DNA from: Terriglobia bacterium
GTDB lineage: Bacteria > Acidobacteriota > Terriglobia > Terriglobales > Acidobacteriaceae
Reading direction: 5' to 3'
Assembly: GCA_020072645.1 (NCBI GenBank)
Contig: JAIQGK010000003.1
Span: 124,001-188,000, forward strand
DNA length: 64,000 bases
Positions 1 to 64,000 of the stretch are shown one piece after another (the stretch's first letter is position 1; each line of letters starts with the position of its first letter). Both the position numbers and the translations under genes were made by a program. The notes under the pieces are model-generated. The model saw only the letters and a program-made list of their open reading frames with translations. It was not told the origin of the DNA and ran no database searches.

Positions 1-2595
1 ATGGAACAATATTCGCTGTCCTAACGCGGTGTAATAGCATTGCCGAAAGCTTGAAGGCTGTTCCTCGAAAATGGCTCCTACTCCGTGGTCCCTTAGCATG
101 TATACCAAGTCCATGTATCCGATCATGTAGGCAGCTCTCGCGATAAAGGCGTACTTCATTGCAAGTTCGCGAATTTTGGGCGCGCAGATGCGAAATACTT
201 TCAGGCGGAATGCTCTCCAGTATTCTTCGACTTCCGCCCTTGCTGCATTTGTATGTGGTCGATGGTCCCTGGGAATGAGGGTTGCACGCCGATAGCTAGC
301 CACAATCCGAAATAGGGCTTCGCATCCTATTGCTGCTTGAACCTCGTTTTGACCACTGATTGTTTGAACGAACAAATTCAAGAGCGCTTCTGCGATGCTC
401 TCGCGTGCCGCAATTTGGGCGCGCATGAGGTTACCGAAAAGAAATTCTAGCGGATCCTCTTCACTAGACTTCAACTCAGGTAAGGGCGGGGCTGACAATA
501 ACTGAGAGCGCACGGCTAAATAGATATCGAAAGCCGCATTGGTCAGTGCTTGAGCGATGTCTGGAGCTACACGGATAAACTCGAGACATCGTGCTGCAAA
601 CGATATCGTGTTAACGCGCTCTGGGCTCGGCCCGGCGCCGAACATTATCAAAGCTTTCATTAGAGCATCAGCAGCGCCCTCGGTCTCCCGACTCTGAATG
701 TGAAATGCCAGTTGCGCTACCATGTCCCACTCACGTTTGGTGATCTTGGGTAAAAGCACGCCGAGGAGATCAGCTGGCCTAGGATTCGTTCTAAACAGGA
801 ATAGGGCCGTAAAATATTCAAGAAAAGTTCGATGGGTGAACTGATATAGACTATCGCCCGACTCTGAGGTTCCTGTATCCGTAAATATCCAGGCTCGGCC
901 CTTCGAAAACTCAATAAACTCTTCCGCGGTGGCACGGGCCTTTTCACTTGTGGCGAAGCGCGAGCGGAGATAGTCTGCTGCCTTCCCGACCAGTTGATTC
1001 CCTGTAACACCACCCTGAAGCTTCTTGTCCGCATATATCCAATGAGCAAGATACGCCATCAAGGGACTAAGATCATCTTCATAGCTGAAGGTAGTCTTGA
1101 TGCGCCTGCTGCGATCCCAACGTTCAAACAGCATCATTGCACATTTCTTGTATACTTCGGGCCGGTTAGCCGGTATGAAATTTTCTTCGCGATAGATGCT
1201 GCACATAAGGCCCAACATCAATGGATTTGAACGAAGATCCGGTACGCTCTGGCTCTCTTGCAAAAAAGCGAGTGCAAGTTCCTTCTTTTCTCGCTCATCG
1301 AGATTGTCATCGACTAAGAACCACTTCTGAACATAATCTTCAACCTGCTCGTCCCCGAACTCGTTGAGTTTAAACGCATCAAAGCGCTGTGGATCAAGCG
1401 GTGCTTGCTCATATCCAATCTGCCTAGATGTCACCAAGGTAGGTGCCGATGGATAAAGATTACAAAAGGCCTCAACTGCATCTCTAACCTCTTGACGTTG
1501 AGCTGTTTCCAGAAGCTCATCAATCCCATCGAAAATCACCATCGCCCGTCCATTCCTTAGCATATATTCGAGTGCAAAGGGCGGTGGGTTGAGTTGATAT
1601 ATGGCATTGCATTTGGAAATCATGAACTGAATGATTGAGCTTCCACGGTCGCGTTGGTCAACCCCGAAATCGCGAAGAACGACGACGATGGGCGTAACTT
1701 GGCGACCCTGGAATCTGGAAGTGGTTGAAAAATCGAAAACCAGTTTACTTGCAAAAGTGGTCTTCCCGCCTCCTGGATTGCCAAGGATCACGGCTCGGTG
1801 CATTCGATCAAGAAGATCCTCGGTCTCTAAACTAAGCTGAAAGCCACCCTCATAGTCGGTGGAGAATGTAGGATCGACATATAATTCAGCTATAGGGAAT
1901 CGCTTGTTGCGTTCAAAATTTGGGGGACTGATGAGATGAAAGCGTTCAGCAACCTGCGCGCGGTATTTCTCCTCGAATTCCATAATGGCCGAGAGATGTG
2001 GAATTTTCCCCGTGAGTAAATCGAGATTAGCCTGTATGTCAGAAACACAGGATATAAGCTTTTCGTGACGTAAGGAGGAGAGGGTTTCATGCGCACCAAG
2101 TATTCCTTTATCCGCCGCAGTCTTAATTGCGGTTTCGGCCGCACTTAATAACGATGCCCAAATATCAGCTGCCAGTTGAGGGTTGTTTATTCTCGTATGA
2201 AGATGAAAGGAAGCGGCGAAAACTTTTCCTACTTCGTCTACGCCTGGGCAAGCCTCGGGAGCGAGCAACCGACACGCGAAGACCTGTCTAAGAATTACTT
2301 CGACTTCAGAGGTAGTTAGAAAAATCTTGATTTTGGTAGTATCAGTGGGATCAGCAGATTGGAGTGCACGCGCCATTTGTGCCGAGGATTTTTGAACGGC
2401 GGTTCGCAAGTCCCAATCCTTTTCAAGTGTCGAAGCAGCATTTTGTCCCCGAGTGCGACCGCTAACCATGATTTTTCCCAGTTGCAGCAGGCCAGCGCTC
2501 ATCAAGTTCGCGACTAGGTTTGAGAGTACGCTTGTCGCAAAAGACTCGATATCAGTGCCCGGCAAGCCGCTGATACCAGTTGGCATCGAACTCAT
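1..2595 (-). CDS. NACHT-domain STAND NTPase, 3' end beyond window
   Basis: The reading frame is open from an ATG at 2595 to the left edge (at least 865 codons) and the stop lies outside the window. An ATG at 2586 is an alternative start. GGAG and AAGGGGG lie just upstream of 2595. I see a NACHT ATPase core: Walker A GNPGGGKTT at about residues 272-280, Walker B VIFDGIDELLE at about 353-363, then LVTSRQIGYEQAPL, DLRSNPLMLGLMC and FTHRTFLEYFTALFL, which match the order of conserved NACHT blocks. The roughly 260-residue N-terminus is mostly helical in composition and I recognise no effector domain in it. A C-terminal region of more than 250 residues follows. STAND/NACHT proteins are signal-activated oligomerising ATPases, and several bacterial ones act in phage defence. 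That role is inferred here. The base composition looks more AT-rich than the neighbours, which fits horizontal acquisition. Confidence 0.85.
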   Translation of the reverse strand, partial: MSSMPTGISGLPGTDIESFATSVLSNLVANLMSAGLLQLGKIMVSGRTRGQNAASTLEKDWDLRTAVQKSSAQMARALQSADPTDTTKIKIFLTTSEVEVILRQVFACRLLAPEACPGVDEVGKVFAASFHLHTRINNPQLAADIWASLLSAAETAIKTAADKGILGAHETLSSLRHEKLISCVSDIQANLDLLTGKIPHLSAIMEFEEKYRAQVAERFHLISPPNFERNKRFPIAELYVDPTFSTDYEGGFQLSLETEDLLDRMHRAVILGNPGGGKTTFASKLVFDFSTTSRFQGRQVTPIVVVLRDFGVDQRDRGSSIIQFMISKCNAIYQLNPPPFALEYMLRNGRAMVIFDGIDELLETAQRQEVRDAVEAFCNLYPSAPTLVTSRQIGYEQAPLDPQRFDAFKLNEFGDEQVEDYVQKWFLVDDNLDEREKKELALAFLQESQSVPDLRSNPLMLGLMCSIYREENFIPANRPEVYKKCAMMLFERWDRSRRIKTTFSYEDDLSPLMAYLAHWIYADKKLQGGVTGNQLVGKAADYLRSRFATSEKARATAEEFIEFSKGRAWIFTDTGTSESGDSLYQFTHRTFLEYFTALFLFRTNPRPADLLGVLLPKITKREWDMVAQLAFHIQSRETEGAADALMKALIMFGAGPSPERVNTISFAARCLEFIRVAPDIAQALTNAAFDIYLAVRSQLLSAPPLPELKSSEEDPLEFLFGNLMRAQIAARESIAEALLNLFVQTISGQNEVQAAIGCEALFRIVASYRRATLIPRDHRPHTNAARAEVEEYWRAFRLKVFRICAPKIRELAMKYAFIARAAYMIGYMDLVYMLRDHGVGAIFEEQPSSFRQCYYTALGQRILFH

Positions 2596-2630
2596 AGCTC
2601 CAAATCCCCCTTGTGACTCTAGGCCCCCTG

Positions 2631-2825
2631 ATGATTTTAAACCAGATACGAAATTGGGCAGGCATATGCGTTGCTGTGGAGTTCCTCAAACAGTTCGGAT
2701 TGGCGTTTCTCTTCGTTATACTCGGTGCAATGTCCTTTGTGAGATATCGCTACACATGGCATTCCTCAAAAAACAGGCGTTCCTCCAAACCCAAGCATAA
2801 GGACGAACCCAAACGCGACGAGTGA
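2631..2825 (+). CDS. Small single-pass membrane protein, paralogue A
   Basis: This 64-residue product has one hydrophobic segment (FGLAFLFVILGAMSF) followed by a strongly basic tail (KNRRSSKPKHKDEPKRDE). It is clearly homologous, in DNA and protein, to the small protein at 11313-11501; the shared block runs from VAVEFLKQFGLA to DEPK. The ATG at 2631 aligns with that gene's ATG, but there is no good ribosome binding site here. It starts only 35 bp from the divergent NACHT gene, and a roughly 16-bp insertion separates it from its paralogue near the N-terminus. A GTG at 2613 is an alternative start. It may be poorly expressed or decaying. Function unknown. Confidence 0.55.
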   Translation: MILNQIRNWAGICVAVEFLKQFGLAFLFVILGAMSFVRYRYTWHSSKNRRSSKPKHKDEPKRDE

Positions 2826-2842
2826 AATTAGGCGAAGGCTAA

Positions 2843-2874
2843 AAATAAAAGGAGACGCTTCGTTCGCGTCTCCT
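2843..2874 (-). terminator. Rho-independent terminator of pilT
   Basis: A perfect 9-bp stem (AGGAGACGC/GCGTCTCCT) with a 7-nt loop is followed, on the minus strand, by TTTTATTTTT. It sits just past the pilT stop and also lies after the converging small gene ending at 2825. Confidence 0.85.
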
Positions 2875-2914
2875 CTGGGTATTTCGTTTGGTGGTTGTTT
2901 ACAAGTTGAGCTTG

Positions 2915-4045
2915 CTACGCTCTTCCGGCGCTAAATCCGGCTTGCTCCATTTGCTCGCGTGCGGCATCGGCTGTGGAATGGATGCCTTGCACTTTGAGCT
3001 TGAAGTCGTCCGGATTGCTGGCGTTCTCCAGGGCGGTTTCATAGCTGACCAGGCCTTGCGAGTACAAATCGTAGAGGGACTGGTCGAACGTCTGCATACC
3101 GTACTGAGAGGTGCCGGCGCCAATGGCCTCATGTATCAGGCGCGTCTTTTCCGGGGTCATGATGCACTCGCGGACAAACGCGGTAGAGATCAGTACCTCG
3201 GTGGCTGGGACGCGGCCTGCACCGTCAGCGCGCTTAACAAGTCTCTGGCTGACGACGGCCCGCAATGTGGCGCCAAGCTGCATACGCACTTGCTTCTGCT
3301 CCGGTGGAGGAAATACAGCGATGATACGGTTGATGGTTTCAACTGCATCCAATGTATGCAGTGTTGAGAAAACTAGGTGACCGGTTTCGGCGGCGTGCAG
3401 CGCGGTGGAAATCGTCTCCAGATCGCGCATTTCGCCCACCAGGATCACGTCCGGGTCCTGACGCAAACTAGCTCGCAAGGCTGACCCGAACGAGGGAGTG
3501 TCCACCTCCACTTCACGCTGGTTGACAAAACCTTTCTTATCACGATGAAGGAATTCGATAGGGTCTTCAATCGTAATAATGTGCTCAGAGCGGCTGGAAT
3601 TGATGCGATCCAGCATGGCGGCCAGTGTGGTTGATTTACCTGAACCGGTCACGCCGGTTACCAGCACCAGTCCGCGGGCCTCTTCGCAAATGTGTTCAAT
3701 TACTTTAGGGAGATAAAGTTCTTCAAGGGCGCGGATCTTGGTGGGAATCACGCGCAGTACCAGTCCGACGTTGCCGCGCTGCTGAAAGACGTTTACACGG
3801 AAACGTCCCAGGCCGGCGACGCCATAGGCCATATCGAGTTCGGCCACTTCTTTGAACTTTTGTTTTTGCCGGTTGGACATCATGCTGAAAGCCATGTTCA
3901 ACATGTCTTCCGCGGAAACGCGCGGCTGTTCGGTAAGCGGCACAAGTTCGCCGTCAACGCGCACGTGCGGATAGTTGCCAACTTTTAGATGAAGGTCGGA
4001 AGCCTTACGCTCCATCGCAATTCTAAGCAGATCATCAATGTGCAT
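2915..4045 (-). CDS. pilT: Type IV pilus twitching ATPase PilT
   Basis: PilT is the hexameric cytoplasmic ATPase that drives retraction of type IV pili. The 376-residue length is normal. An N-terminal PAS-like region (DLLRIAMERKASDLHLKVG) precedes Walker A GVTGSGKST at residues 131-139, the Asp box ITIEDPIEF at about 157-165, Walker B DVILVGEMRD at about 199-208 and a His-box segment GHLVFSTLHT. No other pilus gene lies beside it. It ends at a strong terminator. The ATG at 4045 follows a weak AGGA. Confidence 0.95.
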   Translation of the reverse strand: MHIDDLLRIAMERKASDLHLKVGNYPHVRVDGELVPLTEQPRVSAEDMLNMAFSMMSNRQKQKFKEVAELDMAYGVAGLGRFRVNVFQQRGNVGLVLRVIPTKIRALEELYLPKVIEHICEEARGLVLVTGVTGSGKSTTLAAMLDRINSSRSEHIITIEDPIEFLHRDKKGFVNQREVEVDTPSFGSALRASLRQDPDVILVGEMRDLETISTALHAAETGHLVFSTLHTLDAVETINRIIAVFPPPEQKQVRMQLGATLRAVVSQRLVKRADGAGRVPATEVLISTAFVRECIMTPEKTRLIHEAIGAGTSQYGMQTFDQSLYDLYSQGLVSYETALENASNPDDFKLKVQGIHSTADAAREQMEQAGFSAGRA

Positions 4046-4273
4046 ATTTCTAAATCCTGGGCGTCAACAGAACGATCTATATAAGTGGCACTGCTGAATT
4101 GGCTGCAACGTAACACGGAGCCGCAGGGAAGGCAATCGGGGAGCGCGCTTACATTTGCTCGCTAAAACCGCTCTTTCTTGACTGCCCTGATTTCCAGCTC
4201 TCCGGCCGTGGGGCCAATAAAGCTTTTACCTTCAGCAGTGTACGTTGGGTTATGGCTGGCTACAATGTTACCG

Positions 4274-5566
4274 ATGACACAGCACGTTACTAGACCTCGG
4301 GTGGTGGTCATTGGGGCGGGTTTTGCCGGGCTGAACGCTGCCAAGGCCCTGGCCAATGCCCCTGTGGACGTAACCGTGGTGGACCGCAAGAACCACCATA
4401 CCTTCCAGCCGCTGCTTTATCAGGTGGCGCTGGCAGTGCTTTCACCCGCTGAAATTGCCTCTCCCGTGCGTACCGTGCTGCGCCACGCCGCCAATACTGA
4501 GGTTTTGCTGGGTGAAGTAAAAGGCTTTGATCTGCAAAAACGGCTTGTCCTGTTGGACGATCTGAACCTGCCTTACGATTACCTGATCATTGCCGCCGGG
4601 GCTACTCACGCCTATTTTGGCCATCCGGAATGGGAGGAATTTGCCCCTGGCCTAAAAACGCTGGAAGACGCCACCGAAATCCGCCGCCGTATCCTGATGG
4701 CCTTTGAGACCGCTGAGCGCGAACTGTTTGCCAAGCGCACGCCGCCGCCGCTGAATTTTGTGGTCGTCGGTGCAGGACCCACAGGCGTTGAGTTGGCGGG
4801 CGCGATCTCTGACATTGCTGGTCGGCATTTGACAAAAGAATTTCGCTCGATCGATCCGCGCCAGTCGCGCATTATTTTGCTGGAAGGCGGACCGCGCGTT
4901 TTGCCTACGTATCCAGCAGATCTTTCCGCCAGCGCGGAGCGCCAGCTAAAAGATATGGGCGTCGAAGTCCGCACCAACGCCATGGTCACCAACATTGAGC
5001 AAGGTGTTGTTTCCGTGGGCAAAGAAAAGATACCTGCGTCGGTCATTCTCTGGGGCGCTGGCGTTTCCGCATCGCCGCTGGGTAAAATGTTGGGCGTCCC
5101 CGTCGACAAAGCCGGACGCGTGATTGTTCAGCCTGATCTCACGGTGCCGGGACATCCTGAAGTTTTTGTCGCTGGCGATCTTGCTTCAGCAACGCGGCAC
5201 AACGGCCAACCGGTTCCGGGTGTTGCTCCGGCAGCAATCCAGATGGGCAAGTTTGCTGCCCGCCAGATCAAACGATCTGTAGAAGGCAAGCCGCGCGAGA
5301 AGTTTGAATATCTGGATAAAGGCAGTCTGGCGACGATCGGGCGTTCACGCGCTGTAGCCGATTTCGGCAAGCTGCATATCTCTGGCTATTTTGCGTGGCT
5401 GGCATGGCTGTTCATCCACTTGCTGTTCCTAATAGGCTTCCGCAACCGGCTTTTTGTGCTTAGCGAGTGGGCGTGGGCTTATCTCACCTATAACCACAGC
5501 GCCAGGCTCATCACTGATCCGGCTGAAAAGGATCATGTGGAAACACCGAAAGCGAAGGCCGGCTAG
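4274..5566 (+). CDS. ndh: Type II NADH dehydrogenase (NDH-2)
   Basis: A single-subunit, non-proton-pumping NADH:quinone oxidoreductase at the inner face of the membrane. From the ATG at 4274 it has 430 residues. The FAD-binding Rossmann motif GAGFAG is at residues 14-19, a second nucleotide-binding motif VVGAGPTGVELAG lies mid-protein for NADH, and VFVAGDLAS follows. The hydrophobic C-terminus (WLAWLFIHLLFLIGF) matches the membrane-anchoring end of NDH-2 enzymes. An in-frame ATG at 4265 and a start at 4178 are possible, but no start has a clear ribosome binding site. It is transcribed divergently from pilT. Confidence 0.88.
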   Translation: MTQHVTRPRVVVIGAGFAGLNAAKALANAPVDVTVVDRKNHHTFQPLLYQVALAVLSPAEIASPVRTVLRHAANTEVLLGEVKGFDLQKRLVLLDDLNLPYDYLIIAAGATHAYFGHPEWEEFAPGLKTLEDATEIRRRILMAFETAERELFAKRTPPPLNFVVVGAGPTGVELAGAISDIAGRHLTKEFRSIDPRQSRIILLEGGPRVLPTYPADLSASAERQLKDMGVEVRTNAMVTNIEQGVVSVGKEKIPASVILWGAGVSASPLGKMLGVPVDKAGRVIVQPDLTVPGHPEVFVAGDLASATRHNGQPVPGVAPAAIQMGKFAARQIKRSVEGKPREKFEYLDKGSLATIGRSRAVADFGKLHISGYFAWLAWLFIHLLFLIGFRNRLFVLSEWAWAYLTYNHSARLITDPAEKDHVETPKAKAG

Positions 5567-5669
5567 CCTACAAATTGTCAAATGGTAGTCATCTATTCCG
5601 GCCAGTGGCATTGAATCTGAGTAGCTGTCCGTGCAACACTACTTATGTGAGAGAGAAAAGGAGGCATTT

Positions 5670-6032
5670 ATGCCCCGTGTCTCACAGTTGTTTCTAGTCG
5701 CTGTTTTTCTTCTCTTTGTCCCACCGTCGTTGCGGAGTCAGGACCTCAACCTTAAACCTGCAGGCTCGCTCACAACTTATGCCAGCAACTTCCAAGGGGA
5801 GACCCCGCTCCCGCAGCAGGAAAACCCTGATGCCAATCGCAGAATTCGCGATTCCATCCGGGATCTGTTGAGCAGTGACCCGGTGCTCAGCGGCGCCAGT
5901 GTGGAAGCCACTGTCGACGACAAGAACATCACGCTTACCGGGACCGTGAAGAGCCATGTGCAACATCAGAGAGTCTTGCAACTGGTGGACCAGTACCGTC
6001 GCTGGCGCAATGTCGTGGATCAGATCAAATAG
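5670..6032 (+). CDS. Secreted BON-domain protein
   Basis: A 120-residue protein with an N-terminal signal peptide (VAVFLLFVPPSLRSQ). A single BON domain covers the second half (RRIRDSIRDLLSSDPVLSGASVEATVDDKNITLTG...). BON domains bind lipid or envelope surfaces, as in OsmY. The start is set by a strong site, AAAAGGAGG, 5-6 bases before the ATG. It is probably periplasmic; its specific role is unknown. Confidence 0.8.
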   Translation: MPRVSQLFLVAVFLLFVPPSLRSQDLNLKPAGSLTTYASNFQGETPLPQQENPDANRRIRDSIRDLLSSDPVLSGASVEATVDDKNITLTGTVKSHVQHQRVLQLVDQYRRWRNVVDQIK

Positions 6033-6035
6033 GGC

Positions 6036-6070
6036 TCTGGTTTTTTAGAACCAGATTCTTGTCTTTTTTG
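6036..6070 (+). terminator. Probable terminator after BON gene
   Basis: A 7-bp stem TCTGGTT/AACCAGA is followed by an interrupted T-rich run (TTCTTGTCTTTTTT), right after the stop of the BON protein. Confidence 0.55.
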
Positions 6071-6394
6071 TCCACTCCGATTTTGGATATCGTTGGCGGA
6101 GCAAGTTGAACGCCTGGCGATTGTAGTCGTCATGGGAGGATTCATCGCTGCACGAAGGATACCCGCCAGGAAAAGTGCAGCGCTTCGGGTACTCGAGGGT
6201 CGTTAGGATGCGCCTTGGCCCAGCCTCAACACTCTGGGAAGATATTGTTCGGACGCGCCGAAGTCTCACAGCGTCTTCCATTCTGTCTCCGCCATGCGCG
6301 CCTGTGAGTTTCATGGGAAGAAAAGCTAGACTATCCTTGATCAATCGGGTACTCTGCAACAACCCCCAATATCAATAGGTCTTGAGGAAGAACC
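6071..6394. other. Intergenic region, no gene supported
   Basis: I see no convincing gene here. Short open frames on both strands lack ribosome binding sites and resemble nothing I know. GAGGAAG just before 6395 is the ribosome binding site of the next gene. Confidence 0.5.
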
Positions 6395-6940
6395 ATGAAG
6401 AATCTTTTAGTTAGCTTGCTTCTATGTCTCGCGCTTTGCGCAACTGGACTGGCACAGAATCCTGCCGATCAGCCAGCCACCAAAGCGGACGTCGACCGAT
6501 ATCTGGAGGCCGTTCATTCGCACGAGATGATGGACCAGATGGTGGTAGCTATGTCTAAGCCCATACAAAAGATGCTGCATGAACAATACGAAAAGAACAA
6601 AGATAGATTGCCTGCGGATTTTGAAGCGCGCAGCAGCAAAGAAATGGAAGACATGCTTAAAGACATACCGTGGGACGATATGCTGGAAGCCATGGTACCC
6701 GCGTATCAGAAGCATTTCACCAAGGCCGACTTGGACGCTTTAACTGCCTTCTATTCCTCACCCACGGGGCAGAAAGTGATGCGAGAAATGCCAGGGCTTA
6801 TGGCAGATTCAATGGAAATCATGATGCCTATCATCAACAAACACGTTGAAAAGGTGTCACATCGCCTGCAGGACGAAGTGCTTGCCACACTGAAGGAATC
6901 AGAGAAGCCCCAGATTCCGCCGTCAGGACCAACAAAGTGA
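6395..6940 (+). CDS. Secreted DUF2059-type protein
   Basis: A 181-residue protein with a clear signal peptide (LLVSLLLCLALCATGLAQ). The remainder fits the DUF2059 family: a helical region with MMDQMVVAMSKPIQKML, then a block resembling FTKADLDALTAFYSSPTGQK followed by VMREMPGLM, which is the family hallmark. It is probably periplasmic; the family function is unknown. GAGGAAG precedes the ATG. It is followed after 82 bp by a GNAT gene on the same strand. Confidence 0.8.
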   Translation: MKNLLVSLLLCLALCATGLAQNPADQPATKADVDRYLEAVHSHEMMDQMVVAMSKPIQKMLHEQYEKNKDRLPADFEARSSKEMEDMLKDIPWDDMLEAMVPAYQKHFTKADLDALTAFYSSPTGQKVMREMPGLMADSMEIMMPIINKHVEKVSHRLQDEVLATLKESEKPQIPPSGPTK

Positions 6941-7022
6941 TCACAAGGGGATTTTGAAAAGACAGCGCCGAAGACGAATTGGCGCGCTGGTTCTTTTCGT
7001 TACATCTTCCGCTACCCGCGCC

Positions 7023-7574
7023 ATGACGCCCACTCTTCAAACCCCGCGCCTGATCCTGCGTCCGCTGGAACTGGCTGACGCCACGCAGGTGCAGGTGCTG
7101 TTCCCAAATTGGGAGATTGTTCGCTATCTAAGAAAAATCGTGCCTTGGCCTTATCCGCCCGATGGCGCTCACACCTATTATCGCGAGGCTGTCCTGCCTG
7201 CTGTCGCGCGGGGCGACGAATGGGCCTGGACTCTTCGGCTGAAATCCATTCCTGACCAACTGATCGGCGCAATTAGCCTGTTCCGGAGTGAAACCGATAA
7301 CCGCGGCTTTTGGCTGGCACTTCCGTGGCATAAACAAGGATTGATGACCGAGGCCTGTGACGCAGTGACCGATTATTGGTTTGAAGTGCTCAAATTTCCG
7401 GTGTTGCGCGTTCCCAAGGCCATTGCCAATACCGGATCACGCCGTATATCGGAAAAACAAGGCATGCGCGTGATTGCCAGAGAAGACCGCGATTACGTCT
7501 CCGGCCGTTTGCCTTCAGAGATTTGGGAGATCACGGCCCAAGAATGGAGTCAGCGCAAAAAAATGTCATTATAG
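7023..7574 (+). CDS. GNAT acetyltransferase, RimJ/RimL-like
   Basis: A 183-residue protein that starts at ATG 7023 with the family opening TPRLILRPLELADA. The pattern of RimJ/RimL-type N-acetyltransferases (acetyl-CoA-dependent transfer to an amine) is visible: a central GAISLF strand, the GFWLALPWHKQGLMTEA region that would hold the acetyl-CoA loop, and the closing NTGSRRISEKQGMRVI segment. The substrate cannot be predicted. A longer start at 6954 adds an Arg-rich stretch that does not fit the family. Confidence 0.85.
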   Translation: MTPTLQTPRLILRPLELADATQVQVLFPNWEIVRYLRKIVPWPYPPDGAHTYYREAVLPAVARGDEWAWTLRLKSIPDQLIGAISLFRSETDNRGFWLALPWHKQGLMTEACDAVTDYWFEVLKFPVLRVPKAIANTGSRRISEKQGMRVIAREDRDYVSGRLPSEIWEITAQEWSQRKKMSL

Positions 7575-7815
7575 GGCGTCATTTTCGGCCACCTCAGTCC
7601 GCAACTCCCCTTCGGAAGTCATTGCCAAGCCAAGAACCATCTTGAGATGGACCATACCCATCCTGCCCTGTCCAATACCCTGACCCAATAAGTATTTGAC
7701 TCCGGTGCAGAATAATGTTCCACTCCCTTGCGAGGATTTTAGCTCTATTTCTCAGCGATGAATGACTGACCATTCATTTTGTTCATGTCAACACTTCGCG
7801 CCAAGGAGACCCCCA

Positions 7816-10800
7816 ATGAAGTCCAGAAACTTCATTTTCGTCGTGCTTGTATTTGCTCTTTTAATGACGCCAACGCTCTTCTGCCAGGTGGATTATTCCA
7901 CCGCAACTTTGCGTGGAACCGTGATGGATCAGGCTGGCGCCGTGGTCGCCGGGGCCACAATCACGGCCACCAATACAAGCACCGGCATCTCCAAGGTGGT
8001 CAAGACCGGGTCTGACGGCATGTATCGCTTGTCGGCCTTGCAGCCCGGCCATTATCAGGTCACCACCGTCGCTACGGGCTTTTCCAAGGAAGTCTTCAAA
8101 GCCCTGGAGCTTACCGTGGGCCAGAGCGCGACCTATGACGTTCATTTAAAGGTCGGCGTGGCCAGTGAAGTGGTGGAGGTCACGGGAGAGAACATCCCGC
8201 TGATCCAGACTGAGCAGTCGCAGCAGGCCAACACCATCAATTCGCTCCAGGTGCAGGAACTGCCCAACCTGAACCGCAATTTTACCAATGACGTTTACAC
8301 GCTTCCCGGCGTGAGTAACTCAGATTCCACGCGCGCGCAGAACCCCGGCTTTACCGGATACCTGACGACGGGTTTCTCCATAGGCGGCAGCAACGGCCGT
8401 AACAATCTTTCCACCATTGATGGCGGCGAAAATGAATATGGAACGGGCCAGTACCGCGTCACCAACCTGCCGGTGGATGCCATTCAGGAATATCAGGTAA
8501 ACCGCAATGCCTTCGCCGCCGAGTTCGGCTTTACCGACGGCAGCGCGATCAACATTGTGACCAAGAGCGGCGGCCAGAAGTGGCACGGTGACGCTTTCGG
8601 CTATTTCCGCGATCAGCACACTGAAGCCACAAATTTCTTCAACGGATTGGAAGGCTTCCCCAAGGCATTCAGCCAGAATGTTTACATGGGCGGATCGCTG
8701 GGCGGCCCGGTGGTAAAAGATAAGTTGTTCCTCTTTACCGCGTATGAATTTCAGCGGCTGGATACGCCGTTTTTCAATAGCATTCTCAATTCGTCAGAAG
8801 CGCAGGGAATCAGCGCTCCGGGGCTGGGAACGAACTGCGCCGCGCAGTTCGCGTCCTTATCGCCTGATCAGTTGTGTTATATCAATGCGCTCAAAGCTTC
8901 CGGCGATCCGTTTCTGGTAGGTTTTGCCAACGGAATCACTCCCGGGCTCACGCCAACGAACGATCCCAATCTCAACACCATCCTCAATCGCGACAATGGC
9001 GTTTTCAACGCCCCAGATCGTTTGCACAATGTAATCATGCGTTTTGACTACACAAAGAGTGAGCGCGACACCTTCACGCTGCGCGCAGGTTATGTGCATA
9101 ACAATTTCCATTCGGCAATCGCCGGCATCACAAATTCCACGCCCGACGGCAGCGGTCTTTTCGTCCGCGACTTCAGCATTCTCGGCACGTGGACACGGAC
9201 GATCAATCCCAACCTGCTCAATCAGATGTTGATCCAGGTGGTGCCCCGCAACCGCTCAGAAGCGTTACCAAACGCCGACAATGGCATCAACTTCAGCCTG
9301 GGCAATCTTGGAGCGCCCGGTCTCGGCGGCACTTCAACTTTTGGCGAGCCTTCATTGATCCCCTACAAAGCGCACCAGCAGCGCTATCAGTTTGAAGACG
9401 ATATTACCTGGAACAAGGGAAACCACACGTTTAAGTTTGGTGCATCCTACCGCCCGGCAAATTACACAGTGCAAGACAATCTCTGGTTCAACAACGAATT
9501 TGATTTCAAAGATGGGCTTCTCGGGCTGATTGCGCTCGCGCCGGCTGCAGTGCAGGCGCATCTGATCGGCTTCAATAATAATTTTCATCTAGGTACGCCG
9601 GGCTGCGGCCAGAGCGCGCAGAATCCGTTCTGCCTGGGTGCCGCTTCCACCAACCTGAGCGCTGCGCAGTCCTTTGCTTTCGGTCTTCCTGTGGACGTTG
9701 TGGCTGGATTCAATAATCCCATCTGGCATGGCTGGGGACACTATTTTGGCAGCTACGTTCAGGATAGCTGGAAGATGTCGCAGCGGCTGACGGTCAATGC
9801 CGGTGTGCGTTTTGATGTTGATGGTGAACCACCGCCTCTGGGCGCCAACTTCTACGCCTCGCCCAGGCTGGGCTTCGCCTGGGATCCATTTGGCAGCCAC
9901 AAGACCATCGTCCGCGCCGGAGCCGGCATTTATTATGCGCCGGTTGACGTGCTGATTCCGTCCTACGGTTCATTGCTGGATGGCAGCGGCCGTTACATCA
10001 ATGAAGTCCTGCAAATTCTGAGCCAAACTGATCCAAGAGTCGCCGAACTCTGGGGACTGGGTCTGGCAACCGGCAAGCTTCCATTTGGTCATCTCTCTCC
10101 AGCGGATTTCGCCGCGGTAGGTATCCCCACCAACACGCCGGGCGCTTCCGTCGGATACAGCGTGGCTCCCAACTACAAGAACCCTTATAGCTTCCAGGCC
10201 AGCGCGGGCATCGCCCAGCAGCTTGGCAAGGATTACTCTCTGGAACTGGGCTACAACATGTACCACGCGGTCCACCTCCAAATGCCGGTAGAGACTGCAT
10301 ACCAGCGAATTCCGGCAGGCGGATGCCCAGCGGCCGTGTTGGCCGTCTTCCCCACATGTACTGATGCGACCGGTGGACCGCTTTATGCGCCAACGGGCAG
10401 CCAGTTCCAGCACACCACGTATGCCTCGAACGGCAGCTCGATCTACCACGGCCTCACCGCCTCACTGACAAAACGGTTTACCCATGGCGTCCAGTTCCAG
10501 GCCAATTACACCTGGAGCAAAACGATTGATGACACCATTGATTTTGCCAGCTTCCAGAACTGGTTCCGGCCAGACAACCTGGCCTCTTTCCGGGCTGTCT
10601 CGGTTTTCGATATTCCCCACATCTTCACCGCGAACGCGGTGTACGTGACGCCGTTTAAGCCGGGACAGGGAGCGCTCTCCGCGATCCTGGGTGACATCAC
10701 CATCTCGCCCATCATTACTTTGCGCAGTGGATTGCCATTCTCTGTCCGCATTCCCAACAGCACCAATAAGATCAACGGTCAGACGCTCGACAGCAACTAC

Positions 10801-11166
10801 GCCATACCGTTCCTGTCCTCGCGCGATGACAACCGGGGCGCGCCGTTTTACACCTGGGACATGAACTTCCAGAAAGCAATCTATATCAATCGTGAGCACA
10901 ACGTGCATTTGAATCTGATCGCGCAGGCGGTCAACATCCTGAATCACATCAATTTCAACCATGTGAATGATGCGTTTGATATCAACGGCATCCCCGCAAA
11001 CGGCATCGTGCAGACGGCAAGAGGCCCCTTGAACCTGATCACAGGACCGTTCACTGGTCTGAAGGGTCTGAAGCCAACTAGCGCCAGCCAGCTCACTGAT
11101 CCATTGTTCTTCTCGCAGGCAGACGTTCCACGCCAGGTGCAATTCGGCCTACGGCTTGCTTTTTAG
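7816..11166 (+). CDS. Oar-like TonB-dependent outer-membrane receptor
   Basis: An 1116-residue protein opening with a signal peptide (FIFVVLVFALLMTPTLFCQ). It continues with a carboxypeptidase-regulatory-like beta-sandwich (ATLRGTVMDQAGAVVAGATI), a plug domain and a long beta-barrel ending in Phe (QFGLRLAF), the usual outer-membrane assembly signal. AAGGAG seven bases before ATG 7816 sets the start. This architecture is the greatly expanded Oar-type receptor class of Acidobacteriota. The substrate is unknown. It stands alone and ends at a strong terminator. Confidence 0.9.
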   Translation: MKSRNFIFVVLVFALLMTPTLFCQVDYSTATLRGTVMDQAGAVVAGATITATNTSTGISKVVKTGSDGMYRLSALQPGHYQVTTVATGFSKEVFKALELTVGQSATYDVHLKVGVASEVVEVTGENIPLIQTEQSQQANTINSLQVQELPNLNRNFTNDVYTLPGVSNSDSTRAQNPGFTGYLTTGFSIGGSNGRNNLSTIDGGENEYGTGQYRVTNLPVDAIQEYQVNRNAFAAEFGFTDGSAINIVTKSGGQKWHGDAFGYFRDQHTEATNFFNGLEGFPKAFSQNVYMGGSLGGPVVKDKLFLFTAYEFQRLDTPFFNSILNSSEAQGISAPGLGTNCAAQFASLSPDQLCYINALKASGDPFLVGFANGITPGLTPTNDPNLNTILNRDNGVFNAPDRLHNVIMRFDYTKSERDTFTLRAGYVHNNFHSAIAGITNSTPDGSGLFVRDFSILGTWTRTINPNLLNQMLIQVVPRNRSEALPNADNGINFSLGNLGAPGLGGTSTFGEPSLIPYKAHQQRYQFEDDITWNKGNHTFKFGASYRPANYTVQDNLWFNNEFDFKDGLLGLIALAPAAVQAHLIGFNNNFHLGTPGCGQSAQNPFCLGAASTNLSAAQSFAFGLPVDVVAGFNNPIWHGWGHYFGSYVQDSWKMSQRLTVNAGVRFDVDGEPPPLGANFYASPRLGFAWDPFGSHKTIVRAGAGIYYAPVDVLIPSYGSLLDGSGRYINEVLQILSQTDPRVAELWGLGLATGKLPFGHLSPADFAAVGIPTNTPGASVGYSVAPNYKNPYSFQASAGIAQQLGKDYSLELGYNMYHAVHLQMPVETAYQRIPAGGCPAAVLAVFPTCTDATGGPLYAPTGSQFQHTTYASNGSSIYHGLTASLTKRFTHGVQFQANYTWSKTIDDTIDFASFQNWFRPDNLASFRAVSVFDIPHIFTANAVYVTPFKPGQGALSAILGDITISPIITLRSGLPFSVRIPNSTNKINGQTLDSNYAIPFLSSRDDNRGAPFYTWDMNFQKAIYINREHNVHLNLIAQAVNILNHINFNHVNDAFDINGIPANGIVQTARGPLNLITGPFTGLKGLKPTSASQLTDPLFFSQADVPRQVQFGLRLAF

Positions 11167-11189
11167 GAAGTCGAGAAAGTTAGAAAACG

Positions 11190-11218
11190 GCGAGGGCGAT
11201 CATGCCCTCGCTTTTTTT
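11190..11218 (+). terminator. Rho-independent terminator of TonB receptor
   Basis: An 8-bp perfect stem GCGAGGGC/GCCCTCGC with a 6-nt loop is followed by seven T, directly after the receptor stop codon. Confidence 0.9.
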
Positions 11219-11312
11219 CTCAGACGGCCAAAGAAGAGGCCATCCTCATGGATTCAGGCGTGCCAAACATGACAATGAAATATTTGAATTAAAAGAACGT
11301 CTGGACGAGGAT

Positions 11313-11501
11313 ATGCATTTAAAACCAGATCCCGTTGCTGTGGAGTTTCTCAAGCAGTTCGGGTTGGCGTTACTCTTTGTCATTTTTGGTGCAATGTCTT
11401 TCATGAGATATGGCTCTACCTGGTCAAAGCGAAAGCGTTCCTCTAAACACAAGCACAATGACGAGCCTAAAAACAGAGCAAAGGAAACTTCAGAAGATTA
11501 G
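11313..11501 (+). CDS. Small single-pass membrane protein, paralogue B
   Basis: A 62-residue product with one hydrophobic segment (FGLALLFVIFGAMSFM) and a basic tail (KRKRSSKHKHNDEPK). It is a paralogue of the protein at 2631-2825. The ATG at 11313 is preceded by GACGAGG at short spacing. The last eight residues (RAKETSED) lie in the left arm of an intergenic inverted repeat, so the tail may have been altered when the repeat arrived. Conservation of both the hydrophobic and the charged part between copies supports coding. Function unknown. Confidence 0.6.
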   Translation: MHLKPDPVAVEFLKQFGLALLFVIFGAMSFMRYGSTWSKRKRSSKHKHNDEPKNRAKETSED

Positions 11502-11583
11502 ACTTTCCTTTCCTTTGCGTCCTTCGCGACCTTTGCGGTAATAAGGTTTGGCTGAATGCTCATTGCTGAGTGCTGAATGCTCT
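11475..11583. repeat. Intergenic inverted repeat, family 1 (copy 1)
   Basis: It holds GCAAAGGAAA..TTTCCTTTCCTTTGCGTCC, then the family core CCTTTGCGGTAAT..TTTGGCTGAATGCT and the outer arm GCTGAGTGCTGAATGCT. The left part overlaps the end of the small gene stopping at 11501. Compare the fuller copy at 17732-17876. Confidence 0.7.
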
Positions 11584-11617
11584 AGATTGCATCCAAGTCA
11601 CAAATGGAGGGCAGCCA

Positions 11618-12469
11618 ATGCGGTGGACGCCAGGCGGTACAAGCGGGGACATTGAAGATCGCCGGGACGATGGCGGCGGAGGAGGCGGCTTCGGCTTTGG
11701 CGGGATGCATATCGGCATCGGCGGCATGCTCATCCTGCTGATACTCAGCTTTGTCTTCAAAAGAAATTTCTTCACGCTGCTGAGCGGTGGCGGTGGTGCA
11801 AGCTCAGCCATTCACGAGCCCGATCGCGCCCGTGACGCCGCAGAAGAGCCAACCGTAAAGTTTGTGTCGTTTGTGCTCGATGACGCTCAGCAAACATGGG
11901 CCGGAATCCTGCAGCAGCAGGGCATTCCTTATCGCCACGCCAAGCTGGTGCTGTTTCGCGATGCGACAACTTCAGGTTGCGGATCGGCCCGCTCGGCCAC
12001 CGGCCCGTTCTATTGTCCGGCCGATGAAAAGGTTTATATCGATCTTGGATTTTATGATGAGCTCAATCGTCGCTTTGGCGCGCCGGGAGATTTTGCACAG
12101 GCTTATGTGCTTGCACATGAATTGGGGCATCATGTGCAGAAACTGATTGGCGTTGAGCAGAAGGTAAGCGCGCTTATGCGCAGCGAACCCAATGAACGCA
12201 ATGCATTATCAGTCAAAATGGAGCTGCAGGCGGACTGTCTTGCCGGAGTGTGGGCGCACTCCACGGATCAGCGCAAACTCCTGGAAAAAGGCGACGTGGA
12301 AAGCGCCATGAACGCCGCTGCTGCCGTGGGAGATGACCGTCTGCAAAAGATGTCCACCGGCAGGGTGAGCCCGGAGTCTTTCACGCATGGCAGCTCAGCC
12401 CAGCGCACACAATGGTTCAGTCGCGGAATGGATCAGGGAACCATCGCGGCGTGCAACACTTTTCAGTAA
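11618..12469 (+). CDS. ypfJ: YpfJ-like neutral zinc metallopeptidase
   Basis: A 283-residue protein. A Gly-rich N-terminus (GGGGGFGFGGMHIGIGG) leads into one membrane segment (MLILLILSFVF) at about residues 37-47. A zinc peptidase domain follows with HELGHH at residues 167-172 and a downstream ELQADCLAGVW segment supplying the third ligand region. This matches the YpfJ family (putative membrane-anchored neutral zinc metallopeptidases); the substrate is unknown. GGAGG seven bases before ATG 11618 sets the start. It lies alone between repeats. Confidence 0.9.
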   Translation: MRWTPGGTSGDIEDRRDDGGGGGGFGFGGMHIGIGGMLILLILSFVFKRNFFTLLSGGGGASSAIHEPDRARDAAEEPTVKFVSFVLDDAQQTWAGILQQQGIPYRHAKLVLFRDATTSGCGSARSATGPFYCPADEKVYIDLGFYDELNRRFGAPGDFAQAYVLAHELGHHVQKLIGVEQKVSALMRSEPNERNALSVKMELQADCLAGVWAHSTDQRKLLEKGDVESAMNAAAAVGDDRLQKMSTGRVSPESFTHGSSAQRTQWFSRGMDQGTIAACNTFQ

Positions 12470-12714
12470 GCAAAAGACTGCACAATTTGCCGATGCACGT
12501 TATCGCGCATCGATGTCACAGGATGGCGCTCTTCTAATGCAAATTTTCGCGAGCCCTAGGTGAAAAGTCCGTGGAATCGGCCACAGCTTCCGTGAGACTC
12601 TTATCCGCAACGGAACCGGCTCAGCGGAGTATGTGATTCCGCTCACGGCGCCACAACCTACGCTGCTTCATAATTGACCTCTCAAGTTTTGAAGTGCAAG
12701 CTCCGGGATCTCTG

Positions 12715-13485
12715 ATGAGTTCAGGCAACTTAGCGCGTGAAATCTCTTCCAGCCGCAACCGGCATTTCTCGCCGTGGAATGTCTTCTCGGCGTTGCTGTT
12801 GCTCTCAGACGAGCCGACACTCAGCATGGCAAGGAGAGTGATGGAAAGCTTTGGCATCAGTGTGTTTGCTGCTTCCAGCGTTCTTGAAGCGGAAAGGATA
12901 CTGCGCCATACCAGGCTTGATCTTGCCATTTGCGATTTTGACATGCCTTGCGTGGCCGATTTCAGCCTGCTTCAGGCTTCGTCGCACTGGCGTGGGCTGT
13001 CCATCGGCCTGATGCCCACGGCCCGGCTCGACCATGCCAGCCACAAGCGCATCCAGATCCGCATCCCCAAGCCCGTAAGCGTTGACATGCTGGTTCGAAG
13101 CCTCAAAGCGTCTTATACAAACATGGCGCAAAACAGAATTGCTGCCTACCGCCATACCATGCCTGTGAAATTAGTTTCGGGAACTTTGGCGCATCGCGGC
13201 TGGCAGCGCACGCTGCAGCAGGTGAGTGTGCTCAATGTAAGCCAAACCGGCCTCTGCCTGAATGCCTCCGAGCCTCTGCCTCATGGAGCCGCCATCAGCA
13301 TGAACCTGATGTTGCCTGAATCTTCGTCCGCTCTGCATGCCAGCGGCAACGTGGTCTGGTCACACACTAGTGGCCGCGCCGGTATTGTGTTTGATCGGTC
13401 GGCGGGACCGGAAATGAAAAAGCTGCAAGAACGACTGAATACCTGGCTACCGCGCGAACTGGGAATGGTGGCAAAGACGGCCTAG
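12715..13485 (+). CDS. Receiver-like plus PilZ domain protein
   Basis: About 256 residues. The N-terminal half has the pattern of a response-regulator receiver (ALLLLSDEPTLSMARRVMESFG, AICDFDMP with the candidate acceptor Asp at about 74 or 76), but it lacks the usual acidic pair, so phosphorylation is uncertain. The C-terminal half is a PilZ domain with NVSQTG matching NxSxxG. The upstream Arg motif is incomplete (RHTMP instead of RxxxR), which may weaken c-di-GMP binding. A GTG at 12694 is an alternative start. No kinase gene is adjacent. Confidence 0.75.
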   Translation: MSSGNLAREISSSRNRHFSPWNVFSALLLLSDEPTLSMARRVMESFGISVFAASSVLEAERILRHTRLDLAICDFDMPCVADFSLLQASSHWRGLSIGLMPTARLDHASHKRIQIRIPKPVSVDMLVRSLKASYTNMAQNRIAAYRHTMPVKLVSGTLAHRGWQRTLQQVSVLNVSQTGLCLNASEPLPHGAAISMNLMLPESSSALHASGNVVWSHTSGRAGIVFDRSAGPEMKKLQERLNTWLPRELGMVAKTA

Positions 13486-13493
13486 TTCCAAAT

Positions 13494-13668
13494 CCCGAGC
13501 AGAGCGAGGGAACCCTACCGTCACGAAATACTGATGGATCACAATCTTGATCTTGGGCACCAAGGCTCAAAGGGTAGCGATTAATCGCTACCTTTAATCT
13601 TTCCCGGTATTAGGTTGCCGGGTACTAGAGAATCTATGAATGTAGCGTTCCCTCGCTCCGCTCGGGAC
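13494..13668. repeat. Dispersed repeat pair with central palindrome
   Basis: A 25-bp unit CCCGAGCAGAGCGAGGGAAC-CCTAC lies at 13494-13518 and returns inverted at 13642-13668. A further direct copy (CCCGAACGGAGTGAGGGAAC) lies at 30261. Between the arms is a perfect 20-bp palindrome at 13573-13592 (GGTAGCGATTAATCGCTACC). It sits between the convergent PilZ and ilvE genes and could serve as a two-way terminator. Confidence 0.65.
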
Positions 13669-13675
13669 ATAAGAG

Positions 13676-14632
13676 CTACACCCCCACTGGCTGTTTTGAT
13701 CTGTCACGCACTGGCACCGGCGTAAACCAGTTGTGCCGGTCGGGGGTCGTGCCATTCACGATGCCAAAAAATTCGCGCTGTAGCGCCAGCGTCACCGGTC
13801 CCGTGATGCCATTATTGACATTGATCTTGTCGATGGAACGAATTGGAGTGATTTCTGAAGCGGTGCCGCAGAAGAAGACTTCGTCAGCCAGGTACAGCAT
13901 TTCGCGGGGAATCATTTGCTCAACCACGGGCAGGCCAATATCGTCGCCCAGGGCAATAATGCTCTCGCGCGTAATGCCCGGCAGCACGGAATTGCCCAGC
14001 GGCGGCGTCAGCAGTTTGCCTTTGCGGACGATAAAAATGTTTGCTCCTGACGCTTCGCTCACGTATCCATTCACGTCCAGCGCAATGCCTTCCACGTAGC
14101 CGTTTACGATGGCTTCCATTTTGATGAGCTGTGAATTCATGTAATTCGCGCCGGCCTTCGACATGGCGGGCATGGTGTTCGGCGCAATTCGCGACCATGA
14201 AGAGACACAGGCATCCACGCCATCGCTCACGTTGCCATGACCCAGATATTTGCCCCACGGATAATTAGTCATATAGACCTCAGTGGGTGAGTTGAACGGG
14301 TTGACGCCTGCCTCGCCGTAGCCGCGCATCACGATCGGGCGCAGGTAGCAGGGCCACACGCCGTTGGCGGAGACAATCTCCAGAGCGGCGGCGCAAAGCT
14401 GGTCCAGGTTGTAATCGATCTCGATGCGGTAGATCTTGGCCGAATCGATGAGCCTCTGCATGTGATCGCGAAGCCGGAAGATGGCCGGTTTGCCTGCTGG
14501 CGCGTAACAACGGATGCCTTCAAAAACGGAGGAACCGTAGTTCACCACGTGGGCCATCACGTGAATCTGGGCGTCGTTCCAGGGAATCAGTTTCCCGTTA
14601 TGCCAGATCTTTTCCGTCGCTTGAATCGCCAT
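13676..14632 (-). CDS. ilvE: Branched-chain amino acid aminotransferase
   Basis: A PLP-dependent class IV aminotransferase that interconverts Leu, Ile and Val with their 2-oxo acids using glutamate. It has 318 residues, of normal length. Visible features are IWHNGKLIPWNDAQIHV at the start, SSVFEGIRCY, the Lys of MSKAGANYMNS as the PLP Schiff-base residue, EASGANIFIV and GITRESII. AAGGAG lies about eight bases before ATG 14632. It is a single gene; no other ilv genes are nearby. Confidence 0.95.
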   Translation of the reverse strand: MAIQATEKIWHNGKLIPWNDAQIHVMAHVVNYGSSVFEGIRCYAPAGKPAIFRLRDHMQRLIDSAKIYRIEIDYNLDQLCAAALEIVSANGVWPCYLRPIVMRGYGEAGVNPFNSPTEVYMTNYPWGKYLGHGNVSDGVDACVSSWSRIAPNTMPAMSKAGANYMNSQLIKMEAIVNGYVEGIALDVNGYVSEASGANIFIVRKGKLLTPPLGNSVLPGITRESIIALGDDIGLPVVEQMIPREMLYLADEVFFCGTASEITPIRSIDKINVNNGITGPVTLALQREFFGIVNGTTPDRHNWFTPVPVRDRSKQPVGV

Positions 14633-14842
14633 TAGGGAGCTCCTTCAGATTGGAGTGCTGCTGCCTGAACGCTGTTCGGACTCAGTCCCGGGCTTCAGAA
14701 CGGCCCAAACGCACTCTACCACTAATTAGATAGAAAATTCAGGCGAACAGCACATTATATCTGATGGAAATTTCCCCGGCTAACATTACATACGCTGAAT
14801 TCTGGAGCGCATGAATTACAAATGTTTGCCGGGGAAGCGATT

Positions 14843-16327
14843 CTACTGTCGTGAACCGGTTACAGCCTGTGATTGTCCCGCTTTTTCCGGGGTTGCGGCA
14901 TTCGGGGTGCTCTGCGCCACCGCCGTCGCAGGCGTGTAGAGATACGTTTGCGGGTTTGCCATCATTGTGGGCATGGCGGCAAAAGGCTTGGAGTAATCAT
15001 TGGCGGCGTTCCAAAACAGGAATCCATCCCCATGGTGCAAGTGGGCAGTACTGACCTGCTTCAGGATGTACTCCGGCGAATAAGTCTTGGTGCGCCAGTG
15101 GAAAGCCTGGAGCCAGGGACGCAACACCACGCCGGTGCCGGCCGTGACTTTCTCAAACCGATCCATGGAAACGCTGATGAAATGCTCAGGCGCGTCGCCC
15201 GGGGCCGCGTAGCCATCCATGCCAAAGAAGTGTGAAGGGTAGATCATGGGTGAAAGCACGTCGCAGTGCTTGGCCATTTTCGTGATGTCCTGTCCCGTAT
15301 GGCTCAGGTCCACCTGGCGCTGCCATGCCATGATGCCAAAAACGTCCAGGGAAACCAGCACGCCCATGGGGTGCAACTGCGCATAAGCGCGATCAAGGAA
15401 ATTGGCGATCACATCATCACGGTGGAGCTTCGGATCTTTCTGGAAGGCAAACTCCGCGTCGGCCTGGTTGCCTTCGGCCGGGAAGCGGACATAGTCAAAC
15501 TGGATTTCATCCACGCCGGACGCGGCCACATATTTGGCCAGGGCGATGTTGTAATCCTGAACTTCCTTATTAGAGCTGTCTGACCAGACCAGCTTGCCAT
15601 TTTCCCGCCACGGCTGGTGCAGGCTTCTGGACTGCACCGCCAGCGCGCTATGGTTCTGGGCGATGTTGTCATCCCGGAAAAGCGCCTGCCGTGCGATCAC
15701 ATGCATATCCAGCGAATGCAGGAAGCGCACATACTTGGGCAAATTGGTGATCGGATGGTTCTTGACCTTTTTCGCCAGCGGATGATCAAAAGGGATGTTA
15801 ATGCTGCCGTCGCTGTCCTTAATATCGAAGACCACGGCGTTTCCGCCCGCCTGCTTCCAGTGGCGGACCAATTCGATTCCATGGGCGCTGCCCGCGGTCC
15901 CGCCCGTCATATATATGGCGCGGACCTCAGTCTCTTTAGGGAAGGGACGGCTTTTTTCCACAATGGGTTGCGGCTCAATGCCCGGAACCAGGATTGTGTC
16001 GCCCTTCTTGAATGTGGTCTTGCCGCCATTCGCCTTGGCGATAGCGTCCACATACTCCGCCACTGTCATGTAAGAGGATTCTGTCAGATGCCCGCGAGCC
16101 AGAAACTGGGCGGTGGTTACGGCTTTTGCCGTTACTGAGATGGTTCCCGGAGGAAGTTCTTGTGGTTGTGCAGCGGCGGCTGGCGCGGGGGTCTGCACGG
16201 CGATAGCCGGTTTTTCAGCAGCAGAAGCTTGAATCTGGCCGTGTCGCGAGAACGCGACGACCGCAACAATCAGCCCTAACACAACTAAGGCCGCAGAGGA
16301 GATGAAACGAAACTTCTTGGGTAACAT
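14843..16327 (-). CDS. DUF4015-type putative glycoside hydrolase, membrane-anchored
   Basis: A 494-residue protein. A signal peptide or N-terminal anchor (ISSAALVVLGLIVAVVAF) and a Pro/Ala-rich linker lead into a LysM-like segment (MTVAEYVDAIAKANGGKTTFKKGDTILVPG). The main domain fits the DUF4015 putative glycosyl hydrolase family: VRAIYMTGGTAGS, NAVVFDIKDSDGSI, DEIQFDYVRFP, VSLDVFGIMAW, DVLSPMIYPSHF, PWLQAFHW and GFLFWNA. It is probably an envelope enzyme acting on a polysaccharide, which is inferred. A low-complexity Ala/Pro/Thr tail closes it. Confidence 0.8.
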   Translation of the reverse strand: MLPKKFRFISSAALVVLGLIVAVVAFSRHGQIQASAAEKPAIAVQTPAPAAAAQPQELPPGTISVTAKAVTTAQFLARGHLTESSYMTVAEYVDAIAKANGGKTTFKKGDTILVPGIEPQPIVEKSRPFPKETEVRAIYMTGGTAGSAHGIELVRHWKQAGGNAVVFDIKDSDGSINIPFDHPLAKKVKNHPITNLPKYVRFLHSLDMHVIARQALFRDDNIAQNHSALAVQSRSLHQPWRENGKLVWSDSSNKEVQDYNIALAKYVAASGVDEIQFDYVRFPAEGNQADAEFAFQKDPKLHRDDVIANFLDRAYAQLHPMGVLVSLDVFGIMAWQRQVDLSHTGQDITKMAKHCDVLSPMIYPSHFFGMDGYAAPGDAPEHFISVSMDRFEKVTAGTGVVLRPWLQAFHWRTKTYSPEYILKQVSTAHLHHGDGFLFWNAANDYSKPFAAMPTMMANPQTYLYTPATAVAQSTPNAATPEKAGQSQAVTGSRQ

Positions 16328-16553
16328 TTAGGCTCTTTCCCGGGGTCTTGCAGGCATCTTACCATGCATCCCGGTACTCTGATCAAAATGGCGTGAGTGT
16401 CTGGCCTTTTGTCACACACTCCGCATCTAACTGTTTGATGCATGTAGATGGATGTTGACGGATTAGTAATGACAACTCTGCAGCTTACATCTCCATCTCA
16501 CATTTACACCTCCGAAATTGGGAGGAGTCCTCGGCAAAAGAGGCGGGGAATTT

Positions 16554-17726
16554 ATGAGGACCGGCTTTAATACTGCACTTGATCCCACACGGCGCAGCTC
16601 AGATGCGCAGGACTTTGAAACCGCCTTGCGGCGGAAAATCGTCGGCCAGGACCCGGCCGTCGAAAAAGTGGTGGAAATTTACCAGATGTTTCTCGCGGGT
16701 TTGAACGCTCCCGGGCGTCCCGTGGGAAACCTTCTCTTTCTTGGGCCCACTGGCTCAGGCAAGACGCGCGTGGTGGAAGCCGTTGCGGAATCGCTCTTCG
16801 GCGATCCCCGGGCAATCATCAAGATTGATTGCGCTGAATTCCAGCACAGCCATGAAATCGCCAAGCTGATCGGCTCGCCGCCCGGCTACCTGGGACACCG
16901 CGAGACGCACCCGCTGCTCACGCAGGAGGCGCTCAACCAGTGGCATACGGAAAAGCTCAAGCTCACGCTGCTGCTGTTCGATGAAATCGAAAAAGCCAGT
17001 GACGCGCTGTGGCAGCTCCTGCTCGGCATACTGGATAAAGCCACGCTAACGCTGGGCGACAATCGTCGCGTCGATCTTTCCCAGTGCCTGATCGTGATGA
17101 CCTCAAACCTGGGCGCGCATGAAATGGACGAATTGATGACCGGTGGCCTTGGCTTTGGTAATACCAAGCGGGCCAACCACATGGATGCCGCGCTGGACGA
17201 CAAAATCACTCGCACAGCGCAAGACGCGGCCCGGCGCAAGTTCTCGCCGGAGTTCATGAACCGCATAGACAAAGTGGTGGTGTTCAAGACCCTTAAGCCG
17301 GAACATCTTGAGCAGATCCTGGAAATTGAACTGGGAATGGTGCAACAGCGCATCCTGCAGGCCACCGGCAACAGCCAATTTGTGTTTTCCTGCACCGCGC
17401 CGGTTAAGGGCTTCCTGTTACAGGAAGGAACCGATCCCAAGTATGGCGCGCGGCACCTGAAGCGAGCGATCGAAAAGAATGTGGTCTTCCCGCTGGCAAA
17501 CCTGGTCGCTACCGGCCAGATCAAACTGGGCGACTTCATCCGTATTGATCGCAAGGAAACGCAGATGACCTTTACCAAGGAAGCGGAAGGCGCATTGGTG
17601 CCGGTTCTCCTGGAAAAATATGGAGAACTGAATCCCGGATCGCCATTGGCAGCTAAGGCAGGACGGGGTAGCGGCAAGTCTCCGCGAGACTTTGGCGGGA
17701 TCGCGCCATTGTTGGACCACAAGTAG
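16554..17726 (+). CDS. ClpB/ClpA-like single-AAA ATPase
   Basis: A 390-residue protein resembling only the second AAA module of Clp/Hsp100 unfoldases plus the small C-terminal domain. It has KIVGQDPAVEKV, Walker A GPTGSGKT at residues 64-71, Walker B LLLFDEIEKA near 140, a pore-like SPPGYLGH motif, sensor region VMTSNLGA, FSPEFMNRID with the arginine finger, and DPKYGARHLKRAIEK. It lacks the N-domain, the first AAA module and the middle domain, so it is not a full ClpB. It also lacks the zinc finger of ClpX. The client is unknown. The start at 16554 follows GGCGGGG. Confidence 0.85.
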   Translation: MRTGFNTALDPTRRSSDAQDFETALRRKIVGQDPAVEKVVEIYQMFLAGLNAPGRPVGNLLFLGPTGSGKTRVVEAVAESLFGDPRAIIKIDCAEFQHSHEIAKLIGSPPGYLGHRETHPLLTQEALNQWHTEKLKLTLLLFDEIEKASDALWQLLLGILDKATLTLGDNRRVDLSQCLIVMTSNLGAHEMDELMTGGLGFGNTKRANHMDAALDDKITRTAQDAARRKFSPEFMNRIDKVVVFKTLKPEHLEQILEIELGMVQQRILQATGNSQFVFSCTAPVKGFLLQEGTDPKYGARHLKRAIEKNVVFPLANLVATGQIKLGDFIRIDRKETQMTFTKEAEGALVPVLLEKYGELNPGSPLAAKAGRGSGKSPRDFGGIAPLLDHK

Positions 17727-17731
17727 CAAGT

Positions 17732-17876
17732 CAGCACTCAGCAGTCAAAGCTGTACCGCAACGGACGCAAAGAGCGCAAAGGAAATTCAGAGAATGAATT
17801 TCCTTTTTTCTTTGCGTCCTTCGTGGCCTTTGCGGTAAAGAAATTTTGGCTGAATGCTGTCGGCTGACTGCTGCGC
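17732..17876. repeat. Intergenic inverted repeat, family 1 (copy 2, full)
   Basis: Outer arms CAGCACTCAGCAGTC and GGCTGACTGCTG enclose inner arms ACCGCAACGGACGCAAAG and CTTTGCGTCC..CCTTTGCGGT, with a central GGAAATTC/GAATTTCC stem. It fills the gap between the convergent AAA ATPase and ATP-grasp genes and would form a long hairpin in either transcript. Confidence 0.8.
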
Positions 17877-17880
17877 TCCA

Positions 17881-18981
17881 TCACGGCTCCACAGACTTGA
17901 ACGATGCGTCCGCCGAGACGGTGGCGATGTTCAAAGCTTTCTCTTGCTGGTGGGATCGCTGATATTCCGCGATCGATGGAAACAGCCCCTGGCGCTCCTC
18001 CAGCGTCTGTTTGGAGCCTTGCGGAGCGGTAAGAAATGCGCAAAATTTCTCCAGCAGTTGCGCGTGCGGGCAAAAGTCATCGAGCCACAGGAACTGACCC
18101 TGCTCGTTGATCTCCAGGAACCACCACTCTCCGTTGCGGTCCACGGCAAGGTCCAGCGAGCCCGTGCAGACGCCGGCCGCGGCGGCAAACCTGAGTATGC
18201 CGCTCTCCACTGGGGCGGGCGTTGCGATGCGCTCCACGGCAACGTTTCTCAGGGCTGCGTCATGGCGCCAGTCGAGAGAATTGGCGGGGGTGCGCACAGC
18301 GAACGAATAAACACGCTCTCCCATCAGCACCGCTCGGACGTCGAATTGCTTCTTCACCTTCTCCTGGTAGATGGCGGGAGAAAACGTGAAGACCTCGTCA
18401 TCTGCGGGCAAGTCCGCGCGATTCAGGGAGAAAGTTTCTGTCACCGTCACATCGGTCGATCCGTGCCGCTGCCATACGTGGGTAGCAAATGCTTTGCAGA
18501 TAGCATTGTCGGGATTTTGATCAAAAAACTCTCTCACGGCTGCAGGCGAATTTGACATGAGCGTTGCCGGAATCCTGAGGCCGGAAGAGCCAGCCAACTG
18601 CAGTTGCACGGCCTTGTTCCGCACCAAGCATGAGGCTGAATAGCGGTTGATGCACCGGACAGGCAGCGTTTCAAGCAGGTAAACGATCGACTCAAAAAAA
18701 TCGGAACAAGATAGTGCTGCGGATTCTGCGCCGGCTTTTAATGCCGAAGGATTCTGCGCCGTCGGCGGGTCCGGCTGGCGAAGCCAGAGAACATCATCGC
18801 GTTCCAGCCGATGTGTTCCCAGTCTGATGCAGGGCTGTTCGTCCACCAGCAGGGAAGCCTGGTCCTGCTCGGCTGGGGAAACGCCGCTCCAGCATGCAGT
18901 CTGGTACCCGACCTGTTCCAGGGCCCAGCAAACAGGGGCCGCATGGTCATCTTTCGGGTGCGCCAGCACGATGATTTTCAT
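17881..18981 (-). CDS. ATP-grasp peptide ligase, graspetide synthetase-like
   Basis: A 366-residue ATP-grasp enzyme of the kind that makes microviridin-type (graspetide) peptides by activating Asp/Glu side chains and joining them to Thr/Ser or Lys. After a pre-ATP-grasp domain (residues 1-100) comes the family block INRYSASCLVRNKAVQLQLA (111-130) with GLRIPATLMSN (134-144). Next are a nucleotide-binding Lys region (ICKAF, K163), YQEKVKKQFDVRAVLMGERV (205-224), DWRH (237-240), and metal-binding positions in SLDLAV (D277) and FLEINEQGQFLWLDD (E290, N292). A roughly 45-residue tail is extra. It is last in a same-strand series after seven precursor genes, 103 bp from the nearest. No second ATP-grasp gene, acetyltransferase, protease or exporter is adjacent. 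Product and linkage are inferred. Confidence 0.85.
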   Translation of the reverse strand: MKIIVLAHPKDDHAAPVCWALEQVGYQTACWSGVSPAEQDQASLLVDEQPCIRLGTHRLERDDVLWLRQPDPPTAQNPSALKAGAESAALSCSDFFESIVYLLETLPVRCINRYSASCLVRNKAVQLQLAGSSGLRIPATLMSNSPAAVREFFDQNPDNAICKAFATHVWQRHGSTDVTVTETFSLNRADLPADDEVFTFSPAIYQEKVKKQFDVRAVLMGERVYSFAVRTPANSLDWRHDAALRNVAVERIATPAPVESGILRFAAAAGVCTGSLDLAVDRNGEWWFLEINEQGQFLWLDDFCPHAQLLEKFCAFLTAPQGSKQTLEERQGLFPSIAEYQRSHQQEKALNIATVSADASFKSVEP

Positions 18982-19005
18982 GGCATTGTCCCGGACAGAA
19001 GATTG

Positions 19006-19032
19006 GGAGCGCCAGCATGCCGCCGGCGCTCC
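19006..19032 (-). promoter_or_regulatory. Hairpin between precursor genes and ligase gene
   Basis: A perfect 8-bp stem GGAGCGCC/GGCGCTCC with an 11-nt loop (19014-19024) lies in the 103-bp gap between the last precursor and the ATP-grasp gene. No T-run follows on the minus strand, so it is not a standard terminator. It could slow polymerase or mark an RNA processing point that keeps ligase levels below precursor levels. That role is inferred. Confidence 0.45.
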
Positions 19033-19084
19033 GCTGGTTATGTTTCAGGGCAGTGTTTCGCTTTTTACAAGCGGTTGCGGCATT

Positions 19085-19237
19085 CTATTGGTCCGGGCTT
19101 TCATCCGTACCGCTGGGGGAGCCGGTCAACATGAGAGTGAGTGGCGTAATCTTTCCTCCTGTTACCTGTACGATTTCTTGCGCACTCAATCGGCGTGCGC
19201 CCCGACGGGTGAGCACTCGATTGTTTTCATTCGACAT
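19085..19237 (-). CDS. Graspetide-type precursor peptide 1
   Basis: A 50-residue precursor. The leader MSNENNRVLTRRGARRLSAQ continues EIVQVTGG, with a Gly-Gly at residues 27-28. The core then has hydroxyl residues T31, T34 and T38 and acidic residues D45 and D49, the positions shared by all seven paralogues. It ends ESPDQ, and E46 is an additional acid. AAGGAG lies about seven bases before ATG 19237, and a longer frame upstream has no such site. It is the copy nearest the ATP-grasp gene, with which it is probably co-transcribed. Confidence 0.85.
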   Translation of the reverse strand: MSNENNRVLTRRGARRLSAQEIVQVTGGKITPLTLMLTGSPSGTDESPDQ

Positions 19238-19286
19238 GAATTTCTCCTTTCCGCTTTCAGGTTGTTTTTCCATCACCTGGAGAAGA

Positions 19287-19451
19287 CTAAGTATCCGAGC
19301 GCAAGTCATGGCCCTGGCCATTGCCCGCACCGGTGAGGATCGCGCTCAGAAGCGTGATGTGGTCGCCGCCCGCGACCCTTTCAAGCTCCTTCCCGTTCAA
19401 TTGGCGAGCGCCTTTCCGGGTGAGCACCCGAGTATTGTTTTTGCTCGACAT
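19287..19451 (-). CDS. Graspetide-type precursor peptide 2
   Basis: A 54-residue paralogue with the leader block RVLTRKGARQLNGKELERVAGG and Gly-Gly at residues 28-29. The core places T33, S36 and T40 before D49 and D53. The T-to-D spacing is two residues longer than in the other copies, with a Gly/Asn-rich stretch GAGNGQGH between. It ends DLRSDT. AAGGAG lies seven to eight bases before ATG 19451. The 161-bp gap to the next copy upstream is the longest in the array. Confidence 0.85.
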   Translation of the reverse strand: MSSKNNTRVLTRKGARQLNGKELERVAGGDHITLLSAILTGAGNGQGHDLRSDT

Positions 19452-19612
19452 AAATTTCTCCTTTTCTACCGCGTAAGGACGGAAGCGCCGGTCCCCGCCC
19501 CAATCCACGCAAAACCGGCGTGGCTTTGGGAACCCCGGTGCCTGCGGCCCGCGCTTCCGCAGTTTGCACTTCCTTGGTTTCAAAAAAAACGGCTTTAAAA
19601 AACGGCCTGCAG

Positions 19613-19765
19613 CTATTGGTCCAGGATATCGTCTGGATTGCTAACCGGGCCGGTTGCAAGGGAACTGGCAAGCGTGTTCGCTGCCGCTGTGATCTCTTCC
19701 ATTTCTTTCTCGGTGAGTGACCGGGCTCCCGTGCGAGTGAGCACCCGGTTATTATCGTTCGACAT
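19613..19765 (-). CDS. Graspetide-type precursor peptide 3
   Basis: A 50-residue paralogue read directly from the DNA: leader MSNDNNRVLTRTGARSLTEK, then EMEEITAAA in place of a Gly-Gly. The core has T31, S34 and T38 as possible donors and D45, D46 and D49 as possible acceptors. It ends DDILDQ. A GGAG site lies just before ATG 19765. Only 32 bp separate it from the next copy upstream. Confidence 0.85.
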   Translation of the reverse strand: MSNDNNRVLTRTGARSLTEKEMEEITAAANTLASSLATGPVSNPDDILDQ

Positions 19766-19797
19766 TGGTTTCTCCTTTCAAAATGAGTTGCAGTCGG

Positions 19798-19950
19798 TTA
19801 GCTATCCAGCTTCTGGTCTGAATTGCCGTTCGTGTTGGTCACAATAACGCTGAGGAGCGTGGCGCCTGCTCCGATGGTCTGTTCTACTTCATCCTGGGAA
19901 AGTTGGCGAGCGCCCCTTCGAGTGAGCACCCGATTGTTATTGTTCGGCAT
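19798..19950 (-). CDS. Graspetide-type precursor peptide 4
   Basis: A 50-residue paralogue with leader MPNNNNRVLTRRGARQLSQD, then EVEQTIGAGA. The core has T31, S34 and T38, then D45 and D49, ending SDQKLDS. Asn and Gly fill the T-to-D spacer (NTNGN). AAAGGAG lies about six bases before ATG 19950. A start at 20013 would run through the upstream gap and has no ribosome binding site. Confidence 0.85.
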   Translation of the reverse strand: MPNNNNRVLTRRGARQLSQDEVEQTIGAGATLLSVIVTNTNGNSDQKLDS

Positions 19951-20016
19951 GTGATCTCCTTTCCGCCTTCTCCCGGGCTGGGAAAATAAAATTGTCGAAA
20001 CGCACAGTGACAAAAG

Positions 20017-20175
20017 CTATGTATCAACGCTGTGGTCGGGATTGCTGGCCGTGCCGGTTACCAGCGTGGTCAAACGTGTTGGAATCACGCCGCCTGAAAT
20101 CTCGTCCAGTTCCTCTTGCGAGAGTTTGCGGGCGCCCATGCGGGTGAGTACCCGGTTGTTGTCTTGGTTCGGCAT
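20017..20175 (-). CDS. Graspetide-type precursor peptide 5
   Basis: A 52-residue paralogue with leader MPNQDNNRVLTRMGARKLSQ, then EELDEISGG with Gly-Gly at residues 28-29. The core has T33, T36, T37 and T40, then D47 and D51, ending PDHSVDT. It has the most Thr of all the copies. AAAGGAG lies seven to eight bases before ATG 20175. It is too short to be called by most gene finders. Confidence 0.85.
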   Translation of the reverse strand: MPNQDNNRVLTRMGARKLSQEELDEISGGVIPTRLTTLVTGTASNPDHSVDT

Positions 20176-20247
20176 ATATTTCTCCTTTCTGTTCCTGATC
20201 TTTTCACCCGATACTCTGGGCCTAGCGGACCAGATGCAGCGAAGCCG

Positions 20248-20403
20248 CTATTCGTCGGTGGTGAAGTCCGAGCCGCTGGGACTGTTAGTGCGGAGCACGC
20301 TTAGGACTGAGGGCAGGACCGCGCCTGTTACCCCGTCTATCTCATTCTGGGTCAGTGGACGTGCCCCCTTGCGGATAAGCACGCGGTTATTGTTGTTTGA
20401 CAT
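20248..20403 (-). CDS. Graspetide-type precursor peptide 6
   Basis: A 51-residue paralogue. The leader is MSNNNNRVLIRKGARPLTQN, with Ile for the usual Thr at residue 10, then EIDGVTGA. The core has S32, S35 and T39, then D46 and D50, ending SDFTTDE; the last residue is acidic, unlike in the other copies. AAAAGGAG lies about eight bases before ATG 20403. An 83-bp gap leads to the first copy of the array. Confidence 0.85.
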   Translation of the reverse strand: MSNNNNRVLIRKGARPLTQNEIDGVTGAVLPSVLSVLRTNSPSGSDFTTDE

Positions 20404-20486
20404 GAGCTTTCTCCTTTTCTAGTAAACTGCCTTCTCCAAACCGGCCAGGCACAACTAGTCGAAAGCATTGGAGTCCGCTGCGGGAG

Positions 20487-20648
20487 CTATGAGTCCATGT
20501 CTGAATCAGTGCTGAGCATCGTGCCTGTCCCGGTCAAGCTTGCGCGGGTAAAAGGGCCACCGGCCGCGGTGATCTGTTGCAGTTCGTCGGATGTAAGTTG
20601 ACGGGCGCCTCTGCGGGTAAGCACCCTGTTCTCGTGGTTGTTCGACAT
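20487..20648 (-). CDS. Graspetide-type precursor peptide 7 (first in array)
   Basis: A 53-residue paralogue and the first gene of the array in the direction of transcription. The leader is MSNNHENRVLTRRGARQLTS, then DELQQITAAGG. The core has T34, S37 and T41, then D48, D50 and D52, ending DSDMDS. Extra Thr at 39 and 43 give more possible donors. AAGGAG lies about seven bases before ATG 20648. The promoter for the whole set should lie upstream, in 20650-20760. Confidence 0.85.
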   Translation of the reverse strand: MSNNHENRVLTRRGARQLTSDELQQITAAGGPFTRASLTGTGTMLSTDSDMDS

Positions 20649-20726
20649 AAATTTCTCCTTTCCAGTTTTCAGATTTCCTTCTCCAAACACACTGGAAATC
20701 TACTGTCGAAAACAAAACATTAAAAA

Positions 20727-20755
20727 AGACTATCGAACGATGGGCTGCGGTTCAA
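20727..20755 (-). promoter_or_regulatory. Possible promoter of the precursor operon
   Basis: On the minus strand, TTGAAC (20755-20750) and TAGTCT (20732-20727) are 17 bp apart, about 80 bp before the first precursor start. The match to a housekeeping promoter is partial, so this is a weak call. Confidence 0.25.
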
Positions 20756-20767
20756 CGCCGGTTTTTT

Positions 20768-21050
20768 GTGCAGTCGAGCCACTTAGCACTCAGCCGTCAG
20801 CATTCAGCAGTGAGTCCCGAAACGGAACACCTTTCCATCGCCCAAGATGTAATGGACACAAAGAAATGAACTTACCGCAGAGGAAGAAAAATAGTTTGCG
20901 GTGTGTTAAGAAGCCCTAAATTTATCGAGATTTCATCTGCGTAGAGTGAAAGAAAATCTAGCCGCGAATCAACGCGAATCCTATCTTTCTAATCTTATTC
21001 GTGTGCATTCGCGAAATTCGCGGCTGCTTCTTTTGATCAGCGTGTATCTC
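20768..21050. repeat. Intergenic repeats between precursor array and mglA-like gene
   Basis: A degenerate family 1 element starts at about 20768 (CTTAGCACTCAGCCGTCAGC..TTACCGCAGAGG). A second, different element at about 20958-21025 has AGCCGCGAAT paired with ATTCGCGGCT. No gene is visible in this stretch. Confidence 0.55.
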
Positions 21051-21097
21051 CGGAAATCTGCGGCGAAGGGCTTGTGGTTGAGAGCGCGGGCTCGGTG

Positions 21098-21682
21098 TCA
21101 GCCCTTCTTCAACTCAATCAACACCAATCGGGCGACTTCCTTGAGAGTCTCAAAAACGCCTTTTCCCTGGAAGGCGACGGCTTCAAAGGTAGGCTCGTCT
21201 TTCTTGGCCAGTTCGCGTTTCAGTTCTTCCACAGCCAGGGCGCTGGGCAGGTCTCGTTTATTGAATTGCAGGACGTAAGGGATCTTCTTGAAGTCGTAAC
21301 CATGCTCTTTCAGGTTCTCTTGCAGGTTTTCCAGCGCTTCAATGTTGGCGTCCATGCGCTCTTCCTGTGAATCGGCCACAAAAACCACGCCATCTACGCC
21401 GCGCAGGATCAGCTTTCTGCTGGCATCGTAAAAAACCTGGCCGGGAACGGTATAGAGGTGGAATCGGGTGCGGAAGCCGCGGACAGTCCCCAGGTCAAGG
21501 GGCAGAAAGTCGAAGAAGAGCGTCCGGTCCGTTTCCGTGGCCAGGGAGATCATCTTGCTCTTCTGTTTATCGACCGTCTTATCGAAAATATGCTGCAGAT
21601 TCGTGGTCTTACCGCCCAGACCGGCGCCGTAATAGACGATCTTGCAGTTAATTTCGCGTGCGGCAAAGTTAATAAAGCTCAA
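21098..21682 (-). CDS. mglA: MglA-like small GTPase
   Basis: A 194-residue Ras-like GTPase. In other bacteria MglA sets cell polarity and controls type IV pili or gliding motors. I chose the TTG at 21682 because it follows AGGAG closely and gives the family's usual beginning [18 protein letters not shown]; an upstream start at 21709 would add nine unrelated residues. The P-loop GAGLGGKTT is at residues 19-27, TVPGQVFY replaces the usual switch II, and LQFNKRDLP is the base-specificity motif. The usual partner MglB (roadblock protein) is not adjacent. pilT lies about 17 kb away in this window. Confidence 0.88.
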
Positions 21683-21853
21683 GACTCTCCTAGCACTCGG
21701 TGGGCGCAAACTCCCTGCTTGCGGTTCCGAACAGCCATGTTGCTGAAAGACTTTTTTATATCATAACGGACTTGCAGAGGGGGCGCTTCTAATTCTACGC
21801 TCTTTGCCGGAGTACCAAATCCTGTAACTCCGGCGGCAATACCCAAAAGTAAC

Positions 21854-23149
21854 CTATGGCCGTGAGCTCTGTTGCGCCTGCGGTGGCAACGGGAAATAAC
21901 CTTGTTTGGCAAAAACGCTCAGGTTCGGGCGCAGCACGCGGACGTCAATGGTGCGGAAAGCGCTCGATTTTGTCGCCTGGGTCGTATATCCCAGCGTGTA
22001 CTGATTGCGTGCCGCGTCCGCGATTTTGGAATAGGCCTGTTCTATGCCCTGGCGGTCGAATTCCGCGATCATGTCGCCCCCGGTATCAGCAGCATAACGG
22101 GGTAGTATGTTTCCGGTCCCAAAGCCCGGAATACGTACGCGGTTGGCTTTGTCGTAAATCGGGATTGCGGCGGTATCCACGCCCACGCCGTACACACTGA
22201 TGCCATTGGCCAGCAGGACTCTCCTCACCTCATCGTATCCGGCAGTGCTGCCCAGCTCGCGCCCGTCGCTAACGACAAAGATAATGCGCCGGCGAGTCTT
22301 ATCGCGTTTGCTCAGGTCCTGGGCCGCTCTTAAAATCGCGTCATTCAGCACATAAAATTCGCGCGGTGGTGTTTGCACGTCGCCCGCCCTGCCGCCGTTG
22401 GCATTGGGATCGCTCACCGGATGGCCATTGATGCTCGGTCCGCCACCGAAAGGCCCGCCCGTAATGGGTGGACCGCCCTGCCGTCCGGGACGCTTGATGC
22501 GATTCACGCTGGCAGTGGAGACACTGGAAGCGCCGGAAAAGCCCGAAACCTGTTGCACGGTGTGGCCGTAGCGATAGAGCGCGACCTCATCCACTTCACT
22601 GAAAGCGCCAATAAGCGCCGGCAGCGATTCATTGACTTTTTTCATGGTTACGGAGGGCAAATCCGTGGCCACAACTACGGCCGCTGAAAGCGGGAATGCG
22701 TCCGCGGTAAAAAACTTAAGCTGTTGCAGCACCCCGTCTTCATAAACCCTGAAGTCATTGGAAGTAAGCCCTGGGACCAGGCTGCCGGAACGGTTTTTAA
22801 CCCGTACGGGAATCTGCACAAAGTTTACAGCTACGCTCATCTTGTACAGGTCGTCACGGCCACTTGCCAATTGACCCTGGCCCGGCGCGGGACGCTCAGC
22901 TGGCGTTGGAGTCGGCGCGGCTTCGGGCTGCTCAGGAGGATGCGTGTTGATCGGCGCCGGAGGGGCATTTTCCGGGAATTGCCCCGATTGCTGGGTCTTG
23001 GGCTGGGGCGCGTCTGGGACGTTCTGAGGAGACTGTTGCGCCTCCTTTGGCTTGGGGCCATCGGGAAGGGTCTGTTGACTTAGAACAGGCAAAGTTGCCA
23101 CCGCTAGGGCGCAAATCAGCCCTTTCTTCCCAAGGGTCAACCTAAGCAT
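21854..23149 (-). CDS. Acidobacterial VWFA-related secreted protein 1
   Basis: A 431-residue protein. A signal peptide (GLICALAVATLPVLSQQ) is followed by a roughly 80-residue Pro/Gln-rich linker and a von Willebrand factor A-like domain of the acidobacterial type (VNFVQIPVRVKNRSGSLVPGLTSNDFRVYEDGVLQ, VVVATDLPSV, IIFVVSDGRELGS), ending QYTLGYTT..LRPNLSVFAKQGYF. The metal-site motif is degenerate (ATDLPSV for DxSxS). A Gly/Pro-rich insert splits the domain. AGGAGGAG lies before ATG 23149. It is the most diverged of four copies here. Function unknown. Confidence 0.85.
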   Translation of the reverse strand: MLRLTLGKKGLICALAVATLPVLSQQTLPDGPKPKEAQQSPQNVPDAPQPKTQQSGQFPENAPPAPINTHPPEQPEAAPTPTPAERPAPGQGQLASGRDDLYKMSVAVNFVQIPVRVKNRSGSLVPGLTSNDFRVYEDGVLQQLKFFTADAFPLSAAVVVATDLPSVTMKKVNESLPALIGAFSEVDEVALYRYGHTVQQVSGFSGASSVSTASVNRIKRPGRQGGPPITGGPFGGGPSINGHPVSDPNANGGRAGDVQTPPREFYVLNDAILRAAQDLSKRDKTRRRIIFVVSDGRELGSTAGYDEVRRVLLANGISVYGVGVDTAAIPIYDKANRVRIPGFGTGNILPRYAADTGGDMIAEFDRQGIEQAYSKIADAARNQYTLGYTTQATKSSAFRTIDVRVLRPNLSVFAKQGYFPLPPQAQQSSRP

Positions 23150-23323
23150 CAGCTCCTCCTACCACTTAGAACGTTTTTGGGCCCGGAATGTTGCGGCTTT
23201 TCCAGCAGGAATGTCTCTCAAACCCATTGTAAGGCTTTAGGGGCTTTTCTGAGGCAACTCGGCTGCATCTAATACAATAGATCACAACACATTTCATTAG
23301 AAAGGCTGTGCCCAAAGGCCTTT

Positions 23324-24373
23324 ATGCGGACTTTATTTCTCGTCTTCGCGATCGCTTTTATTCCCCTGTCGATTTTTGCTCAGCAGGAAGCTGCTCCCCC
23401 TTCCGTGCAGCAAAATACCGGTAAGAACCAGGTCCAAAATCAAGATAAGGATCAGGTTCCCGACAAAGACCAGGGCAAGATTCCGGTGTTCCGCAAGAAC
23501 GTGACCGTGGTCAACGTTTTGTTTACGGTAAAAGACAAACACGGCGCTTTGATCCCTAACCTCAGCAAGGACCATTTTGACCTGTTCGAAGACGGCAAGC
23601 CGCAGACAATCAAATACTTTTCTAATGAGAGCGACCTGCCAATCACGCTGGGGCTGCTGATTGACAGCAGCAAGAGCATGGAACGAACGTTGCCGGAGGA
23701 AAAGGTTGTGGCCGCCGGATTTCTGCAAAAAGTGCTCACCAGCAAAGATCTGGCTTTTGTGATCAGCTTTGACATCACCGTGGACCTGCTCCAGGACCTT
23801 ACCGGCGACATGCATTCTTTGCGCAGGGGGCTGGATAAGGCACGTATCAATACCAATACGGCAGGCATGGCGCCGATGGGAAATCCCGGCCCTGTGCCTA
23901 CGGCAAGCGGCAGCAATAAAGGCACACTGCTGTTTGACGCTGTGTATTTGGCCGCCGATGAGGTCTTGAGCCGTCAGGTCGGACGCAAAGCCATGATCAT
24001 CCTTACTGATGGCGACGACGTGGGCAGCAAGTTGCGGCTAAAGGATTCAATTGAAGCCGCCCAAAGGGCGGACACTGTGGCTTACGTGCTGCTGATCACG
24101 GATCCTATGTATCCTTCGAATTACGGCGATATGAGCAAACTCACGGAGCAGACTGGCGGCCGCCTCATCTCGGTGAGCCGTCCGGACAAGCTGGACAAAG
24201 CGTTTGCAGAAATTGCCGCTGAACTGCGCAGCCAGTACCTGCTCGGCTTTAGTTCCACGAATCCAGTGAATGACGGTAAATTCCGCCGGCTGGAGGTCAA
24301 ATCGAAAGACGGATACAAGATCCAGGCGCGTAAAGGTTACTATCCACCGAATGACGCGGCGGCAAGCCGGTAA
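23324..24373 (+). CDS. Acidobacterial VWFA-related secreted protein 2
   Basis: A 349-residue protein. A signal peptide (FLVFAIAFIPLSIFAQQ) leads into a linker rich in Gln/Asp/Lys (QDKDQVPDKDQGK), then the VWFA-like domain with TVKDKHGALIPNLSKDHFDLFEDGK, a good metal-site motif LLIDSSKSM, IILTDGDDVGS and the closing SQYLLGFSS..KIQARKGYYPP. It is read divergently from copy 1 across a 174-bp gap that should hold both promoters. Probably exported; function unknown. Confidence 0.88.
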   Translation: MRTLFLVFAIAFIPLSIFAQQEAAPPSVQQNTGKNQVQNQDKDQVPDKDQGKIPVFRKNVTVVNVLFTVKDKHGALIPNLSKDHFDLFEDGKPQTIKYFSNESDLPITLGLLIDSSKSMERTLPEEKVVAAGFLQKVLTSKDLAFVISFDITVDLLQDLTGDMHSLRRGLDKARINTNTAGMAPMGNPGPVPTASGSNKGTLLFDAVYLAADEVLSRQVGRKAMIILTDGDDVGSKLRLKDSIEAAQRADTVAYVLLITDPMYPSNYGDMSKLTEQTGGRLISVSRPDKLDKAFAEIAAELRSQYLLGFSSTNPVNDGKFRRLEVKSKDGYKIQARKGYYPPNDAAASR

Positions 24374-24425
24374 GCTACCGCGGATTTTTTGCGATCTTCG
24401 CGGATAAAGGGGTTAAACGCCTGAA

Positions 24426-25418
24426 TTATTGCTTAGGGACGTAATATCCTTTTTTCGCCCGAACTTTATATTTCTTGCTGTCCGTCATGATCTGGATTGG
24501 CCGGAACTGGCCATTGGCCACAAACTGATCTGGGCGATAAGAGATCATGTACTGGCTGCGCAACTCTTCCTGGATATCAGAAAAAGCTGCAACCACATCG
24601 TCTAGCTTTACAGGAAAAAAAGCGCGGCCTCCCGTGGCATCTGCCAGCTTCCTCAAATCGTCATCGCCTTTTGTGTGTCTTTCCACCAGGGACGTGCTGA
24701 TCGTATAGACGATAACTTCCGCGCGTTGGGCCATGTCAATCGCTTCATCGCGATACACGCGGCTCAGGTTGTCCTCGCCGTCTGAGATCAAAATAATGGC
24801 CCGGCGCACCGCTCCAGTGGATGGCTCTTTCATGAGCTTGTCGCGGCAGGCGAAATAGATTGAGTCCCACATCGCTGTTCCACCGCCAGCCTTGATGACC
24901 TTTACGCCGGTGCGGAGCTTATCAACGTCCCCGGTAAAATCCTGCGTTACGTCCCAGGTTTCATCAAAAGCCAGCACAAAAGCCTTATCAGCCTTGGGGC
25001 GGACAATTTCGTATAGAAATTCCGAGGCGGCGTCCTTTTCAAACTGGAAGCGGTCGCGAATCGAGTTGCTGGCGTCAATCAGCAGGCCCACGTGCAAAGG
25101 CAAGTCCGTTTGCGCGGCAAAGTTCATCATCTGTCGCGGCGGCAGCTTGTTGTCCAGGACCCTGAATTGGTTCTGCTTCAGGTCGCGCACGAATTTGCCG
25201 TCCTTATCCACGACTGTGAAAACCACGTTGACTTCGTCGGTTCGCACGCGGACGGTGGGGATTTGCCCATTCTTAGAGTCGGTTTTTGTATCGTCCGGCT
25301 GCTGCTGGCTGCCAGCCGATGGCGACGGAGTGGGGGCAGGAATCGGTTGCTGCGCCATGGCTAAAGTAGAGGCAATACACATCGCAATGAAAACAAACAG
25401 ATACTTTTTGAGAGTCAT
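24426..25418 (-). CDS. Acidobacterial VWFA-related secreted protein 3
   Basis: A 330-residue protein with a signal peptide (LFVFIAMCIASTLAMAQQ), a short Pro/Ser/Thr linker and a VWFA-like domain: VVDKDGKFVRDLKQNQFRVLDNK, metal-site motif LLIDASNSIRDR, IILISDGEDNLSR, SQYMISYRPDQF and KVRAKKGYYVPKQ. It is very close in sequence to copy 4 just upstream on the same strand, so the two arose by tandem duplication. The 130-bp gap between them holds copy 4's terminator, so copy 3 probably has its own promoter. Confidence 0.88.
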   Translation of the reverse strand: MTLKKYLFVFIAMCIASTLAMAQQPIPAPTPSPSAGSQQQPDDTKTDSKNGQIPTVRVRTDEVNVVFTVVDKDGKFVRDLKQNQFRVLDNKLPPRQMMNFAAQTDLPLHVGLLIDASNSIRDRFQFEKDAASEFLYEIVRPKADKAFVLAFDETWDVTQDFTGDVDKLRTGVKVIKAGGGTAMWDSIYFACRDKLMKEPSTGAVRRAIILISDGEDNLSRVYRDEAIDMAQRAEVIVYTISTSLVERHTKGDDDLRKLADATGGRAFFPVKLDDVVAAFSDIQEELRSQYMISYRPDQFVANGQFRPIQIMTDSKKYKVRAKKGYYVPKQ

Positions 25419-25495
25419 AAAAATGCGGTTGATTTACTCATTATAGTTACAATCGGCCAAGCATCTCCTGCGAGCCCAACCCTGCGAAGCCGGCG

Positions 25496-25524
25496 CAAAT
25501 AAAAAAGCCCGGTCAGCGCCGGGC
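25496..25524 (-). terminator. Terminator of VWFA-related gene 4
   Basis: A 6-bp GC stem GCCCGG/CCGGGC is followed on the minus strand by TTTTTTATTT, 25 bp past the stop at 25549. Confidence 0.8.
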
Positions 25525-25548
25525 TTCTTATGTGAATGAAATGCCTGA

Positions 25549-26562
25549 CTACTGGCGAGGTACGTAATATCCTTTTTTTGCCCGGACCCTGAATTTCTTG
25601 TTTTCGGCGGCAATCTGTATGGGACGGAACTGCCCATTAGCCTCAAATCCTTCAGGCTTATAGAACACGGAATACTGGCTGCGCAGCTCTTCATGAATAT
25701 CGTGGAACGCGTTAGCGACGTCTTGCAGCTTGAAAGGGAAGAAGGCCTGGCCGCCGGTGGTTTCCGCCAGCATTTTCAGGCTGCGGTCGCCTTCATCAGG
25801 GTTATTGCTCAGGTTAGTGCTGATGGTGTAAACGATCACGCCCGCGCGCTGCGCCATCTCAATGGCTTCCTGCCTAAGAACGCGGCTCTGGTTGTCATCG
25901 CCGTCTGAAACAAGAATGATCGCACGGCGAACGGGACCTGTTTCTTTTTCCTTCATCAGCTTGTCACGGCAGGCATAAAAAACGGCGTCCCAAAGTGCGG
26001 TGCCACCGCCCGGACGGATCACTTTTACGCCCTTCGTCAACTTGTCCAGATCGCCGGTGAAATCCTGTGTCAGGTCCCAGACTTCGTCAAACGCAAGCAC
26101 AAACGCCTTGTCGGTCTTGGGACGAATGATCTGGTGCAGAAACTCAATCGCCGCATCCTGCTCAAAGAGAAAGCGGTCGCGAATAGAATTGCTGGCATCG
26201 ATCAACAGCCCTACGCGCAACGGCAGATCCGTCTCGGCAGAAAAGTTCGTGATCTGCCGGGGCGGTTTGTTGTTATCCAGAATCTTGAACTGATTTTCTT
26301 TCAGGTCCTTGATGAACTTGTTGTGCTTGTCCGTGACCGTAAAGATCACGTTCACTTCGTCGGAACGGCTGTGGAACGTCTGCACTGGCAGCGTATCGTC
26401 CACGGCTGCACTCGCCGATCCAGGAGCCACGGCATTTGCGGTGGCCGATGGGGCCTGCCCGGCTGCCGGGGACTGTGCCGCTGGCGGCGTAGTTTGCGCC
26501 AATGCAGAGCAGCAAACCAAAGTGAACGCGAACATCAGCGCAAGGGTCTTTTTTTGATGCAT
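25549..26562 (-). CDS. Acidobacterial VWFA-related secreted protein 4
   Basis: A 337-residue protein from ATG 26562 (a longer start at 26634 would put 24 residues before the signal peptide). Signal peptide LALMFAFTLVCCSALAQ, an Ala/Pro-rich linker, then the VWFA-like domain with TVTDKHNKFIKDLKENQFKIL, LLIDASNSIRDR, IILVSDGDDNQSR, SQYSVFYKPEGF and RVRAKKGYYVPRQ. It is the tandem paralogue of copy 3. Function unknown. Confidence 0.88.
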   Translation of the reverse strand: MHQKKTLALMFAFTLVCCSALAQTTPPAAQSPAAGQAPSATANAVAPGSASAAVDDTLPVQTFHSRSDEVNVIFTVTDKHNKFIKDLKENQFKILDNNKPPRQITNFSAETDLPLRVGLLIDASNSIRDRFLFEQDAAIEFLHQIIRPKTDKAFVLAFDEVWDLTQDFTGDLDKLTKGVKVIRPGGGTALWDAVFYACRDKLMKEKETGPVRRAIILVSDGDDNQSRVLRQEAIEMAQRAGVIVYTISTNLSNNPDEGDRSLKMLAETTGGQAFFPFKLQDVANAFHDIHEELRSQYSVFYKPEGFEANGQFRPIQIAAENKKFRVRAKKGYYVPRQ

Positions 26563-26605
26563 ATCAGGGCTTCTCTCGCACATTATAGTCTTCAACAAAC
26601 AATCC

Positions 26606-27607
26606 TCAATCCCCGATTCTCCGAAGAAAATCACTTAGCTCAGCCGGTAACGGCTGCTGGAACGAAAGCGGCCTCTCACTTATTGGATGCCGGAATTGTA
26701 TCGCGAAAGCATGCAGAAAGTTCCTTTTCAGGGATGCAACCTCCGGCGCTGTACCTCCGTAACTCACAGACCTGGTCACGCGCGCCGGCGCGCCATATAA
26801 AGTGTCACCCACAACAGGGTGGCCAATCGACGAGAGGTGTACCCGGATCTGGTGCGTTCGTCCCGTTTCGATCTTTACTTCCAGCAGGGCAAATTTGCCG
26901 TAAGCGCCTTCAATCTGTTGAGTTACCTGCCAGTGCGTGACGGCCGCACGGCCGGGCCTGCTCTCACTTGTGCGGCGGGTAGTCATGCGCGCGCGACGAA
27001 CCATATCGCGGCTGATGGCGGCGGTAATGGTCCCTTTTGTCATTTTGGGCCAGCCGTGCACCAGGGCGATGTACGTTTTCTTGACCTCGCGATGCGTGAA
27101 TTGGTCTGCCAGCTTCCGGTGAGCCAGATCAGATTTCGCCACCAGCACCAGCCCGCTGGTTTCTTTGTCCAGCCGATGAACGATTCCCGGCCGTAACTCG
27201 CCGCCGATCTCTGAAAGCTGGTTAAACCGATGAAGCAGCGCGTTGACCATGGTGCCGCGATTACCCGCCTCGCCCTTGCCTGAACCGGCATGCACGCTCA
27301 TGCCCGCCGCCTTGTTGACCACCGCGATACTCTCGTCTTCGTAAATCACGTCGAGCGGAATGTCTTCTGCAAATGCCTTCAACGGCGGCAGCTCGACTTC
27401 GCCAGTAATAACGATTTCTTCTCCGCCGCGCAGCTTCATGGAAGGCTTGGGTGTCTTTCCGTTAATGAGAATTTTGTTTTGTTCGATGAGCTGCTGAATG
27501 CGTACACGACTGACTTCGGGAAGCTGGGAGACAAGCCATTGGTCAAGGCGGGAGCCTTTGTCTTCGGGCGGCACAGCCAGCGTTTGGATTGGTGCGAAGT
27601 CGGGCAC
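26606..27607 (-). CDS. rluD: RluD-family pseudouridine synthase
   Basis: About 333 residues. An N-terminal S4 RNA-binding domain (SRLDQWLVSQLPEVSRVRIQQLIEQNKILING) precedes a RluA/RluD catalytic domain with GIVHRLDKETSGLVLVAK, whose Asp in HRLD is the catalytic residue. It converts uridines in 23S rRNA to pseudouridine; the exact target is inferred. I chose the GTG at 27607 because a TTG at 27643 lies inside an intergenic repeat; neither has a clear ribosome binding site. Confidence 0.9.
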   Translation of the reverse strand: MPDFAPIQTLAVPPEDKGSRLDQWLVSQLPEVSRVRIQQLIEQNKILINGKTPKPSMKLRGGEEIVITGEVELPPLKAFAEDIPLDVIYEDESIAVVNKAAGMSVHAGSGKGEAGNRGTMVNALLHRFNQLSEIGGELRPGIVHRLDKETSGLVLVAKSDLAHRKLADQFTHREVKKTYIALVHGWPKMTKGTITAAISRDMVRRARMTTRRTSESRPGRAAVTHWQVTQQIEGAYGKFALLEVKIETGRTHQIRVHLSSIGHPVVGDTLYGAPARVTRSVSYGGTAPEVASLKRNFLHAFAIQFRHPISERPLSFQQPLPAELSDFLRRIGD

Positions 27608-27624
27608 TGAAGGGATTGTAAGGA

Positions 27625-27750
27625 AGCACTCAGCAGTCAGCAATCAGCATTCAGCCAAGCCCTTGATCAAGAGCACAAATCGCACTTTGCATTTATGGAT
27701 GGAAATCTTGAGGCTGAACGCTGACGGCCGAATGCTGATGGCTTCTTGTA
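27625..27750. repeat. Intergenic inverted repeat, family 1 (copy 3, variant core)
   Basis: The outer arm GCACTCAGCAGTCAGCAATC AGCATTCAGCC is followed by a diverged core and the opposite arm GGCTGAACGCTGACGGCCGA ATGCTGATGG. The usual CTTTGCGTCC core is missing. Confidence 0.6.
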
Positions 27751-27870
27751 GCGCAGCGGCGAATGCGTGGATTCTGCGGCGAGGCCGACTCGCGCGTCGA
27801 GCCGCCTTGCAACAGGCGCAAGGGAATTTAAAAGGGGACGATGATCTATAGCGGTTTGGAGCGAAGCGAC

Positions 27871-27992
27871 AAAAAGGAAGAAAACCGACCCACTTGGCCG
27901 TGCGACCGGGCCGTTCTGAACCCGTCCTAAGACGGTGGGAACCCGCCGCGGCTCTTTAGGCATTTCCGTACTGGCGGAACCTCGCACACCGA
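27871..27992 (-). ncRNA. Structured small RNA, possibly 6S-like
   Basis: A perfect TATAAT (minus strand, 28004-27999) is followed by about 120 nt that fold well. A closing stem GTGCGA/TCGCAC encloses a TTCCG/CGGAA hairpin and a CCGTC-TTAG-GACGG hairpin extended by GTTC/GAAC and GGG/CCC. The sequence ends in GGTTTTCTTCCTTTTT, as a terminator would. No credible gene fits; open frames across it lack starts. The segment GGGTTCCCACC..ACGGGTTCAGAACGGCC looks like a conserved RNA rather than protein. A 6S RNA identity is a guess; the folding and flanking signals are what I can see. Confidence 0.55.
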
Positions 27993-27998
27993 GCCGTT

Positions 27999-28004
27999 AT
28001 TATA
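27999..28004 (-). promoter_or_regulatory. -10 box of the structured RNA
   Basis: TATAAT on the minus strand, about 7 bp before the predicted 5' end. No good -35 hexamer is visible 16-18 bp upstream. Confidence 0.5.
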
Positions 28005-28315
28005 CGAGTCAGGCCCCCTGTTCATTGAATGTTGGTTCATGAACGGTTACCGTTCTCACCTGCGTTGCAGGCCGGTTATCAGGACTGATGCTAAAGAAAA
28101 GCAGAGTAGATGGCAAGTGGTCGCAGGTAAAACTTAACCATTTTTGTTACTTAAATTTTTTTGTTAATTGTTTTATTGAGGAATTAACTGACTTCATGAA
28201 AATCAACTGGGAAGACGCTTTCAGCGGATGGCCTCAGCACTGTTCGGAGCTTTGATCGCAGCATCGGGATTTGTGTTGGTCTCGCAATTGTCGGTCGGTT
28301 AACGCCCAGATTCCT
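28005..28315. other. Intergenic region with palindromes, no clear gene
   Basis: It holds the palindrome GTTCATGAAC and the near-palindrome GAACGGTTACCGTTC side by side at about 28035-28057, then a very AT-rich stretch (28138-28180). I see only very short open frames and nothing recognisable. Confidence 0.4.
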
Positions 28316-28492
28316 TCACTTTACCGAATCCCGCTGGAGCCCTTTGTTCTCGGCTCTCGCTGTGTTCTGTGTGGTCATTAGCGGGTCAATCCATTGGCGG
28401 CGGTCTGCGTGGTTATCGAGCACATTGAACATTGCCTGGTTGCGGTGAGCGTCGATCGCAGCATTCAAGTCCGCATAAATAGTCTTTCTCAT
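28316..28492 (-). CDS. Small ORF, 58 residues, unknown
   Basis: An ATG at 28492 overlaps the stop of a 24-residue frame (28489-28563, TTG start, beginning SDTSPEIEAMQ) by ATGA. The 58-residue product begins MRKTIYADLNAAIDAHRNQ, is hydrophilic, and matches nothing I know. The 24-residue frame resembles the amino end of a common small family (SDTSPE-E-VQ) and may be a truncated relic. I see no strong ribosome binding site, so this is a weak call. Confidence 0.3.
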   Translation of the reverse strand: MRKTIYADLNAAIDAHRNQAMFNVLDNHADRRQWIDPLMTTQNTARAENKGLQRDSVK

Positions 28493-28607
28493 TTAGTCGC
28501 TGAACTCTCGGTCATGCGCGCATGAAACTGCATGGCTTCGATCTCTGGAGATGTGTCGCTCAACGCCGTAAGCAGGATGTAACCACCGTAGCCTCTATAA
28601 TAGATGC

Positions 28608-29234
28608 GTGAGCTCTGATTTTACTCTTCGCAAAATGGCTGAGGCCGACTTCCCCTCGCGCTGGGGACAGTTCCGCATCATGGGCTTTGAAGGCCATTTC
28701 GGTCCCGGCTCTGCCGCCGACCGCCGCAAGGAAGAAGCCGTTGCCATGGTATTGGGCGATATCCACGCCGCGCCGCCGCTGGTACGCATCCATTCGCAGT
28801 GCCTGACCGGCGACGTGTTTGGCTCACTGCGCTGCGACTGCCGGCAGCAACTTGAGATGGCGCTTTCCATGATCGCGCAGTCCGGCGCTGGAGTGTTGCT
28901 GTATGAAATGCAGGAAGGCCGTGGCATTGGGCTCATGGCAAAACTGCAGGCTTATGAATTGCAGGACCAGGGCCTGGACACCGTGCAGGCCAACGAAGAG
29001 CTCGGGTTCAAGGCCGATCATCGCGAGTTTCAGCTCCCGGCAGAAGTGCTGAAAGAGCTTGGACTGAACCATGTCAGGTTGCTTTCCAACAATCCGCAGA
29101 AGGTTGCCGCGCTGGAAGCGGCAGGAATCAAAGTGGTGGAGCGCGTGCCGTGCGAAGTGGAAGCGCACGCTGCTTCGGAGCGATACCTGAATACCAAGAA
29201 GGAAAAGCTGGGACATTTGTTTACGGAAAGATAG
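28608..29234 (+). CDS. ribA: GTP cyclohydrolase II
   Basis: This enzyme converts GTP to the first committed intermediate of riboflavin synthesis. It has 208 residues, the RibA-only length, not fused to RibB. It shows RIHSQCLTGDVFGSLRCDCR with the three zinc-binding Cys, EMQEGRGIGLMAKLQAY and a C-terminal LLSNNPQKVAALEAAGI segment. The GTG at 28608 lies seven bases after a perfect TATAAT (28596-28601) with no Shine-Dalgarno, so the message may be leaderless. An ATG at 28635 is the alternative. No other rib gene is adjacent. Confidence 0.92.
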   Translation: MSSDFTLRKMAEADFPSRWGQFRIMGFEGHFGPGSAADRRKEEAVAMVLGDIHAAPPLVRIHSQCLTGDVFGSLRCDCRQQLEMALSMIAQSGAGVLLYEMQEGRGIGLMAKLQAYELQDQGLDTVQANEELGFKADHREFQLPAEVLKELGLNHVRLLSNNPQKVAALEAAGIKVVERVPCEVEAHAASERYLNTKKEKLGHLFTER

Positions 29235-29362
29235 CATTCAGCACTCGGCACCCAGCCGCCCACTACCGCAAAGGGCACGAAGGACGCAAAGCAAGAAAGA
29301 TTTGAGTCAATCCTTTGCGATCTTTGCGTCCATTGCGGTTAAATTTTTGGCTTAGTGTGCGT
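29235..29362. repeat. Intergenic inverted repeat, family 1 (copy 4)
   Basis: Inner arms ACCGCAAAGGGCACGAAGGA CGCAAAG and CTTTGCGTCCATTGCGGT enclose AAGATTTGAGTCAATCCTTT. The outer arm ATTCAGCACTCGGC is degenerate. It lies between convergent ribA and the DUF2520 gene. Confidence 0.75.
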
Positions 29363-29364
29363 TG

Positions 29365-30228
29365 CTAATGGAGAAGCCGCATCAATTCTTTCCTCTTCGC
29401 CGAAGGCAAATCCATCAGTGCCGACTTCACCAGCGCGCGATAAACTTCGCTCGCTCCCGGCACTCGTTTGAGTTCCTTCAAATGGCGAAGCACAGTGTTC
29501 AGGTCGCCACGCTTGATTGGCCCGCTGAAGGCTGCCGCTGCTCCACGTTCCGCATAGTTCTTCATGGTCTGGCGCAATATTGGCGACATGACACGGCGGG
29601 TCTGGCTGGCAGTGAGGCCAGCGCCACGACCCACGCGTTCAGCCGTGACCAGCGCAGCTACGATCAGCGGTGAAGAAAACGATCCCAGCGCGTGATAGAG
29701 CGGTTTGGCCGCCTTCTTGATGGCAAAACTTTCCGCGCCCAGATCCCGAACAATCCTACGAGCAACGGCCACAGCTCGAGTATCGCCCTCCACGGCAAAT
29801 GGCACTTCTTCCATACGCGGCGTCGCGCCGGGAACAAACGTCATCATGGGATGCAGGGAAGCCGCGCTTGCGCCTTTGCGCTTCAACGGCGAGAGGACAT
29901 CACTACTGAGCGCGCCACTGGAATGAAGTACGATCTTGCCCGACCATCCGGGTTTGTGTGCGAGTAGCTTTGCAGTTTCGGCCAGAGCGTCATCGGTATG
30001 GCAAATCCACAGGATGTCTGAGGTTGGGCCTGCATCGTTCAGGGATTGCGTGCGTGTTTCCAGAAGTCGGGCAAGCATTGCAGCGCGCCGTCGAGAAGAA
30101 GCCGTTTCGCGGGCAGCGACAAAATCAATCTGATATCCCGCCGCTTTCAGCGCAGGGCCCAGCGCCTGGGCCAGATTGCCCGCGCCGATTAACGTAATGG
30201 TCGCCTTGGCCAAACGCCTGTTTGCCAT
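29365..30228 (-). CDS. Rossmann-fold/DUF2520 protein
   Basis: A 287-residue protein with an N-terminal NAD(P)-binding fold (ATITLIGAGNLAQALGPALKAAGY, GxGNxA type) and a C-terminal all-helical DUF2520 domain (KPLYHALGSFSSPLIVAALVTAERVGRGAGL). LHPMMTFVPG and HSSGAL are typical of the family, which is related to pyrroline-5-carboxylate reductase-like dehydrogenases. In some bacteria it lies near pantothenate genes, but none are here. The substrate is unknown. Confidence 0.85.
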   Translation of the reverse strand: MANRRLAKATITLIGAGNLAQALGPALKAAGYQIDFVAARETASSRRRAAMLARLLETRTQSLNDAGPTSDILWICHTDDALAETAKLLAHKPGWSGKIVLHSSGALSSDVLSPLKRKGASAASLHPMMTFVPGATPRMEEVPFAVEGDTRAVAVARRIVRDLGAESFAIKKAAKPLYHALGSFSSPLIVAALVTAERVGRGAGLTASQTRRVMSPILRQTMKNYAERGAAAAFSGPIKRGDLNTVLRHLKELKRVPGASEVYRALVKSALMDLPSAKRKELMRLLH

Positions 30229-30260
30229 TCAACGCGAGAATATCAGAAGCTGCCTCTTGT

Positions 30261-30285
30261 CCCGAACGGAGTGAGGGAACCCTAC
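30261..30285 (+). repeat. Dispersed 25-bp repeat, third copy
   Basis: CCCGAACGGAGTGAGGGAAC plus CCTAC, matching the units at 13494 and 13642. It overlaps the proposed GTG start of the Nudix gene. Confidence 0.6.
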
Positions 30286-30882
30286 TACTTCGAGAATCAA
30301 CTACGGCGGACAAGGAATCCTATTTTCGATGAAAGATGCTCGCTCGTTTCCAATGCTGGTTCGGCGGCCGCTTTTCGTGGACCGGTCTTCAGCGTGATGA
30401 CCGACGAAGTTGAAGAGCCCGGCAACGTTCGCGCACGGCGTGACGTGATCCGGCATTCGGGTTCCATTGTCGTGCTGCCGCTGGACGATTCCGGACGCAC
30501 GCCGCTGGTCTTGCTGGAGCGCCAATATCGCTACGCAGCCGGAAGACGCATGTGGGAACTGCCTGCCGGACGCGTAGATCCGGGCGAAAACCATCTTGCC
30601 GCCGCCAAGCGCGAACTGATCGAAGAGACCGGTTACACGGCTTCACGTTGGCAGAAGGCTCTCTTTTTTTACGTGAGCCCGGGATTTCTGGATGAGAGCA
30701 TGACGGTTTATTTGGCCAGCGGACTCAAAAAAGGCGTGGCGCAGCCGGAAGAAGACGAGCGGATAGCGGTGCGTTTCTTCCCTCTGCAGCAAGCAGTTCA
30801 GATGGCGACTTCCGGCAAAATCATTGATGCCAAGACCATTGCATCGCTTTTTTGGCTCGAAAAAAAAATAAGAAAAAACTAA
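30271..30882 (+). CDS. Nudix hydrolase, ADP-ribose pyrophosphatase-like
   Basis: Up to 203 residues. The Nudix box reads GRVDPGENHLAAAKRELIEETGY, the full consensus for metal-dependent nucleoside diphosphate hydrolysis. RGPVFSV..DEV..RRDVIRHSGSIVVLPL before it and the FFYVSPGFLDESM segment after it fit the ADP-ribose pyrophosphatase branch. The start is unsure: GTG 30271 lies in a dispersed repeat, there is no good start before ATG 30397, and a start there would cut the usual N-terminus. Confidence 0.85.
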   Translation: MREPYYFENQLRRTRNPIFDERCSLVSNAGSAAAFRGPVFSVMTDEVEEPGNVRARRDVIRHSGSIVVLPLDDSGRTPLVLLERQYRYAAGRRMWELPAGRVDPGENHLAAAKRELIEETGYTASRWQKALFFYVSPGFLDESMTVYLASGLKKGVAQPEEDERIAVRFFPLQQAVQMATSGKIIDAKTIASLFWLEKKIRKN

Positions 30883-30994
30883 ATAATCGGGCTTCTTTTT
30901 ACCATTTCACCTTATAAGAAGTTACACATTTAAGGTGCAGGTGCAGGATGTCTTGTTTGGGCTAACTCATTGTTTTTTTAGCACATAGAGACAG

Positions 30995-31023
30995 TTGACA
31001 TCACGTCTTTATGAGGGCAAAAT
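30995..31023 (+). promoter_or_regulatory. Promoter of cold-shock gene
   Basis: A perfect TTGACA (30995-31000), a 17-bp spacer and CAAAAT (31018-31023). It would give a 5' leader of about 158 nt before the GTG at 31188, which is typical of cspA-type messages with a thermosensing leader. Confidence 0.6.
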
Positions 31024-31187
31024 AACCCCAAAGCCAAAGTTATGGGTATAAGACGTGGAGAACTGGGAGAAGGCTAATCTCCGGTGTTTTACGTCCCTTC
31101 CCAAAAAGAATGGCAAACCCAAGAGAAGAAACTGGTCCTCGGGACCACAGGTCACTGTGTCCCCAGGGACAGCCCGGAGTAAGGAAT

Positions 31188-31412
31188 GTGTCTCGAATTA
31201 AAGGTAAAGTGAAATGGTTCAATAACGCAAAGGGCTTCGGCTTTATCGGCCGGGATGACGGCCCTGATGTGTTCGTCCACTACAGTGCCATCCAGTCGGA
31301 GGGATACAAGAGCCTCCAGGAGGGCGATGACGTTGAATTCGAAATTGTTCAGGGACAGAAAGGCCCTCAAGCAGAGAGCGTAACGAAACAAGCTACAACG
31401 CAATCTGCCTGA
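31188..31412 (+). CDS. csp: Cold-shock domain protein
   Basis: A 74-residue single cold-shock domain: [21 protein letters not shown] with the RNP1 motif KGFGFI, and DVFVHYSAI as RNP2. It binds single-stranded nucleic acid and acts as an RNA chaperone. I chose the GTG at 31188 because GGAGTAAGGA lies just before it and the protein then begins exactly at the domain; longer frames upstream read the leader RNA. A terminator follows. Confidence 0.93.
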
Positions 31413-31443
31413 TCGATTGTTCCTCTGTTGAACTGCTTTCGAA

Positions 31444-31480
31444 GACCCGGTCGACCCCACTACCGGGTCTTTTTGTTTTT
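31444..31480 (+). terminator. Terminator of cold-shock gene
   Basis: An 8-bp stem GACCCGGT/ACCGGGTC followed by TTTTTGTTTTT, 32 bp past the stop. Confidence 0.9.
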
Positions 31481-31701
31481 CGCTGCTCTCCGCACTGCTC
31501 GATCTCCGTTCGCGTGGGATATCCGCATGCTCCTTATGCACGCCGTCCGGCGCGCGGACCGGCCTCACTGGTTCTCTGGTATTAAGTCGGACTATTCGTC
31601 GCCTACCCATTGGAGTTACAAGCTCTTTTCTGTGGAAGCAGAGTAGATGCGTCTCTAAACTCAACTTCGCTGCTTACCCCCAACAGAGAGAGATTACAAA
31701 C

Positions 31702-32733
31702 TTGTCAAAAAAGACCTTGTGCCTGTGTGCTTTCATGCTGCTGCTGGTTGGAACATCGTTTGCCGGTGTTAACGTTCAATCTCCATCAAGCACCAGCGTT
31801 ACTTCGCCTGTCCATTTTGTTGCGACGGCAACTTCCACTCACCCCATTACTGCAATGCGTATTTACGTGGACGGAATCAGCGTTTTTCATAACACCAGCG
31901 CTGGCCTTGATACCTTTCTGGCTATCGCCGCAGGCCAGCACAGCACTGTGGTTCAGGCCTGGGATTCCACTGGTGCAGTTTTCAAGAGCACAATGGTCTT
32001 AACGGTCGGCAATACATCTTCACCCACGCCGACTCCCACGCCTTCCGCTTCGCCAACTCCGTCAACTTCTCCCACGCCCGCTCCTTCCGGCGCCACCGTG
32101 AAAAGTGATATTGACCAGATGCCCGGCTGGGAAAACTGCACCGTCTGTGCCGGAGCCGGCGCTGCGGGTCCTTCGGCCATTTACTCCATGGTGGAAAACG
32201 TGCTCTCTCCCGCGCTCGACGGCAAATCAGCGCAGTTTAATCTCAGCGGCAGCACGCCGTACTCTGACGCGCTTTGGTGGAAACAGCTTGGCGGCAACAA
32301 TGCCATCAAGAATTTCACCTACGACGTGAATTTTTACATCACCAATTCCACCGCGCCGCAGGCCCTTGAGTTTGACGTTAACCAGTCCAACAATGTCTAT
32401 AAGTTTATTTTTGGCACGCAATGCAACATCAAAGACGGCGCCCAATGGGATGTTTGGGGCAACGCTTCCGGCAACTGGATTCACACCGGTATTCCTTGCA
32501 CCGCACCCGCCGCCTATACCTGGCACCATCTCACATGGCAGCTCCAGCGCACGGACACGCAAGTGATTTATGTTTCGTTCACGTATGACGGCGTTACGCA
32601 CTACGTGAATCGCAGCTATCCGGCGCGTCCTAACAACGTGAGTGAAATCAACGTCGCTTTCCAGATGGACGGAGACAGCAAGCAAACTGCTTATTCCGCA
32701 TGGCTGGACAAAGTCTCACTTACTTACTGGTAA
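31702..32733 (+). CDS. Secreted Ig-like protein with Pro/Thr linker
   Basis: A 343-residue protein from a TTG at 31702. Signal peptide LCAFMLLLVGTSFAG, then an Ig-like/cadherin-type sandwich (VNVQSPSSTSVTSPVHFVATATS..RIYVDGISVF), a TPTPTPSASPTPS linker at about residues 107-130, and a roughly 200-residue beta-rich C-terminal domain (FTYDVNFYITNS, ALEFDVNQSNN) that looks like a jelly-roll sugar-binding fold. This two-domain secreted type is common in Acidobacteriota. Ligand unknown. Confidence 0.75.
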   Translation: MSKKTLCLCAFMLLLVGTSFAGVNVQSPSSTSVTSPVHFVATATSTHPITAMRIYVDGISVFHNTSAGLDTFLAIAAGQHSTVVQAWDSTGAVFKSTMVLTVGNTSSPTPTPTPSASPTPSTSPTPAPSGATVKSDIDQMPGWENCTVCAGAGAAGPSAIYSMVENVLSPALDGKSAQFNLSGSTPYSDALWWKQLGGNNAIKNFTYDVNFYITNSTAPQALEFDVNQSNNVYKFIFGTQCNIKDGAQWDVWGNASGNWIHTGIPCTAPAAYTWHHLTWQLQRTDTQVIYVSFTYDGVTHYVNRSYPARPNNVSEINVAFQMDGDSKQTAYSAWLDKVSLTYW

Positions 32734-32761
32734 CCAGCCGCATCACTCGCAGCAAACCCTT

Positions 32762-32792
32762 CCCGGGACCATCCAGTCCCGGGTTTCTATTT
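32762..32792 (+). terminator. Terminator after the Ig-like gene
   Basis: An 8-bp stem CCCGGGAC/GTCCCGGG followed by TTTCTATTT. It lies between convergent genes; the T-run favours plus-strand transcripts. Confidence 0.8.
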
Positions 32793-34259
32793 GTTGCCTG
32801 CGCGTTCGGTGTTCGATGTGAGGCTCACTCGCACCCAGTACTCCGGCTTGGGCGGAGGCGTAAATGTGGCCTTCGCCAGCTTTGGCCGCAGGCAGGCATC
32901 GCTTGCAGTCTCCGGCACCACCAGCATCTGCTGTATCGACCCACTCTTGCTCACTTGCAGGATCAGCAGAGTCGGCGTTGGTCCGCTGGCAGTTGCACTG
33001 CAATCTTTTACGGAGCGCAGATAGCGGCTGGAAAACTCCTGCGCTATCACGCTGTCATATTTCTGTCCTTCCAGCGTGGCCACATTGGCTGCCACCGCTT
33101 TATAAGCGTCCATGATCTTGCGGAAGGGAACAGCGGAACTTCTGGCCCACGTTTTCACCTTGTCAAAATAATCTTTCGTCCCCCATGTGCCTGGGTCCCA
33201 GTGATCGCCAATCTGCGTCATGGTTTCGTCCGTCACCATGTAATCGCCAAACCGCGCCGCCATCTGCGCCAGTTGGTTTTGCCCGACTTGAGTCATGCCG
33301 TACTGCGCCACCAGCGCCTGGTATCCCACCATTGCCCGCGACCATGAAAGATGCTGCACAATGTTTCCCAGATCGCGGTCGCTCATCAGTGACTGCGTAA
33401 TCTGCCAGTAAAGAATGTCGCCCGCTTTGCCTCCGGCCTTATTGGCCGACTCCTCAATAAACTTTTCTATGTCGCCTTCTTTGCCGCGCCACTTCGGCAT
33501 CAGTCCGCGTGCCACTTCCTGGTAGCTGTAATAAAATTCCGGCTCATACGCGATTGCCCTCTGCAAAAACGCGGTCAGGTCTTCGGCTGCCCAGCCGTCC
33601 AGCCGCCCGATTTGCAACATCACGTAATACCACTCCGGACATTTCCCTTCGGCCCGCTGCAACTCCGTTTCCGCCAGCTTCAGGCGTTCTTGCATCAGCC
33701 GGCCGCCTTCCGGCGTTACAGAAGCTGCGTCGCCATAGCCGCGTGCCTGCCATGCATAATTCAGGTAGGCATAACCCAGCGCCACCCGCGCCGTGGCAGA
33801 TTCAGGACGCTGTGCCGCCCAGCGTTTCAACCGGTCCAGCGTGTCAGCCCACTCGGCTTCGGTCAGGGGTGGCTTCCCGTTGGGCGACTCAACCGCGGAA
33901 TAGAACGCATAAAGCCTCCAGCCGCCGCCGGGAAACCTCGTCCTGCCGGCGCGTTCCGCCGCGGCCACGCTATCCAGGACCAGGAAGTTTTCCTGCTCGA
34001 TCTGCGTTCTTACGCGTGTCACGAATGCCGGCTCATCTTTCTCAGCCAATATCACGGCGATGGCATTTAAATCGTCGGTCGTCGGTAACGTCCGTGGCCC
34101 AGCCGTCGCCTTCTCTGCCGTAGAGGGCGAGTCTTCGCCCTTGGCCGCGCGGATCCTGCGCGCTACGTCGCCCAATGAACTCTGGGCTGCCAACTTCAAG
34201 CCGGACATCGCCAACACCATCGCCAACAACATGCCTGGATAGAGAAATCTTCGCCGCAT
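32787..34259 (-). CDS. Secreted protein, possibly DUF4034
   Basis: About 490 residues from ATG 34259. Signal peptide LYPGMLLAMVLAMSGLKLAAQ; then mostly helical, TPR-like sequence (WADTLDRLKRWAAQRPESATARVALGYAYLNYAW, FLQRAIAYEPEFYYSYQEVARG). A small beta-rich C-terminal end (TLLILQVSKSGSIQQMLVVPET) resembles TonB-C-like ends of envelope proteins. The middle (DLNAIAVILAEKDEPAFVTRVRTQI) recalls DUF4034, but I am not sure. Function unknown. Confidence 0.65.
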   Translation of the reverse strand: MRRRFLYPGMLLAMVLAMSGLKLAAQSSLGDVARRIRAAKGEDSPSTAEKATAGPRTLPTTDDLNAIAVILAEKDEPAFVTRVRTQIEQENFLVLDSVAAAERAGRTRFPGGGWRLYAFYSAVESPNGKPPLTEAEWADTLDRLKRWAAQRPESATARVALGYAYLNYAWQARGYGDAASVTPEGGRLMQERLKLAETELQRAEGKCPEWYYVMLQIGRLDGWAAEDLTAFLQRAIAYEPEFYYSYQEVARGLMPKWRGKEGDIEKFIEESANKAGGKAGDILYWQITQSLMSDRDLGNIVQHLSWSRAMVGYQALVAQYGMTQVGQNQLAQMAARFGDYMVTDETMTQIGDHWDPGTWGTKDYFDKVKTWARSSAVPFRKIMDAYKAVAANVATLEGQKYDSVIAQEFSSRYLRSVKDCSATASGPTPTLLILQVSKSGSIQQMLVVPETASDACLRPKLAKATFTPPPKPEYWVRVSLTSNTERAGNK

Positions 34260-34820
34260 GCCCTCAAGCATAGGCCACCCAGCCCGCCAGCCGACAGTTA
34301 CAGGAGTGCTAAGTCATTGACCGATAAGGCCACTGTCGAATGATCGTCAGCGCCGCCTGCCGGCCGTAGCCTAGCCGAGGCGCTCTCCAGCTTTTGCAGC
34401 AACTCCCCGGCATAATCCTCGTCGATGCATTTTCGATCAATGCCTGCGCACCTCCCGAATCGTCCGCTGCACGGTCTTCTCCGCGCCGCACGATATCACC
34501 ATCCTTCGCGGCTCCGCGCCTCCGTGGGATGTTTGTTTTCCGGGCCAAATTCTCGATCCGTTCCATCCATGTTTATCCGTGGTAGGGTTTTGTTTTTCCC
34601 CGATCTGCGTCTATCTGCGTAATCTGCGGCGAAAGATGTTTTGCCTTTTCAATCTTTCCTCCGCGCCGCCCCGGTAAAATTTTGATTCTCAATTATCCAA
34701 TTTGCCCAATCTTCGTCAGTCTAGGACCGCGCACATCTTATCCGTTCTTGATGAAAATTCACTTAAAAGCTTTGCGCTCTGCTCTCTAAACTGTTGGCGG
34801 GTTGTCAGGGGGTAATCGAA
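34260..34820. repeat. 560-bp gap with degenerate repeat fragments
   Basis: It holds pieces seen elsewhere in this genome's gaps: CTCCGCGCCTCCGTGGGATG, TTTATCCGTGGTAGGG and CTGCGTCTATCTGCGTAATC TGCGGCG. The first recurs at 36630-36652. A CATTGACCGATAAGGCCAC motif at 34315 recurs, slightly changed, at 35936, just past the next gene. No gene seen. Confidence 0.45.
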
Positions 34821-35942
34821 ATGAAGAGGATCGCTTGCATTGGCTTGCTCTGTTCGTTCGCAACCCTTGGTTTGTGCGCAGACCTCAAGGTCACCATGCT
34901 GAAGGATTCTGCCCCGCCAGATCAGGTGCAGCCTGCGGGCTCGTCTGCCACGCTACCTCCAGATGGTGGCTCGGTTACGATCTACGTTCATGGCGCATCG
35001 CAACGCATCGAGTTCATGGGGCCCATACCCTGGATTCAGCGCTCGCACATGCTGGCCACCCTTCCATTTTTTTCGGCTGTACCACAGCGGCGGCCGCACA
35101 TAGCGGTAATCACTCATTGTGACACCGGATTGGTGGATGAGTTATATCTCGATACGCACACATACATTGAGTTCAAAGCGCCAAAATACCTGGCTGGAAA
35201 AGATTTTCTGAAACTGGCGGAAAAGGCGCGGAAGCAATCGGAAAAATATATGACGGCCACTACTCTCGATACAGGAGAATCAAAGGATTTCTTTGGCCAT
35301 ACAGCTCACCACAAAGTCACCACGCTCACGCAGAAGACCGCCGGGAACCGGATAGCTTCATCGGTTCTCCACGGAAAAACAGTCACTACGGAAGTTACCT
35401 ACTATCGGGACATTCAATACCAGGAGACCATCGACGGTTGGTACATCGATTTACCGCAGCCAGGATGCGCTCCGGAATATCTCCGGCAAGGTCTGGCTGT
35501 CCCGGCAACATTCATGGATGACTGCGGCAATGACGGTCAGTATGTTTGTGATCCGTTGGCTGGTGGTGACGTTCGGACTCCATGGAGCAACGACGAACTA
35601 CGATCATGGCAGGGCTTCCGGGCGTATTCTCCAATGCCAGGTCCCGCCGATACCAGTGTTCCGCTCGGGGTGCGTGAGACCACGGTGGATGATTACACAA
35701 AAAGGTCCTCAACCAGCTTTGTCCGCACTTATCTGGTTTACACCGGCTTTCTTCCTTCAGGACTTGCCGTTTCCCAAAAGACCAGCGGCGAGGTTACGCT
35801 CAAGGAATATCCATCCAGAAAGGGGCTCAAGAAGACAGAGACTCCATGGGGTTACACAGTGACGGAATTGTCAGAGGATCCGCTGGATCCGGCCTTGTTC
35901 GCCGTGCCCGCTGACTTTAAGAAGACCCCCGTTACTCATTGA
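34821..35942 (+). CDS. Secreted protein of unknown function
   Basis: A 373-residue protein starting at ATG 34821 after AGGGGG. Signal peptide IACIGLLCSFATLGLCA; the mature part is beta-rich and hydrophilic, with LYLDTHTYIEFKAPKY, KVTTLTQKTAGNRI and a C-terminal ALFAVPADFKK. The VT..T..Y..EFK pattern recalls periplasmic proteins that track outer-membrane lipoprotein cargo, but I cannot name the family. There are four Cys in the mature part. It stands alone between repeat-rich gaps. Confidence 0.6.
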   Translation: MKRIACIGLLCSFATLGLCADLKVTMLKDSAPPDQVQPAGSSATLPPDGGSVTIYVHGASQRIEFMGPIPWIQRSHMLATLPFFSAVPQRRPHIAVITHCDTGLVDELYLDTHTYIEFKAPKYLAGKDFLKLAEKARKQSEKYMTATTLDTGESKDFFGHTAHHKVTTLTQKTAGNRIASSVLHGKTVTTEVTYYRDIQYQETIDGWYIDLPQPGCAPEYLRQGLAVPATFMDDCGNDGQYVCDPLAGGDVRTPWSNDELRSWQGFRAYSPMPGPADTSVPLGVRETTVDDYTKRSSTSFVRTYLVYTGFLPSGLAVSQKTSGEVTLKEYPSRKGLKKTETPWGYTVTELSEDPLDPALFAVPADFKKTPVTH

Positions 35943-35977
35943 TCGAAAAGGCCACGCCGGATAGGCCCGGTCTGTAC

Positions 35978-36616
35978 CTACTGTTTCTTTGCTTCCACCT
36001 TCACCAGTAATGTTTCCGGCCCGCCGTTATTGCTTACATACTGCTCGCTGATCAGCTTGCTCGGCGACTCCAGCCATGTCGCGTTACGGAGCTTGATAGA
36101 TGCCTGGCCGGGAAACTCTCCGCGAAATACCAGCTTGTCTCCTTCGAACGCGCCGGTCTCGACAATCGCTCCGGGGAACGAATCGCCAAATACATAGGCC
36201 TTGTACTTGCTTTCCGACATGTCCCAGGTAAGCACGAGCATGCCTTCAAAGTCGCCAACAGGTCCTTTCGAATGAAAAGTATTGACCAGAGAGTTGCCGC
36301 CCGGCCCCAATTTGCTGGAGTATACGCCGGTGTTAGTTGCACCCTGGGGCGCCATGGCTGACTTGGGATACGTCTCGGTGTAAGTCCAATTGCCGACATA
36401 GAAGCCAAGGCGCTTCATCTCTGCTGCTCCCGGCTTTGCTTTTGCCTCCTGAATTTGTGAGGGCTTTGCTTCTGAATTTTGCTGGGCCCTACTTAGGCCC
36501 CCGACCGTAACCGCGAGAAGCATCAAGCCGAGAAGAGCCATTGTTCTGAAACTGGAACCAGACCACGCAGGACCTTTTCGCATAGATAATTGCCTCTGAT
36601 TCGTCTCGTCAATCAT
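35978..36616 (-). CDS. DUF1579-type secreted protein
   Basis: A 212-residue protein. A hydrophobic segment (ALLGLMLLAVTVGGLSRAQQ) after a short charged end gives an unusual late signal peptide or anchor. The rest fits the DUF1579 pattern: LGFYVGNWTYTETYP, VNTFHSKGPVGDFEGMLVLTWDMSESKYKAYVFGD, and a beta-barrel-like end. The start at 36616 has GGGAGGG six bases upstream. Function unknown. Confidence 0.72.
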   Translation of the reverse strand: MIDETNQRQLSMRKGPAWSGSSFRTMALLGLMLLAVTVGGLSRAQQNSEAKPSQIQEAKAKPGAAEMKRLGFYVGNWTYTETYPKSAMAPQGATNTGVYSSKLGPGGNSLVNTFHSKGPVGDFEGMLVLTWDMSESKYKAYVFGDSFPGAIVETGAFEGDKLVFRGEFPGQASIKLRNATWLESPSKLISEQYVSNNGGPETLLVKVEAKKQ

Positions 36617-36657
36617 TCACACCCTCCCATTCTTCTCCGCGCCTCCGCGGTGAGATT

Positions 36658-37410
36658 TTATTTTTTGGATTTTTCCCACGCCTTGGCATACTTCCAGCTC
36701 ACATATGCGGCATGATTCATCAGTACCAGCAGGCCTTCGCGGCCGTCCAGGAATCCGCCGCGAAAAAAATATGCCCAGATGAATCTCACTAGAGGCCGCA
36801 GAACGATATTCACCACGCTGAATCCGACCTTCCGCTCACGCGCCACCATGTCCGCTCCCAGTGATGAATAGCGGTTCGCGTGCTCGATAAAACTTTCCAG
36901 CGTCGGATAGGCGTGATGGATCATGTCGCCTTTTATGTGGCCCAGTTCGCCCGCCATTTTCATGTCTTCATGCACGTCGCGCAGCTCAAACGTCGCCGCG
37001 CCGCGCCGGATCAGCCGCAGTTTAGGGTCAGGATAATAACCGCTCCGCTTGATCCATTTGCCGAAATAAAGATTGCGGCGATTCATTGTGTATCCGGCAA
37101 ACTGCGGCGTGCCCGATTTGAGCAGCGCCTTGATGCTGGCTGCCAGCTCCGAGCTCGCCTCTTCGTCGGCGTCCAACGAGAGAATCCAATCGCACGTCGC
37201 TTTCTCCAGTGACGAGTTTTTCTGCCGCGCAAAGCCCTTCCATGGCTCCACAAATACCTTCGCCCCGAATGACCGGGCTATGGTTACCGTCGCGTCCGTG
37301 CTGCCTGAATCGACCAGAACAATCTCGTCGGCAATGTCTTTCACGCTCTGCAGCGTGCGGCCGATGTTCGCTTCTTCGTTGAGCGTGATGATGCAAACAG
37401 AAAGACTCAT
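36658..37410 (-). CDS. Family 2 glycosyltransferase
   Basis: A 250-residue GT-A fold enzyme with LSVCIITLNEEANIGRTLQSVKDIADEIVLVDSGSTD at the start and LSLDADEE as the metal-binding DxD-like site near residue 94. The GYTMNRRNLYFGKWIKRSGYYPD and LRLIRRGAATF segments match the WaaE/lipopolysaccharide-core type of family 2 enzyme. It probably adds a sugar to a surface glycan or lipid. No other cell-wall gene is adjacent. Confidence 0.88.
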   Translation of the reverse strand: MSLSVCIITLNEEANIGRTLQSVKDIADEIVLVDSGSTDATVTIARSFGAKVFVEPWKGFARQKNSSLEKATCDWILSLDADEEASSELAASIKALLKSGTPQFAGYTMNRRNLYFGKWIKRSGYYPDPKLRLIRRGAATFELRDVHEDMKMAGELGHIKGDMIHHAYPTLESFIEHANRYSSLGADMVARERKVGFSVVNIVLRPLVRFIWAYFFRGGFLDGREGLLVLMNHAAYVSWKYAKAWEKSKK

Positions 37411-37527
37411 GCGCGGAAGGATAACAGGAGCCGAAAGCGCCGGTCACGCTGGCTGCTATGAAGCAGCTTGTCATACGCCCTCTTCACCACTAAACTCGCC
37501 CCAGCACTTCTCTAAAAAGAGTTCCTT

Positions 37528-38259
37528 TTGGCGCACAACCCACAAGGCGACGCATTTCCCCTGACCCGCCACTCCGTGGTGGCGGCCGCGCAAGGCCGCG
37601 ATCCGGAAGAACGAAGCCGCGCCATGGACGCCATCACCACCTCATATTGGCGTCCTGTCTACAAGTACGTGCGCCTGCGCTGGCACGTGGAGCGTGAAGA
37701 CGCTGAGGATTTCACCCAGGACTTTTTCTCCCGCCTGCTGGAGAAAGACTTTCTTGTCTCGTACGATCCCGCAAAAGGCAAGCTGCGCACATTTCTTCGC
37801 ACATGCATTGATCGCTTCTTCATGAACCAGCTCCGCGATGCGCACCGCCAGAAGCGCGGCGACTCCGCCGTCCACATCTCGCTCGACTTTGAAGAAGCCG
37901 AGCATGAGCTTGCCGCATCCACGCAGACCGGCTCTGCGGAAGATTATTTTGAAAAAGAATGGGTGCGGACATTGTTCGCCCTGGCCGTTGAGCGTTTGCG
38001 TATGCAATGCCAGTCAGCAGGGAAGACCACACAGTTTACCGTCTTCGAACGCTACGACCTCGGCGATGAAGACACGCGGCCTTCCTACGTCGCCTTGGCG
38101 GAAGAGTTCAGCATCGCCGCCACAGACGTGACCAACTATCTCGCTTTTGCCAGACGAGAATTCCGCCGCTGCGTGCTGGCCCAGCTTCGTGACATGACAG
38201 GCAGCGACGAAGAATTTCAACGCGAGGCTCGATCGCTGCTTGGAGTCGAACCAAAATGA
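37528..38259 (+). CDS. ECF-like RNA polymerase sigma factor
   Basis: A 243-residue protein with region 2 (TSYWRPVYKYVRLRWHVEREDAEDFTQDFFSRLLEK) and region 4 (YVALAEEFSIAATDVTNYLAFARREFRRCVLAQL). It would direct RNA polymerase to a specific promoter set. Its stop overlaps the kinase start by ATGA, so the two are translationally coupled. Sigma factors beside Ser/Thr kinases are thought to be controlled by phosphorylation in place of an anti-sigma factor, and none is visible here. Confidence 0.82.
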   Translation: MAHNPQGDAFPLTRHSVVAAAQGRDPEERSRAMDAITTSYWRPVYKYVRLRWHVEREDAEDFTQDFFSRLLEKDFLVSYDPAKGKLRTFLRTCIDRFFMNQLRDAHRQKRGDSAVHISLDFEEAEHELAASTQTGSAEDYFEKEWVRTLFALAVERLRMQCQSAGKTTQFTVFERYDLGDEDTRPSYVALAEEFSIAATDVTNYLAFARREFRRCVLAQLRDMTGSDEEFQREARSLLGVEPK

Positions 38260-39329
38260 AGTTCCTCCCAGACCAGGTCGTCGTGCGCCTGCAAGCCGGG
38301 ATGCAGACTCCCGATCTTTCCGGCACACGCTATCGTGCGCTTGAACTTCTTGGCCATGGCGGCATGGGCACGGTATGGCTGGCGCATGATTCCATTTTGC
38401 AGCGACCCGTCGCGCTCAAGGTCCTTGTGGCGGAAAACAGCTCGGCTGATCTGGCCGCGCGGCTCATGCAGGAAGCCGTGGTGCTGGCCCGACTGGAACA
38501 TCCCGGCATTGTTCCCGTGCATGACGCCGGTACACTCCACGATGGCCGCACGTTTTATTGTATGAAACACGTAGAAGGCCAGACGCTTGATCGTTACGCG
38601 CTCAAACTGCCCCTGCGTGAAAGACTGCGTCTCGTCCAGCGCATCGCTGAGCCGCTGGCATTTGCCCATTCCCGCGGCATCATCCATCGTGATCTCAAGC
38701 CCGCCAACGTCATGGTTGGTTCTTTTGGTGAGGTGCTGATCGTGGACTGGGGACTGGCGAAGATCATGGGCAGCGCATCGGCGGCGGATCAAGTCTCACA
38801 GCATGTCACGGATGCAACCGGACTATCCTCGACCGGGACACAAGTGTCAGGGCACGAGTTTACTCGTGCCGTCCAGGACCCCTTAAGATCCGGGGCTTTA
38901 GCCCCTGAAAATGCTCTAGCCACCACAGCGCACGGTTCCGTTCTCGGTACCCCCGGATACATGGCGCCGGAACAGGAATGCGGAGATGTAAACGTGATCG
39001 ACCAGCGCACAGATGTTTTTGCCCTCGGCTCAATCCTCAAATATCTTTTGCAGGAACCGCCCGGCTCGCGGCAGCATGAAGCATATGCACGTCCGCTGCA
39101 GGCGATCTGCGCCAAAGCCATGTCCGCTGAAATTTCCGCGCGTTATGCGTCTGTGCAAGAACTCGCCGCCGACGTGGGCAGATATCTTGACGGAATGCCG
39201 GTCACCGCCTATCGCGAAAACATTTTCGAGCGCACCGCGCGCCTGGTGGGCCGCAATCGAGTGGCCGTCGTCCTGGTCCTGGCATATCTCTTCATGCGCC
39301 TGTTATTTATTCTTTTCTCTCGGCGCTGA
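38256..39329 (+). CDS. Membrane Ser/Thr protein kinase with insert
   Basis: A 357-residue Hanks-type kinase with glycine loop GHGGMGTVWLAHD, catalytic Lys in VALKVL, HRDLKPANVM, DWGLAK (for DFG) and GTPGYMAPEQ. One C-terminal membrane helix (VAVVLVLAYLFMRLLFIL) ends the protein with almost nothing outside, so there is no sensor domain. The stretch between DWGLAK and GTPGYMAPEQ is unusually long, because a palindromic DNA element (38840-38925) lies in it in frame. The GTPGYMAPEQ element is intact after the insert. Coupled to the upstream sigma factor gene. Confidence 0.88.
   Translation: MKFLPDQVVVRLQAGMQTPDLSGTRYRALELLGHGGMGTVWLAHDSILQRPVALKVLVAENSSADLAARLMQEAVVLARLEHPGIVPVHDAGTLHDGRTFYCMKHVEGQTLDRYALKLPLRERLRLVQRIAEPLAFAHSRGIIHRDLKPANVMVGSFGEVLIVDWGLAKIMGSASAADQVSQHVTDATGLSSTGTQVSGHEFTRAVQDPLRSGALAPENALATTAHGSVLGTPGYMAPEQECGDVNVIDQRTDVFALGSILKYLLQEPPGSRQHEAYARPLQAICAKAMSAEISARYASVQELAADVGRYLDGMPVTAYRENIFERTARLVGRNRVAVVLVLAYLFMRLLFILFSRR
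38840..38925 (+). repeat. Palindromic element inserted in the kinase gene
   Basis: Two hairpins lie close together: GGCACGAG-TTTA-CTCGTGCC (38851-38870) and GGGGC-TTTA-GCCCC (38892-38905). Both have TTTA loops and are in frame within the kinase. The look is that of a small mobile palindromic repeat, not of protein-coding evolution. Confidence 0.7.
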
Positions 39330-39436
39330 TTTTCGCGGCACAAATTAATTGGCCGAGCTTAAAAATAATTTAAAGGTTCCGGCAAAAGCGGGTAATACGC
39401 TAGTAGAGACATCATCTCTCAGAGGGAGTGAGCAAT

Positions 39437-39796
39437 ATGAGCAACAAGATTGTGCTGGGTCTGGTGCTGGGCGGCGTTTTGGGCATTCTGGATGGGCTTA
39501 CGGCGTGGTTCACTCCGGCGGTGCGCGCCGGGATCGTCGGGATCGTTTTCGGATCGATGATCAAAGGCCTGATCGCGGGTGTCCTAATTGGTTTCTTTGC
39601 CCGCAAAGTCCACTCGCTCGCGCTAGGCATCGTGTTCGGCCTGGCCGTCGGCGCATTTCTGGCATGGATCATCGCCTTCATGCAGCATGGCTACTACTTC
39701 CAGATCATGCTTCCCGGCGCGATGGTTGGCTTGATCGTCGGCTACGCCACGCAGAAGTATGGATCGGCAAGACAGGCGCAGCGGGCGGGAGCCTGA
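39437..39796 (+). CDS. Small hydrophobic membrane protein
   Basis: A 119-residue protein with about four membrane-spanning stretches (VLGLVLGGVLGILDGLTAWF, GIVGIVFGSMIKGLIAGVLIGFF, LALGIVFGLAVGAFLAWIIAF, ILPGAMVGLIVGYA-like), Gly-rich throughout. AGGGAG lies nine bases before ATG 39437. It resembles small membrane proteins of unknown function. It lies 107 bp past the kinase. Confidence 0.7.
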   Translation: MSNKIVLGLVLGGVLGILDGLTAWFTPAVRAGIVGIVFGSMIKGLIAGVLIGFFARKVHSLALGIVFGLAVGAFLAWIIAFMQHGYYFQIMLPGAMVGLIVGYATQKYGSARQAQRAGA

Positions 39797-39832
39797 TCCC
39801 CTTGGCAACCCGAAGCTGCGAGAGGAAACCTG

Positions 39833-40453
39833 CTACCGTTGTTTGACGAGCTCATCTGACAGCAGGCGCGCCTTCACCGCCAGCGTGTGAGCGCGGGCAG
39901 GATCGTTTTCCGTGGTGGCGGTGCGGCTTTGCTTGATGAATTCCCTGATCTGTGCCCGCATCGCCTCTTCATCTTTTGATAGCGTGCGTGTGATCCCGTT
40001 CAGGTTGGCTTCCGCGCCTTGCAGAAGCTGGTCCGTTGAAGCCTGGTTGTTTCCCCCGTCAGCGGGTGTCGGACCCGGGGAAATCTGGCCCGTCTGCGCC
40101 GGAGTAGGCGCGGGCTCCGCTGGAATGATTTTCTTGGGATTGTTGTGCGCCACTTCAGATTTCTCGCCCGGTTTCTTCGTGGCCGCATGGCGCGTGTGTT
40201 TGGGCTTGCTCTTTTCCGCTGTCTTTTTCCCGGTCTGGGGCTGCTCGGCCGGTGTTGCTGTTGGCTGCGCTTCTGGCTGCTGCGGCGCGGGTTGCGGTTC
40301 GGTCTCGGCGGGCGTGGGCGTGGCCTCCGGCGTTGCCGTTGGAGGCGGTTGCTGCGGCATCACCAATACCGGCTTCTTATGCTCGCAGCCTGAAACGATC
40401 AATGCGAGCAATAATATGCCGGCGGCTGCTGTGTTTAGACGAAGTGTTTTCAT
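39833..40453 (-). CDS. Pro-rich lipoprotein in sensor-kinase operon
   Basis: A 206-residue protein with a type II signal (GILLLALIVSGC), the Cys at about 22. A long Pro/Thr/Ala/Glu-rich region (residues 28-135) follows, then a helical C-terminal part (STDQLLQGAEANLNGITRTLSKDEEAMRAQIREFIKQS). Its start overlaps the end of the kinase gene by 4 bp, so it is translated with it. It may be a periplasmic partner of the kinase sensor domain (inferred). Confidence 0.75.
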   Translation of the reverse strand: MKTLRLNTAAAGILLLALIVSGCEHKKPVLVMPQQPPPTATPEATPTPAETEPQPAPQQPEAQPTATPAEQPQTGKKTAEKSKPKHTRHAATKKPGEKSEVAHNNPKKIIPAEPAPTPAQTGQISPGPTPADGGNNQASTDQLLQGAEANLNGITRTLSKDEEAMRAQIREFIKQSRTATTENDPARAHTLAVKARLLSDELVKQR

Positions 40454-42354
40454 GCCTTGCTGACTGAATCCTCTTTTGCTACGGCGGGCACATCTCCGTT
40501 GGCAGCGGCCTCTGCCAGCGGGAAGCGCAGGAAAAACGTGGTCCCATGATCGATGATCGAAGTAAATTCCACCGATCCATGGTGCAACTGCACCACGCGA
40601 TAGGCCATGGCCAGGCCAATCCCGCTTCCGCCCGTCTTTGTAGTGAAGTATAGATTAAAAATCTTGTCGCGGATATTCTCCGGAATGCCCGCGCCCTGGT
40701 CGCGAACGCTGATCAGCGCGCTGTCGCCGTCGCGCTTCACCGTCAGTCGCAATGTGCCTCCATCGGGCATCGCCTGCACGCCGTTCAAAACGATATTTAG
40801 CAGCGCCTGCTTCACCAGGTCGGCGTCAATGCGCACCGGCAGCGCATCCGGCGCGGCCTCGCGTTCTATAAGCACCTGATGCTTCTCCGCCGCCGGAGAC
40901 GCAAGGTTCACCACGTCCTCAACCAGCTTGCGCATGTCCAGATCATTCAGGCGCAGCTCCACGGGACGAGTAAAGTCCACCAGCGTTTGCACAACGCGAT
41001 CAAGCCGCTGAATTTCGCTGCTGATTACGTCCACGTGGCGGCGAGTATCGGGATCGATTTCCTTCATCTTCTGCCGCAGCACTTCCAGGTGCACCACAAT
41101 GGCGTTGATGGGATTCTTTACTTCATGCGCCACGCCGGACGTAAGCCTGCCAATGGCGGAAAGCCTCCGCGAAAGCTCGATCTCATCCTCAATGCGATGC
41201 ACAGACTCGGCGTCGCGCAACGTGAGTAGCGCGCCAATGCGCTCGCCGTGCTCCTCAATAAAGTCGAGCGAAATCTGGATGTGCCGCCCCTGCGCATCCT
41301 CAATTTCTTCCAGGTCCACAGCTTCGCGCGATGAAAACGCGTCCAGGATTTTGCGCCCCAGAATGGATTCACGCGAGAAGATCTCTTCCGGCTGGCGTCC
41401 CAGCATCTCTCCGCGCGCCTTGCCGATAAATCGCTCTGCAGAAGCGCTTACCAGCACCGCATTGGAATCGCTGGTAAAAAGCATCACGCCGTCCTGCAGG
41501 TTGGCCATCATCTGGTCCAGATTCTCCTTCAGGGCAGAGAAGACCTCTTTGACATCGCGCATCTGCCGGCCCAGTCGTTCAATTTTGGTAGAGACGGTGC
41601 CGTATTCGTCGGAACGCTTTTGCGGAGTCGCTACCAGATCAGCCTTGCCGGAGCTGATCAAATCCAGCCGTCGGCTGATGGCGGCCAGCGGTCGCAACGC
41701 AAGGTTTGAAAGTCCTGCCGCCAGAATCATGCTGAGCAGGATGGCTGTGCCGGAAAAAATCAGCGCACGGCGGATTTGCGGCTGAATGTCCTGCTTCAGG
41801 AACGCCGTATAAACGCCAACGCGCACTTCACCAAACGGCTTGCCCGTTGCGGTATGGATCAAAGGGAGGCGGACGTCATAGGCGCGCGCCGGACCGTAAA
41901 TCAGCTTCAACTGCTGGCGCAGGCCGCTATCCAGGACGTTCTTGAAATCTTCTCGTGCGGGAATCACCGTGCCCTGCAGCGCCGGATTGGTGTGCAGCAT
42001 CGCCAGCCCATCGGCATCCACGATGCTCACATCAAGAATGTTGGGTGAATCGCCGGTCACCGATTCCAGCAGCGCGGTGATGCCGGTATCGTATTGCAGC
42101 AATTCCTGCACGGCTGCTTCGACCTGCTTAGGATCGTTCAGGTCAATTTTGGAACTGCTCAGGTCCACGCCCATCGCGGGTTTCGATACGGCAAAGACGT
42201 GCAGCTTGATCACATCAGCAACCTGGTAAACCTCATGGATGCGCTGATGCACCACTTCCGAAATGTAAAGCGTCGAAAGCGTGGCCACAATCGCCACCAC
42301 CATGGCGGTGATGGCGAAAACCAGTTTGGTTTTCAGGCTCAAGGCAGGCATCAT
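40450..42354 (-). CDS. Membrane sensor histidine kinase (NtrB/Atos-type)
   Basis: A 634-residue protein. An N-terminal membrane helix (LVFAITAMVVAIVATLSTLYI), a periplasmic sensor region of about 170 residues and a second helix (ALIFSGTAILLSMILAAGLSNL) come first. A HAMP linker, a PAS domain (LDQMMANLQDGVMLFTSDSNAVLVSASAERFIG), a HisKA motif with His in GVAHEVKNPINAI, and an ATPase domain (NIVLNGVQAM, RDQGAGIP, GGSGIGLAMAYRV) follow. Its partner, the sigma54 regulator, is 75 bp upstream on the same strand. The signal is unknown. Confidence 0.92.
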   Translation of the reverse strand: MMPALSLKTKLVFAITAMVVAIVATLSTLYISEVVHQRIHEVYQVADVIKLHVFAVSKPAMGVDLSSSKIDLNDPKQVEAAVQELLQYDTGITALLESVTGDSPNILDVSIVDADGLAMLHTNPALQGTVIPAREDFKNVLDSGLRQQLKLIYGPARAYDVRLPLIHTATGKPFGEVRVGVYTAFLKQDIQPQIRRALIFSGTAILLSMILAAGLSNLALRPLAAISRRLDLISSGKADLVATPQKRSDEYGTVSTKIERLGRQMRDVKEVFSALKENLDQMMANLQDGVMLFTSDSNAVLVSASAERFIGKARGEMLGRQPEEIFSRESILGRKILDAFSSREAVDLEEIEDAQGRHIQISLDFIEEHGERIGALLTLRDAESVHRIEDEIELSRRLSAIGRLTSGVAHEVKNPINAIVVHLEVLRQKMKEIDPDTRRHVDVISSEIQRLDRVVQTLVDFTRPVELRLNDLDMRKLVEDVVNLASPAAEKHQVLIEREAAPDALPVRIDADLVKQALLNIVLNGVQAMPDGGTLRLTVKRDGDSALISVRDQGAGIPENIRDKIFNLYFTTKTGGSGIGLAMAYRVVQLHHGSVEFTSIIDHGTTFFLRFPLAEAAANGDVPAVAKEDSVSKA

Positions 42355-42429
42355 TCACTTCTTAGCGTGCAACTTGCTATGTTGCATTTGCCATCTTCAG
42401 CTATCGCCACGGCAAATGCAAAGGGTCTT

Positions 42430-43827
42430 TTAGCCGGCGCCCTCGCTGGCCACGGCGGATGCGCTTCCATATTCCTTCAGCTTATTGTGCAGCGTTTTCA
42501 GGCTGATTCCCAGGACTTCCGCAGCGCGCGTTTTATTGTTATTGTTCGCCGCCAGCGTTTTCAGAATCAACATTTTTTCGGCCTCGCCCACCGTGGTTCC
42601 CACTTCCAGCCGGATCCCTTCGCCATCGCTCGACGGAACGCGAACACCCATGGCGCCAAAATTCGGCGGCAGATGGCGCTGGTCCAGTAAGGTTCCATCA
42701 CAAACGATTACACCGCGCTCCATGGTGTTGCGCAATTCACGCACATTGCCCGGCCAGTTATGGTTATGGAACATTTGCAAAACATGGTCTGCCACGCCGG
42801 CCACCTTGCGGCCATGCTTGGCGTTCATGTCAGCAAGCAATGCGTCTACCAGTTGCGGGATGTCTTCCTTATGGTCGCGCAACGGCGGCAGGTGAATATT
42901 GAAAACGTTGAGCCGATAATAAAGATCGCCGCGCAGTTCGCCTTTTGCCACAGCCTCTTCAGGGACTTTATTCGTCGCCGCCAGCACTCGCACATCGACA
43001 GGTGTTTCTACCTTGCTGCCCAGCCGGCGAAGCTTGCGGTCTTCCAGCACACGCAGCAGCTTGGCTTGCGTTGCGGCAGGCATCTCTCCGATTTCATCCA
43101 GCAGCAGCGTGCCTTCTTCAGCCAGCTCAAAGCAGCCGGCGCGGCGCTCCATGGCTCCGGTGAACGCGCCTTTTTCATGACCAAAGATTTCGCTTTCAAT
43201 CAGCGTTTCCGGAATGGCGGAGCAGTTGATCGCCACAAACGGCTTGCTTTTGCGCGGACTCAGGTCATGAATCGTGCGCGCCACCATCTCTTTGCCCGTG
43301 CCGCTTTCTCCGGTGATCAGTACGGACGCTGTGCTGGGCGCTACCATCTCAATCAGGTGAAAGATCTCCTGCATCGGGCGTGACGATCCAACCATCTGGC
43401 CGAAAACGCCGGTATCGCGCAGTTTTTTCTTGGTGACTTCCAGCTCTACGGTCGTGCCGCGCTGCCGGGAAGCATTCTGCAGAATCTGCCTGAGCCGCGC
43501 CGGGTCCACAGGCTTCTGGATAAAGTCATACGCGCCCGCCTTCATGGCGTCCACGGCGACATCTATGCTGCCCTGCGCCGTCAGCAATACCACGGCGATC
43601 TGCTGCGGCTGGTCAGAAAGCCGCTGCAAAAGCTCCATACCGTCCATGCGCGGCATCTTGAAGTCGGTGACCACGATCCCCGGCGACCAGGTGGCTACTT
43701 TTTCCAGGCCTTCCAACCCGTCTTTGGCTGTGTCGGTTCGGTAGCCCCACGCAGAGACGAGCTCGGCCAAGCCGGAGCGTTCATTTTCTTCGTCTTCCAC
43801 AATCAGGACTTTTTCTTGTGTACTCAA
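42430..43827 (-). CDS. NtrC-family sigma54-dependent response regulator
   Basis: A 465-residue protein with a receiver domain (LIVEDEENERSGLAELV; acceptor Asp in VVTDFKMPRMDG), a sigma54-interaction AAA domain with GESGTGKE and the GAFTGA loop, and a Fis-type DNA-binding end (NNKTRAAEVLGISLKTLHNKL). It activates sigma54 promoters when phosphorylated, most likely by the kinase encoded just downstream. First gene of a three-gene operon. Its target genes are unknown. Confidence 0.93.
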   Translation of the reverse strand: MSTQEKVLIVEDEENERSGLAELVSAWGYRTDTAKDGLEGLEKVATWSPGIVVTDFKMPRMDGMELLQRLSDQPQQIAVVLLTAQGSIDVAVDAMKAGAYDFIQKPVDPARLRQILQNASRQRGTTVELEVTKKKLRDTGVFGQMVGSSRPMQEIFHLIEMVAPSTASVLITGESGTGKEMVARTIHDLSPRKSKPFVAINCSAIPETLIESEIFGHEKGAFTGAMERRAGCFELAEEGTLLLDEIGEMPAATQAKLLRVLEDRKLRRLGSKVETPVDVRVLAATNKVPEEAVAKGELRGDLYYRLNVFNIHLPPLRDHKEDIPQLVDALLADMNAKHGRKVAGVADHVLQMFHNHNWPGNVRELRNTMERGVIVCDGTLLDQRHLPPNFGAMGVRVPSSDGEGIRLEVGTTVGEAEKMLILKTLAANNNNKTRAAEVLGISLKTLHNKLKEYGSASAVASEGAG

Positions 43828-44125
43828 ACGCTTCCCCTTGTGTAGAGATTATCATCGGGCCCTGTTTTCCTTGGAGCGGGTACTCTGGCTTAGATGACAA
43901 ACCGTGTAAAAAAGTCTATCAGGCCTCTAACCCTTTGACTGTATTGAACTTAAAATCCAGAGTAGACGCTTTTTGTGCCATTTGCATCTCAACTGGTGAT
44001 TAGAGAACCGGTTCGTTGGCGACGGGATTCTCAACGCAAGTCTTTCAGGCCCGAGTTTCAAATTCAGATTGTCTGACCCCAGGGATTTTCAAACTTTCAA
44101 TACCTTAGAGAGGAAAAGATTGAAT

Positions 44126-45121
44126 ATGAGGATATTTTGTATAGCCGCTATCGTGGCAGGCTTAGTCGCGACTGGCTCCATGGCGCAGACCTCGGCGGGC
44201 GGTTCGGCATCCGGCAATGCTTCAGTGACTCCCGGTCAGGCTAGCGCCGGAGCCAATGCCAGCCAGAGCGTACAAACTCCAGCCGCGTCAACCGGTGTGA
44301 ATGGCGCAGCAAACGCTCAGGCATCGCATTCTCAGGAGAACAAGAAAGACGATAAAACTTCTGCCGCTGCCGGCAGCAACAGCGCGGCCGGCATCAATGG
44401 CGCTTCCTCAGCGCTGAGCAGTGGGACGACTCTGCAAGCTGAACTGACAAAGTCAATCGACGCTAAAAAAGCAAAGCCAGGTGATGAAGTCACGGCCAAG
44501 CTGACGCAAGACGTAAAATCCGATGGCAAGGTAGTACTGCACAAGGGCTCAAAGCTGGTGGGTCACGTTACTGAAGCGCAAGCCAAGAGCAAAGAGAATA
44601 GCGAGTCCAAGCTGGGCATAGCTTTTGATAAAGCGATGTTAAAGGGCGGAGAAGAAATGGCTTTCTCCGGCGTCATTCAAGCCTTGGCGGCCCCGGTGCA
44701 GGGTTCGCTTTCTGCCGCCACAGATGATGGTGGAAGCCTGGGATCGGGAATGGGAAGCGGCAGCGGTACTGCCATGGGCGGTGGTCGCGGAAACGGAGGC
44801 GGCCTGGCTCCCATGGGTGGTGGCGCAGTCAACTCAACGTTGGGCACTGCTACAAACACCGTGAACAACACTGCGGGATCAGTCACCAACTCGGCGAACG
44901 GGGCGGTAAACGGAGCGGTAAACCAGGCGACTGGCGTGGCAGCGAATGGCGCCATCAACTCCGCAACTCGCGGCGTGGTAGGAATGCAGGGAGTGGCTCT
45001 GAACACAGCGACCACCGGCAGCGTCCAGGGCTCAATTATCAGCTCTGCCAGCCGCAACGTGAAGTTAGATACCGGAACGCAAATGATTTTGCAGGTAACG
45101 GGTTCTGCTGCGGCACGCTGA
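44126..45121 (+). CDS. Secreted Gly/Ala-rich protein, 'LTKSL' domain type A
   Basis: A 331-residue protein from ATG 44126 (a gene start at 44069 has no site). Signal peptide (FCIAAIVAGLVATGSMAQ), a Ser/Ala/Gly-rich linker, then a roughly 90-residue domain LQAELTKSIDAKKAKPGDEVTAKLTQDVKSDGK..LVGHVTEAQAKSKE..SKLGIAFDKAML. A Gly/Asn repeat-rich tail (NGAVNGAVNQATGVAANGAI) follows. The domain recurs in the next gene, so this is a paralogous pair. Function unknown. Confidence 0.7.
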   Translation: MRIFCIAAIVAGLVATGSMAQTSAGGSASGNASVTPGQASAGANASQSVQTPAASTGVNGAANAQASHSQENKKDDKTSAAAGSNSAAGINGASSALSSGTTLQAELTKSIDAKKAKPGDEVTAKLTQDVKSDGKVVLHKGSKLVGHVTEAQAKSKENSESKLGIAFDKAMLKGGEEMAFSGVIQALAAPVQGSLSAATDDGGSLGSGMGSGSGTAMGGGRGNGGGLAPMGGGAVNSTLGTATNTVNNTAGSVTNSANGAVNGAVNQATGVAANGAINSATRGVVGMQGVALNTATTGSVQGSIISSASRNVKLDTGTQMILQVTGSAAAR

Positions 45122-45328
45122 CTTATGCGCTCTTTCAGCGGTCAAGTTCCAAACTTGGCCGCTGTTTCTTTTGCATAGCCAATAAAAATCCAGTGTTTCC
45201 CGGCAGTGACAACCCCGCTTCGGCATTCGTCCATCTCTTTACTTGGTGGACATTGTAGGAAGTTCGTTGCACAATGGTGGCCGAGAATAACAGGCTTTCG
45301 GTGCTTCGTTCCCCCCTCGAGGTGCAGC

Positions 45329-46291
45329 ATGAAGAGCTACTGGATCGCAGTTGCGGTTTTGATCGTGACCGCATGGCCTTGCTCGAAAGCGCGCGCGACG
45401 AACGCGCAACAGCAACTGGCAGATGGCAAGCCTCAGGCCTCCGCGCCTGCCACAAATGTAAAAAATTCTGTTCAAACCGCAGTTACAGCTAAACCAGCTG
45501 CGGCAGCCGCAGCCACTGCGACAGTGACCCCGCCTGCCACCAAAGTGGAAGACGCGAAGCCCAAAGCCTCTTACATGCTTGTGGAGTTAAGCAAAACACT
45601 CAAAGCCAAGAAACTCAAGGTTGGTGACAAGGTGAAAGCGGAAGTTTCCCAGGATATTGTGTCTCATGGCAAGATAATCATTCCGGTTGAAACCAAGCTG
45701 GTTGGGCATGTGACTGAAGTGAGCGCCAGGGACAGCGAGCATCCTGAATCGCGATTAGGAATCGTCTTTGACCGCATTCTATTGAAACATTTTCACGATA
45801 TTGATTTTGAGGCCGTAGTTCAGGCCATATCCCAGCCAGTGGTAAGAAGGTCCCGGGTCGATGAGCCCTCGCAGATGCTTCCCCCCTCGATGGTTGGAGG
45901 TGTATCACGTGATGGATCGGTTGCCCCCACTGGACGCGGGGCAAGCGCAGCAGCGGCGGCGAATCGCCCGATGGGCGGTAGCGGTGGCGGTGCAGGCGCA
46001 TCGGTTGCGACATTCCAGACTCCCATAACCGTAAAACAGTCACCTTCCACGCATGTAGACAGCTCCGGCGCGATTCTGGAGACGGCCTCAAACGGTAAAC
46101 CGATGAGCATTGGCATGCCGCAGGGCATCTTCGGATTCAAAGGCCTGAGCCTGAGCACCACACCCAGCGCCGATACGCCGGGTCCGGTAATCGTATCGAA
46201 TACTGAAGACGTAAAGCTCGATTCGGGAACCCAGATACTGTTGCAAGTGCTCAAAGTGGAAATACCGGCAAACCTGAAACCCGCGAAATAA
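45329..46291 (+). CDS. Secreted protein with 'LTKSL' domain, type B
   Basis: A 320-residue protein starting at ATG 45329 after GAGGTG. Signal peptide (IAVAVLIVTAWPCSKARAT), an Ala-rich linker, then LVELSKTLKAKKLKVGDKVKAEVSQDIVSHGKIIIPVETKLVGHVTEVSARDSEHPESRLGIVFDRILLK, aligning with the upstream gene. A Gly/Ser-rich stretch and a C-terminal VKLDSGTQILLQV also match the other copy. It is therefore a tandem paralogue with the same direction and 207 bp apart. Confidence 0.72.
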   Translation: MKSYWIAVAVLIVTAWPCSKARATNAQQQLADGKPQASAPATNVKNSVQTAVTAKPAAAAAATATVTPPATKVEDAKPKASYMLVELSKTLKAKKLKVGDKVKAEVSQDIVSHGKIIIPVETKLVGHVTEVSARDSEHPESRLGIVFDRILLKHFHDIDFEAVVQAISQPVVRRSRVDEPSQMLPPSMVGGVSRDGSVAPTGRGASAAAAANRPMGGSGGGAGASVATFQTPITVKQSPSTHVDSSGAILETASNGKPMSIGMPQGIFGFKGLSLSTTPSADTPGPVIVSNTEDVKLDSGTQILLQVLKVEIPANLKPAK

Positions 46292-46304
46292 GCCTTCATT
46301 TATC

Positions 46305-46346
46305 GGCGCGCGACTGATGTCATCAAATCGCGCGCCGTTTTATTTT
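46305..46346 (+). terminator. Terminator after the paralogous pair
   Basis: A 9-bp stem GGCGCGCGA/TCGCGCGCC followed by GTTTTATTTT. Confidence 0.88.
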
Positions 46347-46476
46347 GGGCCAGCATCCACATTGTTCGCGCAGGCGTGTACTTTTTAAATCGATTGCCCT
46401 TCGGTAACTTGTTGGAGCAAAATCATCATGTCAATCTCATTGCATTCAGTTTTCAGGGAAAAGACCGTTTCAACTC

Positions 46477-48453
46477 ATGCGTACCACTATGCGAGCCATT
46501 CCCGTTCTGGTTAGCCTGCTTTGGATGTCTGCCGCCCTTGTGGCGGAGCAACCATGGCAACCCATTGGCCCGGATGGAGGCAACGTGCGCAGCCTTGCCA
46601 TCGATCCCAATGATCCTGACCGCATTTTTCTCGGCACCAGCGCCGGGAATCTTTATCTCTCAACGGACAAGGGCGCAACATGGTCACGCTTTGCCCGGCC
46701 CGGCAATTCAGCGGAGATGGTCCTGGACCACATCATCATTGATCCCGCTGACTCCCGGAATATGTTTGCCGCTGCATGGAATGCGCAGCTTCCCAATAGC
46801 GATGGCGATCTTTACCGCAGCCATGACGCGGGAAAGACCTGGGAAATCGTGGCTGACCTGCACGGAAAATCGCTGCGCGCGCTGAGCATGGCCGCTTCCG
46901 ATCCAAAAATTCTTGTTGTTGGCGCACTGGACGGAATCTACCGCAGCCGCAACGGCGGCCGTGACTTTGAAAGAATCTCTCCGGCCAATCATGCTGAAAT
47001 CAAGAATGTTGAATCTGTCGCCATTGATCCGGTAAATCCCGACGTGATTTATGCCGGCACGTGGCATCTGCCATGGAAGACTGAAGACGGCGGCAAGACC
47101 TGGCACAACATCAAAAAGGGCGTGATTGACGACTCGGACGTTTTTTCCATTGTGATTGATCACGAGCAGCCCGCAAATATCTTTATCAGTGCATGCTCCG
47201 GCATTTATCGCAGCGACTCCGCCGGAGAACTTTTCCGCAAAATCCAAGGCATTCCTTATTCCGCGCGGCGCACGCGCATGCTGCGGATGGACCCCCTTGA
47301 TCACAACATTGTGTATGCGGGAACCACCGAGGGCCTGTGGAAGACCGTTGACGCAGGCGCGACCTGGAAACACATGACCGGCTCCAACATCATCATCAAT
47401 GATGTGCTGATCGATCCCCGGCAACCTTCGCGCGTGCTGCTGGCCACAGATCGCAGCGGCGTGCTGGCCAGCGATGATGGCGGCGTAACCTTTACGGCTT
47501 CCAACCGTGGCTTTACGCATCGGCAGGCGGCGGCTTTGCTGGTGGACCGCGGCAACAGCAACGTGCTTTATGCCGGAGTTCTGAACGACAAAGAATTTGG
47601 TGGAGTATTTGTTTCCCGCGACGCTGGACAAACATGGAAGCAGAACAGTGACGGTCTGGATGGCCGCGATGTTTTTGTCCTTCGGCAGGCCGCAGACAAC
47701 ACGCTGGTGGCCGGGACCGATCATGGCATCTTCGCGCTTCCGCCGCATGGCTCTCGCTGGATACCGCGCGATCTGCCTTTGAGCAAGCCGCAGGCCGCAA
47801 TGCTGAAAAGGACTTCAACACGCGCCGTCGTTGCGCCTGAGCTTGCTCCGCGCGTCACGGTTTTGGAACTGGGCGCGGACAAGTGGTTTGCCGCAACATC
47901 GACTGCACTCTTTGTTAGTTCGGATTCCGGTGCGACATGGCGTGCGGAATCGCTGCCCGGCATTGGCGTTCCTGTAAGCATCAGCGTGGCCGGCAAAGTT
48001 GTGGCAATTGCCGGGCGCAACACTGTAGCCGTCTCTGTAAGCGGAGGGGAAAGCTGGCTGCCAACCAAGACGCTGGACGCCGACTTTTCCATCAACTCCG
48101 TCGCCGTGGACAACAGCGGCGACGTCTGGCTTGCGGCGCGAACAGGGCTCTTCCGCAGCACGGACGCCGGTGATTCGTGGAAAAAAGTTTCGTCGCTGCG
48201 CCTGGCCGATATTCAGACGATCCACTTTGACAATGAAAACCATCGCATGCTGGTGACAAGCGGCCTATCCGTCAATATCTTCGAATCGGCTGACAATGGC
48301 CGAAACTGGAACGCCATTACCACGGGATGGCGCATCCGAAATCTGCGCGTAGCGCGTGGCCGCCTGCTGGGGACAACGGCCTTTGACGGCGTTGTGGTCC
48401 AGCCTGACGTTACCGCAGCGGCAGAAAATGTCTCCGGCAGCGGCACACGTTAA
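46477..48453 (+). CDS. Secreted BNR/sialidase-like repeat beta-propeller
   Basis: A 658-residue protein. Signal peptide (IPVLVSLLWMSAALVA), then repeated Asp-box units of the form STDKGATWSRF, SHDAGKTWEIV, SRNGGRDFERI, TEDGGKTWHNI, SRDAGQTWKQN and STDAGDSWKKV, spread along the whole length. These are the blades of a YCF48/BNR-type propeller as in sialidases and photosystem assembly factors. I see no sialidase catalytic RIP/Tyr-Glu set. Probably binds a surface partner. ATG 46489 is an alternative start. Confidence 0.8.
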   Translation: MRTTMRAIPVLVSLLWMSAALVAEQPWQPIGPDGGNVRSLAIDPNDPDRIFLGTSAGNLYLSTDKGATWSRFARPGNSAEMVLDHIIIDPADSRNMFAAAWNAQLPNSDGDLYRSHDAGKTWEIVADLHGKSLRALSMAASDPKILVVGALDGIYRSRNGGRDFERISPANHAEIKNVESVAIDPVNPDVIYAGTWHLPWKTEDGGKTWHNIKKGVIDDSDVFSIVIDHEQPANIFISACSGIYRSDSAGELFRKIQGIPYSARRTRMLRMDPLDHNIVYAGTTEGLWKTVDAGATWKHMTGSNIIINDVLIDPRQPSRVLLATDRSGVLASDDGGVTFTASNRGFTHRQAAALLVDRGNSNVLYAGVLNDKEFGGVFVSRDAGQTWKQNSDGLDGRDVFVLRQAADNTLVAGTDHGIFALPPHGSRWIPRDLPLSKPQAAMLKRTSTRAVVAPELAPRVTVLELGADKWFAATSTALFVSSDSGATWRAESLPGIGVPVSISVAGKVVAIAGRNTVAVSVSGGESWLPTKTLDADFSINSVAVDNSGDVWLAARTGLFRSTDAGDSWKKVSSLRLADIQTIHFDNENHRMLVTSGLSVNIFESADNGRNWNAITTGWRIRNLRVARGRLLGTTAFDGVVVQPDVTAAAENVSGSGTR

Positions 48454-48607
48454 TCGATGGGGCCAAGAAACAGCTACTCTGCCAGCGGTAAAAAGTACAC
48501 AGTTTTAAAAATAATCAGCCCATAAACCTAAGAAAATAAAGCCGCATTTTGGCATGCGTCGTGCAGTTACCCTTGGTGGCAGTGCCCCCCACACTGCTGG
48601 GGTACGT

Positions 48608-49255
48608 ATGACGAGAAATCTATTCCTTCTGATTTTGCTGGTCCTTGCCGGACTGGCAGCGGGCTGCGGTGTCGGCGCGCAACCTCCTACTGTTGCCACC
48701 GATACACCCGCAGTGCCGCAGCAGCAGTTGCCTTTTGTGGAAGGCAAAGCGCTGGTGGTTCCGGCCAACACCGCCATCTATGTGCGGCTGCAGCAATCTA
48801 TTTCCAGCGCGACAGCGCAGTCCGGACAGAATTTTTCCGCCGAACTGGACGAACCCCTTGTGGTTGAAGGACAAACTCTAGCGCCCAAAGGCGCTCCCGT
48901 AACAGGCAAGGTGGTTGCCGCCCGTGAATCCGGGCATCTGCACAACGCTGGTTATTTGCGGATCACGCTCTCTTCCATCATGCTGAATGGCAAGACGGTG
49001 CCGCTGCAAACCAACAGCGTGTTTGTGAGCGGCGGAAGTTACAAGAAACGTAATCTGGCATTTATTGGCGGCGGGGCCGGCGGTGGAGCGCTGCTGGGCG
49101 CGTTGGTGGGCGGCGGCAAAGGCGCAGCCATTGGGACCACCGTGGGCGCGGCCGGAGGCACAACGGCTGCTTATGCAACAGGAAAAAAAGAAGTGGGATT
49201 TATTGCGGAACGCCGTCTTGGCTTCCGGCTGACCCAGCCGCTCAACGCGAGCTAA
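48608..49255 (+). CDS. Lipoprotein with anchored beta domain
   Basis: A 215-residue protein. Type II signal (LILLVLAGLAAGC; lipobox LAAGC, Cys at about 19), a short linker, a domain VPANTAIYVRLQQSISSATAQSGQNFSAELDEPLVVEGQTLAPKGAPVTGKVVAARESG, and a Gly-rich glycine-zipper stretch (GGGAGGGALLGALVGGGKGAA) that may be embedded in membrane. The domain resembles those at 44.1 and 45.3 kb. A start at 48554 is possible. Function unknown. Confidence 0.75.
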   Translation: MTRNLFLLILLVLAGLAAGCGVGAQPPTVATDTPAVPQQQLPFVEGKALVVPANTAIYVRLQQSISSATAQSGQNFSAELDEPLVVEGQTLAPKGAPVTGKVVAARESGHLHNAGYLRITLSSIMLNGKTVPLQTNSVFVSGGSYKKRNLAFIGGGAGGGALLGALVGGGKGAAIGTTVGAAGGTTAAYATGKKEVGFIAERRLGFRLTQPLNAS

Positions 49256-49282
49256 ATATTTTTTCTGATCGGTTAAGGTGAT

Positions 49283-49311
49283 AAGGAGCCGCGAGCGGCT
49301 CCTTTCTTATT
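49283..49311 (+). terminator. Terminator of the lipoprotein gene
   Basis: A 9-bp stem AAGGAGCCG/CGGCTCCTT with a tetraloop, followed by TCTTATTT. Confidence 0.85.
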
Positions 49312-49364
49312 TGTGATCGAAAAGATGCCAGGATTGCCACGGACGATGAGACTACAACTTTACG

Positions 49365-49905
49365 CCAAGCTGCCAGAATAAAAAGCTCCAGACGTCCACG
49401 GCATCATCCACCAGTTTTGTAATGGCCTGTCCACTCCGTGTCCTGCTTTGGCGTCCACGCGCAACAGAATCGGACGATCAAGACCCATTCGCAGCTTCAG
49501 CCTGAAGCAGCGCCGCCATCCTTACCGCGTGCATAGGATCGACGCGCGTATCGCTCTCCGCCGTCATGAGTAAAACCGCCGGATAGCGAGTATCTTCACG
49601 TGATGAAAGGCGAGCAGGCGAACAAATACTCAAGCAGCGCCGGATCGTCTGAAGATCTGTATTCGGCAATCCACAACCTGGCGATCTGGCAACCCTGGTA
49701 GCGGAGCATGTCGAGCAGCGGAAGCTGGCATACCACGGCGCGAAACAAGTCGGGACGCTGCGTGATTGCCGCGCCCATCAGCAGGTCGCCATTGCTCCCG
49801 CCTGATTGCCAAATGCCCGGCATCAGTTATATTTTTCGGCGGGCAGATGCTCCACCGCGGCAATAAAGTCGCCAAAGACGCAGGATTGAAGTAAGGCGGG
49901 AAAGC
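49365..49905 (-). pseudogene. Prolyl-oligopeptidase (S9) C-terminal remnant
   Basis: Pieces of the alpha/beta-hydrolase end of an S9 peptidase lie in different frames: FGDFIAAVEHLPAEKYN (about 49905-49826), GGSNGDLLMGAAITQRPDLFRAVVCQLPLLDMLRYQG (catalytic Ser), then, after a frame change near 49605, RYPAVLLMTAESDTRVDPMHAVRMAALLQAEAANG (catalytic Asp), and RPILLRVDAKAGHG (catalytic His). At least two frameshifts and the loss of the whole propeller part show that it is dead. It lies 47 bp after glpD. Confidence 0.85.
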
Positions 49906-49952
49906 GAATCGTAAGACGTGCAGGGATTAACGCAGTTAGATATATGGCCGTT

Positions 49953-51650
49953 TTACGAATCTTGCGTGGTGCTATGCAACGGCAATGGCTTTCCCACGCA
50001 GCTCTGTGGGGAATTTGCGGGGCTGCCCGCGCTCGGATGCAGGAATGCTGTGCGTTCTTCTTCCAGCCGCAGGAGTTCAAGGTGGACGCGGGTTTTGTCC
50101 CAGCCCAGCGCGCTGCCGATTTTTGCAGCAGCTTCACGGCTGCACTCTTCTGACCAGCATGCGCCCAGCGCAACCGGCACGCGACGCAGAAGAATATCGC
50201 CCAGAGTAACGGCGGCTTCATGCGCCACTGCCTCCACGGCTTCCGCGACGAGGTGGCAGCTATGCTGGCAGAGCGGTTCACGCAGGCGCTCGTCGAGCGA
50301 TGCGGCATGGGCGATGGCCAGAGCGTGGCGGCCATGCCATTCCGCAATCGCTTGCGCGCAGCCTTCAGGAATTTTGGCTTTGCATGCGACGAGTCGGGCC
50401 CATTGTCGCACGGTGGATTGAACATCTTCTTCGCCGGCGGGCGAAGCAAATACGTTGACCGGCTCTGGCACATCAAGGCCAAGTTTACGCCCAACATCAC
50501 GCGCAAGGCTGGCTGCCGTGGTCAACTTGCCGCCGATCACGGAGAGCAGGCCTGCGGCGCCGTCATCCGAGTGATCGTGAAGCAGATGCTTGCGCGTGAT
50601 GGCTGAAGACGCTTTGCCGGGCGCAAACGGCAGCGGACGTATTCCGGCAAAGCTGTAACGTATGTCAGCCGGCGTGAGGCCGGAGTGCGGAAAGAGCCGC
50701 ACAAAACTTTGGAAGAGATAGTCGCATTCCTGCGCACTGGGTTGCGGATTATCAGGCACGCTTGAATCAGCCACTTCACTGGTGCCGACAAGGAGTTGAG
50801 CGTTCCATGGGATAACAAAAATCGGACGGCCATCAATGGCTTCACTGTAGATGGCCTGTTGTGGCGCGCCGGCAAATTTGGGCAGCACCAGATGTGACCC
50901 GCGCACGCCGCCAATCATCCGCGGTGTGGAAATTCCAGAAGCGCCAATTACCGCGTCAGCCCACGGGCCGGTTGCATTTACAACGTTTTTGGCGTGGACA
51001 AAATATTCCTGCCCGGAAATCAAGTCGCGCAGCCGCGCTCCGTTGACGCGTCCGGATTTATGCGAGCCGCCTTCGCGAGTGATCTCCAGCAGCCTGGTGT
51101 GATTGCACACCACGGCGCCTGTGGCCATGCTTTCCGCCAGCCACTCCGCCACCAGGCGTTCAGGAAATTCGCACTGCGCGTCTTCATAAGAGTAGATCGA
51201 CCAGCCATTGCCTTTGTCGAGCTGGCGTTCGAACGCGGAAAGATCACTGCAGCATGCGCGCTTGCCGCCTGCCCAGCGATGGTAGAGCCACAAGCCTGTC
51301 CGTATGGAAAGGGAGCTGCGAAGCAGCGAATGAGATTTTTTTGGCAACGCCAGCAGGAATTGCAGCGGACGGACCAGATGCGGCGACTGCATCAGCAGGC
51401 GCTCTCGTTCACGCAACGACTCACGCACCAGCCCGATCTCAGCATGTTCAAGGTAGCGTAGACCGCCGTGGATGATGCGCGTGGACCGGCTGGTAGTGCC
51501 GGACGAAAAATCATTTTGCTCGACCAGCAGCGTGCGCTTGCTCCACTGCGCACACTCGCGCGCAATGGCAACACCGTTGATGCCGCCGCCAATCACCAGA
51601 ACGTCAAAGCTCTGGTCTTTCGATTGAATCGAGCTACTCACGTCCATCAT
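49953..51650 (-). CDS. glpD: Glycerol-3-phosphate dehydrogenase
   Basis: A 565-residue FAD enzyme that oxidises glycerol-3-phosphate to dihydroxyacetone phosphate and passes electrons to quinones. FAD-binding GGGINGVAIA at about residues 21-30, SSGTTSRSTRIIHGGLRYLE, NATGPWADAV and GIRPLPFAPGK are typical. The C-terminal domain has weaker similarity. The last about 10 residues (PLPLHSTTQDS) are probably not conserved. No glpK or glpF is adjacent. Confidence 0.92.
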   Translation of the reverse strand: MMDVSSSIQSKDQSFDVLVIGGGINGVAIARECAQWSKRTLLVEQNDFSSGTTSRSTRIIHGGLRYLEHAEIGLVRESLRERERLLMQSPHLVRPLQFLLALPKKSHSLLRSSLSIRTGLWLYHRWAGGKRACCSDLSAFERQLDKGNGWSIYSYEDAQCEFPERLVAEWLAESMATGAVVCNHTRLLEITREGGSHKSGRVNGARLRDLISGQEYFVHAKNVVNATGPWADAVIGASGISTPRMIGGVRGSHLVLPKFAGAPQQAIYSEAIDGRPIFVIPWNAQLLVGTSEVADSSVPDNPQPSAQECDYLFQSFVRLFPHSGLTPADIRYSFAGIRPLPFAPGKASSAITRKHLLHDHSDDGAAGLLSVIGGKLTTAASLARDVGRKLGLDVPEPVNVFASPAGEEDVQSTVRQWARLVACKAKIPEGCAQAIAEWHGRHALAIAHAASLDERLREPLCQHSCHLVAEAVEAVAHEAAVTLGDILLRRVPVALGACWSEECSREAAAKIGSALGWDKTRVHLELLRLEEERTAFLHPSAGSPANSPQSCVGKPLPLHSTTQDS

Positions 51651-51743
51651 TATTTAGATGCTTTTTCAGGAAAGAACAACATTACTTCCGGACGCATATT
51701 AGAGGAATATAACCGTTTCGGGAAAATGACGTGTTTAAAGGAC

Positions 51744-53498
51744 TTACCGACGGATCTGCGAAAGTACGCCGTGCGTGGTGCCCCACAATTCAGGATCGAT
51801 CTCCGGAAAGACCGAATCGCGAAGCTCAATAGCTTCCAGTTCCTGCAGTTTCTGCAGCGAAATCTGGTGGGTCGATTCAAAGCGACGCCATGTATCCAGC
51901 AATGCGCGGAATTGTTCCAGATGAGTATTGAAGCGCTTCTCCGCGTAGTCGCGGGCGGCCTTGGTGGTGATCAAGAATTGCCAGTCAGAAGATTCCAGCA
52001 GCAGCAGTTCACGGCAAATCTGTTTTACCAGACGCGTGGCCGTGTCATTGCCGCGCCACAAATCACTGTTGGCCATCTGTTGAACTGCCAGCTCAGCAGG
52101 ATAAATATGCTTCCACGTCCAGGCTGTATCTTCATTCAGCCAGACGCTGTTATTGCTCTCCGCGCCCCACGAACCTTCCGGCAGGGCCACGTAAGCATTG
52201 GGAGGAAACTGGTCAAGATAGTCAGTGCAGGAAATCAGCTTGACGCGCGATTCCGGTTTCGCAAATTCCAGCGCCACGTTCTTCAGCCATTCCGGGCCTT
52301 CAAACCACCAATGCCCAAAAAGCTCAGCATCAAACGGCGCGGTCAGGATCGACGCCGCTGCGCCGTTGTTGCCATAGCGTTCGAGCGTTTCATGGGTGAT
52401 CCGGACGAAATGTTTTGCGTGCTCGCGCGTGCGCTCCAGCGCAACCGCGGGATCATACGGCTGCTTGAGCCCGAGATCAGTTTTTCTGCCGGTAATCCGC
52501 CAGTATCGATTGCCGCCGGGCCAGCGCTTTTTGTGGAACTCCAGATAGTTCCCGTCGCCGGGATATCCCTGGTCACCGCTCCAGACCTGCGCGCTGGTGC
52601 GCGGATCGCGGGTGAAAAACGCAACCTGCGCATCGCGGTCCGGCCCATCGGCAAAATATGGACGATAGAAATTTTTTGCCGGCGGATCTTCCACTGTTTC
52701 CATTGCAATGGGAACGCCGCCCGCCAGCAGTTGATACGGAGTGAAATGCGTGGAACTATCAACCAGGTGCGTATCAACGTAAAAGAACTGGATTCCGTGT
52801 TCCGCCAGAATCTGCTCCACGCCTTCACGATAGAATGGCTTGGGCGGACGCGAAGATCCGTCCGGCGTAACAGGGAACTGCCACGTCCCTGCCGGCCGAT
52901 AGCCGCATTCCGGTAGCCATATGCCGCGCGGCTTGCGTCCAAAAAAGCGCTCATGTGTTTCCACGCCGGTCTTCACCTGCGCGCGGATGGAAGAATCGGT
53001 TCCCAGCAGCGGGAAATATCCGTGCGTGGCGCCGCAGGTAATGATTTCAATGGCGCCGGAATCGTAAAAATGCTGGAAGCCGCGGATGATGTTGGATCCA
53101 AGCTGGTCAAATTGTCGCAACGCCTGCTCATAAAAATGCAGCCAGAAGCGCGACACCTTCACCATATGCGGGTCGTTCTGGACGGTAAAATCGTCGGCGT
53201 CTTTGTGCGCGGCCTGGATCTTCCGCAGCAGATATTTTGGGAATTCATCCTTGAATTCGGGGTGCGAGAGCTGCTCCAGCAGAATGGGAGAGAGATTCAC
53301 GTTGGCCTGCAGCGCCAGGCCCTGCTGCTCCAATTCGCCAAAGACGCGGAGCAATGGAAGATAAGTCTCCGCAGCCGCTTCATGCAGCCACTCCATCCCA
53401 TGCGGCCACGTTCCATGGTTGACTACATAAGGAAGATGGGAATGCAAAGCGAATGTCACATAACCCAGCGATTTGTTATCGGCGATTTTTGGAGTCAT
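51744..53498 (-). CDS. GH57 1,4-alpha-glucan branching enzyme
   Basis: A 584-residue glycoside hydrolase family 57 enzyme with an N-terminal FALHSHLPYVVNHGTWPHGMEWLHEA, the Glu of GIWLPECGYRPAG as likely nucleophile and an Asp in FDAELFGHWWFEGPEWL as acid/base. A C-terminal DUF1957 region is present. Such enzymes add branches in glycogen-like glucans. No glycogen synthase gene is nearby in this window. Predicted cytoplasmic. Confidence 0.92.
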   Translation of the reverse strand: MTPKIADNKSLGYVTFALHSHLPYVVNHGTWPHGMEWLHEAAAETYLPLLRVFGELEQQGLALQANVNLSPILLEQLSHPEFKDEFPKYLLRKIQAAHKDADDFTVQNDPHMVKVSRFWLHFYEQALRQFDQLGSNIIRGFQHFYDSGAIEIITCGATHGYFPLLGTDSSIRAQVKTGVETHERFFGRKPRGIWLPECGYRPAGTWQFPVTPDGSSRPPKPFYREGVEQILAEHGIQFFYVDTHLVDSSTHFTPYQLLAGGVPIAMETVEDPPAKNFYRPYFADGPDRDAQVAFFTRDPRTSAQVWSGDQGYPGDGNYLEFHKKRWPGGNRYWRITGRKTDLGLKQPYDPAVALERTREHAKHFVRITHETLERYGNNGAAASILTAPFDAELFGHWWFEGPEWLKNVALEFAKPESRVKLISCTDYLDQFPPNAYVALPEGSWGAESNNSVWLNEDTAWTWKHIYPAELAVQQMANSDLWRGNDTATRLVKQICRELLLLESSDWQFLITTKAARDYAEKRFNTHLEQFRALLDTWRRFESTHQISLQKLQELEAIELRDSVFPEIDPELWGTTHGVLSQIRR

Positions 53499-53704
53499 TT
53501 AAACGAAATCGGCGGCCCACGTCAGGGGGAACAGCAAGGCCTCTCTCTTATGTCAGATGCAGAACCAGAAGCGTAAACTTCAAGTTTACTACAAGTAGTG
53601 CGAGTGAGCTGCTCTGCACGCGGTTATTGGGCAGCACAGGAATAGCGCTCGTGGGGCGAACGCTAGACGGGAAGCCTTGATTCCAGGGGCTTTCAGGGCG
53701 TTTC
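53499..53704. other. Short gap, nothing seen
   Basis: About 200 bp between two minus-strand genes. I see no hairpin with a T-run and no gene; it should hold the promoter of the GH57 gene. Confidence 0.4.
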
Positions 53705-55489
53705 TTACGGCTGCGCGATCTTGAAACTGAGCGGCGGATTAGGCGCATCTTTTTCCTGCTTTTCCGCCAATAGGTTCGTGACTGAATCGCTCAGGCTCAC
53801 GCAATTGCAGCCTCTGCGTTTCGATTCATAAAGCGCTTCATCCGCGTAACGCAGCAAAATTTCTGGAGTGAGCACGCCGTCCTGCGAGAAAGAAATACCG
53901 AATGAGGCAGTCACTTTTCCCAGGGAGTGTCCTGCGTGTTGCAGGTCCAGCTTGGCAATGGACTCGCGCACTTGTTCCGCGCGCTCTGTCACGCTTTCGA
54001 GCGTCGTATCCGGCAGCACCACCAGGAATTCTTCTCCGCCGTAGCGGCAGACAATATCTTCCGTACGCACGGAGCGTCGCAACATGGCGGCTACTTCTTT
54101 CAATACGATGTCACCCGCCGTGTGGCCAAAGCTGTCGTTGAACAGCTTGAACTTGTCGATGTCCGCCATGATTACGCCAAGGCCGGTGTGGTGGCGTCCG
54201 GAGCGATGGAGCTCCTGCTCCAACGTCGCTTCCAGAAAACGCCGGTTGTAAAGGCCAGTGAGCGGATCGCGGATGGACTGGTCATGCAGCTTCTCGCGCA
54301 GGCGAAGGTTGGCCAGCCGCAGTGCCGCGTATTCTCCGGCCTGCTGGATCATTGCCAGCCGCGAAGCGGAAAGCTGGTCGGAATGTTCCGTGCTGATGTG
54401 CAGAATTCCAAGCGTTTCACCCAGCGCGGCCAAAGGCAGGCAGACATAGGCTTCAGGAATGCTGCCGCTGAAGTGGCGGCAAGTAAGCCCGCGTGAAGTT
54501 TCCACTTGAAGGTGCAGCCGTCCGCCGCGCATCGCGCAACAATCTTCCGGTGAAAGGATGTGCTGCGTGGGGCTGAGAGAATCGCCCCAGCTCGCCATTA
54601 CGCCCATCAGGTTGCGTGAACTGTCAATGGCAAACACCGCGCCCGCACTGTTCGGGATGAATTTCTGCGCGTAGCCGCCCAGAACTTCATAGGCCTCAGG
54701 CGCGTTCACGCAGATTTGCAGGTTCGCCTGCAATTCATTCAGCATCTTGCCGCTTTCTGTTTCAATCTGCAGTTGCTGGAGCGAGCCTTCCAATCTGGTT
54801 TGTGAATGCAGCGCAGCCTGCTCCGCAATGCGCAGCTTCTTTGATTCCCTTATGACCAGCACGAACACAAACGCCATCAGCGCGCTGAAAACGCCAACGC
54901 GGACTGAGACGCTGCGTTCCACTTCCTGGGCTCGCGCCTGGGCAGCTTGATTGCGCTCGCGCAGTAGAACTTCCTGCTCGTCCTTAAATTGTTGCACCGC
55001 GTTGCGAACGCGGTCCTGCTTAAAATCTGTGGCCGGACTGTGATAGATCAGCAGCGTTTTATTAGTGCGCAGGTTGTCGCTGAGCTGCTTTAACTCGTCC
55101 GTGATCATTACCTGCAGCTGCTTGACTCGCTCCTGTTGCGCGGGATCGTCGCGCGTAAGATCTTCAACTCGGGCAACCCGTTTCCATATTTGCTTTGAGG
55201 ATTCGGCAAACGTATCCAGGTCCTGTTGTTCCGGCGTCAGGATGTAGTGGAGCCATGCTTCGCGTGCGTCTCCTAATCCGTCTTGAATGGCATCCATTTC
55301 ATAGAGCACCTGGTGCGTGTGCTCAACGTACGCCTGCGAGCTTAGCAACTCGCGCGTACGAGAGAAGCTGTCCCACGCCATTGCCACCAGAAAGCCGACG
55401 ATTAGCACGAAGGCAAATGGCAGAAGCTTGCGAGCGTCTAGTGCGCTCTGCAGCACGCTCTTGCCGCTGTTTTTCAATAGATATCGCAT
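53705..55489 (-). CDS. Membrane diguanylate cyclase (CHASE3-GAF-GGDEF)
   Basis: A 594-residue protein. A first helix (LLPFAFVLIVGFLVAMAW), a CHASE3-like periplasmic helical domain and a second helix (VFSALMAFVFVLVI) are followed by a GAF-like domain (EAYEVLGGYAQKFIPNSAGAVFAI..) and a GGDEF domain with GGEEF (CRYGGEEFLVVLP) as active site, DPLTGLYNRRFL before it and the metal Asp in IMADIDKFK. It should make c-di-GMP. The signal sensed is unknown. Confidence 0.92.
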   Translation of the reverse strand: MRYLLKNSGKSVLQSALDARKLLPFAFVLIVGFLVAMAWDSFSRTRELLSSQAYVEHTHQVLYEMDAIQDGLGDAREAWLHYILTPEQQDLDTFAESSKQIWKRVARVEDLTRDDPAQQERVKQLQVMITDELKQLSDNLRTNKTLLIYHSPATDFKQDRVRNAVQQFKDEQEVLLRERNQAAQARAQEVERSVSVRVGVFSALMAFVFVLVIRESKKLRIAEQAALHSQTRLEGSLQQLQIETESGKMLNELQANLQICVNAPEAYEVLGGYAQKFIPNSAGAVFAIDSSRNLMGVMASWGDSLSPTQHILSPEDCCAMRGGRLHLQVETSRGLTCRHFSGSIPEAYVCLPLAALGETLGILHISTEHSDQLSASRLAMIQQAGEYAALRLANLRLREKLHDQSIRDPLTGLYNRRFLEATLEQELHRSGRHHTGLGVIMADIDKFKLFNDSFGHTAGDIVLKEVAAMLRRSVRTEDIVCRYGGEEFLVVLPDTTLESVTERAEQVRESIAKLDLQHAGHSLGKVTASFGISFSQDGVLTPEILLRYADEALYESKRRGCNCVSLSDSVTNLLAEKQEKDAPNPPLSFKIAQP

Positions 55490-55554
55490 CGGGCTTTTTG
55501 ACCCCGGAAGACGTGAATTTTTGGGGAAATCGCCGCAATGATAGCATTACTTTC

Positions 55555-56418
55555 ATGACAACGGGTGCGAAATTTGAGCGGGCTAAGTCGATTATGGCCA
55601 GGTTACGGGCCCCCGGCGGCTGCCCCTGGGACCGTGAGCAAACTTTTGACACCATTAAGAGATATACCCTAGAAGAAACATACGAAGTTTTGGAAGCCAT
55701 TGATAACAGAGACTGGAAAGAGCTTACCGGTGAACTCGGCGACCTCTTGTTGCAAGTACTCTTTTACGCTGAAATGGCAGAGGAACAGGGCTCTTTTACA
55801 ATCGACGACGTGCTTGACGCTCTCAGCAACAAGCTGATTCATCGCCATCCGCATGTGTTTGGTGACACAAAAGCAGATGACTCTGCCCAGGTGCTTAAGA
55901 ATTGGGAAGCGCTCAAGGCTGAAGAAAAGCGCAAAAGTTTGCAGACTAATGGTGAAGCCCAGCAGTCCGGTCCCGCCCTGCTGCTTGAGGGCGTTTCTAC
56001 CAAGATGCCTGCTCTGCAGGAAGCTCACAAAATCAGCTCCAAGGCCGCGCATGTTGGGTTTGATTGGCCAGAGATGCAAGGCCTGTTTGAAAAACTTACT
56101 GAAGAGACACGGGAGTTACAGGAACATCTGCAAGGCTTATTGCCAACCAGTTCTGGGAAGCTAGAAATTCCCGCGGAACTGCGTGACCATGTCGAAGGTG
56201 AGGTCGGCGATCTGTTTTTTGTGCTTGTGAATATTGCCCGCTATCTTTCCGTTGATCCTGAATCTGCTCTGCGCAAAACCAATAGAAAATTCCGCCGCCG
56301 CTTTGGCTGGATGGAAGAGCAGCTTCAGCAACAGGGTAGAACGCTGGAGCAAGCGAGTCTGGAAGAAATGGAGGCCCTGTGGCAGCAGGCCAAAACCCTG
56401 GAGGTACCAAAGCCTTGA
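55555..56418 (+). CDS. mazG: Nucleoside triphosphate pyrophosphohydrolase MazG
   Basis: A 287-residue all-alpha NTP pyrophosphatase. Two MazG repeats: N-terminal APGGCPWDREQTFDTIKRYTLEETYEVLEAID..ELTGELGDLLLQVLFYAEMA with the metal-binding EExxE..ExxD pattern, and C-terminal KAAHVGFDWPEMQGLFEKLTEETREL..EGEVGDLFFVLVNIARYL. It hydrolyses noncanonical NTPs. ATG 55555 starts exactly at the domain; an in-frame start at 55195 lies within the opposite-strand GGDEF gene. It is coupled by TTGA to the next gene. Confidence 0.93.
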   Translation: MTTGAKFERAKSIMARLRAPGGCPWDREQTFDTIKRYTLEETYEVLEAIDNRDWKELTGELGDLLLQVLFYAEMAEEQGSFTIDDVLDALSNKLIHRHPHVFGDTKADDSAQVLKNWEALKAEEKRKSLQTNGEAQQSGPALLLEGVSTKMPALQEAHKISSKAAHVGFDWPEMQGLFEKLTEETRELQEHLQGLLPTSSGKLEIPAELRDHVEGEVGDLFFVLVNIARYLSVDPESALRKTNRKFRRRFGWMEEQLQQQGRTLEQASLEEMEALWQQAKTLEVPKP

Positions 56419-57209
56419 GCGTCGCCGAGCATGGGACCGAGCAGATCACCATCCGTAAATGCGTTGGCATAGATGAGCTTAATGCCTGCGTCGCGTTGCA
56501 GAAAGAAGTTTGGAATTTCAGTGATCTTGACCTCATACCGCTGCGCATGTTCGTAGTCAGCCAGAAAATTGGTGGGCAGACCATTGGAGCTTTTCATGGC
56601 GATGATCTTGTGGGCTTCACCTTTTCCATTCCGGGCAGCCGGGCCGGTCATGCCTACCTGCATTCGCACATGCTGGCTGTGCGCGACTCTTTCCGTAACC
56701 ACGGCCTGGGCCGCAAACTAAAACTGGCGCAGCGTGACGATGCGATTCAGCAAGGCTTTGAACTGCTGGAGTGGACTTTCGATCCCCTGGAAATCAAGAA
56801 CGCGCATCTCAACCTGTCTCGACTCGGGGCAATCGCGCGGCGTTACAGCGTGAACCATTACGGCCATTCCTCGTCGCCGCTACAGGGTGGGCTGCCCACC
56901 GATCGATTGGTAGCGGAGTGGTGGCTCAAGTCGAAACGCGTGGTCAATCTTCTGGACAAAAAGCAGCCGCCGCAATTCAAGGTAGAAAAGAAGATAGAGG
57001 TTCCTGCGCAGATTTATGCGTGGAAGGCTTCGCCCGATGATCGGCCCAAAGCAGCCGACGTGCAAAAGCGCAACCGAGAACAGTTTCTGTCCGCGTTTTC
57101 TCAGGGATTGTCTGCGTTGGGCTATGAGCGTGACGCACAGGATAACGGCGCGTTTCTGCTGGGCCGCTGGGATGAAGATTGGTCATATGCAACGAAGGAT
57201 GACGAGTAG
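56415..57209 (+). CDS. GNAT-type acetyltransferase
   Basis: A 264-residue protein starting at TTG 56415, which overlaps the mazG stop (TTGA); GGAGGT lies nine bases before. The N-terminal half has the GNAT fold: IRKCVGIDELNACVALQKEVWNF, GQTIGAFHGDDLVGFTFSI and the acetyl-CoA loop VRDSFRNHGLGRKLKLAQRDDAIQQG. The C-terminal half is a predicted extension seen in COG3375-type proteins. The substrate is unknown. Confidence 0.85.
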   Translation: MSVAEHGTEQITIRKCVGIDELNACVALQKEVWNFSDLDLIPLRMFVVSQKIGGQTIGAFHGDDLVGFTFSIPGSRAGHAYLHSHMLAVRDSFRNHGLGRKLKLAQRDDAIQQGFELLEWTFDPLEIKNAHLNLSRLGAIARRYSVNHYGHSSSPLQGGLPTDRLVAEWWLKSKRVVNLLDKKQPPQFKVEKKIEVPAQIYAWKASPDDRPKAADVQKRNREQFLSAFSQGLSALGYERDAQDNGAFLLGRWDEDWSYATKDDE

Positions 57210-57210
57210 G

Positions 57211-57378
57211 AATTAGCAATTGGCAATTAGCAGCTAGCAATTAGCCAAAATACTGAACCACAACGAAGCAAAGATCGCACAAGGAATTGACGCTCACATG
57301 CTTTATTTCTTTGCGTCCTTCGCGCCCTTTGCGGTGAAAAGATTTTGCTAGTTGCCAATTGCTAGCTGCTAATTGCTC
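57211..57378. repeat. Intergenic inverted repeat, family 1 (copy 5)
   Basis: Outer arms AATTAGCAATTGGCAATTAG and CTAGTTGCCAATTGCTAGCT GCTAATTGCTC enclose the same inner core as other copies (CTTTGCGTCCTTCGCGCCCT TTGCGGTGAAAAGATTTTGC). So the outer arms differ by class while the core is shared. Confidence 0.8.
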
Positions 57379-57395
57379 AAAGGGAGGGAGCCTCG

Positions 57396-58511
57396 TTGAA
57401 AGTCGAATCCATAACTTTGCGCGAGATTCACATGCCGCTGGTCCATTTCTTTGAGACCAGCTTTGGCCGCACCACGGAGCGACGCATCCTCTTGCTGACC
57501 ATTCATACTGACGGGCCGGAAGGCTGGGGAGAATGCGTCGCGGGTGAAGATCCTTTTTATAGTGAAGAGTCTATCGATACTGCCTGGTATGTCACCGAGC
57601 GCTATCTTGCCCCGGCGCTGCTGGGCAAAAAGATTGATCGTGCCGGCGAGGCCGTTGCGTTGTTCGGCAAAGTCCGCGGACATCGCATGGCCAAGGGCGC
57701 GGTAGAAAACGCACTCTGGGATGCGGAAGCCCAGGCGCGCAATCTTCCGCTTTGGCAGTTACTGGGCGGAACGCAGAAAGAAATTCCGTGTGGCGTCTCG
57801 ATAGGTATCCAAAATTCGCACGAGCAACTGCTGGAGAAAATCGAAACGGAGCTTGCAGGGGGCTACCGGCGCATCAAGGTCAAGTGCAAACCGGGCTGGG
57901 ACGTTGAGGTCTTCGAGAAAATCCGCGCACGCTGGCCGCAGATCGTGCTCAGTTGCGACGCCAATTCCGCTTACACGCTCGACCAGGTCGAGCACCTGAA
58001 AAAGTTTGACGCTTTCAACCTGCTTATGATCGAGCAACCGCTCTGGCATGACGATTTTTACTTTCACGCGCGCCTGCAAAAACAACTGAAGTCCAGCATC
58101 TGCCTGGATGAAGCCATCCACAGCTGGCGCGACGCGCAAGCCGCGCTGGAGCTGGGCGCCTGCAAGATCATCAACATTAAAGTGGGTCGCGTCGGCGGAT
58201 TCAGTGAGGCCGTCGCCGTTCACAACGTGGCCCATCGTGGCGGCATTCCCGTGTGGTGCGGCGGCATGCTGGAAACCGGCATCGGACGATCACACAACAT
58301 TGCGCTCTCCACGCTCGAAAACTTCACCTTGCCCGGCGACGTCTCGGCTTCAAAGCGCTACTGGAAAGAAGACATTATCGAACCGGCGGTCGAAGTTTCG
58401 CCGCAAGGATTCATCAAAGTGCCGGAGACACCCGGCCGGGGGTTCAAGATCAAGACCGATCTGATTGAGAACCTGACAGTTCGCAAGCAGACTTTGAAAG
58501 CCAGCAATTAG
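57396..58511 (+). CDS. menC: o-Succinylbenzoate synthase (enolase superfamily)
   Basis: A 371-residue enzyme; TTG 57396 follows GGGAGGG. MenC makes o-succinylbenzoate in menaquinone synthesis. Features: MPLVHFFETSFGRTTERRILLLTI opening, catalytic Lys pair region YRRIKVKCKPGWD (KxK), metal ligands in LSCDANSAY, MIEQPL and ICLDEAI, and a later catalytic Lys in IINIKVGRVGG. The sequence also fits N-acylamino acid racemase, its close relative. No other men gene is adjacent. Confidence 0.88.
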   Translation: MKVESITLREIHMPLVHFFETSFGRTTERRILLLTIHTDGPEGWGECVAGEDPFYSEESIDTAWYVTERYLAPALLGKKIDRAGEAVALFGKVRGHRMAKGAVENALWDAEAQARNLPLWQLLGGTQKEIPCGVSIGIQNSHEQLLEKIETELAGGYRRIKVKCKPGWDVEVFEKIRARWPQIVLSCDANSAYTLDQVEHLKKFDAFNLLMIEQPLWHDDFYFHARLQKQLKSSICLDEAIHSWRDAQAALELGACKIINIKVGRVGGFSEAVAVHNVAHRGGIPVWCGGMLETGIGRSHNIALSTLENFTLPGDVSASKRYWKEDIIEPAVEVSPQGFIKVPETPGRGFKIKTDLIENLTVRKQTLKASN

Positions 58512-58583
58512 CAATTGGCAACTAGCAATTAGTAAAAGCTCATAGCTTAAAAAGTCAGGCTAATTGCCAATTGCTATTTGCTA
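58504..58583. repeat. Intergenic inverted repeat, family 1 arms only (copy 6)
   Basis: AATTAGCAATTGGCAACTAG CAATTAG is followed, after a short spacer, by AATTGCCAATTGCTATTTGC TAA. It is the arm type of the copy at 57211, without the CTTTGCGTCC core. Confidence 0.75.
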
Positions 58584-61016
58584 ACTTCCCCGCAATGCCT
58601 CATTCGGGTCCACTTCCGTCGCTCGTCGTGCGGGCAGATAGCTGGCCACGAGTGAAATCAGCAGGAACGCCAGCGGAGCCAGCACAAACGTGGTCAAATC
58701 GCGTGCGCTGATTTTGTATAGCAATCCTGCGAGCGTGCTGGCCATCACCCAGCTCAGGGCCAGAGACACGACCAGACCAATAGCAATTCCGATGACGGCA
58801 AGCTTCAGCCCATAGCCAACGACCATGCGCAGAATGTCGGCCTTCTCCGCGCCCAGAGCAAGGCGGATTCCCAGTTCCTGGCGGCGCTGCGCCACTGAAT
58901 ACGCCAGTACACCGTAAATGCCGATGATCGCCAGCACCAACGCCATCGCTGAGAGCACTCCCAGCAACGATAAGAACAATCGCGGATCGGCGCGCGAGCT
59001 GTCCATCAGTTCGTTCAGTGTTTGGATATTTGTGACCGGCTGGTCAGAATCAATGGCAGCTACTTGCGCCCGGACAGCGGACACCATGCCATGAGGCTCG
59101 CTGGCTGTGCGCACCAGCAGATTCATATTCCCCCACGGCAGTTGCGAGAACGGAAAATAGAGCTGTATCGCGGGATCCAGAGCGAGGCCGCGATTGTTCA
59201 CATCGGCGGCAACGCCCACCACTTCAGAAGCAGGCTGCCGCCCCATGATGATGTGCTTGCCAACAGGATTCTGGTTCGGCCAGTAGCGGCGCGCCAGCGC
59301 TTGATTCACAATCACCACGTTGGGAGAGCCGGCCTTGTCTGCATCCGTAAACTCTCTCCCCGCAAGCAGGGGAACGTGCAAGGTCTTGAACCAGTCGGGA
59401 CTGATTGCCTCAATGATGATGAAAGGACGCTCGGCCAGGGGGACTTCGGGCTGGCCTTCCGGCAGAACCGGCGTGATGCGCTTTGGAACCAATGGAAGCG
59501 CGGCCGAAATAGCAGTGGAGCGTACTCCCGGCAGCGCAGAGACGCGGCGCAGCAGGTCGTCAAAGAACGCGACTTGCTTTTGCGCGTCGGCATACTTCAC
59601 TGTCGGCAGAGAGATGTTCATCGTCAAAACATTTTGCGGATCAAACCCGGGATCGACATGCAGCAACCGCGAAAAGCTTCGTATCAGCAGGCCAGCCGCA
59701 ATCATCAGAATCAACGAGAGCGTTACCTGTCCCACCACGAGCAGGCTGCGAAGCTGCATGCTGCTATGGCCGCCAGTGGAACCGCGGCCTTCATCGCGCA
59801 GCGTTTGGTTTACGTTTGTCTTTGAGAGATGCAGCGCGGGGAAGATGCCGAAGAGAATGCCGGTAAGGACCGAGATCGCGGCCATAAAAAGCAGCACGCG
59901 TGCGTCCATGCCGATGGGAATTCCGCGCGGCAGGGCATTATCGGCCAACGTCGTAAAGTATCGCGTTGCTGCCCAACTCAAGCCTAGTCCCAGCAATCCG
60001 CCCAGAAAAGCGAGCAGCACACTTTCCGTCAATAGTTGAGCGATCAGGACGCTGCGTTGCGCGCCCAGAGCAGCGCGAACCGCAATTTCTTTTCTCCGCG
60101 AGAGTGCGCGCGAGAGCAGCAGGCTGGCAACGTTCGCACAGGCAATCAGCAACACCACGCCCACCGCGATTGACAATATCAAGAGCTTTCCCCGAATGTT
60201 GGCGACCACCGAGTCCTGTAAATCAGTGACGACCATCGAGAGACCGGGCTTGGCGTCGGGAGCGCCAGGATTATCTTTCTGAAATTGCTGGTCCAGAACA
60301 GTTAATTCCGCTTCCGCACGCTCCCGCGAGACACCCGGACGCAGCCGGGCAATGATGCTGAGATAGCCGACGCCCTGCCGCAGCCGTTGCGGCGTAAATA
60401 GCGAATGCTCAAAATACCGCGGGCTCCAGATTTCAGCCGGCGCAAGGAAAGGAAACTGAATTCCCGCGGGCAACACCCCAATGATGCTGTATGGATTCCC
60501 ATCCAGCGCCACCGTCTCATTGGTTACGTTAGGATCGCCGCCGAAGCGCGTATGCCAGAGCGAGTCACTGATCACGATCACCGGCTTGCCGGCGGGCTGG
60601 CCTTCATCCGGCTGGAAGAAGCGGCCCAGTTGCGGCTTGACTCCCAGCACCTGAAAGAAATCGGCAGAAACTCGTGCTGAAGGCACTTGCAGCGGCTCGC
60701 CGCGACCGGTGAGATTGAAGTTGTCATTGGTCGCTGCCACAACTCCGGAAAAAGACTGGCTGTGGTCATGCACGCTGTCAAAGCGGTTCAGGCTGCAACA
60801 GTGGGACTGCCCATCCTTACTTTGGACGTCGATCGAGATCAGTTGTTGCGGTGAGTCGTAAGGCAGAGCTTTCAGCAACACAGAACTGGTAATGGTAAAA
60901 ATGGCCGTATTGCCGCCGATACCAAGCGCCAGCGTGCAGATGGCGGCAATGGCAAAGCCCGGATTTTTGCGCAGCATGCGCGCGCCAAAACGTAGATCCT
61001 GGAGGAATGAGCGCAT
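58581..61016 (-). CDS. MacB/FtsX-type ABC permease, acidobacterial type
   Basis: About 811 residues. An N-terminal MacB periplasmic core (FLQDLRFGARMLRKNPGFAIAAICTLALGIGGNTAIF), a first FtsX domain, then a duplicated second half (LLIRSFSRLLHVDPGFD, ISALPLVPKRITP) and the last FtsX helices (AYSVAQRRQELGIRLALGA..LALSWVMASTLAGLLY..PARRATEVDPNEALRGS). This is the large duplicated permease abundant in Acidobacteriota; no ATPase gene is adjacent. Starts at 61028 and 61046 are also possible. Confidence 0.9.
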   Translation of the reverse strand: MRSFLQDLRFGARMLRKNPGFAIAAICTLALGIGGNTAIFTITSSVLLKALPYDSPQQLISIDVQSKDGQSHCCSLNRFDSVHDHSQSFSGVVAATNDNFNLTGRGEPLQVPSARVSADFFQVLGVKPQLGRFFQPDEGQPAGKPVIVISDSLWHTRFGGDPNVTNETVALDGNPYSIIGVLPAGIQFPFLAPAEIWSPRYFEHSLFTPQRLRQGVGYLSIIARLRPGVSRERAEAELTVLDQQFQKDNPGAPDAKPGLSMVVTDLQDSVVANIRGKLLILSIAVGVVLLIACANVASLLLSRALSRRKEIAVRAALGAQRSVLIAQLLTESVLLAFLGGLLGLGLSWAATRYFTTLADNALPRGIPIGMDARVLLFMAAISVLTGILFGIFPALHLSKTNVNQTLRDEGRGSTGGHSSMQLRSLLVVGQVTLSLILMIAAGLLIRSFSRLLHVDPGFDPQNVLTMNISLPTVKYADAQKQVAFFDDLLRRVSALPGVRSTAISAALPLVPKRITPVLPEGQPEVPLAERPFIIIEAISPDWFKTLHVPLLAGREFTDADKAGSPNVVIVNQALARRYWPNQNPVGKHIIMGRQPASEVVGVAADVNNRGLALDPAIQLYFPFSQLPWGNMNLLVRTASEPHGMVSAVRAQVAAIDSDQPVTNIQTLNELMDSSRADPRLFLSLLGVLSAMALVLAIIGIYGVLAYSVAQRRQELGIRLALGAEKADILRMVVGYGLKLAVIGIAIGLVVSLALSWVMASTLAGLLYKISARDLTTFVLAPLAFLLISLVASYLPARRATEVDPNEALRGS

Positions 61017-61143
61017 AGAGGTTTCCATTATAGGACGTCGCGTCACGATAAAAGTAATCGCTTATCACCGAAGCTTTGTTCTTCTTAACACCAGCAGCGC
61101 TTGTTTCGGGCCGCCGATCATAGTCAGCTTGGGGCCACTTGGT

Positions 61144-62733
61144 TCACAGATGGATATCTTTGCGCACAAACATCACGAGAGTATTGCCGGGCCGCAGCTC
61201 GTGTGTGCTGTACTGGCGGTACTGTTTGCCTAGTTGCCGCTCCACTTCAGGAACTTGCGGTTGTAAGGCGATCACAATCGGCTCATGGGTATCAACGATA
61301 TGTCCCCAGTAGCCCACGTTTTTGTATTCCCGCAGATACCACGGCAGCGGCCAATGCTCAGGCGACACCACAGTGATCCCAATATCTCTCTTTGCCGGAT
61401 TTGCGGCCGCAATGGCATCAATTTCATTTACCAGCCCCAGAAAATCCCGTTTTGTGTGCGCATAAATGTAGGCGTAAGAGTCATTGTCGTAATTGACAAA
61501 ACTGATGTCGATCGCCTGATAGAGAGAAAACAAAACTGCCGCCCCGGCAATGACCGCCGTAAAGGCGCGAGTTCCCGTCTGGTAAGCCTGGCCGATCAGG
61601 TCTCCTGCCATGATAGCGAGCGGCAGAATAATGCTCAGCGCCAGCCATGGAGTTTTATAAGGAACAAGCGAGTATGCCGTGAAAATTCCTATCGACCAGA
61701 AAGCGCAGAACACCGTGAGATAGCTGCGCGCGCGGACCAGGGCAACAGCGGTTCCCATCAATCCCAGCACCAGGACCGGCGCTTCTTCCTGCCACATCCA
61801 GGAAAAATATGTTGACCATTCACGGTTGTAGATCCCCGTTCGTCCTGTTTTGGTCCAGTAGGTAAACGTCAACACCGAATCCAGAATGCCTCTGGGATTG
61901 GTGAAGAAAGAGGAATAGAGCAGGACCGCTATGGCGATAAAAAGCGTGGTGGCTTGCAGATAAAGCTTCTTTGTGTTGCTGGCATCGCTGTCCCACTCAT
62001 GCTCCGGTAGCAATGGTGGTACTACATCCGCACGATTCCGCAATCGCAAGAAAATCATCGTGCAGGGAATAGCAATGAGCCAGACCGCGGCAGTAATGAT
62101 CCAGGTTTCCTTGGTCGCGAAAAGCATCGCGGCGGAAGCGGAAGCCAGCATCAGGTAACGCGGTTTGCCTGTATCGCGATACCAGAGCCACGCCACGATC
62201 ACTCCCAGAGAGAAGAACACAAACAAGATTTCATGGATGAAATAGCGCGAGAAGAAAACAAAACCGGGTGAAACGGTGGCAAGGGCAGCGGCTGCAAATG
62301 CAGCTGCAGAGCCCAGGTATCGGCGCAGGCAGAGCATGAGCCATATCACACCCACGCCGAAGACGGCAGTCACTAGCCGGATGGCAACTGTGCTGAGTCC
62401 ATGTCCCCAGTGAAATACATTGTTGATGGCCGTGGGGATCACGGCCAGGTAATAAAGCGATGGGCCGTGATAATTGCTGGGATCGTAATGGTAATAGCCG
62501 GTGCGGAACAGGTTGACCAGAAACAGCCCGTTGACGCCTTCATCGTGATGCAACGGTTTTTGCGTGAGAAAAATCAGCCGCAGCAAAGCAGCAGCAAGAA
62601 GAACAACCATGCTGCCCCACCACCAGCCATCACGTTCGCCTGCCAGTTCTTGCGACACAATCGGAATATTCGATCGCGTGCGTGACCTGCGTTTGCGGGT
62701 CTTGGCGGAAAGCTGTGTCATCCGTGCGGCCAT
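61144..62733 (-). CDS. TIGR03663-type membrane glycosyltransferase
   Basis: A 529-residue polytopic membrane protein with about 10-12 hydrophobic stretches. Early HHDEGVNGLFLVNLFRTGYYHYDPSNYHGPSLYY matches the acidic loop of GT39/dolichyl-phosphate-mannose type glycosyltransferases. PYKTPWLALSIILPLAIMAG is the other family signature. It fits TIGR03663 (flippase-associated Agl23-like), usually found with TIGR03662 in the same neighbourhood; a candidate lies at the right edge. The lipid sugar donor is inferred. Confidence 0.8.
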   Translation of the reverse strand: MAARMTQLSAKTRKRRSRTRSNIPIVSQELAGERDGWWWGSMVVLLAAALLRLIFLTQKPLHHDEGVNGLFLVNLFRTGYYHYDPSNYHGPSLYYLAVIPTAINNVFHWGHGLSTVAIRLVTAVFGVGVIWLMLCLRRYLGSAAAFAAAALATVSPGFVFFSRYFIHEILFVFFSLGVIVAWLWYRDTGKPRYLMLASASAAMLFATKETWIITAAVWLIAIPCTMIFLRLRNRADVVPPLLPEHEWDSDASNTKKLYLQATTLFIAIAVLLYSSFFTNPRGILDSVLTFTYWTKTGRTGIYNREWSTYFSWMWQEEAPVLVLGLMGTAVALVRARSYLTVFCAFWSIGIFTAYSLVPYKTPWLALSIILPLAIMAGDLIGQAYQTGTRAFTAVIAGAAVLFSLYQAIDISFVNYDNDSYAYIYAHTKRDFLGLVNEIDAIAAANPAKRDIGITVVSPEHWPLPWYLREYKNVGYWGHIVDTHEPIVIALQPQVPEVERQLGKQYRQYSTHELRPGNTLVMFVRKDIHL

Positions 62734-62756
62734 CCCTAAAGGAAGATCACTTGATT

Positions 62757-63812
62757 TCAGGAACTGGAAACCTCTTCAGAATGCTTTTCGCGCAGGCCTT
62801 CCGCAATATCAATGAACTCCTGGCTCACATAGCGCGTCTTGGCCACGGCGTCAGCGATGGGAACAGAACTGATGTCATTCCCCTTGAGCGCCACCATGCG
62901 GCCGAACTTGCCTTGATGCACCAGGTCAATGGCGCCAATGCCGTAGCGAGTGGCCAGCATCCGATCGAAAGCCGTGGGCGAACCGCCACGCTGGATGTGA
63001 CCAAGCACTACAGCGCGCGTCTCAAAGCCGGTGCGGGCCTCAATTTCAGCCGCCAGCGTATTGCCGATGCCGCCAAGACGCACGTGTCCAAACTCGTCTG
63101 TCTTTCTGCGCTCAGTTTCCGGAATCCGGTTGGCAAGCTTCGCGCCTTCCGCCACCACAATGATGCTGAAGTAGCGTCCGCGATCGTGGCGCTGTTTGAT
63201 GGTGTCGGCAATCTCCTGGATGTCAAACGGCTGCTCAGGAATCAGGATTACATCGGCCCCGCCCGCCACGCCGCTATAAAGAGCGATCCAGCCGGCTTCG
63301 CGCCCCATGACTTCCACCACGATCACGCGATTGTGCGCTTCCGCCGTGGTGTGAACGCGGTCAATGGCCTCCGTGGCGATGCTCACAGCGGTGTCAAAGC
63401 CAAAACAGAGGTCGGTGCCGGTAAGGTCATTGTCAATGGTCTTGGGGACGGCCACCACTTTCACGCCGCGATCAAAAAGCTTCAATGAAACGGACTGCGT
63501 GTCGTCGCCGCCCAGCGCGATCAACGCTTCAACTCCATTCTTCCTCAGGTTTTCAATGCAGCGCTCCATGCCATTTTCTTTTTTGGATGGATTGGTGCGC
63601 GAGGTGCGCAATATCGTGCCGCCCTGTGGCAGTATCCCTTTTACCGCTTCCAGGTCGAGCGGGCGCGTGATATTTTCCAGCACTCCGCGCCAGCCTTCCA
63701 TAAAACCAACGAACTGGTCCTGATGATGAAAAATGCCCTTGCGAACAATAGCGCGAATTACCGCGTTCAGCCCCGGACAATCGCCGCCTCCGGTAAGAAT
63801 GCCAATCTTCAT
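62757..63812 (-). CDS. pfkA: Phosphofructokinase, likely PPi-dependent type
   Basis: A 351-residue phosphofructokinase, forming fructose 1,6-bisphosphate. MKIGILTGGGDCPGLNAVIR at the start binds the phosphoryl donor. At the positions that in E. coli PfkA are G104 and G124, this protein has D104 (ALGGDDTQ, 101-104) and K124 (PKTIDNDL), which are the residues typical of pyrophosphate-dependent enzymes. FGFDTAVSIATEAIDRV and EVMGREAGWIALYSG also fit. PPi use is a prediction from these two residues. Confidence 0.93.
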   Translation of the reverse strand: MKIGILTGGGDCPGLNAVIRAIVRKGIFHHQDQFVGFMEGWRGVLENITRPLDLEAVKGILPQGGTILRTSRTNPSKKENGMERCIENLRKNGVEALIALGGDDTQSVSLKLFDRGVKVVAVPKTIDNDLTGTDLCFGFDTAVSIATEAIDRVHTTAEAHNRVIVVEVMGREAGWIALYSGVAGGADVILIPEQPFDIQEIADTIKQRHDRGRYFSIIVVAEGAKLANRIPETERRKTDEFGHVRLGGIGNTLAAEIEARTGFETRAVVLGHIQRGGSPTAFDRMLATRYGIGAIDLVHQGKFGRMVALKGNDISSVPIADAVAKTRYVSQEFIDIAEGLREKHSEEVSSS

Positions 63813-63820
63813 TTTTTACC

Positions 63821-64000
63821 TCACTTACGTTGATCCCTGATTTGATACACGCGATACGCGCCTGCCCGCGCCAGCGTTTTGTACTTTGACCAGAATTGCT
63901 CATTTACCTTGAACGATGCAAGTTCCATGGGTCCAATAAGAACGTAATCCACGTTGTACTTGCGCAACAGCGTTTCCGTTTCGGGCGCTCCTAGATAGAT
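63821..64000 (-). CDS. C-terminus of a membrane protein, 5' part beyond window
   Basis: The last 59 codons of a gene that enters from the right edge, with its stop at 63821, 8 bp before pfkA. The tail reads ETLLRKYNVDYVLIGPMELASF..EQFWSKYKTLARAGAYRVYQI. This end resembles the soluble C-terminus of polytopic glycosyltransferase/YYY-domain (TIGR03662, DUF2298) proteins, in line with the TIGR03663-type gene nearby. Too little is visible to be certain. Confidence 0.6.
   Translation of the reverse strand: MYLGAPETETLLRKYNVDYVLIGPMELASFKVNEQFWSKYKTLARAGAYRVYQIRDQRK

Follow-up and report, generated by a model that had tools for sequence, protein, structure and literature searches.

A candidate graspetide operon with seven precursor genes, and further genes sharing its leader, in an acidobacterial genome

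Introduction

Prochlorosins, which are lanthipeptides, are made from many precursors that share one leader and carry varied cores, some of them encoded far from the enzyme; enzyme and linkage both differ from those of the system described here. Among graspetides, the compound class and the pairing of several precursors with one ligase are already known: the passages of PMC8939145 on Bacteroides branch 5 loci and on chryseoviridin describe several different precursors per ATP-grasp ligase, with a SPASM enzyme carried in branch 5. The same source gives the core of CPR branch 1 precursors (Makarova et al.) as TxxxTx(6-10)Dx(1-4)D.

In fuscimiditide, as described in main-text passages of PMC12291112, nested esters join Thr7 to Asp18 and Thr3 to Asp22, and a methyltransferase makes an aspartimide. 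The TxxxT...DxxxD core of fuscimiditide and pre-fuscimiditide (ThfA, ThfB; graspimiditides, group 13) has a rung spacing of four residues. OEP6-1 and amycolimiditide, treated in the same source, also hold nested cross-links in a stem-loop, with three and four rungs. Group 13 is 99% Actinomycetota in the account of PMC13001092, the remaining few members coming from Chloroflexi, then Acidobacteria. Legionella pneumophila Gra-7 (group 8) comprises one ATP-grasp enzyme and two precursors, each of which lost three waters upon co-expression in E. coli, according to passages of PMC9576775.

Here we describe an operon in a window of 64,000 nucleotides (the whole stretch of DNA that was analyzed), together with its relatives in the same genome. 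The scale of the system looks new, with 34 leader-bearing genes of differing core types for four close ligases. We found no report of it in the titles, abstracts and main-text passages, as distinct from the survey group tables (43 groups), of the graspetide literature on acidobacteria, Legionella, Lysobacter/thatisin, prochlorosin, multiple precursors and omega-ester.

Results and discussion

On the minus strand of the window, from 20648 to 17881, the ORF listing shows seven tandem small genes followed by one ATP-grasp ligase gene, just as the original prediction had proposed. The precursor genes are p1 (20487..20648, 53 aa, core ...SLTGTGTMLSTDSDMDS, leader model E 3.2e-16), p2 (20248..20403, 51 aa, E 6.6e-17), p3 (20017..20175, 52 aa, E 7.0e-18), p4 (19798..19950, 50 aa, E 3.9e-18), p5 (19613..19765, 50 aa, E 1.3e-16), p6 (19287..19451, 54 aa, E 3.1e-14) and p7 (19085..19237, 50 aa, E 6.3e-18), with coordinates taken from the ATG; the listing gave earlier GTG/TTG starts for p1, p4, p6 and p7. 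The Shine-Dalgarno sequence AAAGGAGA lies a few bases 5' of the ATG in all seven. The graspetide-type ligase gene (17881..18981, minus strand, 366 aa) comes last and is without a strong ribosome site. Intergenic gaps, from p1 to the ligase, measure 83, 72, 66, 32, 161, 49 and 103 bp, which agrees, as do the upstream sites, with the predicted spacing of 32-161 bp and the predicted AAGGAG/GGAG sites. Nor did we see, on reading the neighboring ORFs by eye, any adjoining second ligase or transporter, and the prediction had listed none. A sigma-70 promoter scan of 17700-21100 found 0 sites against a chance expectation of 1.1, a result that says little for this phylum. Terminator-like sites in the same interval numbered 9, against 4.5 by chance; of these, the plus-strand ones at 19206, 19417 and 20141 correspond to the leader region of the precursors read in reverse.

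The precursors share the leader motif RVLxRxGARxLxxxE, and a motif scan found neither of the Phhx(1,2)h and PFFARFL leader signatures of other graspetides in them. No curated precursor family fits, and bacteriocin models overlapping the GG region stay under their cut-offs. The C-terminal core of all seven reads [ST]xxxT-x6-DxxxD-x, with x8 in one (p6, whose loop is 8, not 6). The longer pattern [ST]xx[ST]xxxTx6-8DxxxDx is present in 7/7 window precursors and in the 7/7 intact ORFs of the related locus L025, a truncated eighth L025 ORF being left out of the count, and for each of these 14 no more than 0.11% of 20,000 residue shuffles gave the full pattern. Numbering from the first Asp of DxxxD, Ser/Thr stands at -14 in 12 of the 14 and at -11 likewise in 12; p6 and L025:6813 are the exceptions at both, and their loops are longer by two residues and one residue, respectively. 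As expected of graspetides, every window precursor combines a leader with a core that offers Ser/Thr/Lys as donors and Asp/Glu as acceptors beside the ligase. Neither the microviridin (group 1) pair of TxKxPSD core and PFFARFL leader (0/7) nor the plesiocin-type (group 2) TTxxxxEE core (0/7) was found, and the original prediction was correct in excluding both core motifs. The CPR branch 1 core fits 3/7 precursors as written and 7/7 if its first residue may be Ser, but the leader of that branch has the Phhx(1,2)h signature that the window leader lacks.

Purifying selection acts on the ligase and on those five precursors whose ortholog is intact. For the pairs formed by p1 to p5 with L025, dN/dS was 0.26, 0.11, 0.26, 0.17 and 0.08, respectively, while p6 (without a clear ortholog) and p7 (whose likely ortholog is truncated) were left out. 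The ligase gave 0.16, and the five pairs pooled gave 0.17 for leaders and 0.21 for cores. Since the leader matches 34 places in its own genome, the core pattern is rare in shuffles and ortholog dN/dS lies between 0.08 and 0.26, we conclude that the operon is not a chance arrangement.

Profile, sequence and predicted fold support the assignment of the ligase to the graspetide type. Its translation contains the motifs quoted in the original prediction, including DWRH and FLEINEQGQF. The profile comparison suggested with that prediction groups it with graspetide ligases, the top NCBIfam families being TIGR04187 (E 3.2e-42), MvdD (1.9e-34), MvdC (1.1e-28) and grasp-with-spasm, though all of these scores fall below the curated cut-offs (144.8 bits against 350 for TIGR04187, GRASP_SAV_5884). 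A Pfam scan gave nothing above cut-off. Among solved structures, its relatives by sequence are graspetide ligases (PruB 9bou, MdnC 5ig9, CdnC 7mgv and three more). The AlphaFold model (pLDDT 90.4) compares best with MdnC (Z 28.0), AMdnB (27.0), CdnC (26.4), PruB (26.2) and PsnB (25.0). R216, D237, R239, E290 and N292 are invariant in 38 aligned sequences, the window ligase included; L136 was left out of one alignment (A4). RimK is the next best fold, at Z 22.1, and TIGR00768 matches weakly, with 25.2 bits where the cut-off is 143.4, as would suit a RimK-like activity, in which amino acids are added to the ends of peptides and no ring is closed. However, graspetide ligases come first in both the sequence and the fold ranking, and leader-bearing precursors with a Ser/Thr-Asp core adjoin the gene, which makes a RimK-like role highly improbable and agrees with the original assignment of the ligase to the graspetide type.

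We consider it likely that this is a graspetide operon whose peptides acquire two nested side-chain esters, lose their leader and are exported in trans. The pattern of the window core looks familiar: its four-residue rung spacing equals that of the fuscimiditide nested stem-loop, and [ST]xxxT...DxxxD occurs, as a sequence pattern, in 7/7 precursors; two nested esters closing a stem-loop (-36 Da) are therefore, by analogy, the most likely outcome and our best prediction. The ligase would recognize the shared leader and, using ATP, activate core Asp side chains and join them to Ser/Thr side chains. Judging from the sequence, an inner ring would link Thr(-7) to Asp(0) and an outer ring Ser/Thr(-11) to Asp(+4), with both donors shifted up by two residues in p6. 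The product would be a small stem-loop, with loop and flanks varying among the seven peptides. The cores do contain several Ser/Thr each, with -14 as frequent as -11, and sister operons use a different pattern, so a single ester, staggered esters, or Ser/Thr -14 in place of -11 might be formed instead; we regard such connectivities as rather unlikely, given that the invariant DxxxD and the four-residue donor spacing match the fuscimiditide stem-loop and that the ladder statistics of relatives (below) speak against them. In our assessment of the two-ester prediction, the additional core donors, at -14 and elsewhere, were counted against it.

The predicted product differs from its counterparts in several respects. 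The loop between rungs is 10 in fuscimiditide, as described in the passages cited above, and 6 in the window cores, and two rungs are predicted here, unlike the three and four of OEP6-1 and amycolimiditide. In contrast to fuscimiditide, no methyltransferase of the PIMT kind adjoins the ligase: of 8 PCMT-family matches in the own genome, the two on the operon's contig, C3, stand at 222 kb and 674 kb, and the operon itself at 142-145 kb. The three dehydrations reported for Gra-7 (PMC9576775) also exceed the two esters predicted here, and would be in keeping with a ladder of three rungs provided that its core resembles the Legionella cores that we found. In the other Legionella loci that we found, the leader is diverged, a Thr/Asp ladder is often present, and the ligases are 26-30% identical to the window ligase.

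The leader is probably cut after a small-residue doublet, which is GG in p1, p3, p6 and p7, GA in p2 and p4, and AA in p5; this unevenness was counted against the proposed processing. We saw no peptidase or exporter in the window operon. The own genome has three C39-peptidase matches, none on the operon's contig, and we infer that cleavage and export would occur in trans; of the possible C39 peptidase-ABC exporters at other loci, the one adjoining a sister operon on contig C2 is the best candidate. A provisional HlyD-like name for the 212-aa protein that precedes this exporter was dropped, as Pfam gave nothing and NCBIfam only a sub-threshold match.

The leader is found almost only in ligase-bearing genomes. 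In 61 genomes (the own genome and 60 relatives), the leader occurs in eight and the ligase in seven of these eight, and the remaining 53 gave no leader match at E <= 1e-3. In the eighth leader genome (G005, 81% complete), one contig stops directly behind a precursor of a C2-kind operon. A wider scan of 396 genomes scored 17 candidates per genome, making its counts lower bounds (at least 17 in G000, against 34 in the search of 61 genomes); since so many genomes were searched, one match in G402 (E 8.0e-4) was treated as chance. Ligase matches occur in 19 genomes, 16 of which have only remoter ones (E 9e-35 to 2e-4) and show no leader among the 17 candidates scored in each.

Among wider relatives of the ligase (best 80 of 99 kept), a leader search that began with the acidobacterial model and was then re-trained on its own matches reached 37/80 loci at pass one and 67/80 at pass four; 13/80 were never reached, and reversed ORFs gave 0 matches. 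A diverged form of the leader recurs in proteobacterial loci, Legionella included, where cores often form a three-rung ladder, and the leader family of proteobacteria now extends to soil acidobacteria. In the last 30 residues of 73 non-acidobacterial leader ORFs, a set that includes near-identical entries (e.g. L105 and L118), we counted 47 two-rung patterns against 1.9 in shuffles, 24 three-rung patterns against 0.0, and 98 D-D spacings of 4 against 19.5. At the ten remaining acidobacterial loci the ladder is missing in 31/31 leader ORFs; related ligases would therefore have another target pattern, and the window ladder may not be inherited from an ancestor shared with the proteobacterial ladders.

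The own genome encodes four close ligases, namely the window ligase and three sisters, and 34 leader-bearing genes, 27 of them in addition to the seven of the operon, with differing core types. Beside a ligase lie 14, 7, 3 and 2 of these genes; one is 7 kb off, and seven are far away (C29, C1, C3:212089, C5, C6, C7 and C3:121519). Given the sister ligases and the 27 further peptide genes, the bacterium is likely to produce a whole family of peptides locked by rings, belonging to a chemical class that is already known, and conserved leaders with varied cores fit the original idea of one enzyme yielding a library of related peptides. Two more distant ATP-grasp genes (C3:628130 and C12:285433) were set aside, as neither motif scan nor model found a leader there.

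The presence of 34 genes for four ligases, with relatives of far ones elsewhere, suggests modification in trans. The far genes have purine-rich ribosome sites (AAAGGAG in 4/7; AAGGAA, AGAGGA or AAAGGA in the other three), and 4/7 have relatives in other species. By estimates that are rough for such short genes, dN/dS is 0.10 for C29 against G006, 0.55 at 58% identity against G001:C185, and 0.43-0.47 for C3:121519, which has relatives in G006, G004 and G005; C5 is identical to its G006 relative over 46 aa, and C3:212089 is 58% identical to one in G001, with dS saturated. These kept ribosome sites and relatives argue against the alternative that each ligase serves its own operon only, with the seven far genes being leftovers of lost operons or having other duties. 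Yet core types track the ligase, the window ligase and L057 forming a 100/100 pair that both have ladder cores and C2-like ligases accompanying TxTxCT..DGD..EC cores; one L025 precursor is truncated; and selection on C3:121519 and on the C29/G001:C185 pair is moderate. We give such operon-bound ligases a little short of an even chance. Only tentatively, and at somewhat less than an even chance, do we propose a genome-scale one-to-many system, a counterpart of the prochlorosins, in which four ligases and one leader code serve 34 precursors of at least two core types, the seven far ones in trans, to give stem-loops varying around fixed rungs. If far precursors are indeed modified, genome mining beside ligases alone undercounts graspetides. 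One leader code and related ligases with different cores (ladder versus Cys/DGD) constitute a natural experiment, and the predicted stem-loops form a set of scaffolds in which the cross-link positions stay fixed while the loops vary.

A scan of viral contigs with the ligase protein gave no relative. Plasmid records matched the ligase in 72 cases, all below 60% identity, and 37 of these are from Streptomyces.

Organization of the operon and identity of the ligase

Seven precursor ORFs of 50-54 codons each (p1-p7) occupy positions 20648 to 19085 of the minus strand in the ORF listing, and the gene of the ATP-grasp ligase (366 codons) follows downstream on the same strand at 18981-17881. The intergenic gaps measure, in order, 83, 72, 66, 32, 161, 49 and 103 bp. 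The sequence AAAGGAGA stands directly 5' of the ATG in all seven small genes, and inspection of the region before the ligase start revealed no ribosome site of this kind; the substrates are therefore probably translated more than the enzyme, as far as these signals can indicate. Read by eye, a ClpX-like AAA gene (16518-17726) is convergent with the ligase gene, its stop lying about 150 bp away, and four similar genes within 21854-26634 have the look of VWFA-type secreted proteins (21854-23149, 24426-25418 and 25549-26634 on the minus strand, 23324-24373 on the plus strand).

The NCBIfam families nearest to the ligase were TIGR04187 (3.2e-42), MvdD (1.9e-34) and MvdC (1.1e-28), all under their curated cut-offs, and Pfam gave no match above cut-off. 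Its sequence relatives among solved structures are PruB, MdnC, CdnC, MdnB, AMdnB and PsnB; a seventh match (E 0.53) was dismissed as chance. The predicted structure (pLDDT 90.4, pTM 0.88) aligned best with MdnC (Z 28.0), followed by AMdnB, CdnC, PruB and PsnB, with RimK lower (22.1). Residues R216, D237, R239, E290 and N292 are invariant across 38 aligned ligase sequences, including that of the window.

Precursor cores and their conservation

Across 14 precursors, from the window and from the ortholog operon L025 of genome G006, the alignment has 13 columns that never vary. Ten of them belong to the leader (Met1 and RVLxRxGARxLxxxE), and the core supplies the other three, a Thr and both Asp of DxxxD. 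All seven window precursors end in the pattern [ST]xxxT-(6; 8 in p6)-DxxxD-x, which, with the upstream Ser/Thr included, was matched by residue-shuffled cores in 0 to 0.11% of trials. The window precursors contain no Cys, and only p4 and p7 have Lys within the last 22 residues. In fuscimiditide, Thr3-Asp22 and Thr7-Asp18 are joined around a loop of 10 (PMC12291112); the window cores have the same rung spacing, whereas their loop is 6 (8 in p6). Because of this equal spacing we predict two nested links, in which Thr(-7)-Asp(0) would be enclosed by Ser/Thr(-11)-Asp(+4), counted from the first Asp of DxxxD.

Between the window operon and L025, the ligases are 85% identical with a dN/dS (Nei-Gojobori) of 0.16. 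For five of the seven precursor pairs, pooled dN/dS was 0.17 (0.10-0.29) in leaders and 0.21 (0.10-0.41) in cores, so individual peptides are preserved while paralogs differ. One window precursor gene lacks a clear L025 ortholog and another's ortholog is truncated, so that copies also appear to be gained and lost. In L025:7493-7603, the likely p7 ortholog, the frame is lost past the leader, through a true break or an assembly error.

Leader-bearing genes across the genome

The same genome encodes three further close-family ligases (54, 51 and 49% identity to that of the window) and two distant ATP-grasp genes. A profile of the shared leader gave 34 matches at E <= 1e-3, of which 14 adjoin the ligase on contig C2, 7 that of the window, 3 that on C19 and 2 that on C10; one more lies about 7 kb from the C19 ligase and seven are far from any ligase. 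On C2, the operon (L008, about 4562-11364) combines its 14 leader-bearing genes with one ligase and a C39 peptidase-ABC exporter, and the majority of the cores follow a TxTxCT...DGD...EC type with two Cys. A precursor on contig C4 of G004 (L206:6161-6361) has a core identical to one adjoining the C19 ligase; the ligase search found no ligase on that contig.

No ligase was seen near the seven distant genes (L167-L173, at C6, C1, C29, C7, C3:212089, C3:121519 and C5). Eight of their neighbours were scanned for families and the remainder read by eye; six of the eight belong to the redoxin, ZIP transporter, amino-acid permease, HAD hydrolase, EF-P and SnoaL families, one has an Mrr-type endonuclease domain and one had no family match. 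Relatives of four of these seven distant genes occur in other species. The C29 gene is 86% identical to its G006 relative (dN/dS 0.10) and 58% to a looser one (0.55) in G001, a genome assigned to the same genus, C5 has an identical counterpart in G006, and C3:212089 has a G001 relative at 58% identity with saturated dS. C3:121519, about 2.3 kb before the window start, has relatives in G006, G004 and G005 (dN/dS 0.43-0.47), in all of which its four-Cys core is seen again. When the cores of C29, C1 and C3:212089 were tested for the ladder pattern, C29 and its ortholog matched the two-rung form, and C1 and C3:212089 did not match the exact pattern.

Among 61 genomes (the window's own and 60 relatives), 7 have a close-family ligase. 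The leader is present in those 7 and in one more, G005, whose contig ends 16 bases past a precursor of a C2-kind operon. Six of the nine genomes of the genus examined have the ligase. Of 396 genomes of the phylum, at least four carry the leader: the window's own, G007 and G296, each with a close-family ligase, and G402, where the match is marginal. Sixteen others gave distant ligase matches only, and the leader search found no leader in them.

The wider ligase family and a probable core switch

The best 80 of 99 ligase relatives, drawn from titled genome records, comprise 11 acidobacterial sequences and mostly proteobacterial others (Lysobacter, Oxalobacteraceae, Legionella). An upstream leader ORF was found in 37 of the 80 loci with the acidobacterial model and in 67 after re-training on its own matches; reversed ORFs gave no match. 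In the 73 non-acidobacterial leader ORFs, the two-rung pattern occurred in 47 (1.9 in shuffles), the three-rung pattern in 24 (0.0) and an Asp-Asp spacing of 4 on 98 occasions (19.5).

In the ligase tree, the window ligase pairs with that of the ladder-core locus L057 (100/100) within a 15-row acidobacterial clade (97/96). None of the 31 leader ORFs in the other ten acidobacterial loci has the ladder pattern. As the rest of the clade has other core types, as far as seen, one or more core switches between close ligases are probable.

The graspetide class, its nested stem-loops and the use of several precursors per ligase are already known (PMC8939145, PMC12291112), and surveys count 24 groups and then 19 more (PMC13097080). 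In the graspetide literature searched, with the surveys' group tables outside the comparison, we found no report of this scale, of a core switch under one leader or of conserved distant precursors. In E. coli, each Gra-7 precursor of Legionella pneumophila lost three waters, with the ring positions unmapped (PMC9576775). Legionella or Legionella-like loci (including L102, L097, L078, L088 and L135) encode three-rung ladder precursors such as TTRHTFRVTGGTGPSADVAYDVSVD, and these adjoin ligases of the window ligase's wider family.
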